Positions 1-64,000 of a stretch of 64,000 nucleotides of DNA are shown in pieces. A program made the translations under genes and the position numbers. Positions within the stretch are counted from its first letter, which is position 1. Every line of letters starts with the position of its first letter. Source of the DNA: Cytophagales bacterium (GTDB lineage Bacteria > Bacteroidota > Bacteroidia > Cytophagales > Flammeovirgaceae); assembly GCA_025056215.1 (NCBI GenBank), contig JANWWC010000001.1:1-64000 (forward strand). The letters are read 5' to 3'. Below the pieces are notes generated by a model. That model saw only the letters and a list, made by a program, of their open reading frames with translations, did not search any database and was not told the origin of the DNA.

Positions 1-1
1 T

Positions 2-351
2 ATGAATGCGGGCGGTAGTTGGGAGGGAGAAAAATGGCTTCTTCCGAAGCGCAAAAAAGAAGGACCCAAGAAATACAAGATTGTAGATAAACTTGGAAGA
101 AAATTCAAAAAACGAACTGGTTATTTGAAGGGATACAGCTCGCGAGATGTGAGTAGAGCGACATTGGTGGGGCGGGGTGTTTTGTTGCGGAGCATTCGCT
201 ATGTAATACAAGGCGACAGAATAATACAAAATACGCAAAAAGACACAATGAAGGATTAGACGGTATGCCGAAACGGCAATTCATGGGCATGAAAAAAAGT
301 TCGGAGAAAAAAATTGAAAAAATTATCAAGGAAAATTTGAAAAGTCTATAG
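2..351 (+). pseudogene. Remnant of a phage virion morphogenesis (Mu gpG-like) gene, frameshifted
   Basis: Two reading frames together resemble the C-terminal two thirds of the phage virion morphogenesis / tail completion family (Mu gpG). The first frame (from base 2, open to the window edge) carries a basic stretch and then RATLVGRGVLLRSIRYVIQG, like the family's ALLVKSGRLRRSIR core. The second frame, entered near base 228, continues with YAKRHNEG and MPKRQFMG and a Lys/Glu-rich helix, and stops at 349-351. The family normally has ...PYAKIHNEGG... and ...MPKRQFIG... in that order, in one frame. A shift of one base is therefore needed, and the gene looks dead or mis-sequenced. The 5' end lies outside the window. 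The stop-rich DNA behind it fits a decaying prophage end. The match is recalled, not searched. Confidence 0.6.
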
Positions 352-467
352 AATAGAAGTATCATTACATGCGGACATACCCGCTCTGCCCTGGAATGCG
401 ATACCAATAAGACCTCCCCCATAGGGCACCTACTTCAAAAGTTTTTTAGAAATTTGTAATTGTATTG

Positions 468-475
468 TATATTTG
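468..475 (+). promoter_or_regulatory. Promoter -7 like box (TATATTTG)
   Basis: TATATTTG is an exact match to the Bacteroidota -7 consensus TAnnTTTG. There is no clear TTTG 19-20 bases upstream, only a T-rich run. If active, transcription would begin near 482, just ahead of the hairpin at 496-536. AT-rich DNA gives such matches by chance, so this is weak. Confidence 0.25.
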
Positions 476-495
476 CATTGTACTTCAGTACGTCA

Positions 496-536
496 GGCTG
501 CAATGGTCGTCTGGATGACGAGAAACTGTTGCAGCC
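496..536 (+). ncRNA. Two-part stem-loop, possible small RNA or terminator
   Basis: GGCTGCAA (496-503) pairs with TTGCAGCC (529-536), and inside it TCGTC (507-511) pairs with GACGA (517-521) around a five-base loop. Thirteen Watson-Crick pairs with several G:C is well above the local background. A short T-rich run follows at about 538-545, so it may be a terminator of the decayed region or a small hairpin RNA made from the box at 468. No known RNA family was recognised. Confidence 0.35.
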
Positions 537-1340
537 TATTCTTTTAATACCTTAACTTTTTCTATTCAGTAAGCCTTTTGATGTTCAAAGTCTTGACTTT
601 TTAGTAGAAGTACTTTTCCGTTTTGAGTTACTACAATTATCAAATCAATAGCGGCGTTATCTTTCTCTATGTATTTTCATACTCTTCAAAGCCATTGTAA
701 AGGCTTTCAAAAGCGCATTATTTACAGATACAAGGTTAGAATAGGAAAACCTATGCAGCAAATATTTGAAAGTTTGTCTATGGCAGGCCAGGGCAATTAA
801 TATATTTTCTTAGCAATAGCAATGATTGAAAGAAAAGCTGTAATAGTGGATTAGGCGACAGATTTTCAGTACGCTAACCCTTAGACCAATACCTATCAGG
901 CGAGAGTTGTCAATAGAGCATTATCCCGAAAGCAAATCAATACATAACAAAGTATTTTTTGAACATAAAATAACAAATTATCAAGCTGTTTTCGATACCC
1001 AGAATATTTACTTAAATATGCAAATGGATACGAGCTCGTAAGACGCTCAGAAAATCCGCAAGAAACTAGTTTTAAAAAAGGTTCTCAAATCTAAACCGAT
1101 CGTTGAAAATGGGTTAGCCTTTACGACGTTCTTATTGATCAATACAAAATAAATGCTTATTTGATTTGATCGCTGACAATTGGGAGTATCAGTAGCAAAA
1201 CTTTTGGAAAGAAAGGGCCAATCTAATTTAAACTTAAAGAGTTATTTACAACTAAATTTAAGACACGATGCTCGAGCCACTTATGTTCAGTAAAAAATGA
1301 ATAGTAATAATTGAATTTGTTGAGATTATGGATTTAAGAT

Positions 1341-1380
1341 AAAAATAAAAAAACTTTCAGAGAAAATTCCCTGAAAGTTT
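1341..1380 (-). terminator. Rho-independent terminator of the BspA-like gene
   Basis: Read on the minus strand, AAACTTTCAG (1380-1371) and CTGAAAGTTT (1360-1351) form a 10-bp stem, followed by a long U-rich tract. It lies 33 bases past the stop codon of the gene ending at 1413. Confidence 0.85.
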
Positions 1381-1412
1381 CGGATGTTTAACTTCTGATA
1401 TTAATTCATAAG

Positions 1413-4400
1413 TTATTTCACAAGCAACTTGCTAACTTTCGTTTCTCCTCTTTCCGTGATGATTCTTATGAGGTATATTCCTGGTGCATTGACTTGCACC
1501 GCAGTTCCTTTTCCTACGATTGCACCGTTTGCATTGTAAACCAGAACTTCAGCAGGAACAGCTACCTCTGTGTAAATAGTTTTATCGATAGAGTAGCTTA
1601 CTGCCAATGTACTTATACCATCTTCTGCAGGAATTGATGTAAGCGTTTGAACGATAAGGGTAGCGCTGTCAGATGTAACGCTTCCGCAGAAGTTAGAAAC
1701 TACAACAACATACTTTTTGCCATTATCAGTTGCAAAAGAAGTAGGAGGAGTAGTATAAGAGTTACTATTGGTTCCTACGTTTATATTGCCTTGTTTCCAC
1801 TGATAAGATAAAAAGTTACCCGTTGCGGTTACGGTAAATGTAGCAGTAGCAGGTTGCGTAACGGTCTGGTTAGTAGGTTGTACTGTAATTACGGGAGTAG
1901 TAGCAGAAGCGACTGCATTACCTGCAAAAGTACCTGAGAGCGTTCCGCCACATGAGCGCACCACACCATTGTTTTTGATAGAGTCTACTGCACTTACGAT
2001 TCCACTTGCATGCACAAATAGAGTATCGTTTACAATTATTTTGTATGCGCTAAGGTTTCCATGTACGTTAGTTTGGTACTTTCCATTAATGAAGGCATTT
2101 GTAGAAGTGTTAGGAACTCCGTTGCTCCAGCTAGTTCCGTTCCATATAGAGGAAGCAGGATTGACTGTCAAAGTAGCACTATCTGATAAGACACTGCCGC
2201 AGAAGTTAGATACTATGACAGCATATTTTTTGCCGCTGTTTGCAAGCGTTGTGGGCGGTGTAGTGTAAGAGGAAGCATTTGTTCCTACATTAGTAAGTCC
2301 TTGTTTCCACTGATAGTTTAAAAAGCCACCAGAAGCTACTACGTTGAATGTAGCCGAACTATTAGCTACAACTGTTTGATTAGCAGGTTGAGTAGTGATG
2401 CTAGGAGCAGATGCTACTTGAGGCGCATTACCTTTTAGAGGTCCGTTAATAGTGCCTCCACAAGAGCGGATTACTCCGTTGTTATGAACGCTATCAGTAA
2501 CGGTAATATTTCCACTTGAGTGGATGAATAGCGTATCGCCTGCATCTACTACGACGCGCGCTGTTGAAATATTGCCATGAAGTTGAGTGTTGTAATTAGC
2601 CTCGATAACAGCTTCCATACCTGCTGCTGGAGTACCATTATTCCACGCAGTACCATTCCACTTAGTAGTAGGGAGACATGCAGAAGAGGCCATCGCATCT
2701 CCTGTAATAGACCATCCTTTCCCTGTAATAAGAGTATTCCTTGAAGCTGCAGCGCTAGGGCTGTACTTCAAACCTGTTGCTCCTAGTGTGCGACCGTTAG
2801 GAGTGCTCATATTGCTTGCCCATCCTGAAAGCGTAGCAGAGTATTGAATGCAATCCATACCGCTTTTTCTGAGCATGTTAGTTAAGTTTACAGCGGTGTT
2901 GAACGTCCAACTACCCAACGGTTGGTTGAAGAATGCGGCGCTATCAAACATATGGCTCATATCTGTTACATTGCTCACATTCCAAGTGTTCAAAGGTTGG
3001 TTAAAAGAAGTAGCGCCGGCAAACATATAGCTCATGTTTGTAACGCTGCTTACTCCCCAAGAATTAAGAGGTTGATTGAAGGATTTGGCATTTCGGAACA
3101 TATACGCCATATCTGTCACATTGCTAACATTCCAGTTATTTATAGGTTGATTGAAAGAAATAGCACTATCAAACATAAAACTCATAGAAATAACGCTACT
3201 CGTATTCCAACTATTTAGAGGCTGATTGAAAGATGTAGCTCTTTGAAACATGCCTATTGTACTTGAAACATTGTTCAAATTCCATGTATTAAGAGGTTGA
3301 TTGAAAGAAGTAGCTCCTGCAAACATATAACTCATATCTATCGCGTTGCTCGTGTTCCAGTTACTGAGAGGTTGGTTAAAAGAAGTAGCACCCGAAAACA
3401 TACCACCAAAGGTAAATACGTTGCTTACGTTCCAGCTATTGATGTTCTGATTGAAAGATTTAGCATCTCGGAACATATTAGCCATTGATTGAACGTTGCT
3501 TGTATTCCAATTTAGAGGCTGATTAAAAGCAACAGCGCTATCAAACATAGCACTTAAATCAAAAGCGTTTATATTCCAATTTCCAATGGGTTGATTAAAA
3601 GATGTTGCCTTTTGAAACATACCTGAAAAGCTCGTAACATTACTTACATTCCAGTTGTTAAGTGGCTGATTAAAAGAAGATGCATCAGAAAACATTCCCA
3701 TCATGTTGGTTACATTGCTTACATTCCAATTGTTAATGTTTTGGTTAAAAGACTTCGCACCAGCAAACATAAATGTCATCATAGTTACATTGTTTACATT
3801 CCAGTTGTTGAGTGGCTGGTTAAATGCTGTTGCACCGTTAAACATTGCCACCATGTTTGTTACGTTGCTTACGTTCCAGTTGTTGAGTGGCTGGTTAAAC
3901 GATGTAGCGTTTCTAAACATGTTTGCCATCATTTGCACGTTGCTCACATTCCAGTTGTTAATATTTTGGTTAAACGAGGTAGCTCCTGCAAACATTCCCA
4001 TCATGTTGGTTACATTGCTTACGTTCCAGTTGTTAAGCGGCTGGTTAAACGAAGTAGCATTGAAAAATAACATACTCATATTTTGCACGTTGCTTACGTT
4101 CCAGTGATTAATAGACTGATTGAAAGAGGAAGCTCCATAGAACATGCTAAACATACTTGTTACATTCGAGAGATTAGGAGCATCTGTAGCTGAAATTTTC
4201 AAATTTGTACAACCCCAAAAGGCATTTTCCATGCTGCTCCATTGTACGTTACCCCACTGCGTTACATCGATAAGTTTAGTAGCATCTAGGTTTGGAAATA
4301 AGTCATTGTTAGCAAATCTTCTCAAATTAGCAGGTTCTATGCTAAGAGTTAAAGTATCGTTAGCACCAGTGGTAACAAATATTGTGACTATTCCCAGCGG

Positions 4401-4598
4401 GTTTTGATTAAAACTTCCACTTCCGCTGTTTCCTGATGAAGTAGACCACGTGTAGTTCACTGGGCCTGTAGTAAGCGCATAAAAATTAAATTTAAGCGTT
4501 GGGTTAGCAAAATACCACTTGGTAATGAAATGACCTGGCTGTGCATTTACCTCCCATAAATACAACAGCATGCATGCAATAGATAATACGTATTTCAT
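1413..4598 (-). CDS. BspA-like leucine-rich repeat surface protein (DUF285) with Ig-like modules and T9SS sorting domain
   Basis: A 1061-residue secreted surface protein. Residues 1-20 are a signal peptide ending in NAQ. Residues about 160-585 are some 17 tandem 25-residue repeats of the form FNQPLNNWNVSNVTNMxxMF, the hallmark of the BspA/DUF285 family, which often has adhesive roles. Next comes a module of about 165 residues present twice (from about 646 and 817): WNGTxW, a short beta-helix-like stretch with NNGVIRSCGGT or NNGVVRSCGGT, and an Ig-like domain containing TQPxNQTV and YQWKQG. The last 85 residues end in VYNANGAIVGKG...GIYLIRI...KLLVK, a type A T9SS C-terminal sorting domain that directs export through the outer membrane. 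It stands alone with its own terminator. A surface adhesin is likely; the ligand cannot be inferred. Confidence 0.9.
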   Translation of the reverse strand: MKYVLSIACMLLYLWEVNAQPGHFITKWYFANPTLKFNFYALTTGPVNYTWSTSSGNSGSGSFNQNPLGIVTIFVTTGANDTLTLSIEPANLRRFANNDLFPNLDATKLIDVTQWGNVQWSSMENAFWGCTNLKISATDAPNLSNVTSMFSMFYGASSFNQSINHWNVSNVQNMSMLFFNATSFNQPLNNWNVSNVTNMMGMFAGATSFNQNINNWNVSNVQMMANMFRNATSFNQPLNNWNVSNVTNMVAMFNGATAFNQPLNNWNVNNVTMMTFMFAGAKSFNQNINNWNVSNVTNMMGMFSDASSFNQPLNNWNVSNVTSFSGMFQKATSFNQPIGNWNINAFDLSAMFDSAVAFNQPLNWNTSNVQSMANMFRDAKSFNQNINSWNVSNVFTFGGMFSGATSFNQPLSNWNTSNAIDMSYMFAGATSFNQPLNTWNLNNVSSTIGMFQRATSFNQPLNSWNTSSVISMSFMFDSAISFNQPINNWNVSNVTDMAYMFRNAKSFNQPLNSWGVSSVTNMSYMFAGATSFNQPLNTWNVSNVTDMSHMFDSAAFFNQPLGSWTFNTAVNLTNMLRKSGMDCIQYSATLSGWASNMSTPNGRTLGATGLKYSPSAAASRNTLITGKGWSITGDAMASSACLPTTKWNGTAWNNGTPAAGMEAVIEANYNTQLHGNISTARVVVDAGDTLFIHSSGNITVTDSVHNNGVIRSCGGTINGPLKGNAPQVASAPSITTQPANQTVVANSSATFNVVASGGFLNYQWKQGLTNVGTNASSYTTPPTTLANSGKKYAVIVSNFCGSVLSDSATLTVNPASSIWNGTSWSNGVPNTSTNAFINGKYQTNVHGNLSAYKIIVNDTLFVHASGIVSAVDSIKNNGVVRSCGGTLSGTFAGNAVASATTPVITVQPTNQTVTQPATATFTVTATGNFLSYQWKQGNINVGTNSNSYTTPPTSFATDNGKKYVVVVSNFCGSVTSDSATLIVQTLTSIPAEDGISTLAVSYSIDKTIYTEVAVPAEVLVYNANGAIVGKGTAVQVNAPGIYLIRIITERGETKVSKLLVK
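2850..4128 (-). repeat. Tandem 75-bp coding repeats (about 17 units)
   Basis: The DNA under the DUF285 repeats is periodic at 75 bp, with two units of 72 bp. Units near 3640-4110 are nearly identical in DNA (for example the recurring CATTCCAGTTGTTAA/GAG...TGGTT block), while those near 2870-3550 have drifted more. That gradient suggests recent unit duplication at the end encoding the N-terminal part. Such arrays expand and contract by recombination and can be collapsed in short-read assemblies. Confidence 0.9.
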
Positions 4599-4778
4599 TT
4601 TTCAAAAGTAAATTTAGTTCAAGCCTCTTAAATTTATAAGAAAATATGATGATTAAAAAAAAAAACGTAATGATTCTTTTTAAGATTCTTAGGAAATTTG
4701 AATAAGAAAAAATTAATGTTTGGTTTTGAATATTTTTTATTGAAAAAGTACAAAAATCAATTTAAATATAATACCTTT

Positions 4779-5639
4779 ATGAAAAATACTTTTCTCAATA
4801 CACTTTCTCCTGAATGGAAACAAAAAGCCGCTGATGCTTTTTTAAATGTTCTTCAAATAATGGAAGATTTGCGCGCAAAATGTCCTTGGGATAAAAAGCA
4901 AACTATTCACTCGTTGAGGCATCTTACCATTGAAGAAACTTATGAACTAAGCGAAGCTATCATCGCAAACGATTACTCAGAAATAAAGAAAGAAATAGGT
5001 GATATTTTTTTACATCTTGTTTTTTATTCTAAAATAGCTTCTGAAATGGGTGCGTTTGATATTATAGATGTTTTAGAAGCTCTCTCCGAAAAGTTGATTC
5101 GCCGTCATCCGCATATTTATGCAAATACTAAGGCTGACGATGAAGAAACTGTTAAGCGAAATTGGGAACAAATCAAATTATCAGAAAAAGAAAATCAGTC
5201 TCATCAAGAAAAAACTATATTGGGAGGAGTTCCTAAGTCATTACCTGCCATGGTAAAAGCTTATCGCATTCAAGAAAAGGCGCGCGGAGCAGGTTTTGAC
5301 TGGGAAAAAAAAGAACAAGTTTGGCAAAAAGTTGAAGAAGAGCTTGCTGAATTTAAAAAAGAATTCGATTCAGAAAATGCTCAATCTGTCAATCTACAAA
5401 AAGCAGAAGCCGAATTTGGCGATTTATTGTTTTCTCTTATTAATTATGCGCGTTTTTTAGGAATCAATCCCGAAGATGCTTTGGAAAAAACAAATCAAAA
5501 ATTTATTCGAAGGTTCAATTTTTTAGAAACTCAAGTGCGACGCGAAGGTAAAAGTCTTCAACAAATGACACTTGATGAGATGGATACGTATTGGAATCAA
5601 GCTAAACGAATGGAAATCCAACAAAATCAAGAATCATAG
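4779..5639 (+). CDS. mazG: Nucleoside triphosphate pyrophosphohydrolase MazG
   Basis: MazG hydrolyses non-canonical and excess (d)NTPs to NMP and pyrophosphate in the cytoplasm. The protein has the tandem MazG layout. The first repeat carries CPWDKKQT, EETYELSEAI and EIGDIFLHLVFYS, supplying the acidic EExxE + ExxD metal site. The second repeat carries VEEELAEFKKEF and EAEFGDLLFSLINYARF. KRNWEQIK and the linker motif GVPKSLPAM between them are typical. I start at the ATG at 4779 (286 residues), because the 27 extra codons back to 4698 are Lys/Phe-rich, unlike the family, and the usual length is 260-290. It is a single gene, divergent from the BspA-like gene, with 180 bases between the two starts. 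Confidence 0.93.
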   Translation: MKNTFLNTLSPEWKQKAADAFLNVLQIMEDLRAKCPWDKKQTIHSLRHLTIEETYELSEAIIANDYSEIKKEIGDIFLHLVFYSKIASEMGAFDIIDVLEALSEKLIRRHPHIYANTKADDEETVKRNWEQIKLSEKENQSHQEKTILGGVPKSLPAMVKAYRIQEKARGAGFDWEKKEQVWQKVEEELAEFKKEFDSENAQSVNLQKAEAEFGDLLFSLINYARFLGINPEDALEKTNQKFIRRFNFLETQVRREGKSLQQMTLDEMDTYWNQAKRMEIQQNQES

Positions 5640-5666
5640 ATGAGTCTAAAACATAAGCATTTCTTC

Positions 5667-7137
5667 TCATTTAAACCGAACGCCAATTATAAGCATATCG
5701 TCGATTTGTTCTGATTTTCCTTTCCAGTCTTTTATGAATTGATCTAACATTATAGGTTGCGTCTCAATGGGTTCTGTATGAATATTTAGCAATACTTCCT
5801 TAAATCCTTTTAAGTTGAGTTTTTTTGCCCGTTTGATGGTGAAATTGGTCTTTGTAGCCATCAGAAAATAGGTACATCATGGTTTCCTCTTGCGCATAGG
5901 TAAACACGTGAGATGAGAAACTTTCGGCATAATTAGCATAGTTGTATCCAATAGAGCATTTACTTCCCTGTATATAAAAAAGCTCGCCTTTTTGAAAATA
6001 AATAAGAGAATTTTTGGCACCTGCAAATTCTACTTTTTTTTGTAACGTATCGATTACACATAAACCAATTTCAATGCTATCTTTAATTTGAAGGCTCTGT
6101 TGGTCTTTTAAGAGAGCTTTTTTTATTTTCTTATTGAGTTCTTGAAGAATAAATACAGCATTTAGCTTTTCAACTTCATAAGATTTAAGTACGTAATAAA
6201 TGGATTCTGAGCCAATTAAAGACATAAAAGCTCCTGGTACACCGTGTCCTGTACAGTCGGCGCAAGCTAAAAACACCTTATTTCCAATCTTGTCGATAAA
6301 ATAAAAATCACCACTTACAATATCTTTGGGTTGATAATATATAAAACTGTCGGGTAGGCAGGATTTAAAGAATTCGTCTGTTGGCAAAAGAGCATATTGG
6401 ATGCGGCTAGCGTAATTAATGCTTGATTGAATATTTTTCAAGTACTTTTCAATAGTTTTGTCTTTAGCTTGTAAGAGTTGCTCTTGGAGAGTTGTAATTT
6501 CTTCGAGATTTTGTTTGAGCTCTTCCTCTCGAATAATTAACTCTTGATTAGCCATTTCTAGTTCTCGGCGTTGTTGTGAAATGGTTTTAAGTTTTTTAGC
6601 ATTTTCCAAAGTTTGTAGTTTGAATTTATGCGCCCAGATTGAACAAATAATGGCTGTAGTAGTTCCTAAAAACGCATGAATGCTGAGAGTTTGCAAATCC
6701 ATGTATTCAAACTGCGTAAAGTAAATCTGATAACCTATATTTGCAGGTAGTCGAAAATGGCGTGGTGTACCATGATAAGACTAATAAAAAAGACTTGTAA
6801 CCATGGATTTTGATAAATAATCAGTATGCCGCAAGTAGTAAAGCTAAAAAAATGCATTTCTAGCAATCCGTGCATCTGGTAATAATGCGAAATTGAAGGT
6901 GATAACGTACTGATGAAGTGGTTTGCAAGCAAATTTGTGTTTGCTAATATAAGATGATAAGATACAAAACAAACTTATTCCTATTGCCCATAGATATGTA
7001 TCTTAAAAAACACTCCAAAGGAAAGAAAAAGCAATATAAATTCCCAGAACATATTCGACGGCTTGATTTGCTTTTTGATATATTTCTTTTAAAATGGATT
7101 CGATTTCTTCTGAGGTAAGAGTAGATGAGTTTTGCAT
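5667..7137 (-). pseudogene. Broken membrane-linked SpoIIE (PP2C-type) phosphatase gene
   Basis: Pieces in three frames line up as one gene of about 490 codons. The 5' piece starts at the ATG at 7137, reads MQNSSTLTSEEIES and a membrane helix, then meets a TAA at 7005-7003. After a frame change near 6935 a histidine-rich membrane segment follows (MHGLLEMHFFSF, VHHAIFDYLQ). A second change lies near 6710. The main piece (6702-5800) has coiled coil and a SpoIIE domain with QPKDIVSGDFYF, ADCTGHGVPGAFMSLIG and LFSDGYKDQ. A third change falls in a run of seven A on the coding strand (plus 5820-5826). The last piece restores GFKEVLLNI and DDMLIIGVRF, the normal family end. With a stop and three shifts it is a pseudogene. 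An intact relative is the 3' domain of the gene at 53294. Confidence 0.8.
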
Positions 7138-7212
7138 ACTTCAATTCTTTTGAAAACTCAAGTGCATCAAACTACATTCTGCAAACTAAGTGAAGAATTC
7201 TTAAATTCAAAA

Positions 7213-7246
7213 CAAAAAAGGTTTTTGCACTGCAAAAACCTTTTCA
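7213..7246 (-). terminator. Terminator after the FucP-type permease gene
   Basis: AAAAGGTTTTTGCA and TGCAAAAACCTTTT form a near-perfect inverted repeat around one base. On the minus strand it is followed by a U-rich run. It sits about 95 bases past the stop of the permease gene at 7341 and before the broken phosphatase gene. Confidence 0.75.
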
Positions 7247-7340
7247 CATTAGCTTAATTTGACCACAAATTACAATTAAATCTTTGTTTAATCATATTAC
7301 GTGCAAATATTTTGCCAAGTTGCTTTGAGTGCTTATAAAT

Positions 7341-8597
7341 TTATTTATAGCGACTTCCTACCATTCCAAAATAAGTAACTACTCCAAAGCATAAGAGCGG
7401 AATAAAAAATCCTGTTTGCATATTAGTTTTATCAGCAATATAACCCATCAATATAGGCGATAGGGCTCCTCCAATGATGGCAGCAATAATGTAAGAAGCT
7501 GCTTGTTTTGTAAAAACTCCTAAATGTTTAATTCCTAATGAAAAAATTGTGGGAAACATAATAGACATGCAGAAAAAAGTAACCAAAAGCGCAACGTAAG
7601 AAATAACTCCTAATCCTAAAATTACTAACAACATGCACAACATGTTGACGAATCCGTATAAACTCAACAAACGAGAGGCTTCTACGAATTTCATCAAATA
7701 AGCTCCGAAAAATCTTCCTATCATAAACAAACCCATTCCAAATAAAGAGAGTTGAATGCCAGCTTCTTGGTCTGTAGCCACGACACCTGTTTCAGTTACG
7801 TAATTAATAAAAAAACTAAAAATACCTGTTTGTGCCGCTACATAACAAAATTGGGTAAAAATTGCCCATTTAAAGTGGTTGTATTCCCAAAGACTATTTT
7901 TTTGAAAAATAGGAGCAGTGTCCTCTTCTGAAAGGGCAACATGGGGATCTACATTCTCTGAAATTTCGGGTAGGTGAGCTTTATAAAACAAGAAGGCTAC
8001 TATCAGGACTACACATCCAATTGTGAGATAAGGAGTAGCCAAAGAACTAAATTGATTTTCAGAGATGCGGCTTTCTTCTGAAAGTATGAGCATGCTTCCT
8101 ACATAAGGACCTGTTATCCAGCCAATACTGTTAAATGCTTGAGAAAAATTAATGCGCCTGTCTGCTGTTTCTTTATCGCCAAGAACTGTCACATACGGAT
8201 TAGCTGCTGTTTCTAAAAAAGTAAGACCGCAGGCAATAATAAAAAGTGCTATCAACACAAACCAAAACTTTTGTATAAATGTTGCTGGATAAAACAAAAA
8301 TGCTCCGAAAGAATACATCAAAAGTCCTACTAGTATACCATGCTTATAACTGTATCTTTTCATAAAGATCCCTGCAGGAATCGCCATTAAAAAGTAAGCG
8401 CCATAAACAGAAAATTGAACAAGTCCAGATTCTGCGCGAGAAACTCCTAGCGCCTCTTGAAAGTGTTTGTTGAGCACATCGAGAATGCTATGAGCGAATC
8501 CCCAAAGAAAGTAAAGAGTCGTAACTAAAATGTAAGGGAAAGTATAATTTTCTTTTTTAGCAGTCATTACTGTTGTAGTTTCGTTTCCCATTTTCAT
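7341..8597 (-). CDS. fucP: FucP-family sugar:H+ symporter (MFS)
   Basis: An inner-membrane major facilitator of the FHS (fucose:H+ symporter) family, 418 residues from the ATG at 8597. An in-frame GTG at 8609 and an ATG at 8591 are alternatives. Twelve hydrophobic segments are visible. The family start is recognisable: FLWGFAHSILDVLNKHFQEA in TM1, then FSVYGAYFLMAIPAGIFMKR in TM2 and FLETAANPYVTVLG in TM4, as in L-fucose, glucose and galactose permeases of this group. The exact sugar cannot be read from the sequence. It stands alone, with no fucose isomerase or kinase beside it. A set of sugar-oxidation genes at 47413-50213 could use its substrate, but the link is inference. Confidence 0.85.
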   Translation of the reverse strand: MKMGNETTTVMTAKKENYTFPYILVTTLYFLWGFAHSILDVLNKHFQEALGVSRAESGLVQFSVYGAYFLMAIPAGIFMKRYSYKHGILVGLLMYSFGAFLFYPATFIQKFWFVLIALFIIACGLTFLETAANPYVTVLGDKETADRRINFSQAFNSIGWITGPYVGSMLILSEESRISENQFSSLATPYLTIGCVVLIVAFLFYKAHLPEISENVDPHVALSEEDTAPIFQKNSLWEYNHFKWAIFTQFCYVAAQTGIFSFFINYVTETGVVATDQEAGIQLSLFGMGLFMIGRFFGAYLMKFVEASRLLSLYGFVNMLCMLLVILGLGVISYVALLVTFFCMSIMFPTIFSLGIKHLGVFTKQAASYIIAAIIGGALSPILMGYIADKTNMQTGFFIPLLCFGVVTYFGMVGSRYK

Positions 8598-8725
8598 ACA
8601 CACATACACTAATGTACAATAATCTGAAATCTTTTTTAGTCAAACAATAAAAAAATTAAAATGGCGCTTGAAATTTTGTCAAACGAATATTGAAAGAAAC
8701 ATAAACGTGCTGTTAAGAAAAACGT

Positions 8726-11700
8726 TTACCAAATTCTAAAATCGTTTTCCAGGTTTTCAGCGCGCGAGGTCGGGTTTTGTTTTCCTTCTGTTAAAAAAGA
8801 TACCCTTTGGGCTACATATTTGCGCAATTCTCCTACGGTGATTTTCTTATCCTGATTCAAGTCTGCTTTTGCCGATTTGATTCCCTCGATAAATGAATAC
8901 GTAAAGACACCATTTTTCCACACATCGCTTTCAAAAGCAAACTCTGCCCCACCTGCCGCACTGATAATTGCTGCACCTGTGCCTTTGTTTAAGTCTGGAA
9001 ATAAATCGTTGAGAAGATAAAAACTTGTAGAAGAAATTTCTTGCACTACCATTTTGGTTTTAAAACCTCTGCTTTTTACAGAAGTTTTTTCTGCATTCTT
9101 TTCAGAGGCTGCAACTGTGATTGATTCACTATCCAACTCGCCTGAATGACAAGCATCTAATAGCATCAGTCGATTACGCGCTGGAATTTGCTCAAACAAA
9201 CCCTCTAATTGCTCGTACAAAATACCGCCGTTTTGTGGGTTGCTAAAATCTGTTGTACTGGTGGCAAAATACCAATTTTGGCCGGCGATTAAACCGTGTC
9301 CTGCTACAAAAATAACGGCATAATCGTTTACATTGCTCTGAGATAAGAACGTTTTTGCTTTTTGAAGCGAGATTGCTGTAGCTTCTTGGTTGTGCAGTTG
9401 CAAAAATTTAACTTCTGAGAATACTTTTCCAGTCGCTCCTTGCCATTGCTTGAGCAAATCAGTTGCGTCTTTAGTTGGATAAGTCAGATCGTAAGAAGCG
9501 TCTTTGTATTGAGAAACAGCTATCGAAACGTAATAAAGCACAGGCAGTTTGGTTTCTTTTGCCTGATAATAAAGCCGTACAGTTTCATAGGGCGATTGGT
9601 TGCCGTTTTGGTCGAACGCCACTATTTGTATTTTGTTTCTTCCATGAGAAAGCGTAGTAGTAAAGCTTTCATTGATGTTCAAACTTAAATTCGTCAAATC
9701 GGTGCGTTTTATGCGGACATCATTTATATATACGTCATAGCGTTGCAAAGGAACTGCCGATTGTGCTGTAAATGAAAGATTTATGTTCGGATTATCTACC
9801 TTTCCCGAGGGGCTATTGATAACTATTTTAATAGGATTAGGTTCTAATCGTAAGTCAGTTTCTTTCAAATTGTATTTTTTCAAGCGGCGTTGATAAGCGT
9901 TGTAGAGTTGGTTCATAAACTTTTCATCCGCAACTTTGAGGCTTTTGGCTACTAAGTCAGGGCGATTGAGCAACAAATCAAATTGTTCCATCGTGTAAAA
10001 TTGCGGATTTTCTGTACGCGACATATTTTCTACAAAGCCAAAGAGGCGTCCTCCTCTTTTAGAAGAAGCGTAACGGAATTTGGTATCAAAACAAATCCAT
10101 TCGTTGTCTTGAACAAACAAGGAAGCGAGTGGCTTCACTATATTTTGGTTGTTAATTTTTTGTCCAGTTTCGTTAAGATTCCAAAGACAAATGGTTTGGT
10201 CATCGCCCAGACTTACAGCATAGTTGCCATTAGGCGAAATGGCTAAGCTCTTAATACCACTCGAATGTCCTTTAAAACGCCTTAATTCGTTTCCACTGGC
10301 ATCGAATAGCACTAAATTCAAAGTAAAACCTACTAGAATATTTCCGTTAGGTGTAAAGGTAAATGTACTAACAGTGCCGTAGTTTCGTTTTGTGTTGATG
10401 AAGTTTTCACCTACTTTTAAAATGTCTAAGTCAAGTATTTGGTTGTTGATGTAGCGTGCAAGTTGTACTCCGTTATGCTTATGCTTTAAGTAGTTGGGCA
10501 ATGCAGTTACAGGAAGATTTTCTGTGATAAGTTGTAACTTCTCAAAGTCGAATACGGCTAAGTGTTTATCAGCAGGGTATTCGGTTGGTTGACCTTGCAT
10601 ATCTCGCGGAAAAAAAGATGAAAGTGCAATTTTTAATCCATCGCCTAAAAATGCAACACCTTGTGTAGGAGCAACTTTTCCGATTTTTTTGATGAGTTTT
10701 CCTTCTTTTGTATTCCACAACACTAATTCGTTATCCGAATTGCGAAAAACGATAGTTTCATCATCGAGAAAGTTATTAGTTTTTCCTGGTCCGCTATAAG
10801 AACCTATCTTTTCTCCTTCTGGAAAAGAATATACAGCGTTTCCTAGCAGAACAGCTTTTCCGCTGGGAGAAAAACGAATCGCTCCTTCTACACTCATATT
10901 CGCTTCCGCAAAGAGTCGAATATGATTACCTTGTATATCCCACAAATGCGTATGGTTAGGGTCTGATGAAAGTACATATTTTCCGTCGGGAGAGGTAGCT
11001 ACTGAAACAAGTGCTTTGTTATGTTTACCGGGGTCTAATTGTTTTTCATTAACAAACTTTACAGTTTCTCCGTCAGAAACGAGTTCAGCCCAATATACTG
11101 ACTTAGAAGCATATCGGCTTACTACCAAATACTTGCCATCTGGAGAAAAACTTACTCCCGAAACGTCGCTTTCAAACACTTTATCAGGTGCTTTGACAAA
11201 TCGGTTTTGTTTTTGAGAAAATACTTTTTGAATATATGCTTGATTCCAAATATAAAGAGATTTATCGTTATTTCCTGAGGCAAGAAACTCTTGCGAACAG
11301 GCTATCGTATTGATAGACTGTGGCGAACCATCGAGTACGCCCAAAAGCTCACCGTTGGTAAGGTCATACACTTTGATGCTACCTACAAAAGCACCTTTGT
11401 TTTTATCCATAAAACCACCTGCGTAGATACGTTTGCCGTCGGGAGAAAGCACTGCGCGGAAGAATTGTCCTTCCTCGGTTGATGTGCTATAAGTGCGAAT
11501 GGTTCGGATATTTTCTCCTGTTTCTACGTCCCAAAGTCGAATCGTTTTATCTTTGGAAAGGGTGATAATGACGTTCAAAGATTGGCTAAATAAGATACTC
11601 ATGATTTCGTCGGTATGCTTTTGTGGCTCTACTACCACAGAAGGACGAAAAACTACTTGTGCAGCTACTTTGGGCGTTACGCGCTTGGCAACTTGTTCAG

Positions 11701-12028
11701 CCAAAATATCTATGCTGTAGGCATCTAATGTCCAATACGCCAAGGATTTTGTATAAGTAGGGAGTTGTTTGGAACAAGGTGTTTTGGTGGTTCCACTTAC
11801 GAGAAGAGCGTTTTTCAATCCGTTTTCTGTTCCGTCAAAACGCCCGTTGGCATCGTACAAAAACCAATCATTTCCCCAAACCGTTAGAGTCAGCAACGGA
11901 TTAGAAAGAGTTTCCATGCCTTTGGCATTATATTGATAAGTATTTCCGTTCGCAGAAAATTCAAAAGAAACCGCTTGCCCAAACAACAAACGATTTCCAA
12001 ATAAAATAACAAAAAGTATCTTTTTCAT
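8726..12028 (-). CDS. Secreted WD40-caspase (peptidase C14) protein with EF-hand-like motif
   Basis: 1100 residues from the ATG at 12028; the frame also opens at a TTG at 12043 overlapping the upstream gene, but the ATG gives a clean signal peptide (MKKILFVILFGNRLLFGQA). Order: N-terminal beta region (20-130); WD40-type propeller repeats (about 135-640, e.g. KDKTIRLWDVETGE, DDQTICLWNLNE); an Ig-like segment (about 720-815); then a caspase-like domain (830-1100) with His911 in VAGHGL and Cys960 in DACHSGE, the full catalytic dyad. Near the end (1056-1067) DLNQDKKITVGEL fits an EF-hand calcium loop, as in some metacaspase-like proteins. It is probably a periplasmic or surface Arg/Lys- or Asp-directed protease whose propeller recognises a partner; the specificity is unknown. 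The gene lies 8 bases behind the gene at 12037 and so is probably in one transcript. Confidence 0.88.
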   Translation of the reverse strand: MKKILFVILFGNRLLFGQAVSFEFSANGNTYQYNAKGMETLSNPLLTLTVWGNDWFLYDANGRFDGTENGLKNALLVSGTTKTPCSKQLPTYTKSLAYWTLDAYSIDILAEQVAKRVTPKVAAQVVFRPSVVVEPQKHTDEIMSILFSQSLNVIITLSKDKTIRLWDVETGENIRTIRTYSTSTEEGQFFRAVLSPDGKRIYAGGFMDKNKGAFVGSIKVYDLTNGELLGVLDGSPQSINTIACSQEFLASGNNDKSLYIWNQAYIQKVFSQKQNRFVKAPDKVFESDVSGVSFSPDGKYLVVSRYASKSVYWAELVSDGETVKFVNEKQLDPGKHNKALVSVATSPDGKYVLSSDPNHTHLWDIQGNHIRLFAEANMSVEGAIRFSPSGKAVLLGNAVYSFPEGEKIGSYSGPGKTNNFLDDETIVFRNSDNELVLWNTKEGKLIKKIGKVAPTQGVAFLGDGLKIALSSFFPRDMQGQPTEYPADKHLAVFDFEKLQLITENLPVTALPNYLKHKHNGVQLARYINNQILDLDILKVGENFINTKRNYGTVSTFTFTPNGNILVGFTLNLVLFDASGNELRRFKGHSSGIKSLAISPNGNYAVSLGDDQTICLWNLNETGQKINNQNIVKPLASLFVQDNEWICFDTKFRYASSKRGGRLFGFVENMSRTENPQFYTMEQFDLLLNRPDLVAKSLKVADEKFMNQLYNAYQRRLKKYNLKETDLRLEPNPIKIVINSPSGKVDNPNINLSFTAQSAVPLQRYDVYINDVRIKRTDLTNLSLNINESFTTTLSHGRNKIQIVAFDQNGNQSPYETVRLYYQAKETKLPVLYYVSIAVSQYKDASYDLTYPTKDATDLLKQWQGATGKVFSEVKFLQLHNQEATAISLQKAKTFLSQSNVNDYAVIFVAGHGLIAGQNWYFATSTTDFSNPQNGGILYEQLEGLFEQIPARNRLMLLDACHSGELDSESITVAASEKNAEKTSVKSRGFKTKMVVQEISSTSFYLLNDLFPDLNKGTGAAIISAAGGAEFAFESDVWKNGVFTYSFIEGIKSAKADLNQDKKITVGELRKYVAQRVSFLTEGKQNPTSRAENLENDFRIW

Positions 12029-12036
12029 GTTAATTT

Positions 12037-13539
12037 TTACCAATTCTCAAAACCTACTCTTGCAATTTCTTCGCCAGTGGCAAGATTGAGAAAAAACGAT
12101 TTGCTTCCATCGTTATCTTTTCTCACTAAAAAAATTACGCCTGTTTCTTCGTTCACTGCTACACTTCCTATTTCTGCGTTGAAAGATTTTTGATAAACTG
12201 TATTTTGGTTTTGCAAATTAATCAATTCTAAGTTTTTGCCTCCCCACAACAAGATATATCGCTTGTCTTGGGTGAGGTAACTATCTTCATAAGTTTCTTT
12301 TAAAGGTATGGTTTGTATTTTTTGTTTAGTAGATTTGTCTAAAATATGAAGTTCCCTATATTTAGCAGCATAGACTTTATCGCCGTTCTCACAGACTGTT
12401 TTATAATCCGGAAAGGGTTGTGCAGCACCTGTGATAAAGTTAATAAGTTTTGTACCTTCTTTATAATTGTAAAACAGCAAATGTGATTCATCAAAAATTG
12501 CTGCTACATAGCCACCTTTTTTAGGAATTTTAATTTTCTTAGATTCTATTTTTTGTCCTGTTTTTATTTCAAAGCTGTGTAAAGTAGAGGTGTTCATATC
12601 TATCACCAACAGTTTATCCTGATAATTAAAGGATTTGACGCTCTCATCTCCGTTTGATGGAAACGAATGTTCAGCTAATTTTTCGCCTTTCAAGTAGTTA
12701 TGGATAATTACTACTCTGTCTTTATTACGCCTTTCTATAAAAGTAATCGTTTTGGAAGGACGATGTAAGCCATCTCTTAAAAAAACTAAATAACTAGGCT
12801 TATGGAGTGTAGTGAGCGAGTCGCCTGTATCGGTCCATAAAGTAAGTCCCCTCTCTGACAGCGTGATAGGTGTGTTATTGTCATCAAAGTCAGTAATGGC
12901 TGATGAGTACATGAGCTTTTCTTTGGGTTTTCTGGCAGGGTTGTGCAACCGCAAAGAATACGACTTGAACATAGCTCTTCCTGATGCAATATAACCAGCG
13001 TGTGTGATAGGCAAACTAAAATTTCTTTTTGCCCAACCCAGTGCGTTGTTCGCCGCTTCTACGTTAATTTGTTTTTCTTTATTTATTTTGATTCTTACGC
13101 CAAATTTTGAACGAACGTCCCAGGAAATATTATCAGAAAATAAGATAGTTGCATTTCCTCCACTGGTGGGTCTTGTCGTGAAAATATAACGTCCCGTAGT
13201 GCGGACAAATTCTAAGATAAACATTTGATTATCAGAAGTTACAAAGCCTACACCGAATCGTCCGTCGCCCTCCAAAAATTCCAAAGTGGTGTAAAACTCT
13301 ATTTCTTCACCTTCTGGAATAGGTTTCATAGAGCTAAAAATCGTATGCACATCGCTGAAAGCATTGACGAGTAATCCGCCTCCGTAATTAGGATTTACTA
13401 TCAACTCATTTGTAGAACGAGAACTCCAATACGTTCCACTTTCACCAAACTTATACACGTTTTCTACATAGCCGACTGGTTGAGCATAACTCAAAGTAGT
13501 AAAAGCTAGCAAAAAAAGATTTAGAATTGTTTTTTTCAT
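12037..13539 (-). CDS. Secreted protein of unknown function, jelly-roll plus propeller-like, operon partner of the caspase
   Basis: 500 residues with a signal peptide (MKKTILNLFLLAFTTLSYAQ). Residues about 25-200 look like an all-beta, lectin/laminin-G-like domain (EIEFYTTLEFLEGDGRFGVG, then TTGRYIFTTRPT). Residues 215-500 contain repeated short beta strands with KLLVIDMNTSTLHSFE, KVYAAKYRELHILD and RYILLWGGKNLELI, the texture of a six- or seven-bladed propeller without clear WD dipeptides. I do not recognise a named family. It ends 9 bases before the ATG of the caspase gene, in the same direction, so co-transcription and joint function in the periplasm or at the surface are likely. Confidence 0.75.
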   Translation of the reverse strand: MKKTILNLFLLAFTTLSYAQPVGYVENVYKFGESGTYWSSRSTNELIVNPNYGGGLLVNAFSDVHTIFSSMKPIPEGEEIEFYTTLEFLEGDGRFGVGFVTSDNQMFILEFVRTTGRYIFTTRPTSGGNATILFSDNISWDVRSKFGVRIKINKEKQINVEAANNALGWAKRNFSLPITHAGYIASGRAMFKSYSLRLHNPARKPKEKLMYSSAITDFDDNNTPITLSERGLTLWTDTGDSLTTLHKPSYLVFLRDGLHRPSKTITFIERRNKDRVVIIHNYLKGEKLAEHSFPSNGDESVKSFNYQDKLLVIDMNTSTLHSFEIKTGQKIESKKIKIPKKGGYVAAIFDESHLLFYNYKEGTKLINFITGAAQPFPDYKTVCENGDKVYAAKYRELHILDKSTKQKIQTIPLKETYEDSYLTQDKRYILLWGGKNLELINLQNQNTVYQKSFNAEIGSVAVNEETGVIFLVRKDNDGSKSFFLNLATGEEIARVGFENW

Positions 13540-13699
13540 TTTTAGAGTGATTTAAAATTCAACGTTATAAAATTCATTGATGTAATTCAATCCGTATTTT
13601 AAGGTAATTTACTCCAGGAGGGTCTTATTTTTCTTGTACTTCGTAAACAAATCTTTTCTACAAAGAATTTTCTATGCAAAGACGAATGCAAATAACCAT

Positions 13700-14695
13700 A
13701 TGATTCAGAACGACAATTTAGAAAAATATCGATTCATAGGAGATGAACAAGCGGACCCAGTTGTCGAGTTTTGTGCAAAAAGTGTAAATAAAGATTTGGT
13801 TCAATTCTTACTTTTTCAAGATACATCCAACTTGTTGAGTCATCTTCCTGTCGAATTACAATTGAAGTGGGAGAAGATGCAACAGTTTCCTGCATGGATA
13901 GACTTTCAAAAAATCAAAATAGCGACCGACTTTTTTTCGAAATATGCTCAACCTATCATGACAATGTTGGGATTGTACTCTTTACCTTATTGCTATGCAG
14001 CAGCTAAAGGAGTAAAGGTGCTTTATTTTTCGGAGCGCTTGCGCTCTGATACATTAAAAAGATTGTATGAAACAGCAGAATTTGTTTGGAACGTTACTCA
14101 ATACGACCATTGGATAGATGGAAAAATTTTTAAGTTTACTCAAAAAATAAGATTTCTTCATGCTTGGATACGTTATTGTATTTGTCGATTACCTTCTTGG
14201 AAAATCTCATGGGGACTTCCCATTAATCAAGAAGATATGGCAGGAACAAATTTGGCTTTTTCTCTTATTGTTCTGAGAGGATTGCGAAAAATTCAGCTGA
14301 AAGTTTCTTTCCAAGAAGCTGAATCTTACTTACATTTGTGGAATGTAGTAGGAAATCTGCTCGGAATAGATGAAAGATTGATTCCTAAGACCTTAAAACA
14401 AGCCAGTCTTCTCGAACAAAAAATTGCTGAAAGACAATTTGTTCCTTCTATGGAAGGACAAACTCTCACAAAAAAGCTTGTGAATACATTACATGAAGCT
14501 ACTCAAAAAAAGATTTCTATCAAGATAATTGAAAACTATATTCATTATTTGCTTGGCGATGATGTCTCTTCTGTTTTGAATATAAAAGCTGACTTTTTGT
14601 ATCCAACTATTTTGTATTCTTATGATATCGGAAAAATGGTTTTTAAAATTAATCCTAATTTTTATGAAAAAAGATCAATTCTAATTTCTGATTAG
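13700..14695 (+). CDS. Oxygenase MpaB-family protein (DUF2236)
   Basis: 331 residues from the ATG at 13700; a TTG at 13634 would add 22 residues of poor quality. The sequence matches the MpaB / latex-clearing-protein related family DUF2236, thought to bind a b-type haem and oxidise lipids or isoprenoids. Visible family traits are GLYSLPYCYAAAKGVKVLYF, a helix with R-x-x-HAWIR, the segment WGLPINQEDMAGTNLAFS, and LHLWNVVGNLLGID towards the end. Histidines in HAWIR and LHLW are candidates for haem ligation. No signal peptide is seen. It is divergent from the caspase operon, and its substrate is unknown. Confidence 0.75.
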   Translation: MIQNDNLEKYRFIGDEQADPVVEFCAKSVNKDLVQFLLFQDTSNLLSHLPVELQLKWEKMQQFPAWIDFQKIKIATDFFSKYAQPIMTMLGLYSLPYCYAAAKGVKVLYFSERLRSDTLKRLYETAEFVWNVTQYDHWIDGKIFKFTQKIRFLHAWIRYCICRLPSWKISWGLPINQEDMAGTNLAFSLIVLRGLRKIQLKVSFQEAESYLHLWNVVGNLLGIDERLIPKTLKQASLLEQKIAERQFVPSMEGQTLTKKLVNTLHEATQKKISIKIIENYIHYLLGDDVSSVLNIKADFLYPTILYSYDIGKMVFKINPNFYEKRSILISD

Positions 14696-14713
14696 AAAAT
14701 TTTAAAAATGTAT

Positions 14714-14721
14714 TATATTTG
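14714..14721 (+). promoter_or_regulatory. Promoter -7 box (TATATTTG) of the large surface-protein gene
   Basis: An exact TAnnTTTG match 28 bases before the ATG at 14749, in the short gap after the oxygenase gene. No good -33 TTTG is seen at 19-20 bases, so strength is uncertain. Confidence 0.45.
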
Positions 14722-14748
14722 AAAGAGTAAATATGAAAGACATGACGC

Positions 14749-17700
14749 ATGATAATTGCCAAGCGATGGAAGATCTTACAAATATTTTCGATTCTTTTAC
14801 TCATTCGTTTTTCTTACGCTCAAACAGGTACTGAGTTTTGGTTTGTCGTTCCTGAGGTAATTTCTTCTTCAGATGCTACTAATCGAGGGCGCACTGCTCT
14901 AGAAGGTTTACACGGAGATCGCCCGGGAGTTATAAGACTAAGTTCTTTAAATCAGCCGACAACTGTTACGATTTCCCGTCCTGCTAATCCTTCTTTCAAA
15001 CCCCGAATTATTAACTTGGGAGCTTTTGAAACTCGCACAGATACTATTCAAGATATTGATGATGCAGAAAATTGGCCTCCTAACACTGTTCTTAACAAAG
15101 GTATTTTTATCAAGGCTACTGCTCCCATTACTGCTTATTACGAAGAAGCGAGCAACAATAACCCTGAAATCTTTCCTTTAAAAGGAAATAATGCTTTAGG
15201 ACGCTTATTTTACATTCCTTCTCAGAACGAGTTTCGCAATCAGAGAGGAAGTGCTGCCTTCGACATTGTAGCAATAGAGGATAATACTACAGTAAAAATT
15301 ACGCTCGCTAACCGAGTAAGAGGTGCTCATGTTTCTGTGACTACACCTGCATACCAAAAAGGGGATGTGATTACTGTCGTACTTCATAGAGGACAAACTT
15401 TTTCTTGTAGAGCTGTAGTAGGTACTGGAGTTGCGTCACTTGCTAACAAACTTACAGGAACAAAAATAGAATCCGATAAGCCTATTGCAGTAGTTTATAC
15501 TGACGATTCTATTATCACAGGTACAAGTGGCTGGGATTTGGTAGGAGACCAACTCGTTCCCGTTTCAGTTGTCGGGACAGAATATATTGCCGTAACAGGA
15601 AGAGAAAACTACGGCAAGGAAGTGATTTATGTTACTTCTACTCAACCAGATACGAGAATTTATGTAAATGGCTCTTCAACACCTGTTGCAGTTTTAGCGC
15701 AAGCAGGTAGTACTTTTAGCATTAAGATGAATGTGAACGACGTAGCCACCTATGTTCGAGCAGATAAACCTGTTTATGCAGTTCATTTGTCAGGAATCAG
15801 TACTCCTACTTCTACAGGTGGAGAACAAGGCGACGCAGTGCTTCCGCCTATCAATTGCACGGGTACTAATTCTCAAAGATTTGTCAGAACTACAGGACTT
15901 ACTTTTTCGATTATGTTGCTTACAAAAAACGGTAATCAAGATGGTTTTAGGTTAATCGTTCCGCGCTCGACTGTGTTCCATACTTTTATGGATACACTCG
16001 ATATTTTGAGTGCTTCCTCTTTTAGAGAAGTGCCAGGTACTAATGGCGAATGGGTTGCAGCACGTTTTGATTTTCCGACAGGCGACACCAGAATTCCACA
16101 TGGAAGCAACAGAGCTAGTCAAATTATCAATACAAAAGGGCTTTTTCACATGGGAATGCTCAACAATGTAGGAGCAAGCGCCACTTACGGATATTTTTCT
16201 GATTATAGTCCTATTAATCTTCCAGAGAATCTTTTAGCCGTTGAAGGTGAACCTGTTATTTTGGCGCCCACTACAAGTAATAGCTACGCAGGAGAATTGT
16301 TTAAATGGTTTCACAATGGAAATTTAATTGATTCTGTGAGCCGTTCTATTGTGGTTTCTGATTCTGGAATTTATAAACTTGAATATAATGCGCCTGGTTG
16401 TCCTATATTAGAGGATTCTGTAAAGATTCGATTTGTAAAGCGTCCTACTTTTGAGCTATGGAACGGAAAACGCGATACTACTGTCTGTCAGAATACTTCG
16501 CTTGCTGTAACAGTTCAAATTCCACCCGATGATACTCTAAAGGCAAATACACATTATGCTTATGAATGGTTTGACCTGCAAACAAATCAGCGGATTTCTC
16601 AAAATCAAACGCTTATGTTGCAGAATAGGAGCAGTGGTACGTTTCGCTATCGAATAAAGGTAACAGATTTTTCTACTTCTGCACAAGCCTTCCGAAACGA
16701 TACTATTACAGTAACAGTCCGACCTGCACCACAAGCAGGATTAGGATTGCAAGATACAATTTGTTTTTATAACCTTCCTTATACCTTTCGTGCAAATCCT
16801 GCTGATAGCTTAAATATATACGCTTACCGATGGAATCACTCTTTCACAGATACGTTTTCTTATTTTACAACTTACCAACAAAATACTTCTATCATTACAG
16901 TCCCTCTTGAAATTAAAAACGTTATAACAGGTTGTAAAACAGATACTTTTGCCAGACTATGGGTAGAACTTAATACTGGTTTTATACCTCAATTCGACTT
17001 AGGAGAAAGAGTTCAATTTGTAGAAAAATCTTCTGCTCCATTTCTTTTGCGCACAACATCTTTTCCTACCAACATTGGATTTCCTCCTCGCTACGAATGG
17101 CGATGGCTAGAAAATTCTAATTTCTTCATTTCTACCCATCAAAATCCTTTTACAAATCCCTTAGCTATCAATGTAGATACAACTCTAAGAACGGTAATGA
17201 CCTACACTCTTACAGCTATTAGCGGAAGTTCTTCGGTAATAGGTCCAAACCTTACGAACGTGAAGCCTTTTTGCCAAACTATTGACACCGTCTCGATTGT
17301 GATTTATCAAGCTCCTAGAGTGAAACTTCCTGCCGATACAACTTTTTGCAACGGAAGTATAGATACTCTTATAATTTCTAATCTTGATACTACCAACCTC
17401 CCTTCAGTCCGTTATCTTTGGAGCACGGGTGATACGGTTTCACAGATTCGATATGTTCCTACTGCTAACAAAACTGATACTGTTGTACTGACGGTGATTG
17501 ACACATTTTTAGGGAGGACGTTTTCTGTTAGCGATACGATGTTTATTCGCTCTGTGAGTCCGCCTGTGTTTTTTTTAAACGATACATTGCTTGAAAGGAG
17601 CCGAGTTCCTTTTGTGTTGAATGCTCGCCACGTTAGCCACAGTAGTGCGACTGCTTATCGATGGAACAGCGATTCGCTGAGAAACCGCGATACTTTGATG

Positions 17701-19779
17701 ATGGACATAGATGTTCCGAGTTACAGTGTTTATACGGTGTGGGTAGTAGCTACAGACTATTCTACTTCTGCTCGATGTTCATCTTCAGATACGATTCGGG
17801 TTGAGATATTTGAACGTCCTCGACTTCCGTGGGATACGATTATAGGAGTTTGTGAGGGAGGTTTTCCAGTTGTGCTTCGCGGGAGAGATAGAAGTCACAG
17901 CACTTCGATTCAGTACTATTGGGACAATTATCGAGGAGTTGATTCGCTTGTGATTTACCACCCTGATACAGTGGAGTTGTTGTTAAGGGATACGGCGTTT
18001 TCTGTTCCTATAGAAAGCAAGACGAGATTTTATGTTTCAGAGTTGCCGTTTTACAAGGTGAGTTTGATGGATACGATAGTAGAACGCTCTTCGTTAGTTA
18101 AGTTGCAGGTAGATTCGGTAGATTTGTTTCATCGCGTGATGTGGAGGAGGATAGGTGATACGACGTATTGGGGTCATTGTTTTGCGATGGAAATCAATAC
18201 GGATTATCCTAAGTATACTCAACTACAGTACGAAGTTTTGAGTATTAACACGAACTTAAATGCTTCTTGTGCTTTTCGAGACACAGTAAAAATACTAATT
18301 TATGAAAAACCCATCGTTTTTCTCGGGAACGACACTGTTGTTTGTAAAGATACTTCTCCATTGTTGCTAACCAATAAGAGAAGTGAATTACCTCAGAATT
18401 CAAATCTGCGGTATGTTTGGCAGGACAGTATTATAAGTTCTACTTATACTTTCTACCCTAATAAAAGTCAATTTATTGTGTTAACTTCAATTGATTCTTT
18501 GATACCTGGCGAAAGAGCCCAAAGTCGAGATACGATTCGAATAGAAGTGAAAACATTGCCGATTGTTTATTTAGGAGGCGATACTCTGATTTGGAGAGAC
18601 CTTGAACCCATTTTAATTCGTAATTACTTTTACCAGCCTGATGTAACCTACGAATGGAATCATGGTGCAGGAGGTTATCAAACGTCAATAAGCCGTAATT
18701 TCTTGCAAGATACTGTTTTAAAACTTATTTTAAAAGCTACTGATAACTGGAAATGTGTATCGTCAGATACTTTGAACTTATACATTTTGTATCGTCCTTT
18801 AATAAATTTACCTTTCCGCGATACCGTTGTTTGTTCTGATAATTTTCCATTTTTTATTAGTAGCATCGCTTTGCAAGATTCTCAAAATTTATACTACCAA
18901 TGGTTGAAAGATCAAAAACCTATTGGGAATCGAGCTTCTTTGGTGGTTGATGATACAGGAAAGTATGAGATAGTGGTTTCAGATAATAGGTATTCTCCTC
19001 CTCGCTTCTACAAAGATAGTTTGGTAATCAAAGGTCGCTCGTCGCCGCGCCCTACTATTTTTTCTTCGCGTCAAGAGCAGGTTATTAAAGGCATATGCGA
19101 AAACGAAACAGATATTCTTTCTGTGTATCCTGCTTTCCGCCAATATCGTTGGAATACGGGAGACACTACGCCTACTCTTCGCATATCCGCTCAAGTGAAT
19201 ACCTATGCTGTAACAGTAACCGACGAATATAGCTGCAAAGGAGTTGATAGCATAGATGTTCAAGCAATTTATCCGTTGCCAAAATTGAATTTCCCCCATT
19301 TCGTAGAACCTCTTTGTGAGAATGGTTTTTATGAGATTTCTATCAATCAACCTAATATAACAACTGTTCAATGGAGTGATGGAATTAGTGGAATGAAAAG
19401 AACTTTCGAGGAGAATGGTCAATACATAACTGTTCTGACAGACACTAATGGCTGTCAGGGCATCGATACTATAGAGATTTGGTACAAATGCCTCAATGAA
19501 ATCAACTTGCCGGATGCTTTTACGCCCAACGGAGATGGCATAAATGACGTATTCGAGCCACTTGGTAAGAATATTCTTCGCTACGAAATGACTATTTACA
19601 ATCGTTGGGGAGAAGTCATGTTTTATACAAACAAAAGTGAGGGTTGGAATGGCAAGTGGGCTGGCAGTCCTGTGAGTTCAGGAACTTACTTTTATAAAAT
19701 TTTTTATGAAATTCAGTATGGCAAAGAGCGCAAAGTAGGCAACAAAGAAGGGGCTGTAATTGTTTTAGACACAAATTAA
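14749..19779 (+). CDS. Large T9SS-secreted protein: IgGFc-binding-like N-terminus, Ig-like array, gliding-motility C-terminal domain
   Basis: 1676 residues. Signal peptide 1-25 (ending SYAQ). Residues about 27-490 resemble the IgGFc-binding-protein N-terminal domain: TEFWFVVPE, a repeated strand pattern with APITAYYEEAS and IESDKPIAVVYTDDS, and RADKPVYAVHLSG. Residues about 500-1580 are a long run of Ig/SprB-like beta domains with spaced cysteines in FCNGS, CEGGF and CKDTS contexts and many DTIxIxV strands. The end (1585-1676) is the CHU_C gliding-motility-associated domain, a type B T9SS signal, with LPDAFTPNGDGINDVF, IYNRWGEVMF, GTYFYKI. It is expected on the cell surface or released. The nSTAND1-WD40 gene follows after 51 bases. 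Codon choice in the middle (about 17,500-18,240) shifts to more G-ending codons, perhaps from domain shuffling. Confidence 0.88.
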   Translation: MIIAKRWKILQIFSILLLIRFSYAQTGTEFWFVVPEVISSSDATNRGRTALEGLHGDRPGVIRLSSLNQPTTVTISRPANPSFKPRIINLGAFETRTDTIQDIDDAENWPPNTVLNKGIFIKATAPITAYYEEASNNNPEIFPLKGNNALGRLFYIPSQNEFRNQRGSAAFDIVAIEDNTTVKITLANRVRGAHVSVTTPAYQKGDVITVVLHRGQTFSCRAVVGTGVASLANKLTGTKIESDKPIAVVYTDDSIITGTSGWDLVGDQLVPVSVVGTEYIAVTGRENYGKEVIYVTSTQPDTRIYVNGSSTPVAVLAQAGSTFSIKMNVNDVATYVRADKPVYAVHLSGISTPTSTGGEQGDAVLPPINCTGTNSQRFVRTTGLTFSIMLLTKNGNQDGFRLIVPRSTVFHTFMDTLDILSASSFREVPGTNGEWVAARFDFPTGDTRIPHGSNRASQIINTKGLFHMGMLNNVGASATYGYFSDYSPINLPENLLAVEGEPVILAPTTSNSYAGELFKWFHNGNLIDSVSRSIVVSDSGIYKLEYNAPGCPILEDSVKIRFVKRPTFELWNGKRDTTVCQNTSLAVTVQIPPDDTLKANTHYAYEWFDLQTNQRISQNQTLMLQNRSSGTFRYRIKVTDFSTSAQAFRNDTITVTVRPAPQAGLGLQDTICFYNLPYTFRANPADSLNIYAYRWNHSFTDTFSYFTTYQQNTSIITVPLEIKNVITGCKTDTFARLWVELNTGFIPQFDLGERVQFVEKSSAPFLLRTTSFPTNIGFPPRYEWRWLENSNFFISTHQNPFTNPLAINVDTTLRTVMTYTLTAISGSSSVIGPNLTNVKPFCQTIDTVSIVIYQAPRVKLPADTTFCNGSIDTLIISNLDTTNLPSVRYLWSTGDTVSQIRYVPTANKTDTVVLTVIDTFLGRTFSVSDTMFIRSVSPPVFFLNDTLLERSRVPFVLNARHVSHSSATAYRWNSDSLRNRDTLMMDIDVPSYSVYTVWVVATDYSTSARCSSSDTIRVEIFERPRLPWDTIIGVCEGGFPVVLRGRDRSHSTSIQYYWDNYRGVDSLVIYHPDTVELLLRDTAFSVPIESKTRFYVSELPFYKVSLMDTIVERSSLVKLQVDSVDLFHRVMWRRIGDTTYWGHCFAMEINTDYPKYTQLQYEVLSINTNLNASCAFRDTVKILIYEKPIVFLGNDTVVCKDTSPLLLTNKRSELPQNSNLRYVWQDSIISSTYTFYPNKSQFIVLTSIDSLIPGERAQSRDTIRIEVKTLPIVYLGGDTLIWRDLEPILIRNYFYQPDVTYEWNHGAGGYQTSISRNFLQDTVLKLILKATDNWKCVSSDTLNLYILYRPLINLPFRDTVVCSDNFPFFISSIALQDSQNLYYQWLKDQKPIGNRASLVVDDTGKYEIVVSDNRYSPPRFYKDSLVIKGRSSPRPTIFSSRQEQVIKGICENETDILSVYPAFRQYRWNTGDTTPTLRISAQVNTYAVTVTDEYSCKGVDSIDVQAIYPLPKLNFPHFVEPLCENGFYEISINQPNITTVQWSDGISGMKRTFEENGQYITVLTDTNGCQGIDTIEIWYKCLNEINLPDAFTPNGDGINDVFEPLGKNILRYEMTIYNRWGEVMFYTNKSEGWNGKWAGSPVSSGTYFYKIFYEIQYGKERKVGNKEGAVIVLDTN

Positions 19780-19800
19780 GCAAAATTGACTTTTTTTGAA

Positions 19801-19808
19801 TATTTTTG
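19801..19808 (+). promoter_or_regulatory. Promoter -7 box (TATTTTTG) of the nSTAND1-WD40 gene
   Basis: An exact TAnnTTTG match 22 bases before the ATG at 19831, in the 51-base gap. Upstream is T-rich with a TTG at a shorter distance. It suggests that the gene can be transcribed separately from the surface-protein gene in front. Confidence 0.4.
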
Positions 19809-19830
19809 CGTTATTTAGGCAAAAAATTGC

Positions 19831-22800
19831 ATGAGCTACGCTGCGCCCGAACATACGACGTTTACTATCTATTCTCAAACGCGAGAAAATCCATTCCCAG
19901 GGCTGCGTCCATTTTTTCCTGAAGAATCCCATTTATTTTTTGGAAGAGAAAAACAACTAGATGAAGTTTTAAATAAATTAGAAAACAACCGATTCATTGC
20001 TATTCTCGGTACTTCGGGAGGTGGCAAATCTTCTTTTATGTATTGTGGTTTGTTACCAAGTTTATCGGCAGGTTTCTTGCGTCATTCGACTGCTGAGTGG
20101 AAAATGATAATAGTACGCCCTGGAGTTTCTCCGCTTCAAAATATGGCAGAGGCTTTTGCCAGGCTCGACAATGGCGATATGTCTAACGAAGAAATAGGTC
20201 TTAGAAGAGAATACTGCGAGGCTGTTTTAAAAAGTAGTTCCAAAGGCTTAGTGGAGTTGTGTAAGCAAAAGTGGAAAAATCCTTCTGAATACTTTTTAAT
20301 TCTTATAGATCAATTCGAGGAGCTATTTCGATTTGTGAATGCAGAAGAAAATTTTTTGCAGCGCTCTGATGAATCTTTAGCCTACGTTCGTCTTATTACG
20401 AAAGCGCTTTCGCAGACGGAGGTTCCAATTTATATAGTGATGACAATGCGCTCCGATTATATCGGAGATTGCGCTCGATTTCCAGATTTAACAGAGTATA
20501 TCAATAAAAGTCACTATTTGATTCCTCAGATGACGCGGGAGCAGAAGCGATTGGCTATTTTGGGTCCGATTGCAGTGAGTGGAGCTAAAATTACACAACG
20601 CTTAGTTCAGCAACTTCTCAACGATTTGGGAGATAATCAAGACCAACTTCCTATTATGCAACATGCGCTAATGCGCACCTGGGATTACTGGCTACGGCAC
20701 GCTTCACCTAATGAGCCTATTGATATTCCGCATTATGAGGCTATTGGAACAATGGCTTCTGCTCTTTCCATTCATGCGAAGGAAGCTTTTGAAGAACTAA
20801 CAGAAAATCAGAAAATTATATGTGAAAAGGTCTTTAAAGCTATTACAGAAAAGGGAAATGACGGAAGAAGCGTTCGGCGTCCCACTAAACTTAAATATAT
20901 CGCTCAGATTGTAGACTCTTCTATTGAAGAAGTGAAAGAAGTAATTGAAGTATTTCGCAAGCCAGGGCGCACCTTACTTACTCCTATGTATCCTGCTGTG
21001 CTTCATGCAGAAACAGTAGTCGATATTTCTCACGAAAGCTTGATGCGTATCTGGGATAAACTGCGCGAGTGGGTAGAAGAAGAAGCAGAGTCTGTAAAAA
21101 TGTATCTTAAGCTTTCGGAGGCAGCGCAGGCTTATCAGTTAGGAAAAGCACGTCTTTGGAGACCTCCCGACCTATTAGTAGCTCTTAACTGGCGCGAAAA
21201 AAATAAGCCTAATCTCGCTTGGGCACAACGACACGACCCTGCTTTTGAGCGAGCGATGGTATTCTTAGAAATCAGCCAAAACGACTACGAAGAAGAGCAG
21301 CGAGTAAAAGACCGCATTCAAAAACAAAGACTAAAAAAGGCGCGTTCATTTGCCATTTTTATGGCTGTTTGCGTATTGTTGGCTATTTGCATGCTTATTT
21401 ATTCTTACCTGAAGAAAACACAAGCAGAGCGCTCTGAGCAAGAAGCTATCGTACAAAGATTAGAAGCAGAAAAGCAAACTCTCGAAGCTAACCGCCAGCG
21501 TATGATTGCTTTGAATAAACAGCGAGAAGCGCAAGAACAAAAAATAATTGCTGAAAACAGACAACAATTTGCTGAGCAAAAAGCTTTAGAAGCGCTTTAT
21601 CAAAAGCAGCTCGCAGAGAAAGCGCTCTTGGAAGCCAAAAAACAAGAAGAGAATGCCCGACTAAGCGAACAAAGAGCTATCTATCAAACTAAAGTTGCTG
21701 AGCAACAATCCAAGATTGCAGAGCAGAATGCCTTACGCGCTGAGCAAGAAGGTAGAAGGGCACTACAAGCTGAAGCTAATGCTAATCGCCTTCGTTTTCT
21801 TACACTTGCTCAGTCGATGGCAATTAAGTCGTTGCAATTTAAAGATGCCGAACTGAAAGCGCTCTTGGCGCAACAAGCGTATCATTTTCATGCTAATTAT
21901 CAAGGAAATCCTTATCATCCTGATATACTTGCAGGACTTTATTATGCTGAAAAAGCCTTGTATGGAACTGATTTTAATCTCCTTAAAGGGCATTCCGATG
22001 CAGTGAGAGCAATAGTTTTTGATAATAGTGGTAAAGCACTTTTTACAACTGGGAGCGATGGTAGAATATTAATGTGGAAGTTGCCCCACGATGTACAATC
22101 TAAGCCACAAATTATTTACGAGTCTTCTAAAAGTCGCATTCATAAAGTCATGCAATTAAGTGCTAACGGGAAATGGTTAGCTATTGGCAACGACGAATCT
22201 GAAATCTTGCTCTATAATGCACAAACTTTAGCTTTCGTACAGGAGCTCAAAATACATCAACAGGGGATCGCAGCATTAGTTTTTTCTCCTGATAGCCGCT
22301 ACTTAGTAAGTGCAGGAGGGGATAACTTTATTAAAATGACTGATTTACAGTCTTTACAAACGCAACTCATTCTTCAAGAGAAAGAAAAAATCAAAGGAAT
22401 AGTAGCAACTTCTCAGAATCAAATCATTTATTTATGCAAAAGTGCACTTGTGAAAATAGCTGAAATACTTCCTAAAGCATCTTCTGCCTTTTTAATAAAA
22501 GAAACACTAAAAGATGAAGGAAATGCTATTGCGATAAGTCCTGATAATCAATGGCTCGCTATTGGTTTTCAAAGCGGAAAAATCTTGATATGGAATTTGA
22601 AAGAGAACAGATTAGAAACAGAGCTATTAGGGCATGAAACATGGATAAGCCATCTTCAGTTTAGCTCTCCTAATTCGGAAAAAGTTTCTTTTTTGGGAAG
22701 TGCTAGTTTTGATGGTACTGCCAAAATTTGGATAGTAGGCGAATGGGATAATATCCCAATTGTATTCAACGACCACCTCTCTTGGGTTTGGAGTTTGGCG

Positions 22801-22983
22801 TTTAGTCCTCAAGCAGATTACGTTGTAACGGGTTGCGTAGATAAGTCTATAAGAATTTATTCTCTTTCACTACAAGAAATCTCTAATCGAGTTTGTCAGC
22901 GACTTTCACGCAATATGACCGAAAAAGAATGGAAACGTTTCGTAGGAGAAGACATCCTATACCAATCTACTTGTAATCGTTAA
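19831..22983 (+). CDS. Membrane-anchored nSTAND1 NTPase with coiled coil and WD40 propeller
   Basis: 1050 residues. NPFPGLRPF at 20-28 is the signature start of the novel STAND NTPase 1 domain. Walker A GTSGGGKSS lies near 60-68, and Walker B LILIDQFEEL has Asp160. The domain's C-terminal tail is recognised by LWRPPDLLVALNWRE and AFERAMVFLEIS (about 445-490). One membrane helix follows (about 504-527) with Lys/Arg on both sides, then a long Glu/Gln/Ala coiled coil (about 530-660), then WD40 repeats (about 710-1010; e.g. GHSDAVRAIVF, GSASFDGTAKIW, TGCVDKSIRIYSL). STAND proteins act as ATP-driven sensory switches that oligomerise on detecting a ligand. With a single helix, the NTPase and propeller should lie on opposite sides of the inner membrane. 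It follows the IgGFc-binding-like gene, which may be its partner. Confidence 0.88.
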   Translation: MSYAAPEHTTFTIYSQTRENPFPGLRPFFPEESHLFFGREKQLDEVLNKLENNRFIAILGTSGGGKSSFMYCGLLPSLSAGFLRHSTAEWKMIIVRPGVSPLQNMAEAFARLDNGDMSNEEIGLRREYCEAVLKSSSKGLVELCKQKWKNPSEYFLILIDQFEELFRFVNAEENFLQRSDESLAYVRLITKALSQTEVPIYIVMTMRSDYIGDCARFPDLTEYINKSHYLIPQMTREQKRLAILGPIAVSGAKITQRLVQQLLNDLGDNQDQLPIMQHALMRTWDYWLRHASPNEPIDIPHYEAIGTMASALSIHAKEAFEELTENQKIICEKVFKAITEKGNDGRSVRRPTKLKYIAQIVDSSIEEVKEVIEVFRKPGRTLLTPMYPAVLHAETVVDISHESLMRIWDKLREWVEEEAESVKMYLKLSEAAQAYQLGKARLWRPPDLLVALNWREKNKPNLAWAQRHDPAFERAMVFLEISQNDYEEEQRVKDRIQKQRLKKARSFAIFMAVCVLLAICMLIYSYLKKTQAERSEQEAIVQRLEAEKQTLEANRQRMIALNKQREAQEQKIIAENRQQFAEQKALEALYQKQLAEKALLEAKKQEENARLSEQRAIYQTKVAEQQSKIAEQNALRAEQEGRRALQAEANANRLRFLTLAQSMAIKSLQFKDAELKALLAQQAYHFHANYQGNPYHPDILAGLYYAEKALYGTDFNLLKGHSDAVRAIVFDNSGKALFTTGSDGRILMWKLPHDVQSKPQIIYESSKSRIHKVMQLSANGKWLAIGNDESEILLYNAQTLAFVQELKIHQQGIAALVFSPDSRYLVSAGGDNFIKMTDLQSLQTQLILQEKEKIKGIVATSQNQIIYLCKSALVKIAEILPKASSAFLIKETLKDEGNAIAISPDNQWLAIGFQSGKILIWNLKENRLETELLGHETWISHLQFSSPNSEKVSFLGSASFDGTAKIWIVGEWDNIPIVFNDHLSWVWSLAFSPQADYVVTGCVDKSIRIYSLSLQEISNRVCQRLSRNMTEKEWKRFVGEDILYQSTCNR

Positions 22984-23056
22984 AAATGAAACACAATCGA
23001 TGGTTGCAAATTCATCTTGAAGGAGTACGGAGAAGTTTTTGGAATTGCGTTAATTC

Positions 23057-24199
23057 TTAAGGAGAAAGCATTTGTTGCAAACTATCGATTAACTGCTCGA
23101 CTTGTTGTTCGGTGTTGAATGCATGCAAACAAATTCTAATGCGTTCTTGTCCGCTTTTTACAGTAGGAGAAAGTACAGCTTTCACAAGAAATCCTTTTGC
23201 TCGTAGTTTTTCCGCTGTTTGAATGCAAGGTGTATTGCCTTGAATTTTAACAATTTGAATAGGACTTGCATTAGAAGATACTTGAAGAAGTTCTTTGCTT
23301 TGAATAGAATTCTGCCAAATAGAAATGATCTTTTGAAGTTGTTTTCGAGGTTCAGAGTGGGCAAGAAGATATTCAAAGATAGTGCGAAGAGTAATTAAAT
23401 TATGCAAAGGCATAGCGGTTGTATAAATAAATCCTCTAGCGAAGTTGATAAGATAATCTTTTAGAGTTTGAGATCCTACCACTACAGCTCCGTGCGCTCC
23501 AATAGCTTTTCCAAAAGTATAAATTCGAACATCAATAAAAGACTCTAATTTTAATTGGCAAGCCCAACCATTACCATTTGTTCCGTATATTCCTGTGCTA
23601 TGAGCTTCGTCTAAGATAATGCAAGCGTTGTATTGTTGTGCTAAAGTAACAATTGAAGGAAGTGGACAAAAATCGCCATCCATTGAATAAACAGATTCTA
23701 CTACAATAAAAGGTGTGCCTTGCGCTTTTTGTAGTTTTTTCTCGAGATCGTTCATATCGTTATGCCGAAAACTATAGTGTTTGGCTAGAGAGAGCCGCGC
23801 TCCTTCTTTCATACAAGCGTGAGCAAGTTCGTCGTACAAGATAGTATCATGTCTTGAAGGAAGAGTAGCAATCACAGAAGAAATAGCAGTATAGCCAGAA
23901 TTAAAAATCAAAGCAGCATCTGCATGAAAAAAATTAGCCAAAAACGTTTCAAGATTGATGAAGTATTCAGAGTTTCCTGAAATAAGGCGTGAGCCTGTGG
24001 AACCTAATTTTTTTTTATCTGGAGTTGAGGAATAGTTCTGCATTACCAATCGGGCTATTTCGTCGTTTTGAGCCATTCCTAAATAATCGTTGGAGTAGAA
24101 ATCAATTCCCGCCGTAGTTGATGGCAAAATTCTAAAGTTCTGATTTTGTTTTCTATGGTTTAATTCTTCTTGTAGGCGTTGTAGAAAAGAAAGGTTCAT
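23057..24199 (-). CDS. bioF: 8-amino-7-oxononanoate synthase-like PLP transferase (BioF/KBL/SPT family)
   Basis: 380 residues of the alpha-oxoamine synthase family, which condenses an acyl-CoA with an amino acid using PLP. Visible features: FYSNDYLGMA, the GSTGSRLISGN loop, HNDMNDLE, ILDEAHSTGIYG (the PLP-binding Asp and His), and the PLP lysine Lys231 in YTFGKAIGAHGAVV. ILYDELAHACMKEG and the compact length favour BioF (biotin synthesis, pimeloyl-CoA or ACP with alanine) over serine palmitoyltransferase or 2-amino-3-ketobutyrate ligase, which in this phylum tend to be longer. No bioA, bioB or bioD is nearby. It follows the DppB-type permease gene after 7 bases and is probably co-transcribed with it. 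Confidence 0.8.
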   Translation of the reverse strand: MNLSFLQRLQEELNHRKQNQNFRILPSTTAGIDFYSNDYLGMAQNDEIARLVMQNYSSTPDKKKLGSTGSRLISGNSEYFINLETFLANFFHADAALIFNSGYTAISSVIATLPSRHDTILYDELAHACMKEGARLSLAKHYSFRHNDMNDLEKKLQKAQGTPFIVVESVYSMDGDFCPLPSIVTLAQQYNACIILDEAHSTGIYGTNGNGWACQLKLESFIDVRIYTFGKAIGAHGAVVVGSQTLKDYLINFARGFIYTTAMPLHNLITLRTIFEYLLAHSEPRKQLQKIISIWQNSIQSKELLQVSSNASPIQIVKIQGNTPCIQTAEKLRAKGFLVKAVLSPTVKSGQERIRICLHAFNTEQQVEQLIDSLQQMLSP

Positions 24200-24206
24200 A
24201 GTTCGT

Positions 24207-25262
24207 TTAGTGTAACCTTACGCGAGGATCGATAGCTGCATAAAGAATATCTACTAGGATATTAATAATAATAAAAATAATTGCTATTAAAAGAGTAGAG
24301 CCCATCACTACGGGGAAATCTAAAAATTGTACAGCACTGATGGTTTTCATTCCTAATCCTTTCCAATTAAAAATGTATTCGATAAAGAAAGCACCTGCTA
24401 ACAAAGAAGCTAACCATCCAGAAACAGCGGTAATAACGGGGTTTAGTGCATTTTTGAGTGCGTGTTTTACAATTACTTTAAAGCCACTTAATCCTTTGGC
24501 TCTTGCAGTTCTGATGTAATCTTGCGTGAGCACTTCGAGCATAGAACTTCTCATAAGCTGCATAATGATGGCTAAAGGCCTGATGCCAAGTGTAAAAGCT
24601 GGCAAGATGATATTTTCTAAATGGAGTTCGCGTCCGTAGATAGGATCATCTACCCACAGTTGTCCGGTAATTCCTAAACCTGTGTAGTCGCTCAAGTAAT
24701 AGCCGAAGGTCATTGCTACTAAGATGGCAGCCACAAAAGAAGGAACTGAAATGCCGAGAACGGAAAGTATAATAAGAAAATGGTCTAGGAAAGTATTTTG
24801 TTTGAGCGCTGCAATAATTCCAAAAGTAATACCCCAAAAAGTGGCAAACATCATTGCAGCCAAGGCTAGCCAAATGGTCCCTTCTAGGTTTTCAATCAGA
24901 ATTTCACTTACTTTCTTATTAGATTGAAATGAGCGCCTTAAGTAAGGTGTTTTTAAGACGAGTACATGATTACCTATTTTAAAAAGAGGATAGTATTCGT
25001 ATTTTTTTTGATTAGAAGGAGTATTTTCATGAATGGATAAAGGTGAGAGGTCATTAAGATAAAGAGCAAGTTGTTGATACAAAGGTAAATCCAGTCCCAG
25101 TTCTCTACGAATAGCGAGTTTGGTTTCGGGGTCAGCTTTTTGTCCTGTCATTAAAGCAACTGGGTCTCCCGGCAGTGCGTGAAAAAGAAAAAATACTACA
25201 TGAATAACGCCTATTAGGACGAGTATTCCATATGCGATACGCCGTAGTACGAATTTTAACAT
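24207..25262 (-). CDS. ABC transporter permease, DppB/OppB type
   Basis: 351-residue inner-membrane permease of the peptide/opine/nickel group. It begins with the family start MLKFVLRRIAYGILVLIGV and has HALPGDPVA and RRELGLDLPLYQQ in the periplasmic loop, a charged insertion (about 80-110), the EAA-like cytoplasmic loop SMLEVLTQDYIRTARAKGLS, and the end ILVDILYAAIDPRVRLH. The natural partners (DppC-type permease, ATPases, binding protein) are not in the window; in Bacteroidota they are often scattered. Di- or oligopeptide import is the best guess. bioF follows at 7 bases. Confidence 0.88.
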   Translation of the reverse strand: MLKFVLRRIAYGILVLIGVIHVVFFLFHALPGDPVALMTGQKADPETKLAIRRELGLDLPLYQQLALYLNDLSPLSIHENTPSNQKKYEYYPLFKIGNHVLVLKTPYLRRSFQSNKKVSEILIENLEGTIWLALAAMMFATFWGITFGIIAALKQNTFLDHFLIILSVLGISVPSFVAAILVAMTFGYYLSDYTGLGITGQLWVDDPIYGRELHLENIILPAFTLGIRPLAIIMQLMRSSMLEVLTQDYIRTARAKGLSGFKVIVKHALKNALNPVITAVSGWLASLLAGAFFIEYIFNWKGLGMKTISAVQFLDFPVVMGSTLLIAIIFIIINILVDILYAAIDPRVRLH

Positions 25263-25344
25263 GAGAGTGTTTCCTAATCAAACAAATGCGAACAAATATA
25301 AAATGCTATTAATTTCCTAACAAACCAAACGTGAACTTCCTACA

Positions 25345-25376
25345 AAGAAAAAACGAGAACTTTAAAATGTTCTCGC
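25345..25376 (-). terminator. Terminator of the tRNA-Pro gene
   Basis: On the minus strand CGAGAAC pairs with GTTCTCG across an A/T loop, followed by a run of T (TTTTTTCTTT). It begins 6 bases past the encoded CCA of the tRNA. Confidence 0.8.
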
Positions 25377-25381
25377 TTCAT

Positions 25382-25459
25382 TGGTCGGGATGACTGGATT
25401 TGAACCAGCGACCACACGCCCCCCAGACGTGTACTCTAACCGGGCTGAGCTACATCCCG
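25382..25459 (-). tRNA. tRNA-Pro (anticodon GGG)
   Basis: The minus strand folds as a cloverleaf: acceptor CGGGATG/CATCCCG with discriminator A and an encoded CCA (25384-25382), a D-arm with GCTCAG..GGTTAGAGT, an anticodon stem CACGT/GCGTG with loop CTGGGGG (anticodon GGG), and a T-arm with GGTTCAAATCC. Starting with C1 in the acceptor is typical of bacterial tRNA-Pro. GGG decodes CCC and CCU. Confidence 0.95.
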
Positions 25460-25671
25460 CATTATTAAGCTGCAAAGTTAAAAGGTTGTATTGTCCTTGC
25501 CAAAAATCTTGATAATTTCTTTGCTTGCTTCAAAAAGTTTTGTTTGTCTTAGATCTCAAAGATTGTAAGCGTGCTATAAATTTTTGCATAAAACTGCTTG
25601 TGGAATCGAGCAATATCCGTTAATGTTGCAAGAAGGTTTAAATGCTATAGATTATGATAGAATTTTCCACC

Positions 25672-25788
25672 ATGGCAGAACTTTCTCGCCTTTCGACGGC
25701 TGCTATTGGGTTCATGGTGCCTCCCTTAGCAATAGCCTTTGTTTTGGCATTGATTATGTTTTTGCGACAGCCTAAAAAGCAATCTTAA
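25672..25788 (+). CDS. Candidate 38-residue single-span membrane peptide
   Basis: An ATG at 25672 opens MAELSRLSTAAIGFM, followed by a hydrophobic helix (about 16-31) and a basic end RQPKKQS. It has the composition of a genuine small membrane protein with a short N-terminus and positive C-terminus. A strong terminator starts 12 bases after the stop, and the preceding 210 bases contain no other gene. No family is recognised; peptides of this shape often act as accessory subunits of membrane complexes. An overlapping 63-codon frame (25584-25775) lacks protein-like character and is set aside. Confidence 0.5.
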   Translation: MAELSRLSTAAIGFMVPPLAIAFVLALIMFLRQPKKQS

Positions 25789-25799
25789 AAGAAGAAAAA

Positions 25800-25837
25800 A
25801 AGCACCTTTCTTTAAAGGTGCTTCTTAGTTTTTAAAG
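25800..25837 (+). terminator. Terminator after the 38-residue peptide gene
   Basis: AAGCACCTTT (25800-25809) pairs with AAAGGTGCTT (25814-25823), followed by a T-rich tract ending in TTTTT. The stem is strong and the loop has four bases. Confidence 0.8.
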
Positions 25838-26213
25838 TTTTTATTCTTAACAAAAACTCAAGAGTTGCAGGTTTTTCATTAGTGCTAGCTTTCATTTTCT
25901 TCGAAAGCTTGAAAGATGGAGTGTATGATTGCATCAATGCAGAACCACTCGTAGTAGAGCTTTTTATGCGATACAGTTGTTTAATTCGTGCAATATAAAT
26001 CTTATCGTTGGGATTATAAAATGAAGATCTGTTGAGTTTTAGATCGATAAAAATATTTCTGGGTTTTACTTTTATTTAGCTCGATATTTCTAAGAAAGCT
26101 CAGTTCAGAATAAACAGGATAGTACAAACAAAAAAATCTACAAGATTATTTTAGTTTAACTTTTTCAAAACTATTAACTAACTTCACCTGTTTATTACGA
26201 ACAATAAAACCAT
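25838..26213. other. Intergenic stretch before uvrA
   Basis: About 375 bases without a supported gene. The minus strand has an open frame of about 88 codons (stop at 25812) with no ATG for its first half and no recognised family. No clear LexA-type palindrome or consensus promoter for uvrA stands out to me. Confidence 0.4.
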
Positions 26214-29102
26214 ATGGAAGATATAATTTCTGACAATCATTACATGTCTGAAGAAGAGTTCGTTGAAATTTATGGAGCGCGAGAAAACAACCTAAAAAAT
26301 ATCGATGTTCGATTTCCTAGAAAAAAATTGGTAGTTATTACAGGTGTAAGTGGTTCTGGCAAATCTTCATTAGCGTTTGATACTCTGTATGCAGAAGGGC
26401 AACGCCGCTATATGGAAAGTTTTTCGGCGTATGCACGTAGTTTTATAGGAGATATTCGGCGCCCTGATGTAGATAAGATCAATGGTTTAAGCCCTGTGAT
26501 TAGCATAGAGCAAAAGACCACAGGACGGAATCCACGTTCTACGGTCGGAACTACTACTGAAATTTACGATTTTTTTCGCCTTCTTTTTGCGCGCGCAAGC
26601 GAAGCTTATTCTTACGTAACAGGCGAAAAAATGGTGAAAATGACAGAAGAACAAATTCTTCAAGTTATTTTGGAAAATTATTCTCATCAAAGAGCGATCA
26701 TCTTAGCGCCTGTTGTCAGAGGAAGAAAAGGTCATTATCGGGAGTTGTTTGTAGAAATTGCCAAAAAAGGATATACTAAAGTGCGGATTGATGGCATGAT
26801 TTCTGATATTCAGCCTAAAATGCAACTCGACCGCTACAAAGTTCATGATATTGAAATTGTAGTAGATAGAGTCTTCCTCAAAGGAGAAGAAAGCCATCGT
26901 TTGATGCAGTCTATTAAAAAAGCTATTCAATTGGGGGAGGGAGTTATGATGCTTCTTTTGCCTGAACAGCAGCAAAAAGAAAATACTCCTTTTGTAAGAT
27001 ATTTTTCTAAGTTGCTTATGTGTCCTAGTTCAGGTATTTCTTACCGTGAGCCAGCTCCTAATTTATTTTCATTTAATTCTCCTTATGGAGCCTGTGAAAC
27101 CTGCCACGGATTGGGAGAAATAGAAGAAGTAGATATAAATCTAGTAATTCCTGATGTGCACAAAAGTATAGCGAAAGGAGGAATTGCTCCTTTAGGTGAA
27201 TATCGCGAAACATGGGTTTTTAAGAAAATAGAAGCTATTCTCAAAAAGCATCAAATTTCTATACACACGCCTATTCGAGAAATACCGCAAGAGGTGATGC
27301 AAGAAATTTTGTATGGTTCTAATGTTGTAGTGGAAATTTCTACTGCTAAAGCGGGAATTCTCACATGGGATACCCGTTATGAAGGAATTATTCCTTATTT
27401 GAGTAGAGCAAATGAAGAAGGCAGTGAAAATACACAAAAATTTGTAGAAGACTTTGTAGTTAAAAAAGTATGTCCTACTTGTCAAGGAAGCAGGCTTAAA
27501 AAAGAAGCACTCTATTTTAAAATTGACGATAAGAATATTGCTGAACTATCACAAATGGATATTGCTCAGCTTCAAAGATGGCTTAATGGAATAGAAAGCC
27601 GTCTTTCGGAGCGTCAAAATCTCATTGCTTCCGATGTTTTGAAAGAAATCCGCAAAAGATTGCAATTTTTATTAGATGTAGGATTAGATTACTTGACGCT
27701 CAACCGCCCTATGCGAACTCTTTCAGGAGGAGAATCTCAAAGAATACGACTAGCTACTCAGATAGGGTCTCAGTTAGTGGGAGTGATGTATATTTTGGAT
27801 GAGCCGAGTATTGGACTACATCAGCGGGATAATCAAAAACTTATTGAGGCGCTGAAAAACCTGCGAGATTTAGGAAACTCCGTTATTGTAGTAGAGCATG
27901 ATAAAGATATGATACTTGCAAGCGATTATCTTATCGATATCGGCCCAGGAGCAGGTGCTCATGGAGGTAGAATCATCGCACAGGGAACTCTTCAAGAATT
28001 TTTACAACAGAACTCTCTTACAGCTCGGTATCTTAACGGAGAACTTCAATTTACAATTCCTGCAGAAAGAAGAAAAGGAAATGGTTTGTTTCTTCGGCTT
28101 TATGGAGCAAGAGGCCATAATCTGAAAAATGTGGATTTTATACTTCCTTTAGGCAAAATGGTTTGCGTTACAGGAGTTTCAGGTAGTGGCAAGTCGTCGC
28201 TTATTCATGATACACTGTTCCCTATTCTTAATCGACATTTTTATCAGTCTCGACGAGAACCTCTTCCTTATGATACAATCGAAGGATTAGAACATATTGA
28301 TAAAGTGATAGAAATTGATCAATCTCCCATCGGACGCACGCCTCGCTCTAATCCTGCCACCTATACGGGTATGTTTTCCGATATACGGATGTTATTTGCT
28401 CAGATGCCTGAAGCTAAAATTCGAGGTTATAAGCCTGGAAGATTTTCCTTTAATGTAAAAGGAGGAAGATGTGAAGATTGCGAAGGAGCAGGTAAAAAGG
28501 TGATTGAAATGGAATTTTTGCCCGATGTATATGTAGATTGTCAGACTTGTAAAGGAAAACGGTATAATCGCGAAACATTAGAAATCCGTTTTAAAGGAAA
28601 ATCGATTGCCGATGTTCTTAACATGACCGTAGAGCAAGCTTTAGAATTTTTTGAACATCAACCTAAAATATTTAGACGCCTTCAGGCGCTTTATGATGTA
28701 GGGTTGGGATACATCACACTAGGGCAGCATGCTACTACTCTTTCTGGAGGAGAGGCGCAAAGAGTGAAATTAGCTACTGAACTCTCCAAAAAAGATACTG
28801 GTAAAACGCTTTACATACTAGACGAGCCTACTACAGGGCTTCATTTTCAGGATATTGTTCATCTTTTAAACATACTTCATAAGTTAGTAGATAAAGGAAA
28901 CACTGTTCTTGTGATTGAGCATAATCTCGATGTTATTAAGACTGCGGATTATATTATTGATCTAGGACCTGAAGGAGGCTCTGCAGGAGGAGAAATTGTT
29001 TGCCAAGGAACCCCCGAAGAAGTAGCACAACATCCTTATAGTTATACAGCAAAGTTCTTGCGAAAGGAACTTCATTGTGCTACACACTTTCACGAATTAT
29101 GA
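26214..29102 (+). CDS. uvrA: Excinuclease ABC subunit A
   Basis: 962 residues. UvrA is the damage-recognising ATPase dimer of nucleotide excision repair and loads UvrB. Both ABC modules are complete: Walker A GVSGSGKSS near 43-51 and again near 657-665; signature LSGGESQRIRLATQ with ILDEPSIGLHQRD, and LSGGEAQRVKLATE with ILDEPTTGLHFQD. Zinc modules are visible: CETCHG early and CPTCQG later in the first half, CEDCEG and CQTCKG in the second half. SFSAYARSFIGDIRRPDVD is the usual UvrB-contact lead-in. The ATG at 26214 is supported; a later Met at 26241 is possible. The last 6 bases overlap the convergent uppS gene. Confidence 0.97.
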   Translation: MEDIISDNHYMSEEEFVEIYGARENNLKNIDVRFPRKKLVVITGVSGSGKSSLAFDTLYAEGQRRYMESFSAYARSFIGDIRRPDVDKINGLSPVISIEQKTTGRNPRSTVGTTTEIYDFFRLLFARASEAYSYVTGEKMVKMTEEQILQVILENYSHQRAIILAPVVRGRKGHYRELFVEIAKKGYTKVRIDGMISDIQPKMQLDRYKVHDIEIVVDRVFLKGEESHRLMQSIKKAIQLGEGVMMLLLPEQQQKENTPFVRYFSKLLMCPSSGISYREPAPNLFSFNSPYGACETCHGLGEIEEVDINLVIPDVHKSIAKGGIAPLGEYRETWVFKKIEAILKKHQISIHTPIREIPQEVMQEILYGSNVVVEISTAKAGILTWDTRYEGIIPYLSRANEEGSENTQKFVEDFVVKKVCPTCQGSRLKKEALYFKIDDKNIAELSQMDIAQLQRWLNGIESRLSERQNLIASDVLKEIRKRLQFLLDVGLDYLTLNRPMRTLSGGESQRIRLATQIGSQLVGVMYILDEPSIGLHQRDNQKLIEALKNLRDLGNSVIVVEHDKDMILASDYLIDIGPGAGAHGGRIIAQGTLQEFLQQNSLTARYLNGELQFTIPAERRKGNGLFLRLYGARGHNLKNVDFILPLGKMVCVTGVSGSGKSSLIHDTLFPILNRHFYQSRREPLPYDTIEGLEHIDKVIEIDQSPIGRTPRSNPATYTGMFSDIRMLFAQMPEAKIRGYKPGRFSFNVKGGRCEDCEGAGKKVIEMEFLPDVYVDCQTCKGKRYNRETLEIRFKGKSIADVLNMTVEQALEFFEHQPKIFRRLQALYDVGLGYITLGQHATTLSGGEAQRVKLATELSKKDTGKTLYILDEPTTGLHFQDIVHLLNILHKLVDKGNTVLVIEHNLDVIKTADYIIDLGPEGGSAGGEIVCQGTPEEVAQHPYSYTAKFLRKELHCATHFHEL

Positions 29103-29831
29103 AAGTTGCTCGCTAATTTTGCCAAATCTTCTTTCTCGGCTTTGATAATCAGCAATTGCTAAATAGAGATGTTCCTTGCGAAAATCTGGCCATAAAACAT
29201 CTGTAAAATAAAGTTCAGAATAAGCCAACTGCCATAGCATGAAATTGCTAATTCTTTGTTCACCACTGGTGCGAATCATGAGCTCAGGATCAGGCAAGTT
29301 ATGCGTTTGAAGATATTGGCAAATAATACTTTCATTTATATCTTCGGGCGAGAGCGTGCCTTTTTGTACTTGATAGGCAATCAGACGCATAGCGTTTGTA
29401 ATATCCCATTTTCCGCTATAGCTTAGGGCTAAAACTAAGGTCATGCCTGTATTAGAAGATGTTTTTTGGATAGCTTCCTGAAGTTGTTGTTGGCAGTTTT
29501 TAGGGAGAGATAAGAGATCCCCTATAGCAGCAAGTTTGATATTATTTTTAAGCAGAGTAGATGTTTCGGCATCTATGGTGTTTACGAGTAATTGCATAAG
29601 TCCGTTTACTTCTTCTTGAGGACGCATCCAGTTTTCTGTAGAAAAGGCATAGAGAGTGAGTACTTTTATTCCAAGTTCTGCACAGCCTTCTACTGCATTT
29701 CTGACAGCTTCTATAGCATTTTGATGTCCGAACAAGCGGGCAGCGCCTTGTTTTTTTGCCCACCTTCCATTGCCATCCATAATAATCGCAACGTGTTGTG
29801 GGATTTTAGATTTATCGAGAGAAAAATGCAT
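29097..29831 (-). CDS. uppS: Isoprenyl transferase (undecaprenyl diphosphate synthase)
   Basis: 244 residues, the normal length. It elongates farnesyl diphosphate with isopentenyl diphosphate to the C55 lipid carrier for peptidoglycan and surface polysaccharides. Asp19 in the IIMDGNGRWAK motif is the catalytic Mg-binding aspartate; AFSTENWMRP, LALSYSGKWDIT and PDPELMIRTSGEQRISNFM are all present. In many Bacteroidota uppS is directly upstream of bamA in one operon; here it is inverted and divergent from bamA (160 bases between starts) and convergent with uvrA. Confidence 0.96.
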   Translation of the reverse strand: MHFSLDKSKIPQHVAIIMDGNGRWAKKQGAARLFGHQNAIEAVRNAVEGCAELGIKVLTLYAFSTENWMRPQEEVNGLMQLLVNTIDAETSTLLKNNIKLAAIGDLLSLPKNCQQQLQEAIQKTSSNTGMTLVLALSYSGKWDITNAMRLIAYQVQKGTLSPEDINESIICQYLQTHNLPDPELMIRTSGEQRISNFMLWQLAYSELYFTDVLWPDFRKEHLYLAIADYQSRERRFGKISEQLS

Positions 29832-29918
29832 AGCCCGAAGAATTTTTGCAAAGTTTGTTTTTCTTTCTCATTTTCCAAAATTATATGATGATTCCCTTTA
29901 TGAATCAAACAAAAACAC

Positions 29919-29926
29919 TAATTTTG
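29919..29926 (+). promoter_or_regulatory. Promoter -7 box (TAATTTTG) of bamA
   Basis: An exact TAnnTTTG match 66 bases before the bamA ATG, in the divergent uppS-bamA gap. No good -33 TTTG is visible at 19-20 bases. Confidence 0.4.
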
Positions 29927-29991
29927 TCAGCTTGAAATAAAAAAATATTGTTTTTCAGCGCATTAGCGCTTTTGTTAGTCCATGTTATATT

Positions 29992-32901
29992 ATGAAATTT
30001 CTGATGTTGAAATACATCTTAAAGCTTCTATCGTTTTTTTTGTTGTTTAACTTTTTACCACTTTTTGCACAAAATCGAGCGGGGTTGTATTCCTCTTTCA
30101 AACCTTATCGTGAATTTGATTATAGCTTTCCTCAAGAATACATAATTGCGGGTGTCGAAGTAGAAGGAACAGAATATTTAGATAAAAATTCTATGATAGC
30201 AATTGCGGGGTTTGAAAAAGGGAAAAAAATTACAATTCCTAGCGATGAGTTTCCTAATGCTATTAAGCGATTGTATCGCCAAGGGATTTTGTCAGATATT
30301 CAAATTTTTATAAAAGAAATTCGAGGTAATGAAGTCATTCTTCTTCTTAGGCTTAAAGAGCGTCCGAGATTGTCTAAATTTAATTTCTATGGTGTCAAAA
30401 AAGGGCAGATAGAAGAAGTTAGTGAAAAAACTAAACTTGTAAGAGGGCGCATTCTTACTGATGCAATGATGAAAAATGCTAAAAAAGCTATTGAAGCCTA
30501 TTTTATTGACAAAGGATTTTATAATGTAGAAGTGCGTATGGTCCAAGAAAAGGACACACTTGCTGATAATAGTGTAATACTCAACATCTTTGTAAACAAA
30601 AAAAATCGGGTACGCATTCAAGACATTCTTTTCGAAAGAGTAGACGCAGATACGCTTCAGGTTGGTCAGCAAAAAGTTTTAAAAAGGCAAGAAGAACGGA
30701 AGCGTTCCACTATTACTATTATAGAACATCGGGAAGTAGTAGGATATGACGAAGCACAAAATAAATATTATAAGCGAAGATTTAAAATAGAGAATACTTT
30801 TCCACGCGTTGCAACGCCAAATGCTAAAGGTAAGCTTTTATTTTCAATGTCTTGGCAAGAATCGCAAAAGCTTATACAAGAAGCACCAGTACTTTTTAAA
30901 GAACTCGAACAAAAAGTTCAGCAAGGTCATCGCATTCGTGTTAGCGCAAGCCGAGTTATCTACGTTCCAGAAATCATAACTTCTATGCAAATTTCACCTC
31001 GAAAGCTTCGCAAGAAAATGAAGAAAACTAAAGAGAGTAGGCGCTTTTTAGCTTCTTCTAAACTAATTCAGAAAGATTACGAGGAAGATAAACAAAAGAT
31101 TATTGAATATTACAATGAACAAGGTTATCGAAACGCAAAAATTGTATCAGATTCTGTTTTTAGGGTAGTACATAAAGGAAAAGAAAGAATTTCTATTTTG
31201 TTGAGAATAGAAGAAGGAAGAAAGTTTTATTATCGCAATATTTCCTGGAAGGGAAATTATCTTTATACCGACGAAGGACTGAGTAGAATTTTAGGAATCC
31301 AAAAAGGAGACATTTATAATCCTACAGAACTGAGTAAACGCCTTCATTACAATCCGAACGGGACAGATATCTCTTCATTATACATGGACGACGGCTATTT
31401 GTTTTTTTCTGTAGAACCCGTTGAAACGCAAGTAGTAGGCGATTCTATTGATATAGAACTCCGCATTTACGAAGGAGAACAAGCTACTATCAACAAAGTG
31501 ACGGTAAACGGCAATACCAAAACTAATGATCATGTAATTTATAGAGAGCTATTCATACGCCCTGGTGATAAGTTTAGCCGCTCTAACCTTATTCGAAGCC
31601 AAAGAGAGCTGGCTACTATCGGTTTTTTTGACCCCGAAAAAATACAAATTGTTCCTAAACCTAATCCAGTAAATTCTACAGTAGACATGGAAATTACTGT
31701 GGAAGAAAAGGCTAGCGACCAAATTGAACTCTCTGGCGGATATAGCGGATTTATCGGATTCATCGGAACATTAGGAGTAACTTTTAATAATTTTTCTGTT
31801 CGCAATATTCCTAATGGCAAAAAATGGAGGCCGCTTCCATCGGGAGATGCTCAGCGCATCTCTATCAGAGCGCAAACCAACGGGCGCTTTTTTCAAAACT
31901 ATTCTTTTTCTTTTATGGAACCGTGGTTAGGAGGTAGAAAACCTAATTCTTTTTCTTTGAGCATGAGCCGTTCTATTCAACGTATTGGCGGCGGATTTCA
32001 AACTTTCGGATTTCGGGGAGGAACGGGAAGTCTCAAGCTATCTAATATTTCTGTAGGTGTTGGTAAGCGATTAGAGTTTCCAGACGATTATTTTACAACG
32101 CGAAGCTCTTTGAACTATACCATTTATGAACTGAATAATTACTCTATTTCTCCAGGATATAACACAGGAATAAGCCATAATTTTAACTATAATCTTACCA
32201 TTGCGCGGAATAATTTGGACAATCCTACTTATCCTCGAAACGGTTCGAGTCTTTCGTTGAGTGCAACCTTTACTCCTCCGTATTCTTTATTAGAACCTAA
32301 GCGCGATTACAAATTGCTTTCTCGCGAAGAAGCTTATCGAAATATTGAATATTTTAAATTTATGTTGGATAATTCTTGGTTTTTGAGAATTGTAGACAAA
32401 CTCGTTCTTAATACAAGAATGCATTGGGGGTATTTAGGAGCTTATAACAACAACAAAGGAGTAGGACCTTTTGAAAGGTTTGTTCTTGGAGGAAATGGTA
32501 TGTTTTTCGGCGGATTTTTACTCGGAACTGATATCATAGGACTTAGAGGCTATTCAGATAATTCCTTCCAGTTTAGAAGTTTTGACCCTGTTGTGAATGC
32601 GACAGTAAGCTATGGAGGAACTGCTTTTCAAAAATATGTCACTGAACTTCGCTATCCGTTGTCGCTCAATCCTTCAGCAACCATTTTTGTCCATACTTTT
32701 TTTGAAATGGGTAACAACTGGGAGCGCACATCTGATTTTAATCCCTTTAAAAATTATCGTTCTGTAGGGGTAGGGGCGCGCATTTTTATGCCTGCTTTCG
32801 GAATGCTTGGAATTGATTACGGATATGGGCTTGATGATGCTTTTGGCAACAAAGCGCGAACAGGACAATTTCATTTCATCATCGGACAGCCACTTCGTTA
32901 G
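29992..32901 (+). CDS. bamA: Outer-membrane protein assembly factor BamA, with an extra internal segment
   Basis: 969 residues, larger than the usual 800-880 in this phylum. Signal peptide about 1-27 (ending LFAQ). POTRA domains occupy about 45-570; family traits include YRQGILSDIQIF, AIEAYFIDKGFYNVEVRM, QKDYEEDKQKIIEYYNEQGY, VNGNTKTNDHVIYREL and IRSQRELATIGFFDPE. A 16-strand barrel follows, with the lid-type LRGYSDN motif and RDNLDNPTYPR-like NNLDNPTYPRNGSSLS, ending in HFIIGQPLR. An additional 115-120 residues (about 215-333) split what is normally one POTRA hairpin (QDILFE...ISPRKLRKKMKKTK). BamA folds and inserts outer-membrane barrels and is essential. An internal ATG five codons on is an alternative start. 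Confidence 0.94.
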   Translation: MKFLMLKYILKLLSFFLLFNFLPLFAQNRAGLYSSFKPYREFDYSFPQEYIIAGVEVEGTEYLDKNSMIAIAGFEKGKKITIPSDEFPNAIKRLYRQGILSDIQIFIKEIRGNEVILLLRLKERPRLSKFNFYGVKKGQIEEVSEKTKLVRGRILTDAMMKNAKKAIEAYFIDKGFYNVEVRMVQEKDTLADNSVILNIFVNKKNRVRIQDILFERVDADTLQVGQQKVLKRQEERKRSTITIIEHREVVGYDEAQNKYYKRRFKIENTFPRVATPNAKGKLLFSMSWQESQKLIQEAPVLFKELEQKVQQGHRIRVSASRVIYVPEIITSMQISPRKLRKKMKKTKESRRFLASSKLIQKDYEEDKQKIIEYYNEQGYRNAKIVSDSVFRVVHKGKERISILLRIEEGRKFYYRNISWKGNYLYTDEGLSRILGIQKGDIYNPTELSKRLHYNPNGTDISSLYMDDGYLFFSVEPVETQVVGDSIDIELRIYEGEQATINKVTVNGNTKTNDHVIYRELFIRPGDKFSRSNLIRSQRELATIGFFDPEKIQIVPKPNPVNSTVDMEITVEEKASDQIELSGGYSGFIGFIGTLGVTFNNFSVRNIPNGKKWRPLPSGDAQRISIRAQTNGRFFQNYSFSFMEPWLGGRKPNSFSLSMSRSIQRIGGGFQTFGFRGGTGSLKLSNISVGVGKRLEFPDDYFTTRSSLNYTIYELNNYSISPGYNTGISHNFNYNLTIARNNLDNPTYPRNGSSLSLSATFTPPYSLLEPKRDYKLLSREEAYRNIEYFKFMLDNSWFLRIVDKLVLNTRMHWGYLGAYNNNKGVGPFERFVLGGNGMFFGGFLLGTDIIGLRGYSDNSFQFRSFDPVVNATVSYGGTAFQKYVTELRYPLSLNPSATIFVHTFFEMGNNWERTSDFNPFKNYRSVGVGARIFMPAFGMLGIDYGYGLDDAFGNKARTGQFHFIIGQPLR

Positions 32902-33045
32902 TGTCTAATTGTAGTTTTTAATTTTAAAAAGTTTTTTTCTAAAATTTAGTATATTTTTTGAAATATTCAGTAGCTTTCACCCGTAAAATTTAACACTCGT
33001 TAGATATTATTTAGAAAATTAAGTTTATCAACTATCATTGGTGTT

Positions 33046-34710
33046 ATGAGTAAATTCAAACAATTCCAGCATCCTTACGACCCAGACCCTAAATTTATGA
33101 AGAGGGTTGTTTATTTTAGTATGGAGTATGCTATTCATCAACCTTTTAAGATTTATTCAGGAGGTTTGGGTTTTTTAGCTGGTTCGCACATGAGAAGCGC
33201 TTACGACCAAAAGCAAAATATGATTGGAATTGGTATTTTGTGGAAGTATGGCTATTACGACCAAGTGCGCCGCGGCGATCAGTCTATGGATTCTCTTTTT
33301 CAAGAGAAAGTTTACAGCTTCTTACAAGATACTGGAATAAAGTTTGAAATTACTATCAACGGACATACTGTATGGGTAAAAGCGTGGTATTTGCACCCAA
33401 AGACATTTAATACTGTACCCATGTTTTTTTTGACTACCGACATTCCCGAAAATGACTATCTAGCACAAACCATCTCTCATAAACTTTACGACGCCCAAAC
33501 GGAAACCCGTGTTGCACAAGAAATTCTTCTCGGAATTGGGGGTGCAAAATTGTGCGACATTATCGAATTTAATCCCGAAATTTATCATCTTAATGAAGCT
33601 CATGCGCTTCCGTGTGCTTTTTATTTGTATCAGAAGCATAAAAGTTTGGAAAAAGTAAAAAAACTCTTAGTATTTACCACCCATACTCCAGAAGAGGCAG
33701 GTAATGAAAAACACGATATTCGCTTTTTGGAAAAAATGGGATTTTTTGCGGGAGTACCTTTAGAAGAAGTGCGCAAAATCACAGGGCATATAAAGGAAGA
33801 TATTTTTAATTTGAGTTTAGGAGCTCTTAGATTGAGTCATGTAGCCAATGGTGTTTCAAAGCTTCATGGAGAAGTAGCCCGTGAAATGTGGAAGTCTTAT
33901 GATAACATTTGTCCTATTATTTCGATTACCAATGCCCAAAATAAAAAATACTGGGCAGATAAGCAACTTTATGCTGCACTCGAAAAAGGCGATGACCAAG
34001 CTCTTATTGAACGAAAGCAATTTTTAAAAGAACTTCTTTTTGAAGTTGTTGCAGACCAAACAGGCAAATTGTTTGATACGAATGTTCTTACTATCGTTTG
34101 GGCAAGAAGATTTGCTGCCTATAAACGTGCTGACCTGCTCATTCGCGATGAATCTAGGTTTGAAAGACTAATCCGAAATACAAAGTATCCCGTTCAAATT
34201 ATTTGGGCTGGCAAGCCTTATCCCATGGACTACGGCGCCGTATCAGTATTCAATAATCTTGTTCATATAAGCAAGCGTTATTCTAACATGGCAGTTCTGG
34301 TGGGTTACGAATTACAACTTTCTAAACGACTCAAGCAAGGAGCAGATGTTTGGCTCAACACTCCGAGGGTACCGCGCGAAGCCTCTGGAACATCGGGTAT
34401 GACTGCAGCTATGAATGGAGCGGTGAACTTTTCTACCTACGACGGGTGGATTCGCGAGTTCGCTAAACATGGAGTCAATAGTTTTATCATTCCTTTAGCC
34501 GATCCAACGGTGCCTATCCACGAACAAGATGCATCTGACCTTGTAGGATTGTACGACGTATTAGAAACAGAAATTTTGCCGACCTATTACGAACGAAAAG
34601 ATAAATGGCTCAACATCATCAAACAAAGCATGACAGATATTCTTCCCTACTTTGATTCTGACCGCATGGCTTTTCAGTATTATGAAAAGCTTTATGAATA
34701 TGGCTCTTAA
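33046..34710 (+). CDS. GT35 alpha-glucan phosphorylase-family protein with the PLP lysine replaced
   Basis: 554 residues, the short 'alpha-glucan family phosphorylase' type that normally releases glucose-1-phosphate from glycogen or maltodextrin in the cytoplasm. Family marks are VVYFSMEYAIHQPFKIYSGG near 20, NEAHAL, TTHTPEEAGNEKHD, NAQNKKYW, WARRFAAYKRADLL and WLNTPRVPREASGTSGM. The PLP-attachment pattern E-A-[SC]-G-x-[GS]-x-M-K-x2-[LM]-N reads here EASGTSGMTAAMN, so the lysine that forms the Schiff base is Thr453. The surrounding fold is conserved (TYDGWI, FIIPLADP), so it is not simply decayed. It may be a different glycosyltransferase or a non-catalytic binder. The gene is single, with its own terminator. 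Confidence 0.85.
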   Translation: MSKFKQFQHPYDPDPKFMKRVVYFSMEYAIHQPFKIYSGGLGFLAGSHMRSAYDQKQNMIGIGILWKYGYYDQVRRGDQSMDSLFQEKVYSFLQDTGIKFEITINGHTVWVKAWYLHPKTFNTVPMFFLTTDIPENDYLAQTISHKLYDAQTETRVAQEILLGIGGAKLCDIIEFNPEIYHLNEAHALPCAFYLYQKHKSLEKVKKLLVFTTHTPEEAGNEKHDIRFLEKMGFFAGVPLEEVRKITGHIKEDIFNLSLGALRLSHVANGVSKLHGEVAREMWKSYDNICPIISITNAQNKKYWADKQLYAALEKGDDQALIERKQFLKELLFEVVADQTGKLFDTNVLTIVWARRFAAYKRADLLIRDESRFERLIRNTKYPVQIIWAGKPYPMDYGAVSVFNNLVHISKRYSNMAVLVGYELQLSKRLKQGADVWLNTPRVPREASGTSGMTAAMNGAVNFSTYDGWIREFAKHGVNSFIIPLADPTVPIHEQDASDLVGLYDVLETEILPTYYERKDKWLNIIKQSMTDILPYFDSDRMAFQYYEKLYEYGS

Positions 34711-34740
34711 GAGGTTGGATTTTATAGCCAACCTTTTTAA
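34711..34740 (+). terminator. Terminator after the GT35 gene
   Basis: AGGTTGG (34712-34718) pairs with CCAACCT (34728-34734), followed by TTTTT. It starts right after the stop codon and could also serve the convergent gene ending at 34744. Confidence 0.8.
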
Positions 34741-34743
34741 ATT

Positions 34744-35367
34744 TTATGCTTCATATAGACTTTGTAACTTTTTGCAATTAAGAAGATGTTCTTGAAAGCT
34801 TCGTTTCAACTCTTCAAATTCAAACACAGAAGATGGTAGTACCTGCCAACGCACATATAAAGTAGGGCGGCGATGCTGCAAATAATCAGGTAAAGTACTA
34901 GAGAGTACAATTTGAGTTCGTGAAGGCTGAATAAGTTCTAATATTCGTTGAAGACCTTTCTCAAAGGTGGGATTGTCTTGATAAATCGATTGTATTTTCC
35001 CTTGTGGAAAAAAAACTACTAAATGGTTAGGATTTTCTAAAAGCTGAGCTGTATATCGAAGAGACATTATAGCAGAGCGGCTTCTTTTTTGAATAGAATA
35101 AGCTCCTGTAAAGCGAAACAAGGGAAACTGTCGCAATTTTTCTTCTAACATCAAAATATAGAATTTTTTTCGATAATGTAAATTGTTCAAGTAAAAAGGA
35201 ATAAAGCCATCCCACCAACTGAAATGATTACCTAACAGTAAAATACTTTTCTGAGGAGATAAAGTTGGAGTGTTAAAAACAACTTTTTCAAAGTCTCGTT
35301 TGATCAGATAGTGCACGTACGTTTTTATAATTAAATACAGAAGTTTATTTTTGAGAGGCTTTATCAT
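34744..35367 (-). CDS. PlsC-like lysophospholipid acyltransferase
   Basis: 207 residues. It carries the acyltransferase HX4D motif in GNHFSWWDG (block I) and FFPQGKIQS in place of the usual FPEGTRS (block III), with SLRYTAQLLE between. This is a reduced member of the 1-acylglycerol-3-phosphate acyltransferase superfamily, acting at the inner membrane on phospholipids, lipid A or ornithine lipids. The short length and Gln-Gly-Lys in block III suggest a non-housekeeping acyl acceptor. It is divergent from the gene at 35385 with only 17 bases between starts. Confidence 0.8.
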   Translation of the reverse strand: MIKPLKNKLLYLIIKTYVHYLIKRDFEKVVFNTPTLSPQKSILLLGNHFSWWDGFIPFYLNNLHYRKKFYILMLEEKLRQFPLFRFTGAYSIQKRSRSAIMSLRYTAQLLENPNHLVVFFPQGKIQSIYQDNPTFEKGLQRILELIQPSRTQIVLSSTLPDYLQHRRPTLYVRWQVLPSSVFEFEELKRSFQEHLLNCKKLQSLYEA

Positions 35368-35384
35368 TCTGCGAATTATTTAGA

Positions 35385-36164
35385 GTGGCTTATTTTTTCG
35401 TAAATATATTGTTTTTTGTTTTATGCCTCTCAAGAGGAGTTGCAGATTCTATTCGCATTCAGTTGCTGTACAGACCTGCTCAGGTTTCATTGAATCGCTA
35501 CGAACAGCTATTCATTGCAGATATAGAAGGTAACTTGTATCAGTACGATACGAACTTAAAACTTATACAAACATTTTCTCCTCAAAAAAAATCTTTTCCT
35601 ACTATTTTAGAAGCGTGGGAAACGATGCGAATTTTTGTTTTTTTTCAAGAATTACAGGAATACGTGCTTTTAAATCGCATCTTAGGACAACCTGAGAACA
35701 ATCGATTTCGACAAGAGAACATACACTTTGTGCGTGCTGCTACACTTTCGGCGGACGGAAACCTTTGGTTATTTGATGAAATTGACTTTACTCTTAAAAA
35801 GTACCAATTTTCTCAAAAAAATATTTTGATTGCCTCGCCTTTAGATTTAACCCTTCTTACTCCTGAGACAGATATCCGATTTATGAGAGAATATCAAAAT
35901 AAATTGTTTATCGCAGAAAAAGCTCATGGAATCTTAGTATTCGATAATATGGGAAACTATTTGGAGACCATTCCCGCAAAGGGAGTGGAGTGGTTTAGTT
36001 TTTATGAAAATTCGCTTATTTTTAAGCGAGAAAGCCACTGGGTGGTGCATCATCTTTATACGCACCAAGAAAAAAATATTAGTGCTGGCAACGCTATTTT
36101 TATGATACTTACTTCTACAAAGCGCATTGAAATATTTGATGATTGTATAAAAATATCTTTTTAA
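35385..36164 (+). CDS. Secreted protein of unknown function, propeller-like
   Basis: 259 residues starting from GTG at 35385. The first 20 residues form a signal-peptide-like helix (FFVNILFFVLCLSRGVA). The rest is strand-rich with repeated short blades: LFIADIEGNLYQYDTNLKLI, RAATLSADGNLWLFDE, LFIAEKAHGILVFDNMGNYL. This resembles the small six-bladed propeller-like periplasmic proteins seen across Cytophagales. No catalytic motif is visible. It overlaps the convergent gldN by 4 bases. GTG is chosen because no ATG precedes the signal helix. Confidence 0.7.
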   Translation: MAYFFVNILFFVLCLSRGVADSIRIQLLYRPAQVSLNRYEQLFIADIEGNLYQYDTNLKLIQTFSPQKKSFPTILEAWETMRIFVFFQELQEYVLLNRILGQPENNRFRQENIHFVRAATLSADGNLWLFDEIDFTLKKYQFSQKNILIASPLDLTLLTPETDIRFMREYQNKLFIAEKAHGILVFDNMGNYLETIPAKGVEWFSFYENSLIFKRESHWVVHHLYTHQEKNISAGNAIFMILTSTKRIEIFDDCIKISF

Positions 36165-37018
36165 TACGACCAAAGAAGTGCTTCGTATTCAATGAGTTTC
36201 ATAAGCGCTTGTTCGCTTGCAATAAGCCCTCGCTTTCCAGAGCCATAAGTATCTACAATAGATTTGTTTTTAGGATTTTCGTATTTTACTAATCCCGCAG
36301 AAAATTGCCTGAGCTCAAAGGCATCTGCTAAGTTGAGATGGGCAGCTGAATTGTGCGGATTGAACCAAATAGCATTAGGATTTTCAACGCGCCTTCCTGT
36401 ATTGGGGTCTATAGGTTTAAAAAGATTCTCTACGAGTTCTTTATAAGAAAAAGAGGCTAACACTTTGTCGAGTCCCGTAGGAGTTTGTTCACCAGGAATA
36501 ATTAGAGTAATTGCCTGAATATCGTGATACATTCTTGAACGAACGCGGTCAAAAATGAGATCTTCTCGAATTTCTACAATATAAATTTGTCTTGGAAAAT
36601 ATTCTGCTTGCTCTTTAGGTTTATTTTTTTTCTTATTTCCCCATACATCTTCATTGCTCATTTCGAGAGCTAACTCGTCATCTTGCTGAAAATCAGGAAT
36701 GCGCAAGTTTTCTAAAAATTCCTCTAAAGACATGCGAGTCTCTAACGAATCGTTCCGATAAGGTTGTATGATTCCCTTTTTAACAGCATCGATAAGTAGT
36801 TTGCTAAATTCGTTGTTAGGCACAAAAAACGACTGATTCATTTTTTCACGCAAATCCATGCGGAACCAAAGGGCTTTTCTGAACATTTGGTCTTCTTTGC
36901 GAATAGGTCTTAACGATTTTTCGTTATAAGTACCTTTTGCGTTTGTAGTAGAAGAATTCTGCGCGTACGCATTCATTATAAACCCTAATAATGCAAACGC
37001 AATTGCCGACCAATTCAT
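36161..37018 (-). CDS. gldN: Gliding motility / type IX secretion protein GldN
   Basis: 285 residues from the ATG at 37018 (a TTG at 37075 is less likely). Signal peptide MNWSAIAFALLGFIMNAYAQ. The body has the GldN/PorN pattern: LRPIRKEDQMFRKALWFRMDLREK is split here by normal spacing into RPIRKEDQMFRK and WFRMDLREKMN, followed by FSKLLIDAVKKGIIQPYRND, FPRQIYIVEIREDLIFD and WFNPHNSAAHLNLADAF. GldN forms the periplasmic ring with GldK beneath the outer membrane in the T9SS. Normally gldK-gldL-gldM-gldN form a cluster; here the upstream neighbour is the divergent lepB and no gldM is present within the window. Confidence 0.88.
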   Translation of the reverse strand: MNWSAIAFALLGFIMNAYAQNSSTTNAKGTYNEKSLRPIRKEDQMFRKALWFRMDLREKMNQSFFVPNNEFSKLLIDAVKKGIIQPYRNDSLETRMSLEEFLENLRIPDFQQDDELALEMSNEDVWGNKKKNKPKEQAEYFPRQIYIVEIREDLIFDRVRSRMYHDIQAITLIIPGEQTPTGLDKVLASFSYKELVENLFKPIDPNTGRRVENPNAIWFNPHNSAAHLNLADAFELRQFSAGLVKYENPKNKSIVDTYGSGKRGLIASEQALMKLIEYEALLWSY

Positions 37019-37171
37019 GTTTTCATATGTTTTTTTATAACATAACCCAAAAACCGTGCCATTTTTATATTGCAAAAGTAGTGCTTTTAATGGTTTTTTT
37101 TCTTATTGTAACAGATTTTTTGTCTATTTGTGATTCATTTATTTTGTAGAACTAATCGAACAGATATTACA

Positions 37172-38269
37172 ATGAATTGGAAATTCTGGAAAAAGACAGA
37201 AGGAGAAAAAAAAGTAAAAAGTCCGTTGAGAGAATGGATTGATTCTGTTCTTTTTGCTGTCTTTGCTGCGACTTTCATTCGATGGCTTTTGTTAGAAGCC
37301 TTTACGATTCCTACGCCTTCTATGGAAAAATCATTATTAGTAGGGGATTTTTTATTTGTGAGTAAATTTCATTATGGTCCGCGAACTCCTAAAACTCCTC
37401 TTCAACTTCCTCTCACACATCAAAAAATATGGGGTACTGAAATTCCTTCTTACCTAGATTGGATACAACTTAAGCAGTATCGTTTGCCAGGCTTTACAAC
37501 TATTCAAAACAACGACGTAGTCGTTTTTAATTATCCTGTTGAAACACAATACCCTGTGGATTTGAAAACAAATTATATTAAGCGTTGCGTAGGAATTGCA
37601 GGAGATACTATTCAAATTATCGACGGAGTAGTTTATATTAATGGGAAAGTGTTAGCGCCGCCTCCTAAGATGCAATCGAGTTACTTAGTGCGAGCTACGA
37701 TGGAAATCTCACATCGCAAATTTAAAGAACTTGATATCACTGATTACGACAATTTAGGAAATGGCGTTTATCGAATTCATACTACAGCCGAAAAAGCTGA
37801 GAGGCTTAAACAATTTGAGTTTGTCAGGGAAGTATCTAAAATTCGATTTTTGCCTGACAGAACTCAGGAGCGCATTTATCCTTATAACGATAAGTTTAAC
37901 TGGACTTTAGATTATTTTGGCCCACTTTATATCCCTAAAAAAGGCGACAAAATTCCTATTAATTCCGACAATTTGGCTTTTTATGGCGATTTGATTACTA
38001 AGTTCGATTTTAACGAGAATGCCAGAATTGAAGATGGAAAGCTTTTTATTGATGGAAAAGAAGTCACGGAATATGAAGTAAAGCAAAATTACTATTTTAT
38101 GATGGGAGATAATCGCCATAATTCTTTGGATTCGCGCATATGGGGGTTTGTACCAGAAGATCATATTTTAGGAAAAGGATTCGTGATTTGGTTATCGATA
38201 GATAACGACCCTAACGTAAGTTTATTGGATAAAATAAGATTTAGCCGCATGTTTAATTTAATACGCTAA
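37172..38269 (+). CDS. lepB: Signal peptidase I
   Basis: 365 residues from the ATG at 37172; a GTG at 37130 would add 14 residues that do not look membrane- or protein-like. It cleaves signal peptides of exported proteins at the outer face of the inner membrane. After a cationic start comes one membrane helix (about 22-42), then PTPSMEKSL with the nucleophile Ser50, and [11 protein letters not shown] with the general base Lys137. The late box [19 protein letters not shown] and GKGFVIW are present. A long insertion (about 70-110 and 165-270) is typical of Bacteroidota forms. It is the first gene of a tight five-gene run to 40244. Confidence 0.95.
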
Positions 38270-38273
38270 AAAT

Positions 38274-38918
38274 ATGAGGTTTTATGTAAAAAATTACCCC
38301 TTTACAATTTCTGCTCAACAAATCAATCCTTTGCCTGAAGATGCAGTGGTTTATAATTCGGCTTCTGCTTCTCAGATTTGGCAGATTTATGAAAGCGTTT
38401 TTGAAAATAGAATAACAGGTCATTCCCATTTTATATTTATTGAACCTCATTACGAACAAATATTACAAGAATTCTTGAGTCATTTTAAAATTGTTGATGC
38501 AGCGGGTGCTTTAGTGCAGCATCAAGACAAGTATTTGTTTATTTACCGATTTGAAAGTTGGGACCTCCCTAAAGGAAAACTCGAAGATCAAGAAGATCCT
38601 GTTTTCAACGCTATCCGCGAAGTAAAAGAAGAATGTAACCTTAATATTAAAGTGCGCTCTGAATTACTTGTTACTCACCACACGTACGTTTTGGAAAACA
38701 ACCACGTCTTTAAAAATACAAAATGGTTTTTAGCAGATTGTATAGATGAAAATCCTGCACCGATTCCACAAGTCGTAGAAGGAATTCAAAAAGCTGAGTG
38801 GTTCACCAAACAAGAAGTCGAAGAAATTGTTTTAAAGAATACGTATCCTTCTATTCGAGAAGTTTGGCAGACATTCTTGCATTTATGCGATCATGAAAGA
38901 AGTAAATCTTTCTTTTGA
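38274..38918 (+). CDS. NUDIX hydrolase
   Basis: 214 residues. The Nudix box is readable: GKLEDQEDPVFNAIREVKEE fits GX5EX7REUXEE, with the usual later Gly replaced by Asn (EECNL). PKGK just before it and the C-terminal WFTKQEVEEIV are common in this subfamily. Residues 1-70 form an extra N-terminal region (YPFTISAQQINPLPEDAVVY). It should hydrolyse a nucleoside diphosphate linked to another moiety in the cytoplasm; the substrate is not deducible. It starts 4 bases after lepB and overlaps the next small gene by 26 bases. Confidence 0.9.
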   Translation: MRFYVKNYPFTISAQQINPLPEDAVVYNSASASQIWQIYESVFENRITGHSHFIFIEPHYEQILQEFLSHFKIVDAAGALVQHQDKYLFIYRFESWDLPKGKLEDQEDPVFNAIREVKEECNLNIKVRSELLVTHHTYVLENNHVFKNTKWFLADCIDENPAPIPQVVEGIQKAEWFTKQEVEEIVLKNTYPSIREVWQTFLHLCDHERSKSFF

Positions 38919-39090
38919 AGAGTATCTTGCAAGTAAGAATATTGATGCTCAAAAGTTTTGCGAACAAGATCCTGAGCTTTTTTATGAATGGAAAGACTTG
39001 TTTTATCAGATGCATCCCAAAAGCTTTACGATGCAAAAGTTGTATCTTCTGAATAGGATTCGGTTAAAATATTTGCTGAAAACATTTTGA
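38893..39090 (+). CDS. Conserved-looking 65-residue protein of unknown function
   Basis: A 65-residue, helix-rich soluble protein with a good composition: SFEEYLASKNIDAQKF, then ELFYEWKDLFYQMHPKSFT and QKLYLLNRIRLKY. The start overlaps the end of the Nudix gene by 26 bases, which suggests translational coupling. Similar small proteins with a WxDLFxQMHPxSFT core occur in Cytophagales as far as I recall. Function unknown. Confidence 0.75.
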   Translation: MKEVNLSFEEYLASKNIDAQKFCEQDPELFYEWKDLFYQMHPKSFTMQKLYLLNRIRLKYLLKTF

Positions 39091-39123
39091 TTATTTTCTT
39101 TGTAAAAGTTAAGAGAATGACGA

Positions 39124-39513
39124 ATGCACTGGAAAAAGACACTTTGGATTTTTTTGATAACTGTATTGGCAGTTTCAATTTTTGTAATATTGTTTTTGTA
39201 TTATGCTAACTACAGCGAAGGATTTCGCGCAGGAGTAGTCATGAAAGTAAGCAGAAAAGGATACATTTTCAAAACCTATGAAGGAGAGCTGAACGTAGAA
39301 GGGATTACGAGCGATGGTGGTAAAAGAATGCCCTCTTCGGTGTGGGAATTTTCAGTAGAAGCTGACCGGCAAGATATTCTTAAACAACTAGAAGAGGCTG
39401 CTTTGAAAGGGTATCGCGTAAAACTGGTATATCACGAAAAATTTGTTAAATTGTTTTGGAGAGGGGATACTCCTTATTTCGTGGTTAAGGTAGAAGTTTT
39501 AGAAGGAAATTAG
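39124..39513 (+). CDS. Membrane-anchored conserved protein of unknown function
   Basis: 129 residues. One N-terminal helix (about 5-28, LWIFLITVLAVSIFVILFLY) anchors a small beta domain with YSEGFRAGVVMKVSRKGYI, FKTYEGELN and VKLVYHEKFVKLFWRGDT. This is a common Bacteroidota type, sometimes mislabelled as a 6-phosphogluconate dehydrogenase, for which it has no sequence basis. The domain should face the periplasm. It ends 2 bases before the LOG gene. Confidence 0.82.
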   Translation: MHWKKTLWIFLITVLAVSIFVILFLYYANYSEGFRAGVVMKVSRKGYIFKTYEGELNVEGITSDGGKRMPSSVWEFSVEADRQDILKQLEEAALKGYRVKLVYHEKFVKLFWRGDTPYFVVKVEVLEGN

Positions 39514-39515
39514 GT

Positions 39516-40244
39516 ATGGATGACAACAAATCAACTCTTCAAGAAGAAGAAAGAATTAAACAGGCTTTCAAAGAACGCGATTGGAACGAAATTAAGAGTG
39601 CTAACTCTTGGGTCATCTTCAAAGTAATGGCGGAATTTGTAGAAGGATTTGAGAAGTTAGCCAAGATAGGGCCTTGTGTTTCTATCTTCGGTTCTGCACG
39701 CACTAAGCCAGACCATATTTATTATAAGATGGCAGAGGAAATAGCTGCAAAGTTGGTCAGACACGGATATGGCGTGATTACTGGAGGAGGACCTGGTATT
39801 ATGGAAGCTGGCAATAAGGGCGCTCATAGTCAAGGCGGTAAGTCTGTGGGGCTCAATATTGTGCTTCCTTTTGAACAGACCCATAACATTTATATAGATC
39901 CAGACAAAAACATGACTTTTGATTACTTTTTTGTAAGAAAGGTGATGTTTGTCAAATATTCACAAGGGTTTATTGTCATGCCAGGCGGATTTGGAACACT
40001 TGATGAGCTTTTCGAGGCTCTTACTTTGATTCAGACCAAAAAAATTGCGCGATTTCCTATTGTGCTTGTTGGAAAGTCTTACTGGAGTGGACTCATTAAC
40101 TGGATTGAAACAGTGATGTTACAACAAGAGAAAAACATCTCTCCGCAGGATATGAACTTGTTTAGCGTTGTAGATACTCCTTCGGAAGCCGTCGCTATTA
40201 TCGATGATTTTTATAGTCGCTACCTTTTGACGCCTAATTTTTAG
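39516..40244 (+). CDS. LOG-family nucleotide N-glycosidase-like protein (TIGR00730)
   Basis: 242 residues. It has the two family motifs: GGGPGIMEAGNKGA and PGGFGTLDELFEALTLIQ. LOG proteins release a base from nucleoside 5'-monophosphates (cytokinin-riboside phosphoribohydrolase or AMP/purine nucleosidase activity) and bind the nucleotide in a Rossmann fold. The first 45 residues are a charged helix typical of the longer bacterial version. It is the last gene of the lepB run and is convergent with the antiporter gene (8 bases apart). Confidence 0.9.
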   Translation: MDDNKSTLQEEERIKQAFKERDWNEIKSANSWVIFKVMAEFVEGFEKLAKIGPCVSIFGSARTKPDHIYYKMAEEIAAKLVRHGYGVITGGGPGIMEAGNKGAHSQGGKSVGLNIVLPFEQTHNIYIDPDKNMTFDYFFVRKVMFVKYSQGFIVMPGGFGTLDELFEALTLIQTKKIARFPIVLVGKSYWSGLINWIETVMLQQEKNISPQDMNLFSVVDTPSEAVAIIDDFYSRYLLTPNF

Positions 40245-40252
40245 AAATGGTT

Positions 40253-41983
40253 TTATGATCCTGATAGCTTTCTTATATAAGAAGCAAAGCTGTACACCTC
40301 GTGTGCAGAGATGTCGTATAAATCCATCACTTCCATGAGTACTTCTAGATTAGCTTCTACATCATCAGCAATTACGATATCGGCGCCGTGTCTTTTAATA
40401 GAATCGGCGTCTTTGTTTCGTTGTGTCCTGGCTATTATGGTACTATCAGGACTATATTTTTTAAGTCGATAGGCTAATACTTCTGTTTTTTCCGAATTTG
40501 CACTCGTAGTGATTACAATACATTTTGCTCTATGAGCTCTTGCATGGTGCAACACTTCTTCGTTATCAGCATCTCCGTAAATAATAGGTATTCCGTGTTT
40601 CGATTCTACTTCTACAATATGAGGGTCTAATTCGATAACTACGTAGGGAATTTTGCAACTTTGAGCAGCGTGAGCGACGCTTTTTCCCGTCATTCCAAAT
40701 CCAATAATAACGATGTGTTGGTTGAGAGTATCTTGCTTTACATTATGAGCATCGGACGTAGTAGGGAGCCCTTTTAAGCGTTTTTTTATTTTTTTTGAAA
40801 CGGGTAGAATATTAATGAGCCAATTTGCTGCAGTGTGTTGTTTGTTAATCAGAAGAGGCGTAATTGCCATTGTTAAAACTGCTATAGATAGAAAATACTG
40901 GTTTAACTCGATAGGAAGCACGCCATAATCTACTCCTGATTTCATGAGCACAAAAGAGAATTCTCCAATTTGACAAATCGAGAATCCTACCAAAATGGCT
41001 TCATAGGTGTTGATTCCCAAAGTTTTTGCTGCAAAGCCTCCAATCATAGCCTTCACAGTCATCACTAAAAAAGTAATAAAGATGATTTCAAAGAAATGCT
41101 CTAATAAAAAACTTACGTCAATCAACATTCCTACAGAAACAAAAAATATACTTGTAAAAATTTCTTTGAAAGGCAAAATGATTCCAGCAGCTTCATATCC
41201 GTATTTCGATTCTGAAATGACCAAACCCGCCAAAAATGCTCCCAGAGCTAAAGATAATCCTGCTTGGGCTGTAAGCCAGGCAATCGCAAAACAAATGACT
41301 ACAATGGCTACGATAAATAAGTCTTTACTGCGCGTATCTGCAATGTAATACAGCAATTTGGGAACTACATATTTAATACTAACAATCAAAAACAAAATAA
41401 TAACAGACACTTTCAAAGCAAGAAATAAAAGATCGTTCCACAAATCGACATTTTCCCCTGCCAAAATAGGAATGGCTAACATCATTGGAACCACGGCAAT
41501 ATCTTGAAAAATAAGAATGGCTAATGTGATTTGCCCGAATTCTTTTTTTACATCTCCACTCATCTGCATGACTTTCAGTACGATAGCCGTGCTGCTAAGT
41601 GCAAACATACATCCTAAAAAAATCGCAATCGGTAAATAATCGTAGCTCAAATAGTAAGAGAGCATTCCAAAAATCACCAGTGTAATAAGCACTTGCAGAG
41701 ATCCACCTTGCAAAACTGCTTTTTTGACGCGCATCAGGCTAGCAATCGAAAATTCTAGTCCTATTGTAAACAAAAGTAGTACCACGCCGATTTCTGCAAG
41801 GATATCTACCTGACTTTCTGATTTAATAAGATTGAGCGTATGAGGGCCACAAATCACACCGCTTATTAAAAAACCAATAATTGTAGGAATTTGAAGACGA
41901 TGCAGTAACAAAATGACAAAAACGCTTATTCCTAATACAATAATTAAGTCAGATAATAGCGTAAGTTCCATCAAAAATATCAT
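40253..41983 (-). CDS. Kef-type K+/H+ antiporter with RCK domain (CPA2)
   Basis: 576 residues. The N-terminal 390 residues hold about 12-13 membrane helices of the cation:proton antiporter-2 fold: LQIPTIIGFLISGVICGP, LFTIGLEFS, FQDIAVVPMML, GAFLAGLVIS and IGEFSFVLMKSGV are all family signatures. The C-terminal part (about 419-576) is a TrkA-N/RCK domain with the nucleotide-binding GFGMTGKSVA and a late acidic IELDP. It should exchange K+ (or Na+) for H+ at the inner membrane under nucleotide control. A start at Met5 (41971) is an alternative. The roughly 150-base leader contains a terminator-like hairpin, listed separately. Confidence 0.92.
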   Translation of the reverse strand: MIFLMELTLLSDLIIVLGISVFVILLLHRLQIPTIIGFLISGVICGPHTLNLIKSESQVDILAEIGVVLLLFTIGLEFSIASLMRVKKAVLQGGSLQVLITLVIFGMLSYYLSYDYLPIAIFLGCMFALSSTAIVLKVMQMSGDVKKEFGQITLAILIFQDIAVVPMMLAIPILAGENVDLWNDLLFLALKVSVIILFLIVSIKYVVPKLLYYIADTRSKDLFIVAIVVICFAIAWLTAQAGLSLALGAFLAGLVISESKYGYEAAGIILPFKEIFTSIFFVSVGMLIDVSFLLEHFFEIIFITFLVMTVKAMIGGFAAKTLGINTYEAILVGFSICQIGEFSFVLMKSGVDYGVLPIELNQYFLSIAVLTMAITPLLINKQHTAANWLINILPVSKKIKKRLKGLPTTSDAHNVKQDTLNQHIVIIGFGMTGKSVAHAAQSCKIPYVVIELDPHIVEVESKHGIPIIYGDADNEEVLHHARAHRAKCIVITTSANSEKTEVLAYRLKKYSPDSTIIARTQRNKDADSIKRHGADIVIADDVEANLEVLMEVMDLYDISAHEVYSFASYIRKLSGS

Positions 41984-42057
41984 AACAGCGCTTAAAATTT
42001 GTGGCTCCTATTTGCTTGCTAAAATAGGAATAGATTTCGTTCTTGTGAAATTATCAT

Positions 42058-42100
42058 AAAAAAACAATAAGAACTTGCTTAGACGCTAAACAAGTTCTTA
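42058..42100 (-). promoter_or_regulatory. Terminator-like hairpin in the leader of the Kef antiporter gene (possible attenuator)
   Basis: On the minus strand TAAGAACTTG pairs with CAAGTTCTTA (10 bp), with inner TTAG/CTAA around a three-base loop, followed by TTGTTTTTTTT. This is a complete intrinsic terminator, but its only downstream gene on that strand is the antiporter, whose ATG is 75 bases further on. A TACTTTTG box (42151-42144, minus) exactly matches the -7 consensus upstream of it. The arrangement fits transcription attenuation; the signal is unknown. Confidence 0.5.
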
Positions 42101-42143
42101 CAACCAAATAATCCTTAAAAACAATTTCTCCAAATTATTTTTT

Positions 42144-42151
42144 CAAAAGTA
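42144..42151 (-). promoter_or_regulatory. Promoter -7 box (TACTTTTG) of the Kef antiporter gene
   Basis: An exact TAnnTTTG match on the minus strand, about 160 bases before the antiporter ATG and ahead of the terminator-like hairpin. No clear -33 TTTG is seen. Confidence 0.35.
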
Positions 42152-42336
42152 AGCAAGAATTTTCAAGAAAAAAGTTGATTTCGATGAACGGGGTTTTTTC
42201 TTCGATTAACCTGCCATTTGAATCCCTTAATAAGGGATAGAGACTTTTAGGCAGCTCTTATTAGGAAACGAAATTGTGAGTTTTAGATTGTAGTTTTATA
42301 ATTGCAAAAAAGAGTTTCATAAAGAACCTTCAAACT

Positions 42337-43332
42337 ATGACATTAGCAAAAGTAAGATTATATCCTTTGAAATTTGAAACAATTTTTAAGAACAAAATTT
42401 GGGGAGGGCAAAAAATTCGTACAATTCTCGGAAAAGATTTTGGCAATTTGCCTAATTGCGGAGAAACATGGGAGATTTCAGGGGTAAAAGGGAATATTTC
42501 AGTTGTGCAATTAGGAGGTTTAAAAGGAAAAAATCTTGTTGAACTTATCGATATTTACAAAGGAGAACTTGTAGGACATAAAATTTACAAAAAGTTTGGA
42601 GATGAGTTTCCTTTGCTGGTAAAATTCATAGATGCTAACGATGATCTTTCCATACAAGTACATCCGAATGACGAATTAGCTCGCAAGCGTCACAATTCAT
42701 TCGGCAAAACAGAAATGTGGTACATCTTGCAAGCAGATAAAGGAGCTTCTCTTATCAGCGGATTTAAAAAGAGAGTAACTAAAGAAGAGTATTTAGCTCA
42801 CTTAGAACGTAAAACGCTAGAACAAATTCTTAATCGAGAAGCAGTGGAGGCTGATGACGTATTTTTTTTACCCGCCGGGCGCGTTCATACCATAGGAAAA
42901 GGATTATTGTTAGCAGAAATCCAACAAAGCTCTGATATTACCTACCGAATTTATGATTTTGACAGAAGAGATGAAAAAGGTAATTTGCGAGAGCTTCATA
43001 CAGAATTGGCCTTAGACGCCATCGATTTTGATGTATATCCTGAATATAAAACGCGATATGAAAAAAAGGAAAACGCAATTGTAGAACTTGTGTCTTGTCC
43101 ATACTTTACTACGAATCTGCTGCATTTTTCACGACCGATTACCAGAAATTATTCTCGCCTAGATTCTTTTGTAATTTACGTCTGTATGGAAGGAAGTTTT
43201 ACTATTCGTTACGATGTATCCGAAGAACAAAGAGTCCAAAAAGGCGAATGTGTTTTGTTGCCTGCTGATATCAAACAAGTGGAATTAATTCCTGAAACCT
43301 CATTTAAAATATTAGAATCCTATATTTTGTAA
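42337..43332 (+). CDS. manA: Mannose-6-phosphate isomerase, class I
   Basis: 331 residues. Interconverts mannose-6-phosphate and fructose-6-phosphate, feeding GDP-mannose and glycan synthesis. The zinc cupin is visible: QVHPND (Gln and His), GKTEMWYIL (Glu) and the later GRVHTIGKGLLLAEIQQSSDITYRIYDF, split here as the catalytic GRVHTIG and the QQSSDITYRIYDFDR box. KIWGG and CGETWEISG at the N-terminus are typical of the short form. ppk1 follows after 2 bases, so the two are probably co-transcribed. Confidence 0.94.
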   Translation: MTLAKVRLYPLKFETIFKNKIWGGQKIRTILGKDFGNLPNCGETWEISGVKGNISVVQLGGLKGKNLVELIDIYKGELVGHKIYKKFGDEFPLLVKFIDANDDLSIQVHPNDELARKRHNSFGKTEMWYILQADKGASLISGFKKRVTKEEYLAHLERKTLEQILNREAVEADDVFFLPAGRVHTIGKGLLLAEIQQSSDITYRIYDFDRRDEKGNLRELHTELALDAIDFDVYPEYKTRYEKKENAIVELVSCPYFTTNLLHFSRPITRNYSRLDSFVIYVCMEGSFTIRYDVSEEQRVQKGECVLLPADIKQVELIPETSFKILESYIL

Positions 43333-43334
43333 AT

Positions 43335-45449
43335 ATGCTTTCTAAAGAAAAAATTTATCAACTAATACAATCTGGCAAATACATTAGCCGGGATTTGAGT
43401 TGGTTGCAGTTTAATTATCGCGTACTTGACCAATGCAAAGTAACGTCGCGTCCTTTGTTGGATCGATTGAAATTTATGGCAATTACTGCCTCCAACTTAG
43501 ACGAATTTTTTATGATTCGCGTCGGAAGCTTGTATAACTATTTAGATTACGACAAAGAAAGAACTGATTATTCCGGATTGCGAGAAGATGATTTTAAGGA
43601 ATTGCTTTTTGCGGAGGTGAAAGAATTTGTCAAACAACAAACGCAATACTATCAACAAGAGTTTGTTCCTCAGTTTAGTGCTCATGGTTTTGAAATTGTT
43701 TCAGAACTCTCTCGGCTTACTAAAGAACAGCGTCAGAAGGTAGATGATTATTTTCTTAACACTATTTTTCCAATGCTAACGCCAATGGTATTGGATATCA
43801 ATCATCCGTATCCTGTTATCATGAACAAGCTTTTGGTGTTTGGAGTGGTGATTATTGATAGGAAACTTTCTGACAAAGAAAGTCGCAAAAATAGTTTTAT
43901 TCAGATTCCCCAAAATATTCCGCGCTTTTTTGAAATTGTACAAGAAGATAATTCAATTTTGTTCGTTCCTGTTGAAGCAATCGTAAAAGCAAATATTCAA
44001 AAATTGTTTCGCAACACAGAAATTGAGTCGATTAGTTTATTTCGCATTACACGTAATGGCGACTTTGATTTTGAAGATTTAGAAGACGTAGAATCTGATT
44101 TTATAGAAGAAATTAAAAGAAGAGTAAAAAATCGCAAAACGGGCAGAGTAGTTCGCGTAGAAATAGAACCAGGTTACTCGCGATGGTTGATGGAACGTTT
44201 AAAGGTGCGATGGAACATAGAAGATACCAACATTTTTGAGATTCATAGTCTTTTAGATTATACAGGCTTATGGCAAATTATTAACCATAAAGCGTTTAAA
44301 ACGCAGCGCTACCAGCATCCTCCTTCTGTCAATCCGCTTACGTATCCTGTATTCGCTAATGAAGATATTTTTGCAAAGATTCGCCGCAACGACATTTTGC
44401 TGCATCATCCGTTTAATGCTCCTTTGTGGGTTAATCTTTTAGAGGCTGCTGCGGAAGATGCAGATGTTTTAGCAATCAAGATTACAATTTATCGCCTTGC
44501 AAAAGACTCTCGCGTGACAGCAGCTCTTAAGAAAGCAGCCGAAAACGGAAAGTACGTTTCTGTTATCTTTGAAATCAAAGCACGCTTTGATGAAGAAAAC
44601 AATATCATGCAAGGGGAAAAACTCCGAGAAGCTGGATGTTTTGTGATTTATAGCATGTCCACTCTCAAGACACATGCTAAGGCGATGTTGATAGTTCGCC
44701 GCGAAGGTGATGAAGTGATAAGATATGTCCATATGTCGAGCGGCAACTACAACGAAGTAACCGCTAAGCTTTACACAGATGTAGGACTTCTTACCGCTGA
44801 CCCTGAATATGCTCACGATATAGCTGAGTTTTTTAATGCTATCACGGGCTACTCGCGTCCTGATAGTTATAATTTGCTAATTACTGCTCCCCACGATTTG
44901 CGAGAAGATCTTATTGAGTTAGTACGCCAAGAAATTGCTAATGCAAAAAAGGGATTACCAGCAGGAATTGTTATTAAGATAAATTCCTTGCAAGATGCTG
45001 CTTTTATTAATGCCTTGTATGAGGCTTCTCAGGCAGGTGTTCCTATCAAGCTTATCGTAAGAGGAGTTTGTTGTCTGCGTCCTCAAAGAAAGGGCTTAAG
45101 TGAAAATATTGAAGTGCGTTCTCTTGTAGGTGAATTTTTAGAGCATTCCAGAATTTACTATTTTCATAATGCAGGAAATCCCAAGGTATTTGGCGGAAGT
45201 GCTGATACAATGGTGAGAAGCTTTGAAAAACGAATAGAAATTCTTTTTGCTATCAAAGATATTAGAGCCAAACAAGAAGCTATCAACATTTTAGCGTATT
45301 GTTTGCGCGACAACGTAAATGCTTATATTATGCAAGAGAATGGAACTTATCAAAAAGTAGAAAGAGCGCCTGATGAAGAAATTTTTGACACTCATCAAAC
45401 CTTTTATCACGTGAATAGCGATATTGTACATGAGGCAAGACTATTTTAA
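43335..45449 (+). CDS. ppk1: Polyphosphate kinase 1
   Basis: 704 residues, the usual length. Reversibly transfers the gamma-phosphate of ATP to polyphosphate at the membrane. The N-terminal domain starts with YISRDLSWLQFNYRVL and ASNLDEFFMIRVG. The catalytic phospholipase-D-like halves carry VIFEIKARFDEENN and the phosphorylated His in YVHMSSGNYNEVTAKLY, then VKINSLQD-like VIKINSLQDAAFINALYEA and IKLIVRGVCCLRP. Placed in an operon with manA (2-base gap). Confidence 0.96.
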   Translation: MLSKEKIYQLIQSGKYISRDLSWLQFNYRVLDQCKVTSRPLLDRLKFMAITASNLDEFFMIRVGSLYNYLDYDKERTDYSGLREDDFKELLFAEVKEFVKQQTQYYQQEFVPQFSAHGFEIVSELSRLTKEQRQKVDDYFLNTIFPMLTPMVLDINHPYPVIMNKLLVFGVVIIDRKLSDKESRKNSFIQIPQNIPRFFEIVQEDNSILFVPVEAIVKANIQKLFRNTEIESISLFRITRNGDFDFEDLEDVESDFIEEIKRRVKNRKTGRVVRVEIEPGYSRWLMERLKVRWNIEDTNIFEIHSLLDYTGLWQIINHKAFKTQRYQHPPSVNPLTYPVFANEDIFAKIRRNDILLHHPFNAPLWVNLLEAAAEDADVLAIKITIYRLAKDSRVTAALKKAAENGKYVSVIFEIKARFDEENNIMQGEKLREAGCFVIYSMSTLKTHAKAMLIVRREGDEVIRYVHMSSGNYNEVTAKLYTDVGLLTADPEYAHDIAEFFNAITGYSRPDSYNLLITAPHDLREDLIELVRQEIANAKKGLPAGIVIKINSLQDAAFINALYEASQAGVPIKLIVRGVCCLRPQRKGLSENIEVRSLVGEFLEHSRIYYFHNAGNPKVFGGSADTMVRSFEKRIEILFAIKDIRAKQEAINILAYCLRDNVNAYIMQENGTYQKVERAPDEEIFDTHQTFYHVNSDIVHEARLF

Positions 45450-45501
45450 TGAAATTCTAATCTAAAAAATCACAATTCTTTAAAAGTTTCGCCTTGTTTG
45501 C

Positions 45502-47073
<1,572 letters not shown>

Positions 47074-47128
47074 TTATCGATTCTCATTTTGAGAATTTAT
47101 GTCTATTAACTTATTAATTTTTGTAACA

Positions 47129-47380
47129 ATGTACCTCGAAGTTATAACACCCGATAAAAAAATATTCTCTGGAGAAGTAAACGGCGTCTTAGTACCGGGA
47201 GCGGGTGGTTCTTTTGAAATGTTAAATAACCATGCTGCTATTATCAGCTCTTTAAGCAAAGGTAAATTGCGCATCAATAGCAAAGAATCTGGAGTTATTG
47301 TTCTACAGATTGATGGAGGAATTGTAGAAATGAAAGACAATAAAGTAATTGTACTTGTTGAGAAGGTTGTAGAATCTTAA
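47129..47380 (+). CDS. atpC: ATP synthase F1 subunit epsilon
   Basis: 83 residues from the ATG at 47129; the ATG at 47099 would add ten hydrophobic residues foreign to the family. The protein is only the N-terminal beta-sandwich (MYLEVITPDKKIFSGEV, FEMLNNHAAIISSLSKGKL, VLQIDGGIVEMKDNKV). The C-terminal helical hairpin that inhibits ATP hydrolysis in other phyla is absent, a normal state in this phylum. It lies 55 bases after atpD and ends just before a bidirectional terminator. Confidence 0.93.
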   Translation: MYLEVITPDKKIFSGEVNGVLVPGAGGSFEMLNNHAAIISSLSKGKLRINSKESGVIVLQIDGGIVEMKDNKVIVLVEKVVES

Positions 47381-47386
47381 AAAGAA

Positions 47387-47425
47387 CTCCTTGCTTTTAT
47401 GCAAGGAGATTTTTATGTTTTTACT
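47387..47425 (+). terminator. Bidirectional terminator between atpC and the dehydratase gene
   Basis: CTCCTTGC (47387-47394) pairs with GCAAGGAG (47401-47408) over a six-base loop, followed by ATTTTTATGTTTTT. The reverse strand also has T-rich sequence after the stem, so it can end transcripts from both sides. Confidence 0.85.
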
Positions 47426-48585
47426 GTAAATTTTTTCATAGCATCCCAATTCAGTTCGATTCCTAACCCCGGTTTATCAGGTAAAAGAAGTTTTCCATTT
47501 TTCATTACAAGAGGGTCGGGCGTGAGTTCTTTTCTTAAGATAGATTCACAAAGTTCCGCAGGTTGATATTCAATGAACGGACAATGCGGGATAGCAGCAG
47601 CCATATGAGCTGTAGCAGCAATTCCGATGCCTGTTTTCCAGCAATGAGGCACAATAAGCCGTCCTCTATCTTGTGCTAAATGACAGACGCGCATTGCCTC
47701 GGTAAGTCCGCCTACACGTCCTACATCTGGTTGTGCTACATGGACTAATCCCCTGTCCATCAATTCAATAAATTCAAAACGGGTGTTGAGCCATTCTCCT
47801 GCCGCAATTCTCATAGGAGCTTCTCTTGCTAAAATAGCGTATCCTTCCAGATTATCTGCTCGCAACGGAGTTTCTAAGAAGAACAAATTTAAATCTTCCC
47901 ATTTTCGAATGGTGCGCAAACAGCTATGGGCATCATACCATAAATACTGAACATCTACCATCATTTCAAAGTCATTTCCTACAGCCTCGCGACACGCTCG
48001 AATAATATCGGTCATTTCCTCATCAGTTCCTTTTAAACCGCTGTGATTATAAGGTCCGTCGAGGGTACATTCCATTTTAGCAGCTTTATAGCCGTATTCT
48101 TTTGCCTTTTTTGCCCATGCTACTAACGACTCCTTATATTCTTTTACAGTGTTGCCGTTGGGTTGCAAAGAAGCATATGGAATAATGTATTCTTTTTGAG
48201 CTCCTCCTAACAGTTTATAAACAGGTAAGTTGAGAGCTTTCCCTTTAATATCCCATAGAGCCATATCAATTGCTCCCATTGCACAGATAACCGCTCCACG
48301 TCTGCCACTCATAGCTGTATAGACGTAGAGTTTCTCCCAAATGGCGGAAGTATCCATAGGGTCCATACCAATAAGAAGTTCTTTCATTCCTTTTGCCATC
48401 GTATGGCTTCCAGGGGAGTCTATGCAACTTTTAGCAATGTATGGACCTGTATCTGTTTCACCCACACCATAAATTCCTTCATCTGTTCGAACTATTACTA
48501 CCAAATTATCTTGAGATGAAGAAGTAGCATCTTGACGCAAATCTGGTGCTACCAATACATAAGACTCGATATCTACAATTTTCAT
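47413..48585 (-). CDS. Enolase-superfamily sugar-acid dehydratase (mandelate racemase/muconate lactonizing group)
   Basis: 390 residues. The N-terminal capping domain (1-125) includes VIVRTDEGIYGVGETDTGP. The barrel shows DMALWDIKGKALNLPVYKLL and three metal ligand sites: Asp in MMVDVQ, Glu in FFLETPL and Glu in AAGEWLNT. The base-containing part has PDVGRVGGLTEAMRVCHLA and IVPHCWKTGIGIA (His). The K-x-K motif on the second strand is altered to KMEC. It probably dehydrates an aldonate (such as a galactonate, fuconate or lyxonate type) to a 2-keto-3-deoxy acid; the exact substrate is open. Third gene of the SDR-lactonase-dehydratase operon, 18 bases after the lactonase. Confidence 0.85.
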   Translation of the reverse strand: MKIVDIESYVLVAPDLRQDATSSSQDNLVVIVRTDEGIYGVGETDTGPYIAKSCIDSPGSHTMAKGMKELLIGMDPMDTSAIWEKLYVYTAMSGRRGAVICAMGAIDMALWDIKGKALNLPVYKLLGGAQKEYIIPYASLQPNGNTVKEYKESLVAWAKKAKEYGYKAAKMECTLDGPYNHSGLKGTDEEMTDIIRACREAVGNDFEMMVDVQYLWYDAHSCLRTIRKWEDLNLFFLETPLRADNLEGYAILAREAPMRIAAGEWLNTRFEFIELMDRGLVHVAQPDVGRVGGLTEAMRVCHLAQDRGRLIVPHCWKTGIGIAATAHMAAAIPHCPFIEYQPAELCESILRKELTPDPLVMKNGKLLLPDKPGLGIELNWDAMKKFTVKT

Positions 48586-48603
48586 TCGATTAGTTTTTTA
48601 GTT

Positions 48604-49431
48604 TCAAATAGTAGAGTTTATATCAATTTGTGCAATATGCCATCTACCTAAGTTTGCTACATACATTTTTGTATTGTCAGTCGAAAAAGCCATATTTGTA
48701 GGGTTGGATAAAGTATGAGCTTCCCAATCGTCTGCCCATACACTTAAGCGATGGTTTGTGTCAAAGCGAAAAATAGTGTTAGGAGCGTAACAACTAATAT
48801 ATAAATTTCCTTTTTTGTCGTATGCTAATCCATCAGGGAGTGTTTTGTCGGGCGTTTTTACTAAAATATCTGCCTCACCCGCTTTACCGTCAGGGCGAAT
48901 CGGAATTCTCATAACTCCTGGTAACCAAGTACATGCTACCATAAGAAATTGATTATCAGGAGAGATAGCTAATCCGTTGGCAAAGTTTAAGGGTTTTGAA
49001 TACCAAACGACGCCATTTCCGTGAGTATCGAATTTAAATATTTTTCCAGATATTTCTCGAAATCCTCCACTATCTGACACGTATAAGTTTCCATTTTCAT
49101 CAAAACAAGGATAATTAGGAATTCTGAAAGAAGTGTCAGCAGTACCTTTTGCAAATACAGAAAGTTGATAAGTTCGTATATCAAGTTTCCAAACGCACTT
49201 ATTTTTCAAATCACATGCGGCTAACCAAGTATTATCTGGAGAAACTTGTACTCCTAAGATAAATCCTTTAGTATTTGCCACCTCTTGAAAAGTTCCATCA
49301 GATGAAATTTTGTAAATTTGTCCTGCTTCTCCTCCTGCCCAAATGTTATTGTTTTTATCTACTGCTACACATTCGGGATGATCAATACCATCTACTAAGA
49401 TTTTAATATCAGCAATATTTATCATATTCAT
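48604..49431 (-). CDS. SMP-30/gluconolactonase family lactonase
   Basis: 275-residue six-bladed propeller. Family traits: the early HPECVAVDKNNNIWAGGEAG (metal-ligand Glu), NGLAISPDNQFLMVA, PDGLAYDKKGNLYISCY with the metal-ligand Asp, and NPTNMAFSTDNTKMYVANLG. No signal peptide, so it is cytoplasmic. It should hydrolyse the aldonolactone made by the preceding dehydrogenase. It starts 8 bases after the SDR gene. Confidence 0.88.
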   Translation of the reverse strand: MNMINIADIKILVDGIDHPECVAVDKNNNIWAGGEAGQIYKISSDGTFQEVANTKGFILGVQVSPDNTWLAACDLKNKCVWKLDIRTYQLSVFAKGTADTSFRIPNYPCFDENGNLYVSDSGGFREISGKIFKFDTHGNGVVWYSKPLNFANGLAISPDNQFLMVACTWLPGVMRIPIRPDGKAGEADILVKTPDKTLPDGLAYDKKGNLYISCYAPNTIFRFDTNHRLSVWADDWEAHTLSNPTNMAFSTDNTKMYVANLGRWHIAQIDINSTI

Positions 49432-49439
49432 TTATAAGT

Positions 49440-50213
49440 TTAAACTTCAGAAGGTATCATAACGCCTAATCCACCATCAATTCTGATAGCATGTCCTGTG
49501 ATAAAATCAGCTTCTGGGGAACATAAAAAACCTATCAAATTCGCAATTTCTTCGGGTTCGGCAATGCGCTTCGAGAGTGCCATATCTCTGCAGGCTTGAA
49601 GCGCTTCTTCTGGATTGGGAACTTGAGCCACATCATGCTGAAGCATCGGAGTATTTACAGTGCCAGGACATACTGCTACGCAGCGCACTTGCGGAGCGTA
49701 ATCGACTGCAATACTTCTAGTAAGTCCTAGCAAGGCTGTTTTAGAAGTAGTATAGGGCGCTACCCTTGCCTGACTCATAAACGATTGAACACTTGCTACG
49801 TTGATAATAACTCCTTTTTGTTTTCGTAACATGTGGGGAATGGCATATTTAGCGCATAAAAACGCACTTTTTAGGTTTACGTTCATTACTAAATCCCATT
49901 CTTCTTCTGTAGTTTCTGTAACGGTGGAGTAGCGCTGAATTCCTGCGTTGTTGATAAGAATATCTACATTTCCTAAATCCGATTGTACTTTTGAAAAAGT
50001 ATTTTTTACTTGATTTTCTTTTGATACATCACAAAAATAGTATTTGATGTTTAGTTCGTTTGCTAATTCTTTTCCTTTATTTTCGTCAATATCTAAAATA
50101 GCTATTTGAGAACCGTTTGCTGAGAAATATCTTGCAGTAGCTTCTCCTATTCCTTTGGCTCCTCCTGTAATTACTACTATTTTATTCAAAAAACGCGTTG
50201 GATGATGAACCAT
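49440..50213 (-). CDS. Short-chain dehydrogenase, probable sugar dehydrogenase
   Basis: 257 residues from the ATG at 50213; the frame opens earlier at a TTG (50237). NAD(P)-binding GGAKGIGEA, the NNAG of the active-site scaffold in ILINNAGIQRY, catalytic Ser in NVASVQSFMS and YTTSK with catalytic Tyr and Lys, then PGTVNTPML and the end FITGHAIRIDGGLGV. Acidic ILDIDENKG after beta-2 suggests NAD preference. First gene of a three-gene set matching oxidation of an aldose to its lactone, hydrolysis and dehydration. Confidence 0.9.
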   Translation of the reverse strand: MVHHPTRFLNKIVVITGGAKGIGEATARYFSANGSQIAILDIDENKGKELANELNIKYYFCDVSKENQVKNTFSKVQSDLGNVDILINNAGIQRYSTVTETTEEEWDLVMNVNLKSAFLCAKYAIPHMLRKQKGVIINVASVQSFMSQARVAPYTTSKTALLGLTRSIAVDYAPQVRCVAVCPGTVNTPMLQHDVAQVPNPEEALQACRDMALSKRIAEPEEIANLIGFLCSPEADFITGHAIRIDGGLGVMIPSEV

Positions 50214-50285
50214 ACTTTGTGCATAAATTTTCTCCAATTAAATGGATAATAACATTTTAAGCAAATGTAAAATCATTCTTTTTCT

Positions 50286-50293
50286 TATTTTTG
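50286..50293 (+). promoter_or_regulatory. Promoter -7 box (TATTTTTG) of the EamA transporter gene
   Basis: An exact TAnnTTTG match 35 bases before the start at 50328. No -33 TTTG is seen at the right distance. Confidence 0.4.
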
Positions 50294-50327
50294 ATTTAGG
50301 TTTGAATAAAAGAAAAATTATGAACTT

Positions 50328-51245
50328 ATGATGAATCGCATATTAGATAAGTTTTGGCTTGGGGTTTCTCTGTTTTTAATTTATGTGGCTTGGGGTTTTC
50401 CTTTTTTAGCCTACAAAGTTACTTTCAATTATATTTCCCCCATTATGCTGAGCGCACTTCGCTCGATAGTGGCAGGTTTGTCAGTAGTAATATTAATGGT
50501 ATTTTTTCCCTCTCTAAGAAAAACTAAAATAGATTGGAAACATGATATTGTAGCAGGTTTTTGGTTTATTGTTGTGAGTATCAATGTGATTGTATGGTCT
50601 CTCAATTATATTCCGAGTGGTATAGCTGCTTTGCTCACGAGTTCTATTCCGATTTGGGTGTATTGTATTCAGAAAATTCAGCGAACGGCAGTTTCAAATG
50701 TTTGGATAGTTTTGGGGCTTCTAATGGGATTCGTAGGAATTTTTACATTAGTTGCACAACAAATGTACTTTTCTTACGATGTAATGACTTTAATAGGTTG
50801 TGCGGGAGTATGTATAGGAAATATAGCGTGGGGTTGGGCAGTATTACACGTTCAAAAACGAAAAGATAACACTAACCCCATTGTAAGCACTGGTATTCAG
50901 TTTCTTTTTGGAGGAATTGTTTCAGTTCCTATAGCTTTTTTATTAGAAGACGTTAAACTTATTTTGCCTTTTTCTTATTCGGCAACATTAGGATTTACAT
51001 TTTTATCTTTCGTAGATGTCATTTTGTGTTTTAGCGCCTACAACTATGCCTTACAAAGATTAGAACCTGTATTGGTAACCTTGCACGCTTATATCAATCC
51101 GATAATTGCCATGATAGTTGGATGGTACTTTTTAAACGAAAGAATTAACTGGCAAGTTTTTTTGGGAAGCGCTTTGATACTTCTTAGCATTTATTTAATC
51201 GAAAAAGGCTACAGGAAAAAAACTGACTCTCAACCCTATGTATAA
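50328..51245 (+). CDS. DMT-superfamily transporter (EamA)
   Basis: 305 residues with about ten hydrophobic helices forming two EamA repeats: repeat 1 about 10-140 (YVAWGFPFLAYKV, LSALRSIVAGLSVV, ALLTSSIPIWVY), repeat 2 about 155-295 (GCAGVCIGNIAWGWAV, LEPVLVTLHAYINPIIAMIVGWYFLNE, split over two helices, and LIEKGYR). These inner-membrane carriers export or exchange metabolites such as amino acids, sugars or organic acids. It is divergent from the sugar-acid cassette, so a related substrate is possible. A second ATG follows directly at 50331. Confidence 0.88.
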   Translation: MMNRILDKFWLGVSLFLIYVAWGFPFLAYKVTFNYISPIMLSALRSIVAGLSVVILMVFFPSLRKTKIDWKHDIVAGFWFIVVSINVIVWSLNYIPSGIAALLTSSIPIWVYCIQKIQRTAVSNVWIVLGLLMGFVGIFTLVAQQMYFSYDVMTLIGCAGVCIGNIAWGWAVLHVQKRKDNTNPIVSTGIQFLFGGIVSVPIAFLLEDVKLILPFSYSATLGFTFLSFVDVILCFSAYNYALQRLEPVLVTLHAYINPIIAMIVGWYFLNERINWQVFLGSALILLSIYLIEKGYRKKTDSQPYV

Positions 51246-51281
51246 AAGCACCTGCAAACAAATTGCCTGCAGGTAGATTTG

Positions 51282-51653
51282 TTAATCAGAATTTGAAAAA
51301 TTTAACTTTTCTTTAATTTTAGCGTTTTTACCCATCTTGCCTCGCAAATAGAACAGACGAGCGCGGCGCACTTTACCACGCATGATCACTTCTATTTTAG
51401 CAATATTAGGAGAGTTCAAAGGAAAAATTCTTTCTACTCCGACTCCATTTGATACTTTGCGAACTGTAAAAGTTTCTCCTGCAGTGCCTTTATTTCTACG
51501 TTGAACTACAGTGCCTTGAAATTGCTGAATGCGCTCTTTCCCACCTTCTTTGATAATGCAATGCACGTTAATTGTATCGCCTGCAGAAAAATTAGGATGC
51601 TCAGCAGCTTTTTTTTGAAATTCTTGCTCTACTAATCTAATCAGATGGTCCAT
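51282..51653 (-). CDS. rplS: 50S ribosomal protein L19
   Basis: 123 residues from the ATG at 51653 (a TTG twelve codons upstream is rejected). Strong family sequence: [74 protein letters not shown]. It contacts 16S rRNA at the subunit interface. It lies 61 bases after the MATE gene on the same strand; rplS is not with trmD here. Confidence 0.97.
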
Positions 51654-51714
51654 CGCAGTCTGTTTTTTTGATTTGTGAAAGGAGCGCAAATATAGTTTTT
51701 TATTTAGATATTCA

Positions 51715-53079
51715 TCAATAAATCTCTTCTTTTTTTAAACTTTTTTGTTGCATTCTTTCTAAAATAGAAATTTTGCGCTTAAAGCGAACCAAAAGAAGAA
51801 TAGCCGCTAGTACTAATCCGATTAAGAAACCTATCCAAATTCCTGTAGCCCCTGCATGAAGTTGAAAACTTATCGCATATCCTATCGGTAAAGCAACAAT
51901 CCAATAAGCTAATAGAGCAACCCAAAAGGGAGTTTTTACATCTCCGATTCCTCTTAAAGCTCCTATAAAAACTACTTGTAAACCGTCAAAAATTTCAAAA
52001 CAACATGCTATGACGATAAGCTCTGTAGCAATTTTTATCACTTCTTTATCGGACGTATGCCAAGAAGCAATCGAAGGGGCAGTCCAAAAGGTGATGAGAA
52101 CGACAACTGTCATATAAAAGAGAACCAAATGCGAACAAGTTTGAAACACTTGTTTTGCAGTTGATATGTTTTGCTCTCCTATTAAATTGCTGATGCGAAT
52201 AGTAGCTGCTTGACTAAAACCGCTTGCCGTCATGAATAGTAAGCTCACAAGAGACATGGCAATTTGGTGTGCTGCAAGAGAAACCGTTCCTAACCAACCT
52301 ACTACGATCGTACCAGCATTGAAAGCAGTGACCTCCAGACAGAATTGTATAGCAATAGGAATACTTATGTTGAGTATTTTTTTACAAATGGAAAGATTTA
52401 CATGTAGTATTGAGAATTCTTGCAACAACTTTTGAAAATTTTGCTTTTTGAATACGTAAACGGTCATGCCAATTGCCATACAAATTCTTGCTAACAAAGT
52501 CGCCCATCCTGCTCCTACGAGTCCTAAAGGAGGAAATCCAAGTTTTCCGAAAATCATTATGTAGTTCAATAAAATATTGATTACGTTACCTATTAATGTA
52601 AATAACATGCCTGGTTTGGTGCGAGAAGTTCCTTCAGTAAACTGCTTAAGAGTGTAAAAGATCGCTAACGGAATGAGTGAAGTTGCTAAGAGATGATAGT
52701 AAGGAATAGCTCTTGCAACTACTTGTGGTTCTTGTTGTAGATATTTTAAATAATTCGAAGAAGCAAAAAGAAGAATTGTTATAAGAGCTGAAAATATAAT
52801 GTTGATAATCAGGCCATTTGAAAGGATGTTATTAATAGATTCAAAGTCTTTTTTACCTAAAGCGTTTCCTACTAAGGGGGTGATGCCATAAGCGAATCCT
52901 ATGGAAATCACTAAAAAGTTGCTAAAAACACTATTGGCAAATGCTGAAGCAGCTAAGTCAATTGTGCTGTAGTTGCCTATCATAATGTTATCTACAATTC
53001 CTGTAAGCACTTGCCCGCCTTGGGTAATGATAAGTGGAAAAGTAAGAGCAAGAATTTTTTTATACTCGTCCAATTTCAT
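51715..53079 (-). CDS. MATE-family efflux transporter
   Basis: 454 residues with 12 hydrophobic helices in two MatE halves. Seen: [26 protein letters not shown] (TM1, here split by wording), [10 protein letters not shown], the linker [17 protein letters not shown] starting half two, [15 protein letters not shown], and [15 protein letters not shown] near TM10-11. It exports drugs or metabolites by Na+ or H+ antiport across the inner membrane; substrate unknown. It is divergent from the propeller-SpoIIE sensor gene. Confidence 0.93.
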
Positions 53080-53234
53080 GTAACGATGAACTTCTTCAGA
53101 TTATAAAATTGAAGCTTTAAAATTAGAAATGAATCTCTAAGTAATCAATAACTTTTGGAGTTAGGCTTTTTAGATATCAAAATTCTAAAAAAGAAATCGT
53201 TTTGATGATATTTTTTTAATCTAAAAAAACTTAA

Positions 53235-53265
53235 TTTGAATTTTTCTCAATAATCAACATATTTG
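53235..53265 (+). promoter_or_regulatory. Promoter of the propeller-GAF-SpoIIE gene (TTTG-N19-CATATTTG)
   Basis: TTTG at 53235-53238 and CATATTTG at 53258-53265 match the -33 and -7 elements (seven of eight in the -7 box) at the ideal 19-base spacing. Start expected near 53272, about 20 bases before the ATG. Confidence 0.6.
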
Positions 53266-53293
53266 CAACATACGGCTATGAATTTGTTCTATC

Positions 53294-56200
53294 ATGATGT
53301 TAAAATGTATTTCTCAGAAAATATTGTTATTTATACTATTTTTGAGTATCATCAGTATTCGAGCACAAGAAATAGGAAATGTTTTTATTAGAAACTATAC
53401 ACCTAAAGAATATAATGTTCGCGCTGTTACGTGGCAAGCTATTCAAGATAATCGTGGAATCATGTATTTTGCTACGGGAAGCGGCGTATTAGAATATGAC
53501 GGAACTACGTGGAATCTCATCAAACTCCCAGGAGGAGCAGGAGCGCGTTCGTTAGCAAAAGACAAAAAAGGATTTGTTTATGTAGGTGCTAAAAATGAGT
53601 TTGGCTATTTAGCTCCTGATTCAGTAGGAAAAATAGTGTATGTTTCATTATTGCCTGAAATACCTGATAAGAATATCCAATCTTTTGGGGAAATATGGTC
53701 AGTAGCTGCTTTAGAAGATGGCAGCATTTTATTTCAATCAGATTATTACATTTTTCATTATATATATAAAAAAATCAACGTCATCTTTCCTGAAAATAAA
53801 GGAACTTTTTATTTGATGTATAAAATTGGAAATGAGCTGATTTGCTTAGAAAACGGCGGGGGACGCGGCCTGGTAAAGTATTCTCAGGGTAATTTTGTAA
53901 GCATGCCCAACGGAAGCCATTTCTCTAATTATTCTAGCGTAAATACCGTTTTACCTTATGATGCTAAACGATTTTTAGTGTGTTCTCGTGAATTAAGTAA
54001 TCCTTTGGAAATTTATAACATAGAAACAGGTGAAATAGAGCCCCTTCCTTCAGAAGCAGATGTGATTATAAGGGAGAATAGACTTGTTGGAGGTATTCCT
54101 CTTCCTGTGAATATCTATAAAGAACCTACTTATTTGATGTACTTGACACGAGGCGGAGTGATTATCCTAAATAAAAAAGGAAAAATCATTCAACATATTA
54201 ATGAAGAAAATGCGGGTCTTCAAGATGGAAATGTATGGAATGCTATGCAAGATCGCGAAGGAGCCATTTGGCTTTCTTTGCAAAAGGGAATTACGCGATT
54301 AGAGCTTAATTCTCCCTGGAGAATTTGGAACGAAACAAATGGATTGAAAGGAATTGTCACTTCTTTAGTTCGGCATGGTGAACGCATTTATGTAACTACT
54401 AAAGATGGTGCGTTTGTTTTAGAGGAAAATTACTTTGATCGTCTTATTTATCACAACGATAATCGCAGCGTGAGTGGGCAAAATTGGCTTGTGCGTTCTT
54501 TTAAGTTTGATAAAAAAGAGCTTGAACCTATTCTTTTACTCGGAAACACGCAAGGTTTGTTTCAAGTTAAAGACAAAGTAGCTAAAAAAATTGCGCTGTA
54601 TAATGGAGCAGCGTATTCGATTACACAGTCTTCTCAAGATTTGTCGTTGATTTATGTAGGAGGTTCAAAGCGGTTGATGATACTGCGCTACAAAGGAAAT
54701 GAACAATATCAAGTACTTGCTTATTTAGATAGCTTGAAAGGAAGTATCATTTCTATTACAGAAGAAAAACCAGGAACTCTTTGGCTTGGTACAAGTTCTG
54801 ACGGTGTCATGAAAATAGAAATTCGGTATGACTTTAAAGATGCTAAAGTAAGAAGGTATGGTACTGAAGATGGATTGGTCTCTCCGCGTTTTATTCAGAC
54901 TTATAAGTATTATGGAAAGATTTTGTTTGGAACACCCAAAGGATTGTTTCGATATGATGCTGCAACCGATAGATTTGTTCCAGAGCCTAAGTTTGGAGAA
55001 AAATTTGCTGATGGGAGTCTTGATGTGTATTCGTTTGCCCCTAAAACAGGAGGAGAGATTTGGATTGCAGGATTTGATAGCAAAGAAAGCCCTATTGAAC
55101 TACTGCGTGAAATTGCGGGCGGAAAAGAATATGTAGCCAACTCTACATCTTTTAAACGACTGCCCGCTATGCAAGTAGAAGTGATTTATCACGACGTTGA
55201 TAACCAAACTTGGATCGGAGGTTCAGAAGGATTATTTCGATTTAATGGTAATTACAAAAAAGAATATAATCAAAAATTTCCTTGTTTGATTCGAAAAATC
55301 GAAGTCAACGGAGAACCTTATTTTAACGGTATTTTTTTTGATCCAGAAACAGGAGAAATTTTGCAATATCAACCAAGAAAGCAACAAGTAATTTTTCCAT
55401 ATCAGAAAAATGATATTCAGTTTACATTTGCAGCAGTATTTTACGAAGAAAATTCTTACAATCAATATAGCTATATCTTAGAAGGTTTTGATCGAGAGTG
55501 GTCTGAGTGGACAAATCAGAACAGAAAAGAATATACCAACCTTATTGAAAAAAAGTACAAATTTAAAGTAAGAGCTCGCAACGTGTATGGACAAGAAAGC
55601 GAAATAACAGAGTATAGTTTTGAAATATTACCTCCGTGGTATAGGCACAAAGCTGCTATTTTGATGTATGTACTAGCGTCGTTTGCTCTCGTTTTTGGAA
55701 TTGTAAAATACTACACTTACAATCTTAAGAAGAAAAATGAACGACTAGAAGAAATTGTGAAGTTGCGCACCGCTGAGATAGAACAACAAAAGGAAGAGAT
55801 CCAAATGCAAAATGAGAATTTGGAAAAACAAAAACAAAAGGTCGAGAAGGCTTATAACGACGTGCAAGTGCTTTCTTTGATTGGACAACAAATTACAGCG
55901 ACTCTCAATTTAGAAGATCTTATCAAAATTGTTTATAACAATGTTAACAAACTAATGAAAGCAGACGGATTTGGTATCGGATTGTTGAACTTAGAAGCAA
56001 ATCGAATTGAATTCTCTGGATTTATTGAAAATGGAAAAAAGCAGCCTACGACCTACGATTCTTTAAATAATCCTGATTTACTTTCAGTAGAATGTTTAAA
56101 AAATGATAAAGAAATTTTGATTAACGATTTTAGTTTGCCAGAAAATCAGCGCTTTGTGAAGCATTTGGGAGTTGACAAAACACATGTTCCTGAGTCAGTA

Positions 56201-57130
56201 ATTTTAGTGCCGCTTAAAATTGAAAATATTGAATTGGGTGTTTTAGAAGTGATGAGTTTTGAGAAAAATGCATATACCCCTCAGCATCTTACGGTTCTTC
56301 GTTCGCTTGGTTCTTACATTTCAATTGCTTTGGCAAATATTCGTGCTTATCTCACTATTGAACAAAAAAATGTTAAAATTATGGATAGCATTCGCTACGC
56401 GAGTACTATTCAAAACGCAATTCTACCTTCTCAAGAAGAGCTTAGTAAGGCTTTTCCTGAAATTTTTTGTTTATTTCGACCCAAAGATATTGTTTCAGGG
56501 GATTTTTATTGGTATTCTCAGGTGCGCGAATATTTGTTTTTGGCTGTAGTGGATTGCACTGGACATGGTGTACCTGGAGCATTCATGAGCATGATAGGAA
56601 GCAGCTCACTTACAGAAATTGTAAACGTAATGAATGTAACGGATCCAGCCCAAATTCTCGAAACTCTCGATGATATGGTGCGCGACGCTTTAAAACAAGA
56701 CCAAAAGGCTAATGACGACGGAATGGATGTTTGTTTGGTGCGTTTTGATAAACAAGCAAATCTTAAAAGGATTGTATTTACGGGTGCTAAACGACCCCTT
56801 TGGATTTATAAAAAAACAGGTGCAAAAATTATAGAAATAAAAGGAGATAATCGCTCTATTGGTGGAATGTCAAAAAAAGATAAAAAGTTTACAGAAACAG
56901 AAATTACTCTGCAACATGGTGACGTGCTTTATTTAATGTCAGATGGATATGCCGACCAAAATAATCATGAACGCAAAAAGTTTGGTACTGCTCGTTTGAT
57001 GGAACTACTCAAAAAAATTGCTGAAGAACCACTTGAAGAACAAAGAGATTTATTGGAGTATGCGCTTAATCAGCACCAAAATGAAGTAGAAAGAAGAGAT
57101 GACGTTACACTTATTGGAGTGAGAATTTGA
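53294..57130 (+). CDS. Sensor protein: two-component-regulator propeller, Y_Y_Y, GAF, SpoIIE phosphatase
   Basis: 1278 residues. Signal peptide about 1-25 (ending SIRAQ). Periplasmic propeller (about 30-690) with repeated VTWQAIQDNRGIMYFAT, WNAMQDREGAIWLSL and PGTLWLGTSSDG blades. Y_Y_Y domain (about 700-780: QYSYILEGFDREWSEWTN, YKFKVRARNVYGQ). One membrane helix (about 788-807), coiled coil (about 815-865), GAF (about 868-1020; LSLIGQQITATLNLEDLI, ESVILVPLKIEN), and a SpoIIE PP2C-type phosphatase (about 1050-1278) with RPKDIVSGDFYWY, VDCTGHGVPGAFMSMIG (Asp1087), LMSDGYADQ and RRDDVTLIGVRI. A periplasmic ligand would control a cytoplasmic Ser/Thr phosphatase, likely acting on an anti-sigma-antagonist partner not found here. 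Confidence 0.93.
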   Translation: MMLKCISQKILLFILFLSIISIRAQEIGNVFIRNYTPKEYNVRAVTWQAIQDNRGIMYFATGSGVLEYDGTTWNLIKLPGGAGARSLAKDKKGFVYVGAKNEFGYLAPDSVGKIVYVSLLPEIPDKNIQSFGEIWSVAALEDGSILFQSDYYIFHYIYKKINVIFPENKGTFYLMYKIGNELICLENGGGRGLVKYSQGNFVSMPNGSHFSNYSSVNTVLPYDAKRFLVCSRELSNPLEIYNIETGEIEPLPSEADVIIRENRLVGGIPLPVNIYKEPTYLMYLTRGGVIILNKKGKIIQHINEENAGLQDGNVWNAMQDREGAIWLSLQKGITRLELNSPWRIWNETNGLKGIVTSLVRHGERIYVTTKDGAFVLEENYFDRLIYHNDNRSVSGQNWLVRSFKFDKKELEPILLLGNTQGLFQVKDKVAKKIALYNGAAYSITQSSQDLSLIYVGGSKRLMILRYKGNEQYQVLAYLDSLKGSIISITEEKPGTLWLGTSSDGVMKIEIRYDFKDAKVRRYGTEDGLVSPRFIQTYKYYGKILFGTPKGLFRYDAATDRFVPEPKFGEKFADGSLDVYSFAPKTGGEIWIAGFDSKESPIELLREIAGGKEYVANSTSFKRLPAMQVEVIYHDVDNQTWIGGSEGLFRFNGNYKKEYNQKFPCLIRKIEVNGEPYFNGIFFDPETGEILQYQPRKQQVIFPYQKNDIQFTFAAVFYEENSYNQYSYILEGFDREWSEWTNQNRKEYTNLIEKKYKFKVRARNVYGQESEITEYSFEILPPWYRHKAAILMYVLASFALVFGIVKYYTYNLKKKNERLEEIVKLRTAEIEQQKEEIQMQNENLEKQKQKVEKAYNDVQVLSLIGQQITATLNLEDLIKIVYNNVNKLMKADGFGIGLLNLEANRIEFSGFIENGKKQPTTYDSLNNPDLLSVECLKNDKEILINDFSLPENQRFVKHLGVDKTHVPESVILVPLKIENIELGVLEVMSFEKNAYTPQHLTVLRSLGSYISIALANIRAYLTIEQKNVKIMDSIRYASTIQNAILPSQEELSKAFPEIFCLFRPKDIVSGDFYWYSQVREYLFLAVVDCTGHGVPGAFMSMIGSSSLTEIVNVMNVTDPAQILETLDDMVRDALKQDQKANDDGMDVCLVRFDKQANLKRIVFTGAKRPLWIYKKTGAKIIEIKGDNRSIGGMSKKDKKFTETEITLQHGDVLYLMSDGYADQNNHERKKFGTARLMELLKKIAEEPLEEQRDLLEYALNQHQNEVERRDDVTLIGVRI

Positions 57131-57156
57131 ATTTTTCTTAATCTTTTTTAATTTAG
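57126..57156 (+). promoter_or_regulatory. Promoter of the cyanophycinase-like gene (TTTG-N19-TAATTTAG)
   Basis: TTTG at 57126-57129 overlaps the end of the previous gene and TAATTTAG at 57149-57156 is one base off consensus, at 19 bases spacing. The ATG is 33 bases on. Confidence 0.45.
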
Positions 57157-57188
57157 AAGGTCTTTCAACCATTTTTAAATTTCAGAAT

Positions 57189-59693
57189 ATGAAAAATGTA
57201 TTAGTTTTTGTTTTTGCAATATGTTCTGTGCGAATTACCTTAGGACAAGGGAAATTGCTTATCGTAGGAGGCGGATCAGAGGCTTATCTTTCGGGGGGCG
57301 CATTACAAGCAGGTTCTTGGAGCGATACTGCTTATCGTTGGGCAATACAACAATCAGCCAACAAGCGCGTGGCAGTAATTAGCACATCTTCAGCAACCAA
57401 CGATTTGCCAAATTATTTCAAAAATTTGGGCGCTGTAGATGCTATTAATATTACAATTAGCAGCCGCTCGCAAGTAGGAATGTACGATTCTCTTATGAAC
57501 TTTGATTTTATATTCTTTCGGGGTGGCGACCAATCGTTGTACTATCAATATTTTAAAGATACGGCAGTGATGCGCGCTTGTATAGATAAGTTTGCACAAG
57601 GAGGTGTTTTAGGAGGAACTTCTGCTGGCATGCATATTCTTTCTTCGGTAGTATATACAGCCAATCACTCGGGTTCGCTTCTTTCTGACGAAGCACTTGA
57701 AAATCCTAATAGTAGCCGTATTAATGCAGGCCTGGCTGACGATTTTTTCAATACATTTCCCAATTACATTTTTGATACTCATTTTTCAGAGAGAGGGCGT
57801 TTCCCGCGCTTAATAGCGATGATGGGAAACTGGGAAAAAATTAAGAACAAATATCCCGTGATGGGAATCGGTATGTCTGACCAAAATGCGATGTGTATTG
57901 CAGGAAATATAGGAGTTTCTTGGGGAACTGCTACTACGCAGATATTCGGATTTGGCAAGAACCACCGTATAAACAATTTTCCACAATACGGTTCGAGCCA
58001 TAGGAGTTTGGCGTTTGATTCCATGAATGTAATCTCACTTGTCAACGGCGATACTATTGATTTTACGACGTTTCAGGTACGCAGTGCTCCAGATAAAAAA
58101 ATGCAAACTGTGCCGCGTGTACCGTTTGAATCTGGAAATTACACTGTCTACCTTTCGGGAGCGAATGACATCATATCCAACGCAGAACTTTTTGATAGCC
58201 TAGCAAATGGCATTGGTGCACCTCCTAAAAATAAGCTAGTGCTCATTATTACAGGTACTTCCACAACAAATGCCAATTCGGTACGCACTAACTTACAAAC
58301 TCGCGGTTTTACAAATGTTGTAGTGCAACAGGCAATTACTTCTAACACAGATACAGCCAATTTTAGAACACAAATCTTAAATGCACATACTTTTGTTTTT
58401 GTAGGTAATACACTTTCTCAGTTGTCGAGCTTTATGTCTACTTCGTTAGGTAACTTGCTAAGCAACGCAATAAAATCCGATGGGGTAACGAATGTATTCA
58501 TAGGAGAAAATAGCCATTATGCTGGTGCAACTACTGCTCCTGATGAAATTCATACAAATTACTCTTTGTCGTATAATGGAAACTTTACATACGTAAAAGG
58601 ATTGGGCGTTTTACAAACCAGCGGCATCATTGCACGCGCTTTCGATTATGACCTTTATACAAGTTCTACTAACAACGCATGGGAAAATCAAGCTAATATT
58701 ATTCCTTTTATTATGACAAAAGATTCCTTGCGATTTGGGATATGGCTTAATGAAGGAACTTTTCTTAAATACGATGTCAGAAATGATACCACTTTTTTTT
58801 CATCTTTTGGAAGAGTTCCAGCGATTGTATTAGAAAATAAAGGAACGCATTTTGAAGAAGTAAGCCGTAGATTTAGTAGCACAAGCACACGTATCCGCGA
58901 TTTAGTGGGGTTTGGCTCTATGCAAATGCGCTATCTTGATCGAACAAGTGGAAAACTACCAGTAGGAATTTTAATTCCTCGCGCAAACTTTATTCTTTCT
59001 GCTACAAATGTGGGCGTTGGAGATACAGTAGCTTTTACAAATGTTTCTCGTTCTGCGAGCAATTTTGCGTGGTACATTAATCATCAGTTGATTTCTAATC
59101 AGCGAAATGCAGGTGTGAGATTTACAAATCCTGGAAATTATTCTGTTAAACTTGTTGCTTCTACGCTCAACGGCTCAGATTCTATAGCGCGAACTCTAAC
59201 AGTAAGCCCTCCTACTGCTTCTTTTAGTGTTTCGGCCGATACTATCAATGCAGGCGATTCTGTTACTTTTGTAAATACATCCTCTTTCGCATCTTCTTAT
59301 GTATGGTTGTTTGGAGGAGCAGACTCAGTTCAGTCTTTGAATGCTGGCAAAAGGTTTTCAACTCCTGGGAATTATACAGTTCGTTTGGTAGCTCGAGCAG
59401 GAATTTTCGCTGATACAGCTTTAAGACAAATTCACGTTCGTCCTCCATTGCTTGTAGAAGATTCTTTTGATTCTAAACTGATGGTGAAAAATCCTGTTCA
59501 AGAAGTTCTTTCTGTTTCAGGAATACAACAACCTGTGGCACTCTTTCTCTACGATCTAACGGGAAATCTGCTTCTTCAACAAAATGCTTCTTCCGATACA
59601 GTAATTCCTTGTTACCACCTACCGAAGGGAATTTATTTGCTTAAAGTTATAACATCAGGGCAAGCTGTTACTTTGAAAATCTTGAAAGAATAG
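57189..59693 (+). CDS. Secreted cyanophycinase-like protein with tandem S51 domains, PKD-like domains and T9SS signal
   Basis: 834 residues. Signal peptide about 1-19. First S51 peptidase domain (about 20-290): LLIVGGGSEAYLSGG, RGGDQSLYYQYF, GGTSAGM with nucleophile Ser145, and DTHFSERGRFPRLIAMM with the catalytic His. The second domain (about 315-540) repeats the fold (KLVLIITGTSTTN, ILNAHTFVFVGN, NVFIGENSHYAGATTAPDE) but has no GTSAGM serine, so it looks inactive. Two PKD/Ig-like domains follow (about 595-755), and the end ALFLYDLTGNLLLQ...LPKGIYLLKV is a type A T9SS sorting domain. It may cleave cyanophycin-like or other beta-linked peptides outside the cell; the substrate is unproven. Confidence 0.9.
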   Translation: MKNVLVFVFAICSVRITLGQGKLLIVGGGSEAYLSGGALQAGSWSDTAYRWAIQQSANKRVAVISTSSATNDLPNYFKNLGAVDAINITISSRSQVGMYDSLMNFDFIFFRGGDQSLYYQYFKDTAVMRACIDKFAQGGVLGGTSAGMHILSSVVYTANHSGSLLSDEALENPNSSRINAGLADDFFNTFPNYIFDTHFSERGRFPRLIAMMGNWEKIKNKYPVMGIGMSDQNAMCIAGNIGVSWGTATTQIFGFGKNHRINNFPQYGSSHRSLAFDSMNVISLVNGDTIDFTTFQVRSAPDKKMQTVPRVPFESGNYTVYLSGANDIISNAELFDSLANGIGAPPKNKLVLIITGTSTTNANSVRTNLQTRGFTNVVVQQAITSNTDTANFRTQILNAHTFVFVGNTLSQLSSFMSTSLGNLLSNAIKSDGVTNVFIGENSHYAGATTAPDEIHTNYSLSYNGNFTYVKGLGVLQTSGIIARAFDYDLYTSSTNNAWENQANIIPFIMTKDSLRFGIWLNEGTFLKYDVRNDTTFFSSFGRVPAIVLENKGTHFEEVSRRFSSTSTRIRDLVGFGSMQMRYLDRTSGKLPVGILIPRANFILSATNVGVGDTVAFTNVSRSASNFAWYINHQLISNQRNAGVRFTNPGNYSVKLVASTLNGSDSIARTLTVSPPTASFSVSADTINAGDSVTFVNTSSFASSYVWLFGGADSVQSLNAGKRFSTPGNYTVRLVARAGIFADTALRQIHVRPPLLVEDSFDSKLMVKNPVQEVLSVSGIQQPVALFLYDLTGNLLLQQNASSDTVIPCYHLPKGIYLLKVITSGQAVTLKILKE

Positions 59694-59712
59694 GATTATT
59701 AACAATCTAACA

Positions 59713-59753
59713 AGTTGCCAGAAACATAGAAATTTCTGGCAAGCTATTTTTTT
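59713..59753. terminator. Bidirectional terminator between the cyanophycinase-like gene and acs
   Basis: TTGCCAGAAA (59715-59724) pairs with TTTCTGGCAA (59733-59742) over eight bases, followed by a seven-T run on the plus strand. It lies just beyond the stop codons of both convergent genes. Confidence 0.85.
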
Positions 59754-59755
59754 AC

Positions 59756-61672
59756 TTATGAAGCGAATGCTTTTTGTTTGATAATTTCTACGATCTGAGG
59801 ATCTAAGAGCGTAGAAGTATCTCCCAAATTGGAGGTGTCTCCCTCGGCAATTTTTCGCAAGATGCGTCTCATAATTTTGCCAGATCGCGTTTTAGGAAGA
59901 CCTGGTACAAAGAGAATCTTATCGGGTTTTGCAATAGGCCCAATTTCTTTTGAGACGGTGTTAATGATTTCTTTTTGAAGTTCTTCATCGGATAAATTAG
60001 CTCTCAGAGATTCGTCGCAAATGACGTAAGCAAAAATTCCTTGTCCTTTGATGTCATGCGGATAGCCTACTACAGCTGATTCGATCACGGCTACATGTTT
60101 GTTAATAGCATCTTCCACTTCTGCAGTTCCGATTCGATGACCTGAAACGTTAATCACATCATCTACTCGCCCAATAATTCTATAATATCCGTCTTCATCT
60201 CGTTTTGCACCATCACCCGTAAAATAGTAGCCTGGATAAGCTTTAAAGTAGTTTTCTATACAACGCTGATGATCTCCATATGTGGTGCGGAAAATGGCAG
60301 GGTGGGGAAACTTGATGCACAAAACTCCTTCTACCGAATTTCCGTGAAGTTCGTTTCCTTTTTCATCTAACAAAACAGGAAACACACCAGGCAACGGGAG
60401 TGTGGCATAACAAGGCTTCTGAGGAGTAATTCCTGCAATAGGAGTGATCATATGACCACCAGTTTCGGTTTGCCACCAAGTGTCAGCAATAGGACATCGC
60501 CCTTTTCCTACTTTTTCATGAAACCAATGCCAAGCTTCTTGGTTAATAGGTTCGCCTACAGAACCTAGTACGCGCAATGAGCTTAAGTCGTACTTTTCAA
60601 CGTATTCAGAACTAAAGCCCATCAACGAACGAATAGCGGTCGGAGCTGTATAGAAAATGTTTACTTTGTGTTTTTCTACAATTTGCCAAAATCTTCCAGC
60701 ATCTGGAAATGTCGGAATTCCTTCGAACATTACCGAAGTGGCACCATTCAGAAGTGCTCCATATAGCACGTAAGTGTGTCCTGTAATCCAACCAATATCA
60801 GCGGTACAAAAAAATACATCGCCATCTTGATACTGAAATGTGTTTAAAAAAGTATAGGCTGCCCACACCATATAGCCTGCAGTAGTGTGTACTACGCCTT
60901 TAGGTTTTCCTGTAGAACCCGACGTATAGAGAATAAACAACATATCTTCTGCATCCATGCTTTCAGCAGGACAGTTGGCATCTACTAACTGAATTTCTTC
61001 GTGCCACCATTTATCACGGGAGGATTCCATTTTTACGCTTTCTCTGCTCCTTCTGACTACTAATACAGTCTCTATGCTTTGTTTTGCAATGGAAAGTGCT
61101 TCGTCAACAGTGGCTTTGGCAGGAATGATTTTGTTTCCGCGCAAAATGCTATCTGATGTAATAACCATTTTAGCTTTTGCATCTTCGATACGGCCAGCTA
61201 ACGCTGTAGCAGAAAATCCGCCGAATACTACTGAATGAATAGCGCCGATGCGTGCACAAGCTAGTACAGCAATTGCAAGCTCAGGTATCATAGGCATATA
61301 AAGACAAACGCGGTCGCCTTTTTGTATGCCATTTCTTTTCAATACATTAGCTGCTTTACATACTTGCTCATGTAGCTCTTGATACGAAATATATTTGCTA
61401 GGTTCATCAGGTTGATTAGGCTCCCAAATAAAAGCTGGGTAATGCGCTTTTTGGGCTAAATGTCTATCAATACAATTTTCGGTAATATTGAGTTTAGCAC
61501 CTTCGAACCATTTTACATTGTGATTAATAAAATTCCAATCTGGATTGAGAACGGTATGCCATTTTTGATGCCACACAAAACTTTCTGCTTTTTCTGCCCA
61601 AAAAGCCTCTGGATTTTGCCGGCTTTTTTCATATTCGGTAAGGTATTCGAGTAATGAGCTAATTCTTTTCAT
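59756..61672 (-). CDS. acs: Acetyl-coenzyme A synthetase
   Basis: 638 residues. Makes acetyl-CoA from acetate, ATP and CoA through acetyl-AMP. ANL-family motifs: YTSGSTGKPKGVVHT (P-loop A3), WWQTETGGHMI (A5), YFTGDGAKRDEDGYY and GRVDDVINVSGHRIGTAEVE (A7-A8), and the A10 lysine in PKTRSGKIMRR, the usual acetylation-controlled site. The length fits bacterial Acs. It lies 90 bases after lptD on the same strand. Confidence 0.97.
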   Translation of the reverse strand: MKRISSLLEYLTEYEKSRQNPEAFWAEKAESFVWHQKWHTVLNPDWNFINHNVKWFEGAKLNITENCIDRHLAQKAHYPAFIWEPNQPDEPSKYISYQELHEQVCKAANVLKRNGIQKGDRVCLYMPMIPELAIAVLACARIGAIHSVVFGGFSATALAGRIEDAKAKMVITSDSILRGNKIIPAKATVDEALSIAKQSIETVLVVRRSRESVKMESSRDKWWHEEIQLVDANCPAESMDAEDMLFILYTSGSTGKPKGVVHTTAGYMVWAAYTFLNTFQYQDGDVFFCTADIGWITGHTYVLYGALLNGATSVMFEGIPTFPDAGRFWQIVEKHKVNIFYTAPTAIRSLMGFSSEYVEKYDLSSLRVLGSVGEPINQEAWHWFHEKVGKGRCPIADTWWQTETGGHMITPIAGITPQKPCYATLPLPGVFPVLLDEKGNELHGNSVEGVLCIKFPHPAIFRTTYGDHQRCIENYFKAYPGYYFTGDGAKRDEDGYYRIIGRVDDVINVSGHRIGTAEVEDAINKHVAVIESAVVGYPHDIKGQGIFAYVICDESLRANLSDEELQKEIINTVSKEIGPIAKPDKILFVPGLPKTRSGKIMRRILRKIAEGDTSNLGDTSTLLDPQIVEIIKQKAFAS

Positions 61673-61762
61673 CGATAATAAATTTTTAGTTTTAATTGGA
61701 TAAGGGGAAAAGTTTGAATAAGTAAATTTTTATAGTCGAATTTTAAAAATTTTTGGGAAAAT

Positions 61763-64000
61763 TTAGAATGCTGGTCTTCTGTCGTACCATGTGTTTCGTT
61801 TGGTGATGCGCAAATCCTGTAATATTGAAGATTTTACATTAATATCGAGCGTATAAGATTGATAGGGCCCAAACGGTACCCATGTAGCAGCAAGTTGCCA
61901 GCAGTGTAAATCTCGAAAAATTCCGATATTGGACAAACCAAAATCTTTTTTTCTAAAGTCATAGGTAGAGCTAAACGTAATTTTCCATTTTTCTGTGAGA
62001 CTTATGTCTCCCGAAAACTGAAAAGTTTGAAACTCGTTTCTTACAAATTCTCCTGTATTGGGGTTCAGTGTTTGAGTAAAGTTCCATGTATAGTTTAGGC
62101 TAAGCGACCAAGGCACCGAAAAATCTACGTAAGCGCCTGGATTATATTTTATATCTTGTAGAATTTGTTCTTCCTCGGGTGTAAGGGGGCGTCCATATTT
62201 TTTTTCTAAGGCTTTTTTCTTGTCTTTTTTTGCTTGTGGTGATGCAAAACTTGTTCCTACAGCGATATTAGCATTCATAAGCTTTCCTAAGCGCGCAAGG
62301 CCTTGTGCATGATTCCAAGCATAAACATCTTGCCTTCGTTGCGTAGGCAATTTAAAACCAGGTATTAAATATTCTTCTGAAAATCCTCCGAGGTTGTTAG
62401 GAACGATCTGACGATAATAGCCAGGCCGTTTTACTTCATCAGAATATAAATAAGGGTCAAGAGTACCATTAAAAGCGATATTAATTTTTTTAAGAATTAC
62501 TGTTCGAGCATTTAAACTAATATTAGATAGACGGAAAGAGTCGGCGATTGCATTATAAGAAGCAGTAGCGGAAAGATTATCTAAAATAGGAGCTTTGACA
62601 TACTCTTGGGCTGTGTCCTTTTTAGAACGCACTTTCATTTCTATTTGATTGCTCAAATTCATATTGAAAGCGCTACTTCTACCACTTCCCGGACCTTGTC
62701 CTACAAATCTTGGAAAAGGACTTGTTTTGCCTGTAGGATCAATTTGAGTGCGCTGATAAAAATTATATGCGTCTGTAGAGAAATCGGGGCGCCAGCTGTA
62801 GCCAACTGTAGGAGTAATCATATGTCGAATAGCGCTTATGTATTGGCTTTTTAGATAGTAAAAAACATACAGACGAGTAGTAGCGTTCGCTCCGAGATTG
62901 AAACTATAAGTTTGATAAGGAGAAAATATTGTATCGCGTCGCACGCCATAAAACAAAACACTCGTATCTTGTAAGTTTCCGTTGGGAAGTCGTTTTTGTG
63001 TAGGAATAGTTGTTTGCAAGTAAGTGTATCGGAACTGATATTGATAAAAATTTTGTTGAAAATTAAAATTAGGAGTAATCGTGAAATATTTAGCTAATGT
63101 CATATTGGTGGAAATGGGAACTTGATGCGAAGCGCTATACTGAGCCGCTTTGGCATAAGTGAAAAGATTAGTAAAAAGGTCTAACGTGTCGAATCGAAGA
63201 GGTTGCCGCGCGCGATTGATAGAAGCATTCAGTGTATCGAGTGGTAAGTTATTGCCAAAGTTTTGTTGCAATTGTTGAATTGTTTGAAGTTCTCGATTAG
63301 AAAGAAAGTTGCCTGCACTTGGTTGTGAAAGCGTATTTCTGATTTCTCCTTGAGCGTTAAATGAATAAGCTAAGTTAGTTTGTGTGAGAACATTTTTGCG
63401 AGGGCTAAGCTTTTTGAACGGAAAAATGCGGTTCATGTTCACTCCAATTGAAGGAGAGAGAGTAGCAAATTTAGTTTGAATGTTCTGATTCTGACGTAAA
63501 TTAGCGGACATTGAAAAAGGAGTTCCACTAAATGTTTTGGAATAAGAAATGCTTGAGCTGAATGCTGGTGCTATCACATTGTTGATATTGAAAGAATTTA
63601 GTCGGTTAAAGTTGGAAGAACCTGCATTTACGCTTGCCGAAAATCTGCCAGTGCCCTTGCTTTGGGGGTTATGAGACCATCGAATCCAATAATCTTTAAA
63701 GATGGTTTTTTCTAAGTTAGGTTCTTCCCGTTCGTTGTAGTTGTAGGAAAAATTAAACCTTCCATCAAAAGCATATTTTTTTCTGTATTCTACATCAGTG
63801 CTAAAGCCATAACCACCGCGCGAATAAATTTGTCCTAACATTTTTAATCCGATATATTCGTTTACAGGAATGAATATACCTCCATCTCTCAAAAAGAAGC
63901 CTCTATCGGTGGTTTCTCCATAAGTCGGAAAAATGAGACCTCCTTGCCGTTTCTTAGGAATAGGAAACATTCCTAATGGAAAGCCTATAGGAGTAGGAAC
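61763..64000 (-). CDS. lptD: LPS-assembly protein LptD, C-terminal part (5' end beyond window)
   Basis: The frame runs 745 codons to the window edge without a start. The visible part is a strand-rich beta-barrel: GLIFPTYGETTDRGFFLRDGG near the top (shown in part: PTYGETTDRGFFLRDGG), YSRGGYGFSTDVEYRKKY, SASVNAGSSNFNRL, then MITPTVGYSWRPDFS and a late section with WSLSLNYTW and GDISLTEKWKITFSSTYDF. This is the pattern of the Bacteroidota LptD/OstA-type outer-membrane protein, which inserts lipopolysaccharide into the outer leaflet. It ends with a tyrosine-rich tail, NTWYDRRPAF. The N-terminal LptA-like domain is not included. Confidence 0.85.
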   Translation of the reverse strand, partial: VPTPIGFPLGMFPIPKKRQGGLIFPTYGETTDRGFFLRDGGIFIPVNEYIGLKMLGQIYSRGGYGFSTDVEYRKKYAFDGRFNFSYNYNEREEPNLEKTIFKDYWIRWSHNPQSKGTGRFSASVNAGSSNFNRLNSFNINNVIAPAFSSSISYSKTFSGTPFSMSANLRQNQNIQTKFATLSPSIGVNMNRIFPFKKLSPRKNVLTQTNLAYSFNAQGEIRNTLSQPSAGNFLSNRELQTIQQLQQNFGNNLPLDTLNASINRARQPLRFDTLDLFTNLFTYAKAAQYSASHQVPISTNMTLAKYFTITPNFNFQQNFYQYQFRYTYLQTTIPTQKRLPNGNLQDTSVLFYGVRRDTIFSPYQTYSFNLGANATTRLYVFYYLKSQYISAIRHMITPTVGYSWRPDFSTDAYNFYQRTQIDPTGKTSPFPRFVGQGPGSGRSSAFNMNLSNQIEMKVRSKKDTAQEYVKAPILDNLSATASYNAIADSFRLSNISLNARTVILKKINIAFNGTLDPYLYSDEVKRPGYYRQIVPNNLGGFSEEYLIPGFKLPTQRRQDVYAWNHAQGLARLGKLMNANIAVGTSFASPQAKKDKKKALEKKYGRPLTPEEEQILQDIKYNPGAYVDFSVPWSLSLNYTWNFTQTLNPNTGEFVRNEFQTFQFSGDISLTEKWKITFSSTYDFRKKDFGLSNIGIFRDLHCWQLAATWVPFGPYQSYTLDINVKSSILQDLRITKRNTWYDRRPAF

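Follow-up and report, generated by a model that had tools for sequence, protein, structure and literature searches.

A gene for a giant cell-surface protein lies directly before a gene for a membrane-anchored STAND ATPase in the 64,000-nucleotide stretch of Cytophagales DNA analysed here (the window; contig JANWWC010000001.1, assembly GCA_025056215.1), which raises the question of whether surface contact could be passed through the envelope to an ATP-driven switch, and with which partners. STAND and TIR switches are known mainly as cytosolic immune machines. A sequence-only reading of the window had joined the two genes and a nearby caspase operon into one candidate system.

Predicted topology of the STAND protein

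The upstream gene (14749..19779, + strand) encodes a 1676-aa protein with an IgGFc_binding domain (Pfam, aa 148-399, 3.5e-35) and a CHU_C domain (aa 1586-1656, 2.5e-14). The latter is a type-B C-terminal sorting domain (TIGR04131) that marks the protein as a substrate of the type IX secretion system (T9SS). After a gap of 51 bp (19780..19830) the same strand carries the gene for a 1050-aa nSTAND1-TM-coiled coil-WD40 protein (19831..22983, +), the core of the system described below. The ORFs and Pfam domains confirm the arrangement as first read. A match to the Bacteroidota -7-type motif TAnnTTTG lies 30 bp 5' of the STAND start (19801..19808, +), and the STAND gene may have its own promoter inside the gap; the motif has a background of 0.00078 per base per strand in the window, and a consensus match alone is no proof.

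The STAND protein begins with an nSTAND1 NTPase domain (aa 21-436; 19891..21138, +) that is predicted to be cytoplasmic. It matches PF20703 at 2.4e-91, with a score of 311 bits against a cut-off of 27.1, and its Walker A motif (GxxGxGKS) reads GTSGGGKSS, within a GxSGxGKSS pattern kept across the homologue alignment. One strong hydrophobic segment (aa 506-524; 21346..21402, +) is identified by its hydrophobicity and flanking charges as the lone membrane helix between ATPase and WD40 domain, as had been noticed from the sequence. It is followed by a predicted periplasmic rod, an alanine-heptad coiled coil at about aa 530-667 (21418..21831, +) that is seen in the alignment and appears as a low-confidence helix in the structure model, with its middle also of low confidence. 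The WD40 beta-propeller, predicted to be periplasmic as well, occupies about aa 716-1011 (21976..22863, +) and is recognised by Pfam (1.7e-32), the structure model, and Foldseek. In the alignment, the C-terminal tail (22894..22974, +) shows a conserved Cys pair, C1022/C1048, that may form a periplasmic disulfide.

The same patterns recur among 99 homologues. Lys plus Arg residues in the 20 positions before the helix outnumber those after it in 98 proteins and tie in one (means 6.9 and 3.6), a second strong hydrophobic segment is absent from 97, and a Cys pair spaced by 20-36 residues falls within the last 75 residues in 83. The linker from helix to propeller has a median length of 122 aa (39 measured) and would extend about 18 nm if helical. 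The periplasm is close to this width. The positive-inside pattern, the Cys pair, and the coil length thus agree with the earlier suggestion of a periplasmic propeller, and the predicted arrangement, a cytoplasmic ATPase with a periplasmic propeller, is well supported. WD40 propellers are mostly cytosolic, and the hydrophobic segment could be a mere anchor with both soluble domains on the cytoplasmic side. We regard this arrangement as very unlikely given the charge bias, the conserved tail cysteines, and the long rod, to which are added the near-constant downstream partner, an outer-membrane barrel, and a domain exchange that falls on the N-terminal side (both described below).

IgGFc and caspase genes as chance neighbours

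The caspase genes do lie beyond one intervening gene, an MPAB/Lcp oxygenase-like gene at 13634-14695. They form an overlapping pair on the opposite strand (8726..13539, -). The caspase gene (8726-12043, -) encodes WD40 repeats and a Peptidase_C14 domain (Pfam, 1.4e-8), and its partner (12037-13539, -), which overlaps it by 7 bp, encodes a product of no known family. Sec-type signal peptides were recognised by eye at the N-termini of both, so neither protein is expected in the cytosol alongside the ATPase. The caspase scored 65.7 bits against NF047832, for which the cut-off is 140, and it therefore falls outside the EACC1-associated caspase conflict systems.

If the IgGFc protein were the surface ligand-binder for the STAND protein and the caspase operon its effector, their genes should recur together in relatives. 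The adjacency was seen in the window's genome only: related genomes gave 25 neighbourhoods of STAND homologues, none with an IgGFc homologue, and no STAND gene lay beside IgGFc in 15 IgGFc-homologue neighbourhoods. A further 80 named STAND loci, taken from GTDB genomes with flanks of at most 10 kb and some contigs shorter, held no ORF with a match to the IgGFc N-terminus, to the type-B tail, or to the caspase domain. The two STAND sets, about 100 loci in all, overlap in a few Flammeovirga genomes. One weak caspase-gene match near the STAND homologue L074 was the STAND gene itself, found via its WD40 repeats. By the yardstick set in the sequence-only reading itself, adjacency confined to one genome, the surveys refute a conserved IgGFc-STAND pair; we also reject the caspase operon as STAND effector, on its non-conservation and its signal peptides. 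What speaks for the pairing is that a T9SS surface protein adjoins a membrane STAND gene, 51 bp away on the same strand; the promoter-like motif before STAND and the position of the signal-peptide-bearing caspase, on the opposite strand past an unrelated gene, weigh against it, and with the surveys they leave it extremely improbable. We judge that rearrangement has made the IgGFc gene and the caspase operon chance neighbours of STAND. The caspase genes do not belong to the system, and may encode a secreted caspase-fold protease pair of their own. Elsewhere in the window, a 1061-aa secreted protein (1413-4598, -) carries many PARCEL-type repeats (TIGR02167, seven stretches, 5.4e-58).

A conserved envelope operon in relatives

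An all-against-all comparison of STAND neighbourhoods gave a different set of partners. The STAND gene of relatives sits in an operon with the order NTT/MFS-HEAT-cNMP membrane protein (NTT-HEAT, about 1050-1090 aa), sometimes a SpoIIE/HAMP phosphatase, TIR/DUF4062-like protein (TIR-like, 450-500 aa), STAND, outer-membrane barrel (350-400 aa), lipoprotein (400-450 aa), and giant T9SS type-A surface protein (about 1.9-3.7 kaa). Among the 80 named loci, the barrel gene is directly 3' of STAND in 67 of the 74 that have a downstream ORF, and the TIR-like gene is directly 5' in 47 of 78; 33 of the 80, some of them on short contigs, gave no TIR-like protein. The loci come from Cytophagales, including Flammeovirga, Fulvivirga, Chryseosolibacter, and Shiella, from Bacteroidales MAGs, and from Sediminibacterium and Mucilaginibacter, with more divergent loci in Acidobacteriota MAGs and one Nostocales genome.

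The partners that flank STAND downstream have features of the outer envelope. The barrel has a signal peptide, an N-terminal region with two invariant cysteines, and an OMP_b-brl_2 domain; the lipoprotein has an invariant lipobox Cys and, in 5 of 18 cases, similarity to a DUF5122 propeller; the giants combine PKD/Ig-type repeats with a Por_Secre_tail that identifies them as T9SS substrates. The idea of a membrane STAND protein with a periplasmic propeller, tied to a T9SS surface protein, is thus strongly and independently supported, with partners other than the IgGFc protein.

Upstream, the NTT-HEAT protein has a TLC/MFS-like membrane part, with HEAT_2 in 15 of 15 proteins and cNMP_binding in 9 of 15. 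TIR_2 was matched in 10 of 18 TIR-like proteins and DUF4062 in 12 of 18 (best match 1.8e-8). The model of the TIR-like protein has three alpha/beta domains (pLDDT 82); Foldseek with the full model returned mostly generic alpha/beta folds, the TIR domains being single-domain matches, and a sequence search of solved structures with its profile gave a weak plant TIR match only. The corresponding search with the ATPase yielded nothing useful. At the presumed catalytic Glu of the DUF4062-like domain, a position set by motif and not by structure, 15 of 18 proteins have Gln and the window's genome has Glu. Because this position is mostly Gln, the TIR-like protein may not be an enzyme, and its sequence makes an adaptor role and NADase activity about equally likely.

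Such domains would fit an envelope-triggered suicide system against phage or other invaders with a TIR/STAND output, as STAND, TIR, and DUF4062 recur in defence and the DUF4062 proteins of Swarozyc and TEP1 act as NADases (PMC13174449). Yet the set is present in single copy in most genomes and is largely vertically inherited, its envelope partners are large and fixed, and the presumed catalytic Glu is mostly replaced. PADLOC, moreover, gave no informative match: no whole protein matched a defence model, and the partial matches were driven by WD40 repeats or P-loops only. We consider a suicide system unlikely.

Co-occurrence and dispersal in the window's genome

Of 58 genomes surveyed, the same 25 have strong matches to STAND, TIR-like, barrel, NTT-HEAT, and giant proteins. 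Relatedness inflates these counts (nine of the 25 are Flammeovirga), and the profiles were themselves derived from the genomes counted. Within this survey, one genome (G047) has STAND, barrel, and giant without a TIR-like protein, and the remaining genomes lack the set, save a divergent STAND in G027. A class-wide sample of 295 genomes, with weak partial matches included, gave STAND in 24, barrel in 21, and TIR-like in 10, with STAND and barrel together in 18; the TIR-like member is thus less constant at larger distance. Pairwise distances of the TIR-like protein and the barrel correlate with those of STAND at r=0.97 and r=0.94, respectively.

The window's own genome retains the set in unlinked form. 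Profile searches placed the lipoprotein on the contig of the window itself (C9:275785-277041, 1.5e-56; STAND begins at C9:19831), the TIR-like protein (C10:257265-258626, 8.5e-92) and the giant (C10:302370-303827, 1.1e-111) on a second contig, the barrel on a third (C11:196531-197565, 7.9e-100), and the NTT-HEAT protein on a fourth (C12:207740-210823, 2e-269). The second-best giant match in this genome, at 9e-14, covers the tail only. An N-run crosses the giant gene (C10; L219 ~6175-11864), and the N-terminal frame is split in the assembly. All sites are in the interior of large contigs among unrelated neighbours, which makes assembly error an unlikely cause of the scattering. In G007, of the same family, the operon order is intact, and the STAND and NTT-HEAT trees place the window's genome with its family (supports of 100/99 and 98/97, respectively); the barrel tree does not cleanly recover this family. 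Based on the intact order and the two trees, the simplest reading is dispersal after vertical inheritance. The true partners of a gene may thus be unlinked in a rearranged genome, where nearest-neighbour guesses mislead.

Exchange of the ATPase for three TIR domains

Three genomes of the same family (G001, G004, and G011) encode a 1217-1228-aa protein with three TIR domains (TIR_2, 3e-76 to 2e-83) where the ATPase would be. The transmembrane helix is kept, and the C-terminal coil, propeller, and Cys tail resemble those of the window protein (1e-38 to 4e-52). A barrel homologue (4.6e-23 to 2.6e-31) lies directly 3' of each gene with an overlap of 1-26 bases; the loci are L220 4575-9268, L221 2997-7821, and L222 8874-13707. 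The surroundings of the triple-TIR version yielded no homologue of the lipoprotein or of NTT-HEAT, and G001 and G004 have no strong giant match genome-wide. The exchange changes the predicted inner part, and the predicted outer part keeps its outer-membrane partner. Of all the evidence, we give it the most weight as an argument that this is a receptor whose output can be exchanged.

This bears on the most serious alternative, that the STAND complex is no sensor and instead an ATP-driven machine for the assembly, export, or anchoring of the giant. Every genome with a strong STAND match also has a strong giant match, the giant is usually the last gene of the operon, and an ATPase that reaches the outer membrane could do work there. 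Gene order and co-occurrence report linkage and not the direction of sensing, and would be no different for a machine of assembly or export. STAND families are switches, however, and the closest folds are Apaf-1-like. Three TIR domains, which do no mechanical work, replace the ATPase with propeller and barrel kept, and this version occurs without a detected lipoprotein or NTT-HEAT gene nearby and, in two genomes, without a strong giant match. We find the machine doubtful.

Proposed mechanism and comparison with known systems

The STAND protein probably forms the core, in the inner membrane, of a modular receptor that spans the envelope and couples the state of the surface or outer membrane to a STAND/TIR output in the cytoplasm. 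Gene linkage and the predicted topology have good support; the physical complex, ligand, output, and signalling direction are inferred. The nSTAND1 ATPase would face the cytoplasm, and the coiled-coil rod of about 18 nm would span the periplasm and hold the propeller near the outer membrane. There it may meet the barrel with its N-terminal periplasmic region, the lipoprotein propeller, and the giant T9SS-exported protein, the latter two presumably displayed at the surface, in a physical complex. Contact with the surface protein/barrel complex, or a change in its state, would move propeller and rod, leading to nucleotide exchange and to ATPase clustering, by analogy with Apaf-1. The clustered ATPase could then couple to the co-encoded TIR/DUF4062-like protein, which would serve as adaptor or effector, and the NTT/MFS-HEAT-cNMP protein would be a further inner-membrane partner.

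The top Foldseek matches of the STAND protein are to Apaf-1 (3shf, 3sfz, 3j2t), which shares the order of NTPase (an NB-ARC STAND ATPase) and WD40 sensor. Apaf-1 is soluble and carries a CARD, whereas a Pfam scan found no CARD in the window protein, where ATPase and propeller are set apart by a membrane helix followed by a rod of about 120 residues. The nearest combination of DUF4062, STAND, and WD40 is in TEP1, NWD1, and NWD2 (DUF4062-NACHT-WD40), where a DUF4062-like TIR fold is joined with STAND and WD40 (PMC13174449). In those proteins the domains share one chain; in the present set the TIR/DUF4062-like part has its own gene, the NTPase belongs to nSTAND1, and a periplasmic location is predicted for the propeller. 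Outer-membrane partners are absent from both TEP1/NWD proteins and Apaf-1, and in neither does a membrane separate the ATPase from the propeller. The TIR-like partner resembles Swarozyc, a bacterial DUF4062 NADase defence system, in its DUF4062 match (12 of 18), but has three alpha/beta domains, mostly Gln at the presumed catalytic position, and a fixed envelope operon around which no signs of a defence island were seen. The nSTAND1 domain is shared with nSTAND1 conflict and EACC1-caspase systems (PMC8195603, PMC7159879), but no effector-associated domain and no conserved caspase partner were found in the present set. The portions consulted of these papers and of a further one on STAND conflict systems (PMC10907252) mention no outer-membrane or T9SS partners. 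The triple-TIR variant recalls Toll-like receptors (TIR-TM-ectodomain) in its TIR domains, one membrane helix, and predicted extracytoplasmic propeller, but is bacterial, has no leucine-rich repeats, and is coupled to an outer-membrane barrel.

No description of the operon was found in the open-access literature, most subscription papers lying outside the search, and the conserved protein set, which seems to link the outer surface to an inner switch in Bacteroidota, is apparently undescribed. We regard the set as a variant on the STAND/TIR signalling already known, and there is a fair chance that it represents a new class of trans-envelope receptor. More tentatively, Bacteroidota could possess a receptor class in which a rod-borne periplasmic WD40 propeller reads a barrel and a T9SS protein and drives interchangeable outputs, either nSTAND1 with a TIR/DUF4062 partner or three TIR domains. 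If so, such receptors could be seen in their layout as bacterial equivalents of Toll-like receptors, or as an Apaf-1 divided by a membrane. With its defined barrel, lipoprotein, and giant, the operon makes it possible to test directly how contact at the surface of Bacteroidota might reach a STAND/TIR switch in the cytoplasm.

Divergent loci and paralogues

Several loci depart from the common form. In L189, L190, L193, L195, L204, L208, and L210 (Chitinophagales, Sphingobacteriales, Acidobacteriota, and others), the barrel partner measures about 850-910 aa, over double its normal length. In Nostocales HT-58-2 (L206), a TIR-like gene directly precedes a STAND homologue of 1331 aa, and barrel and lipoprotein are missing, leaving a TIR-STAND core alone. 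In the Flammeovirga genomes G010 (C90), G012, G014, and G017 (L106), a divergent second copy of STAND is present, and paralogues of the barrel and NTT-HEAT proteins lie about 15-25 kb from it.
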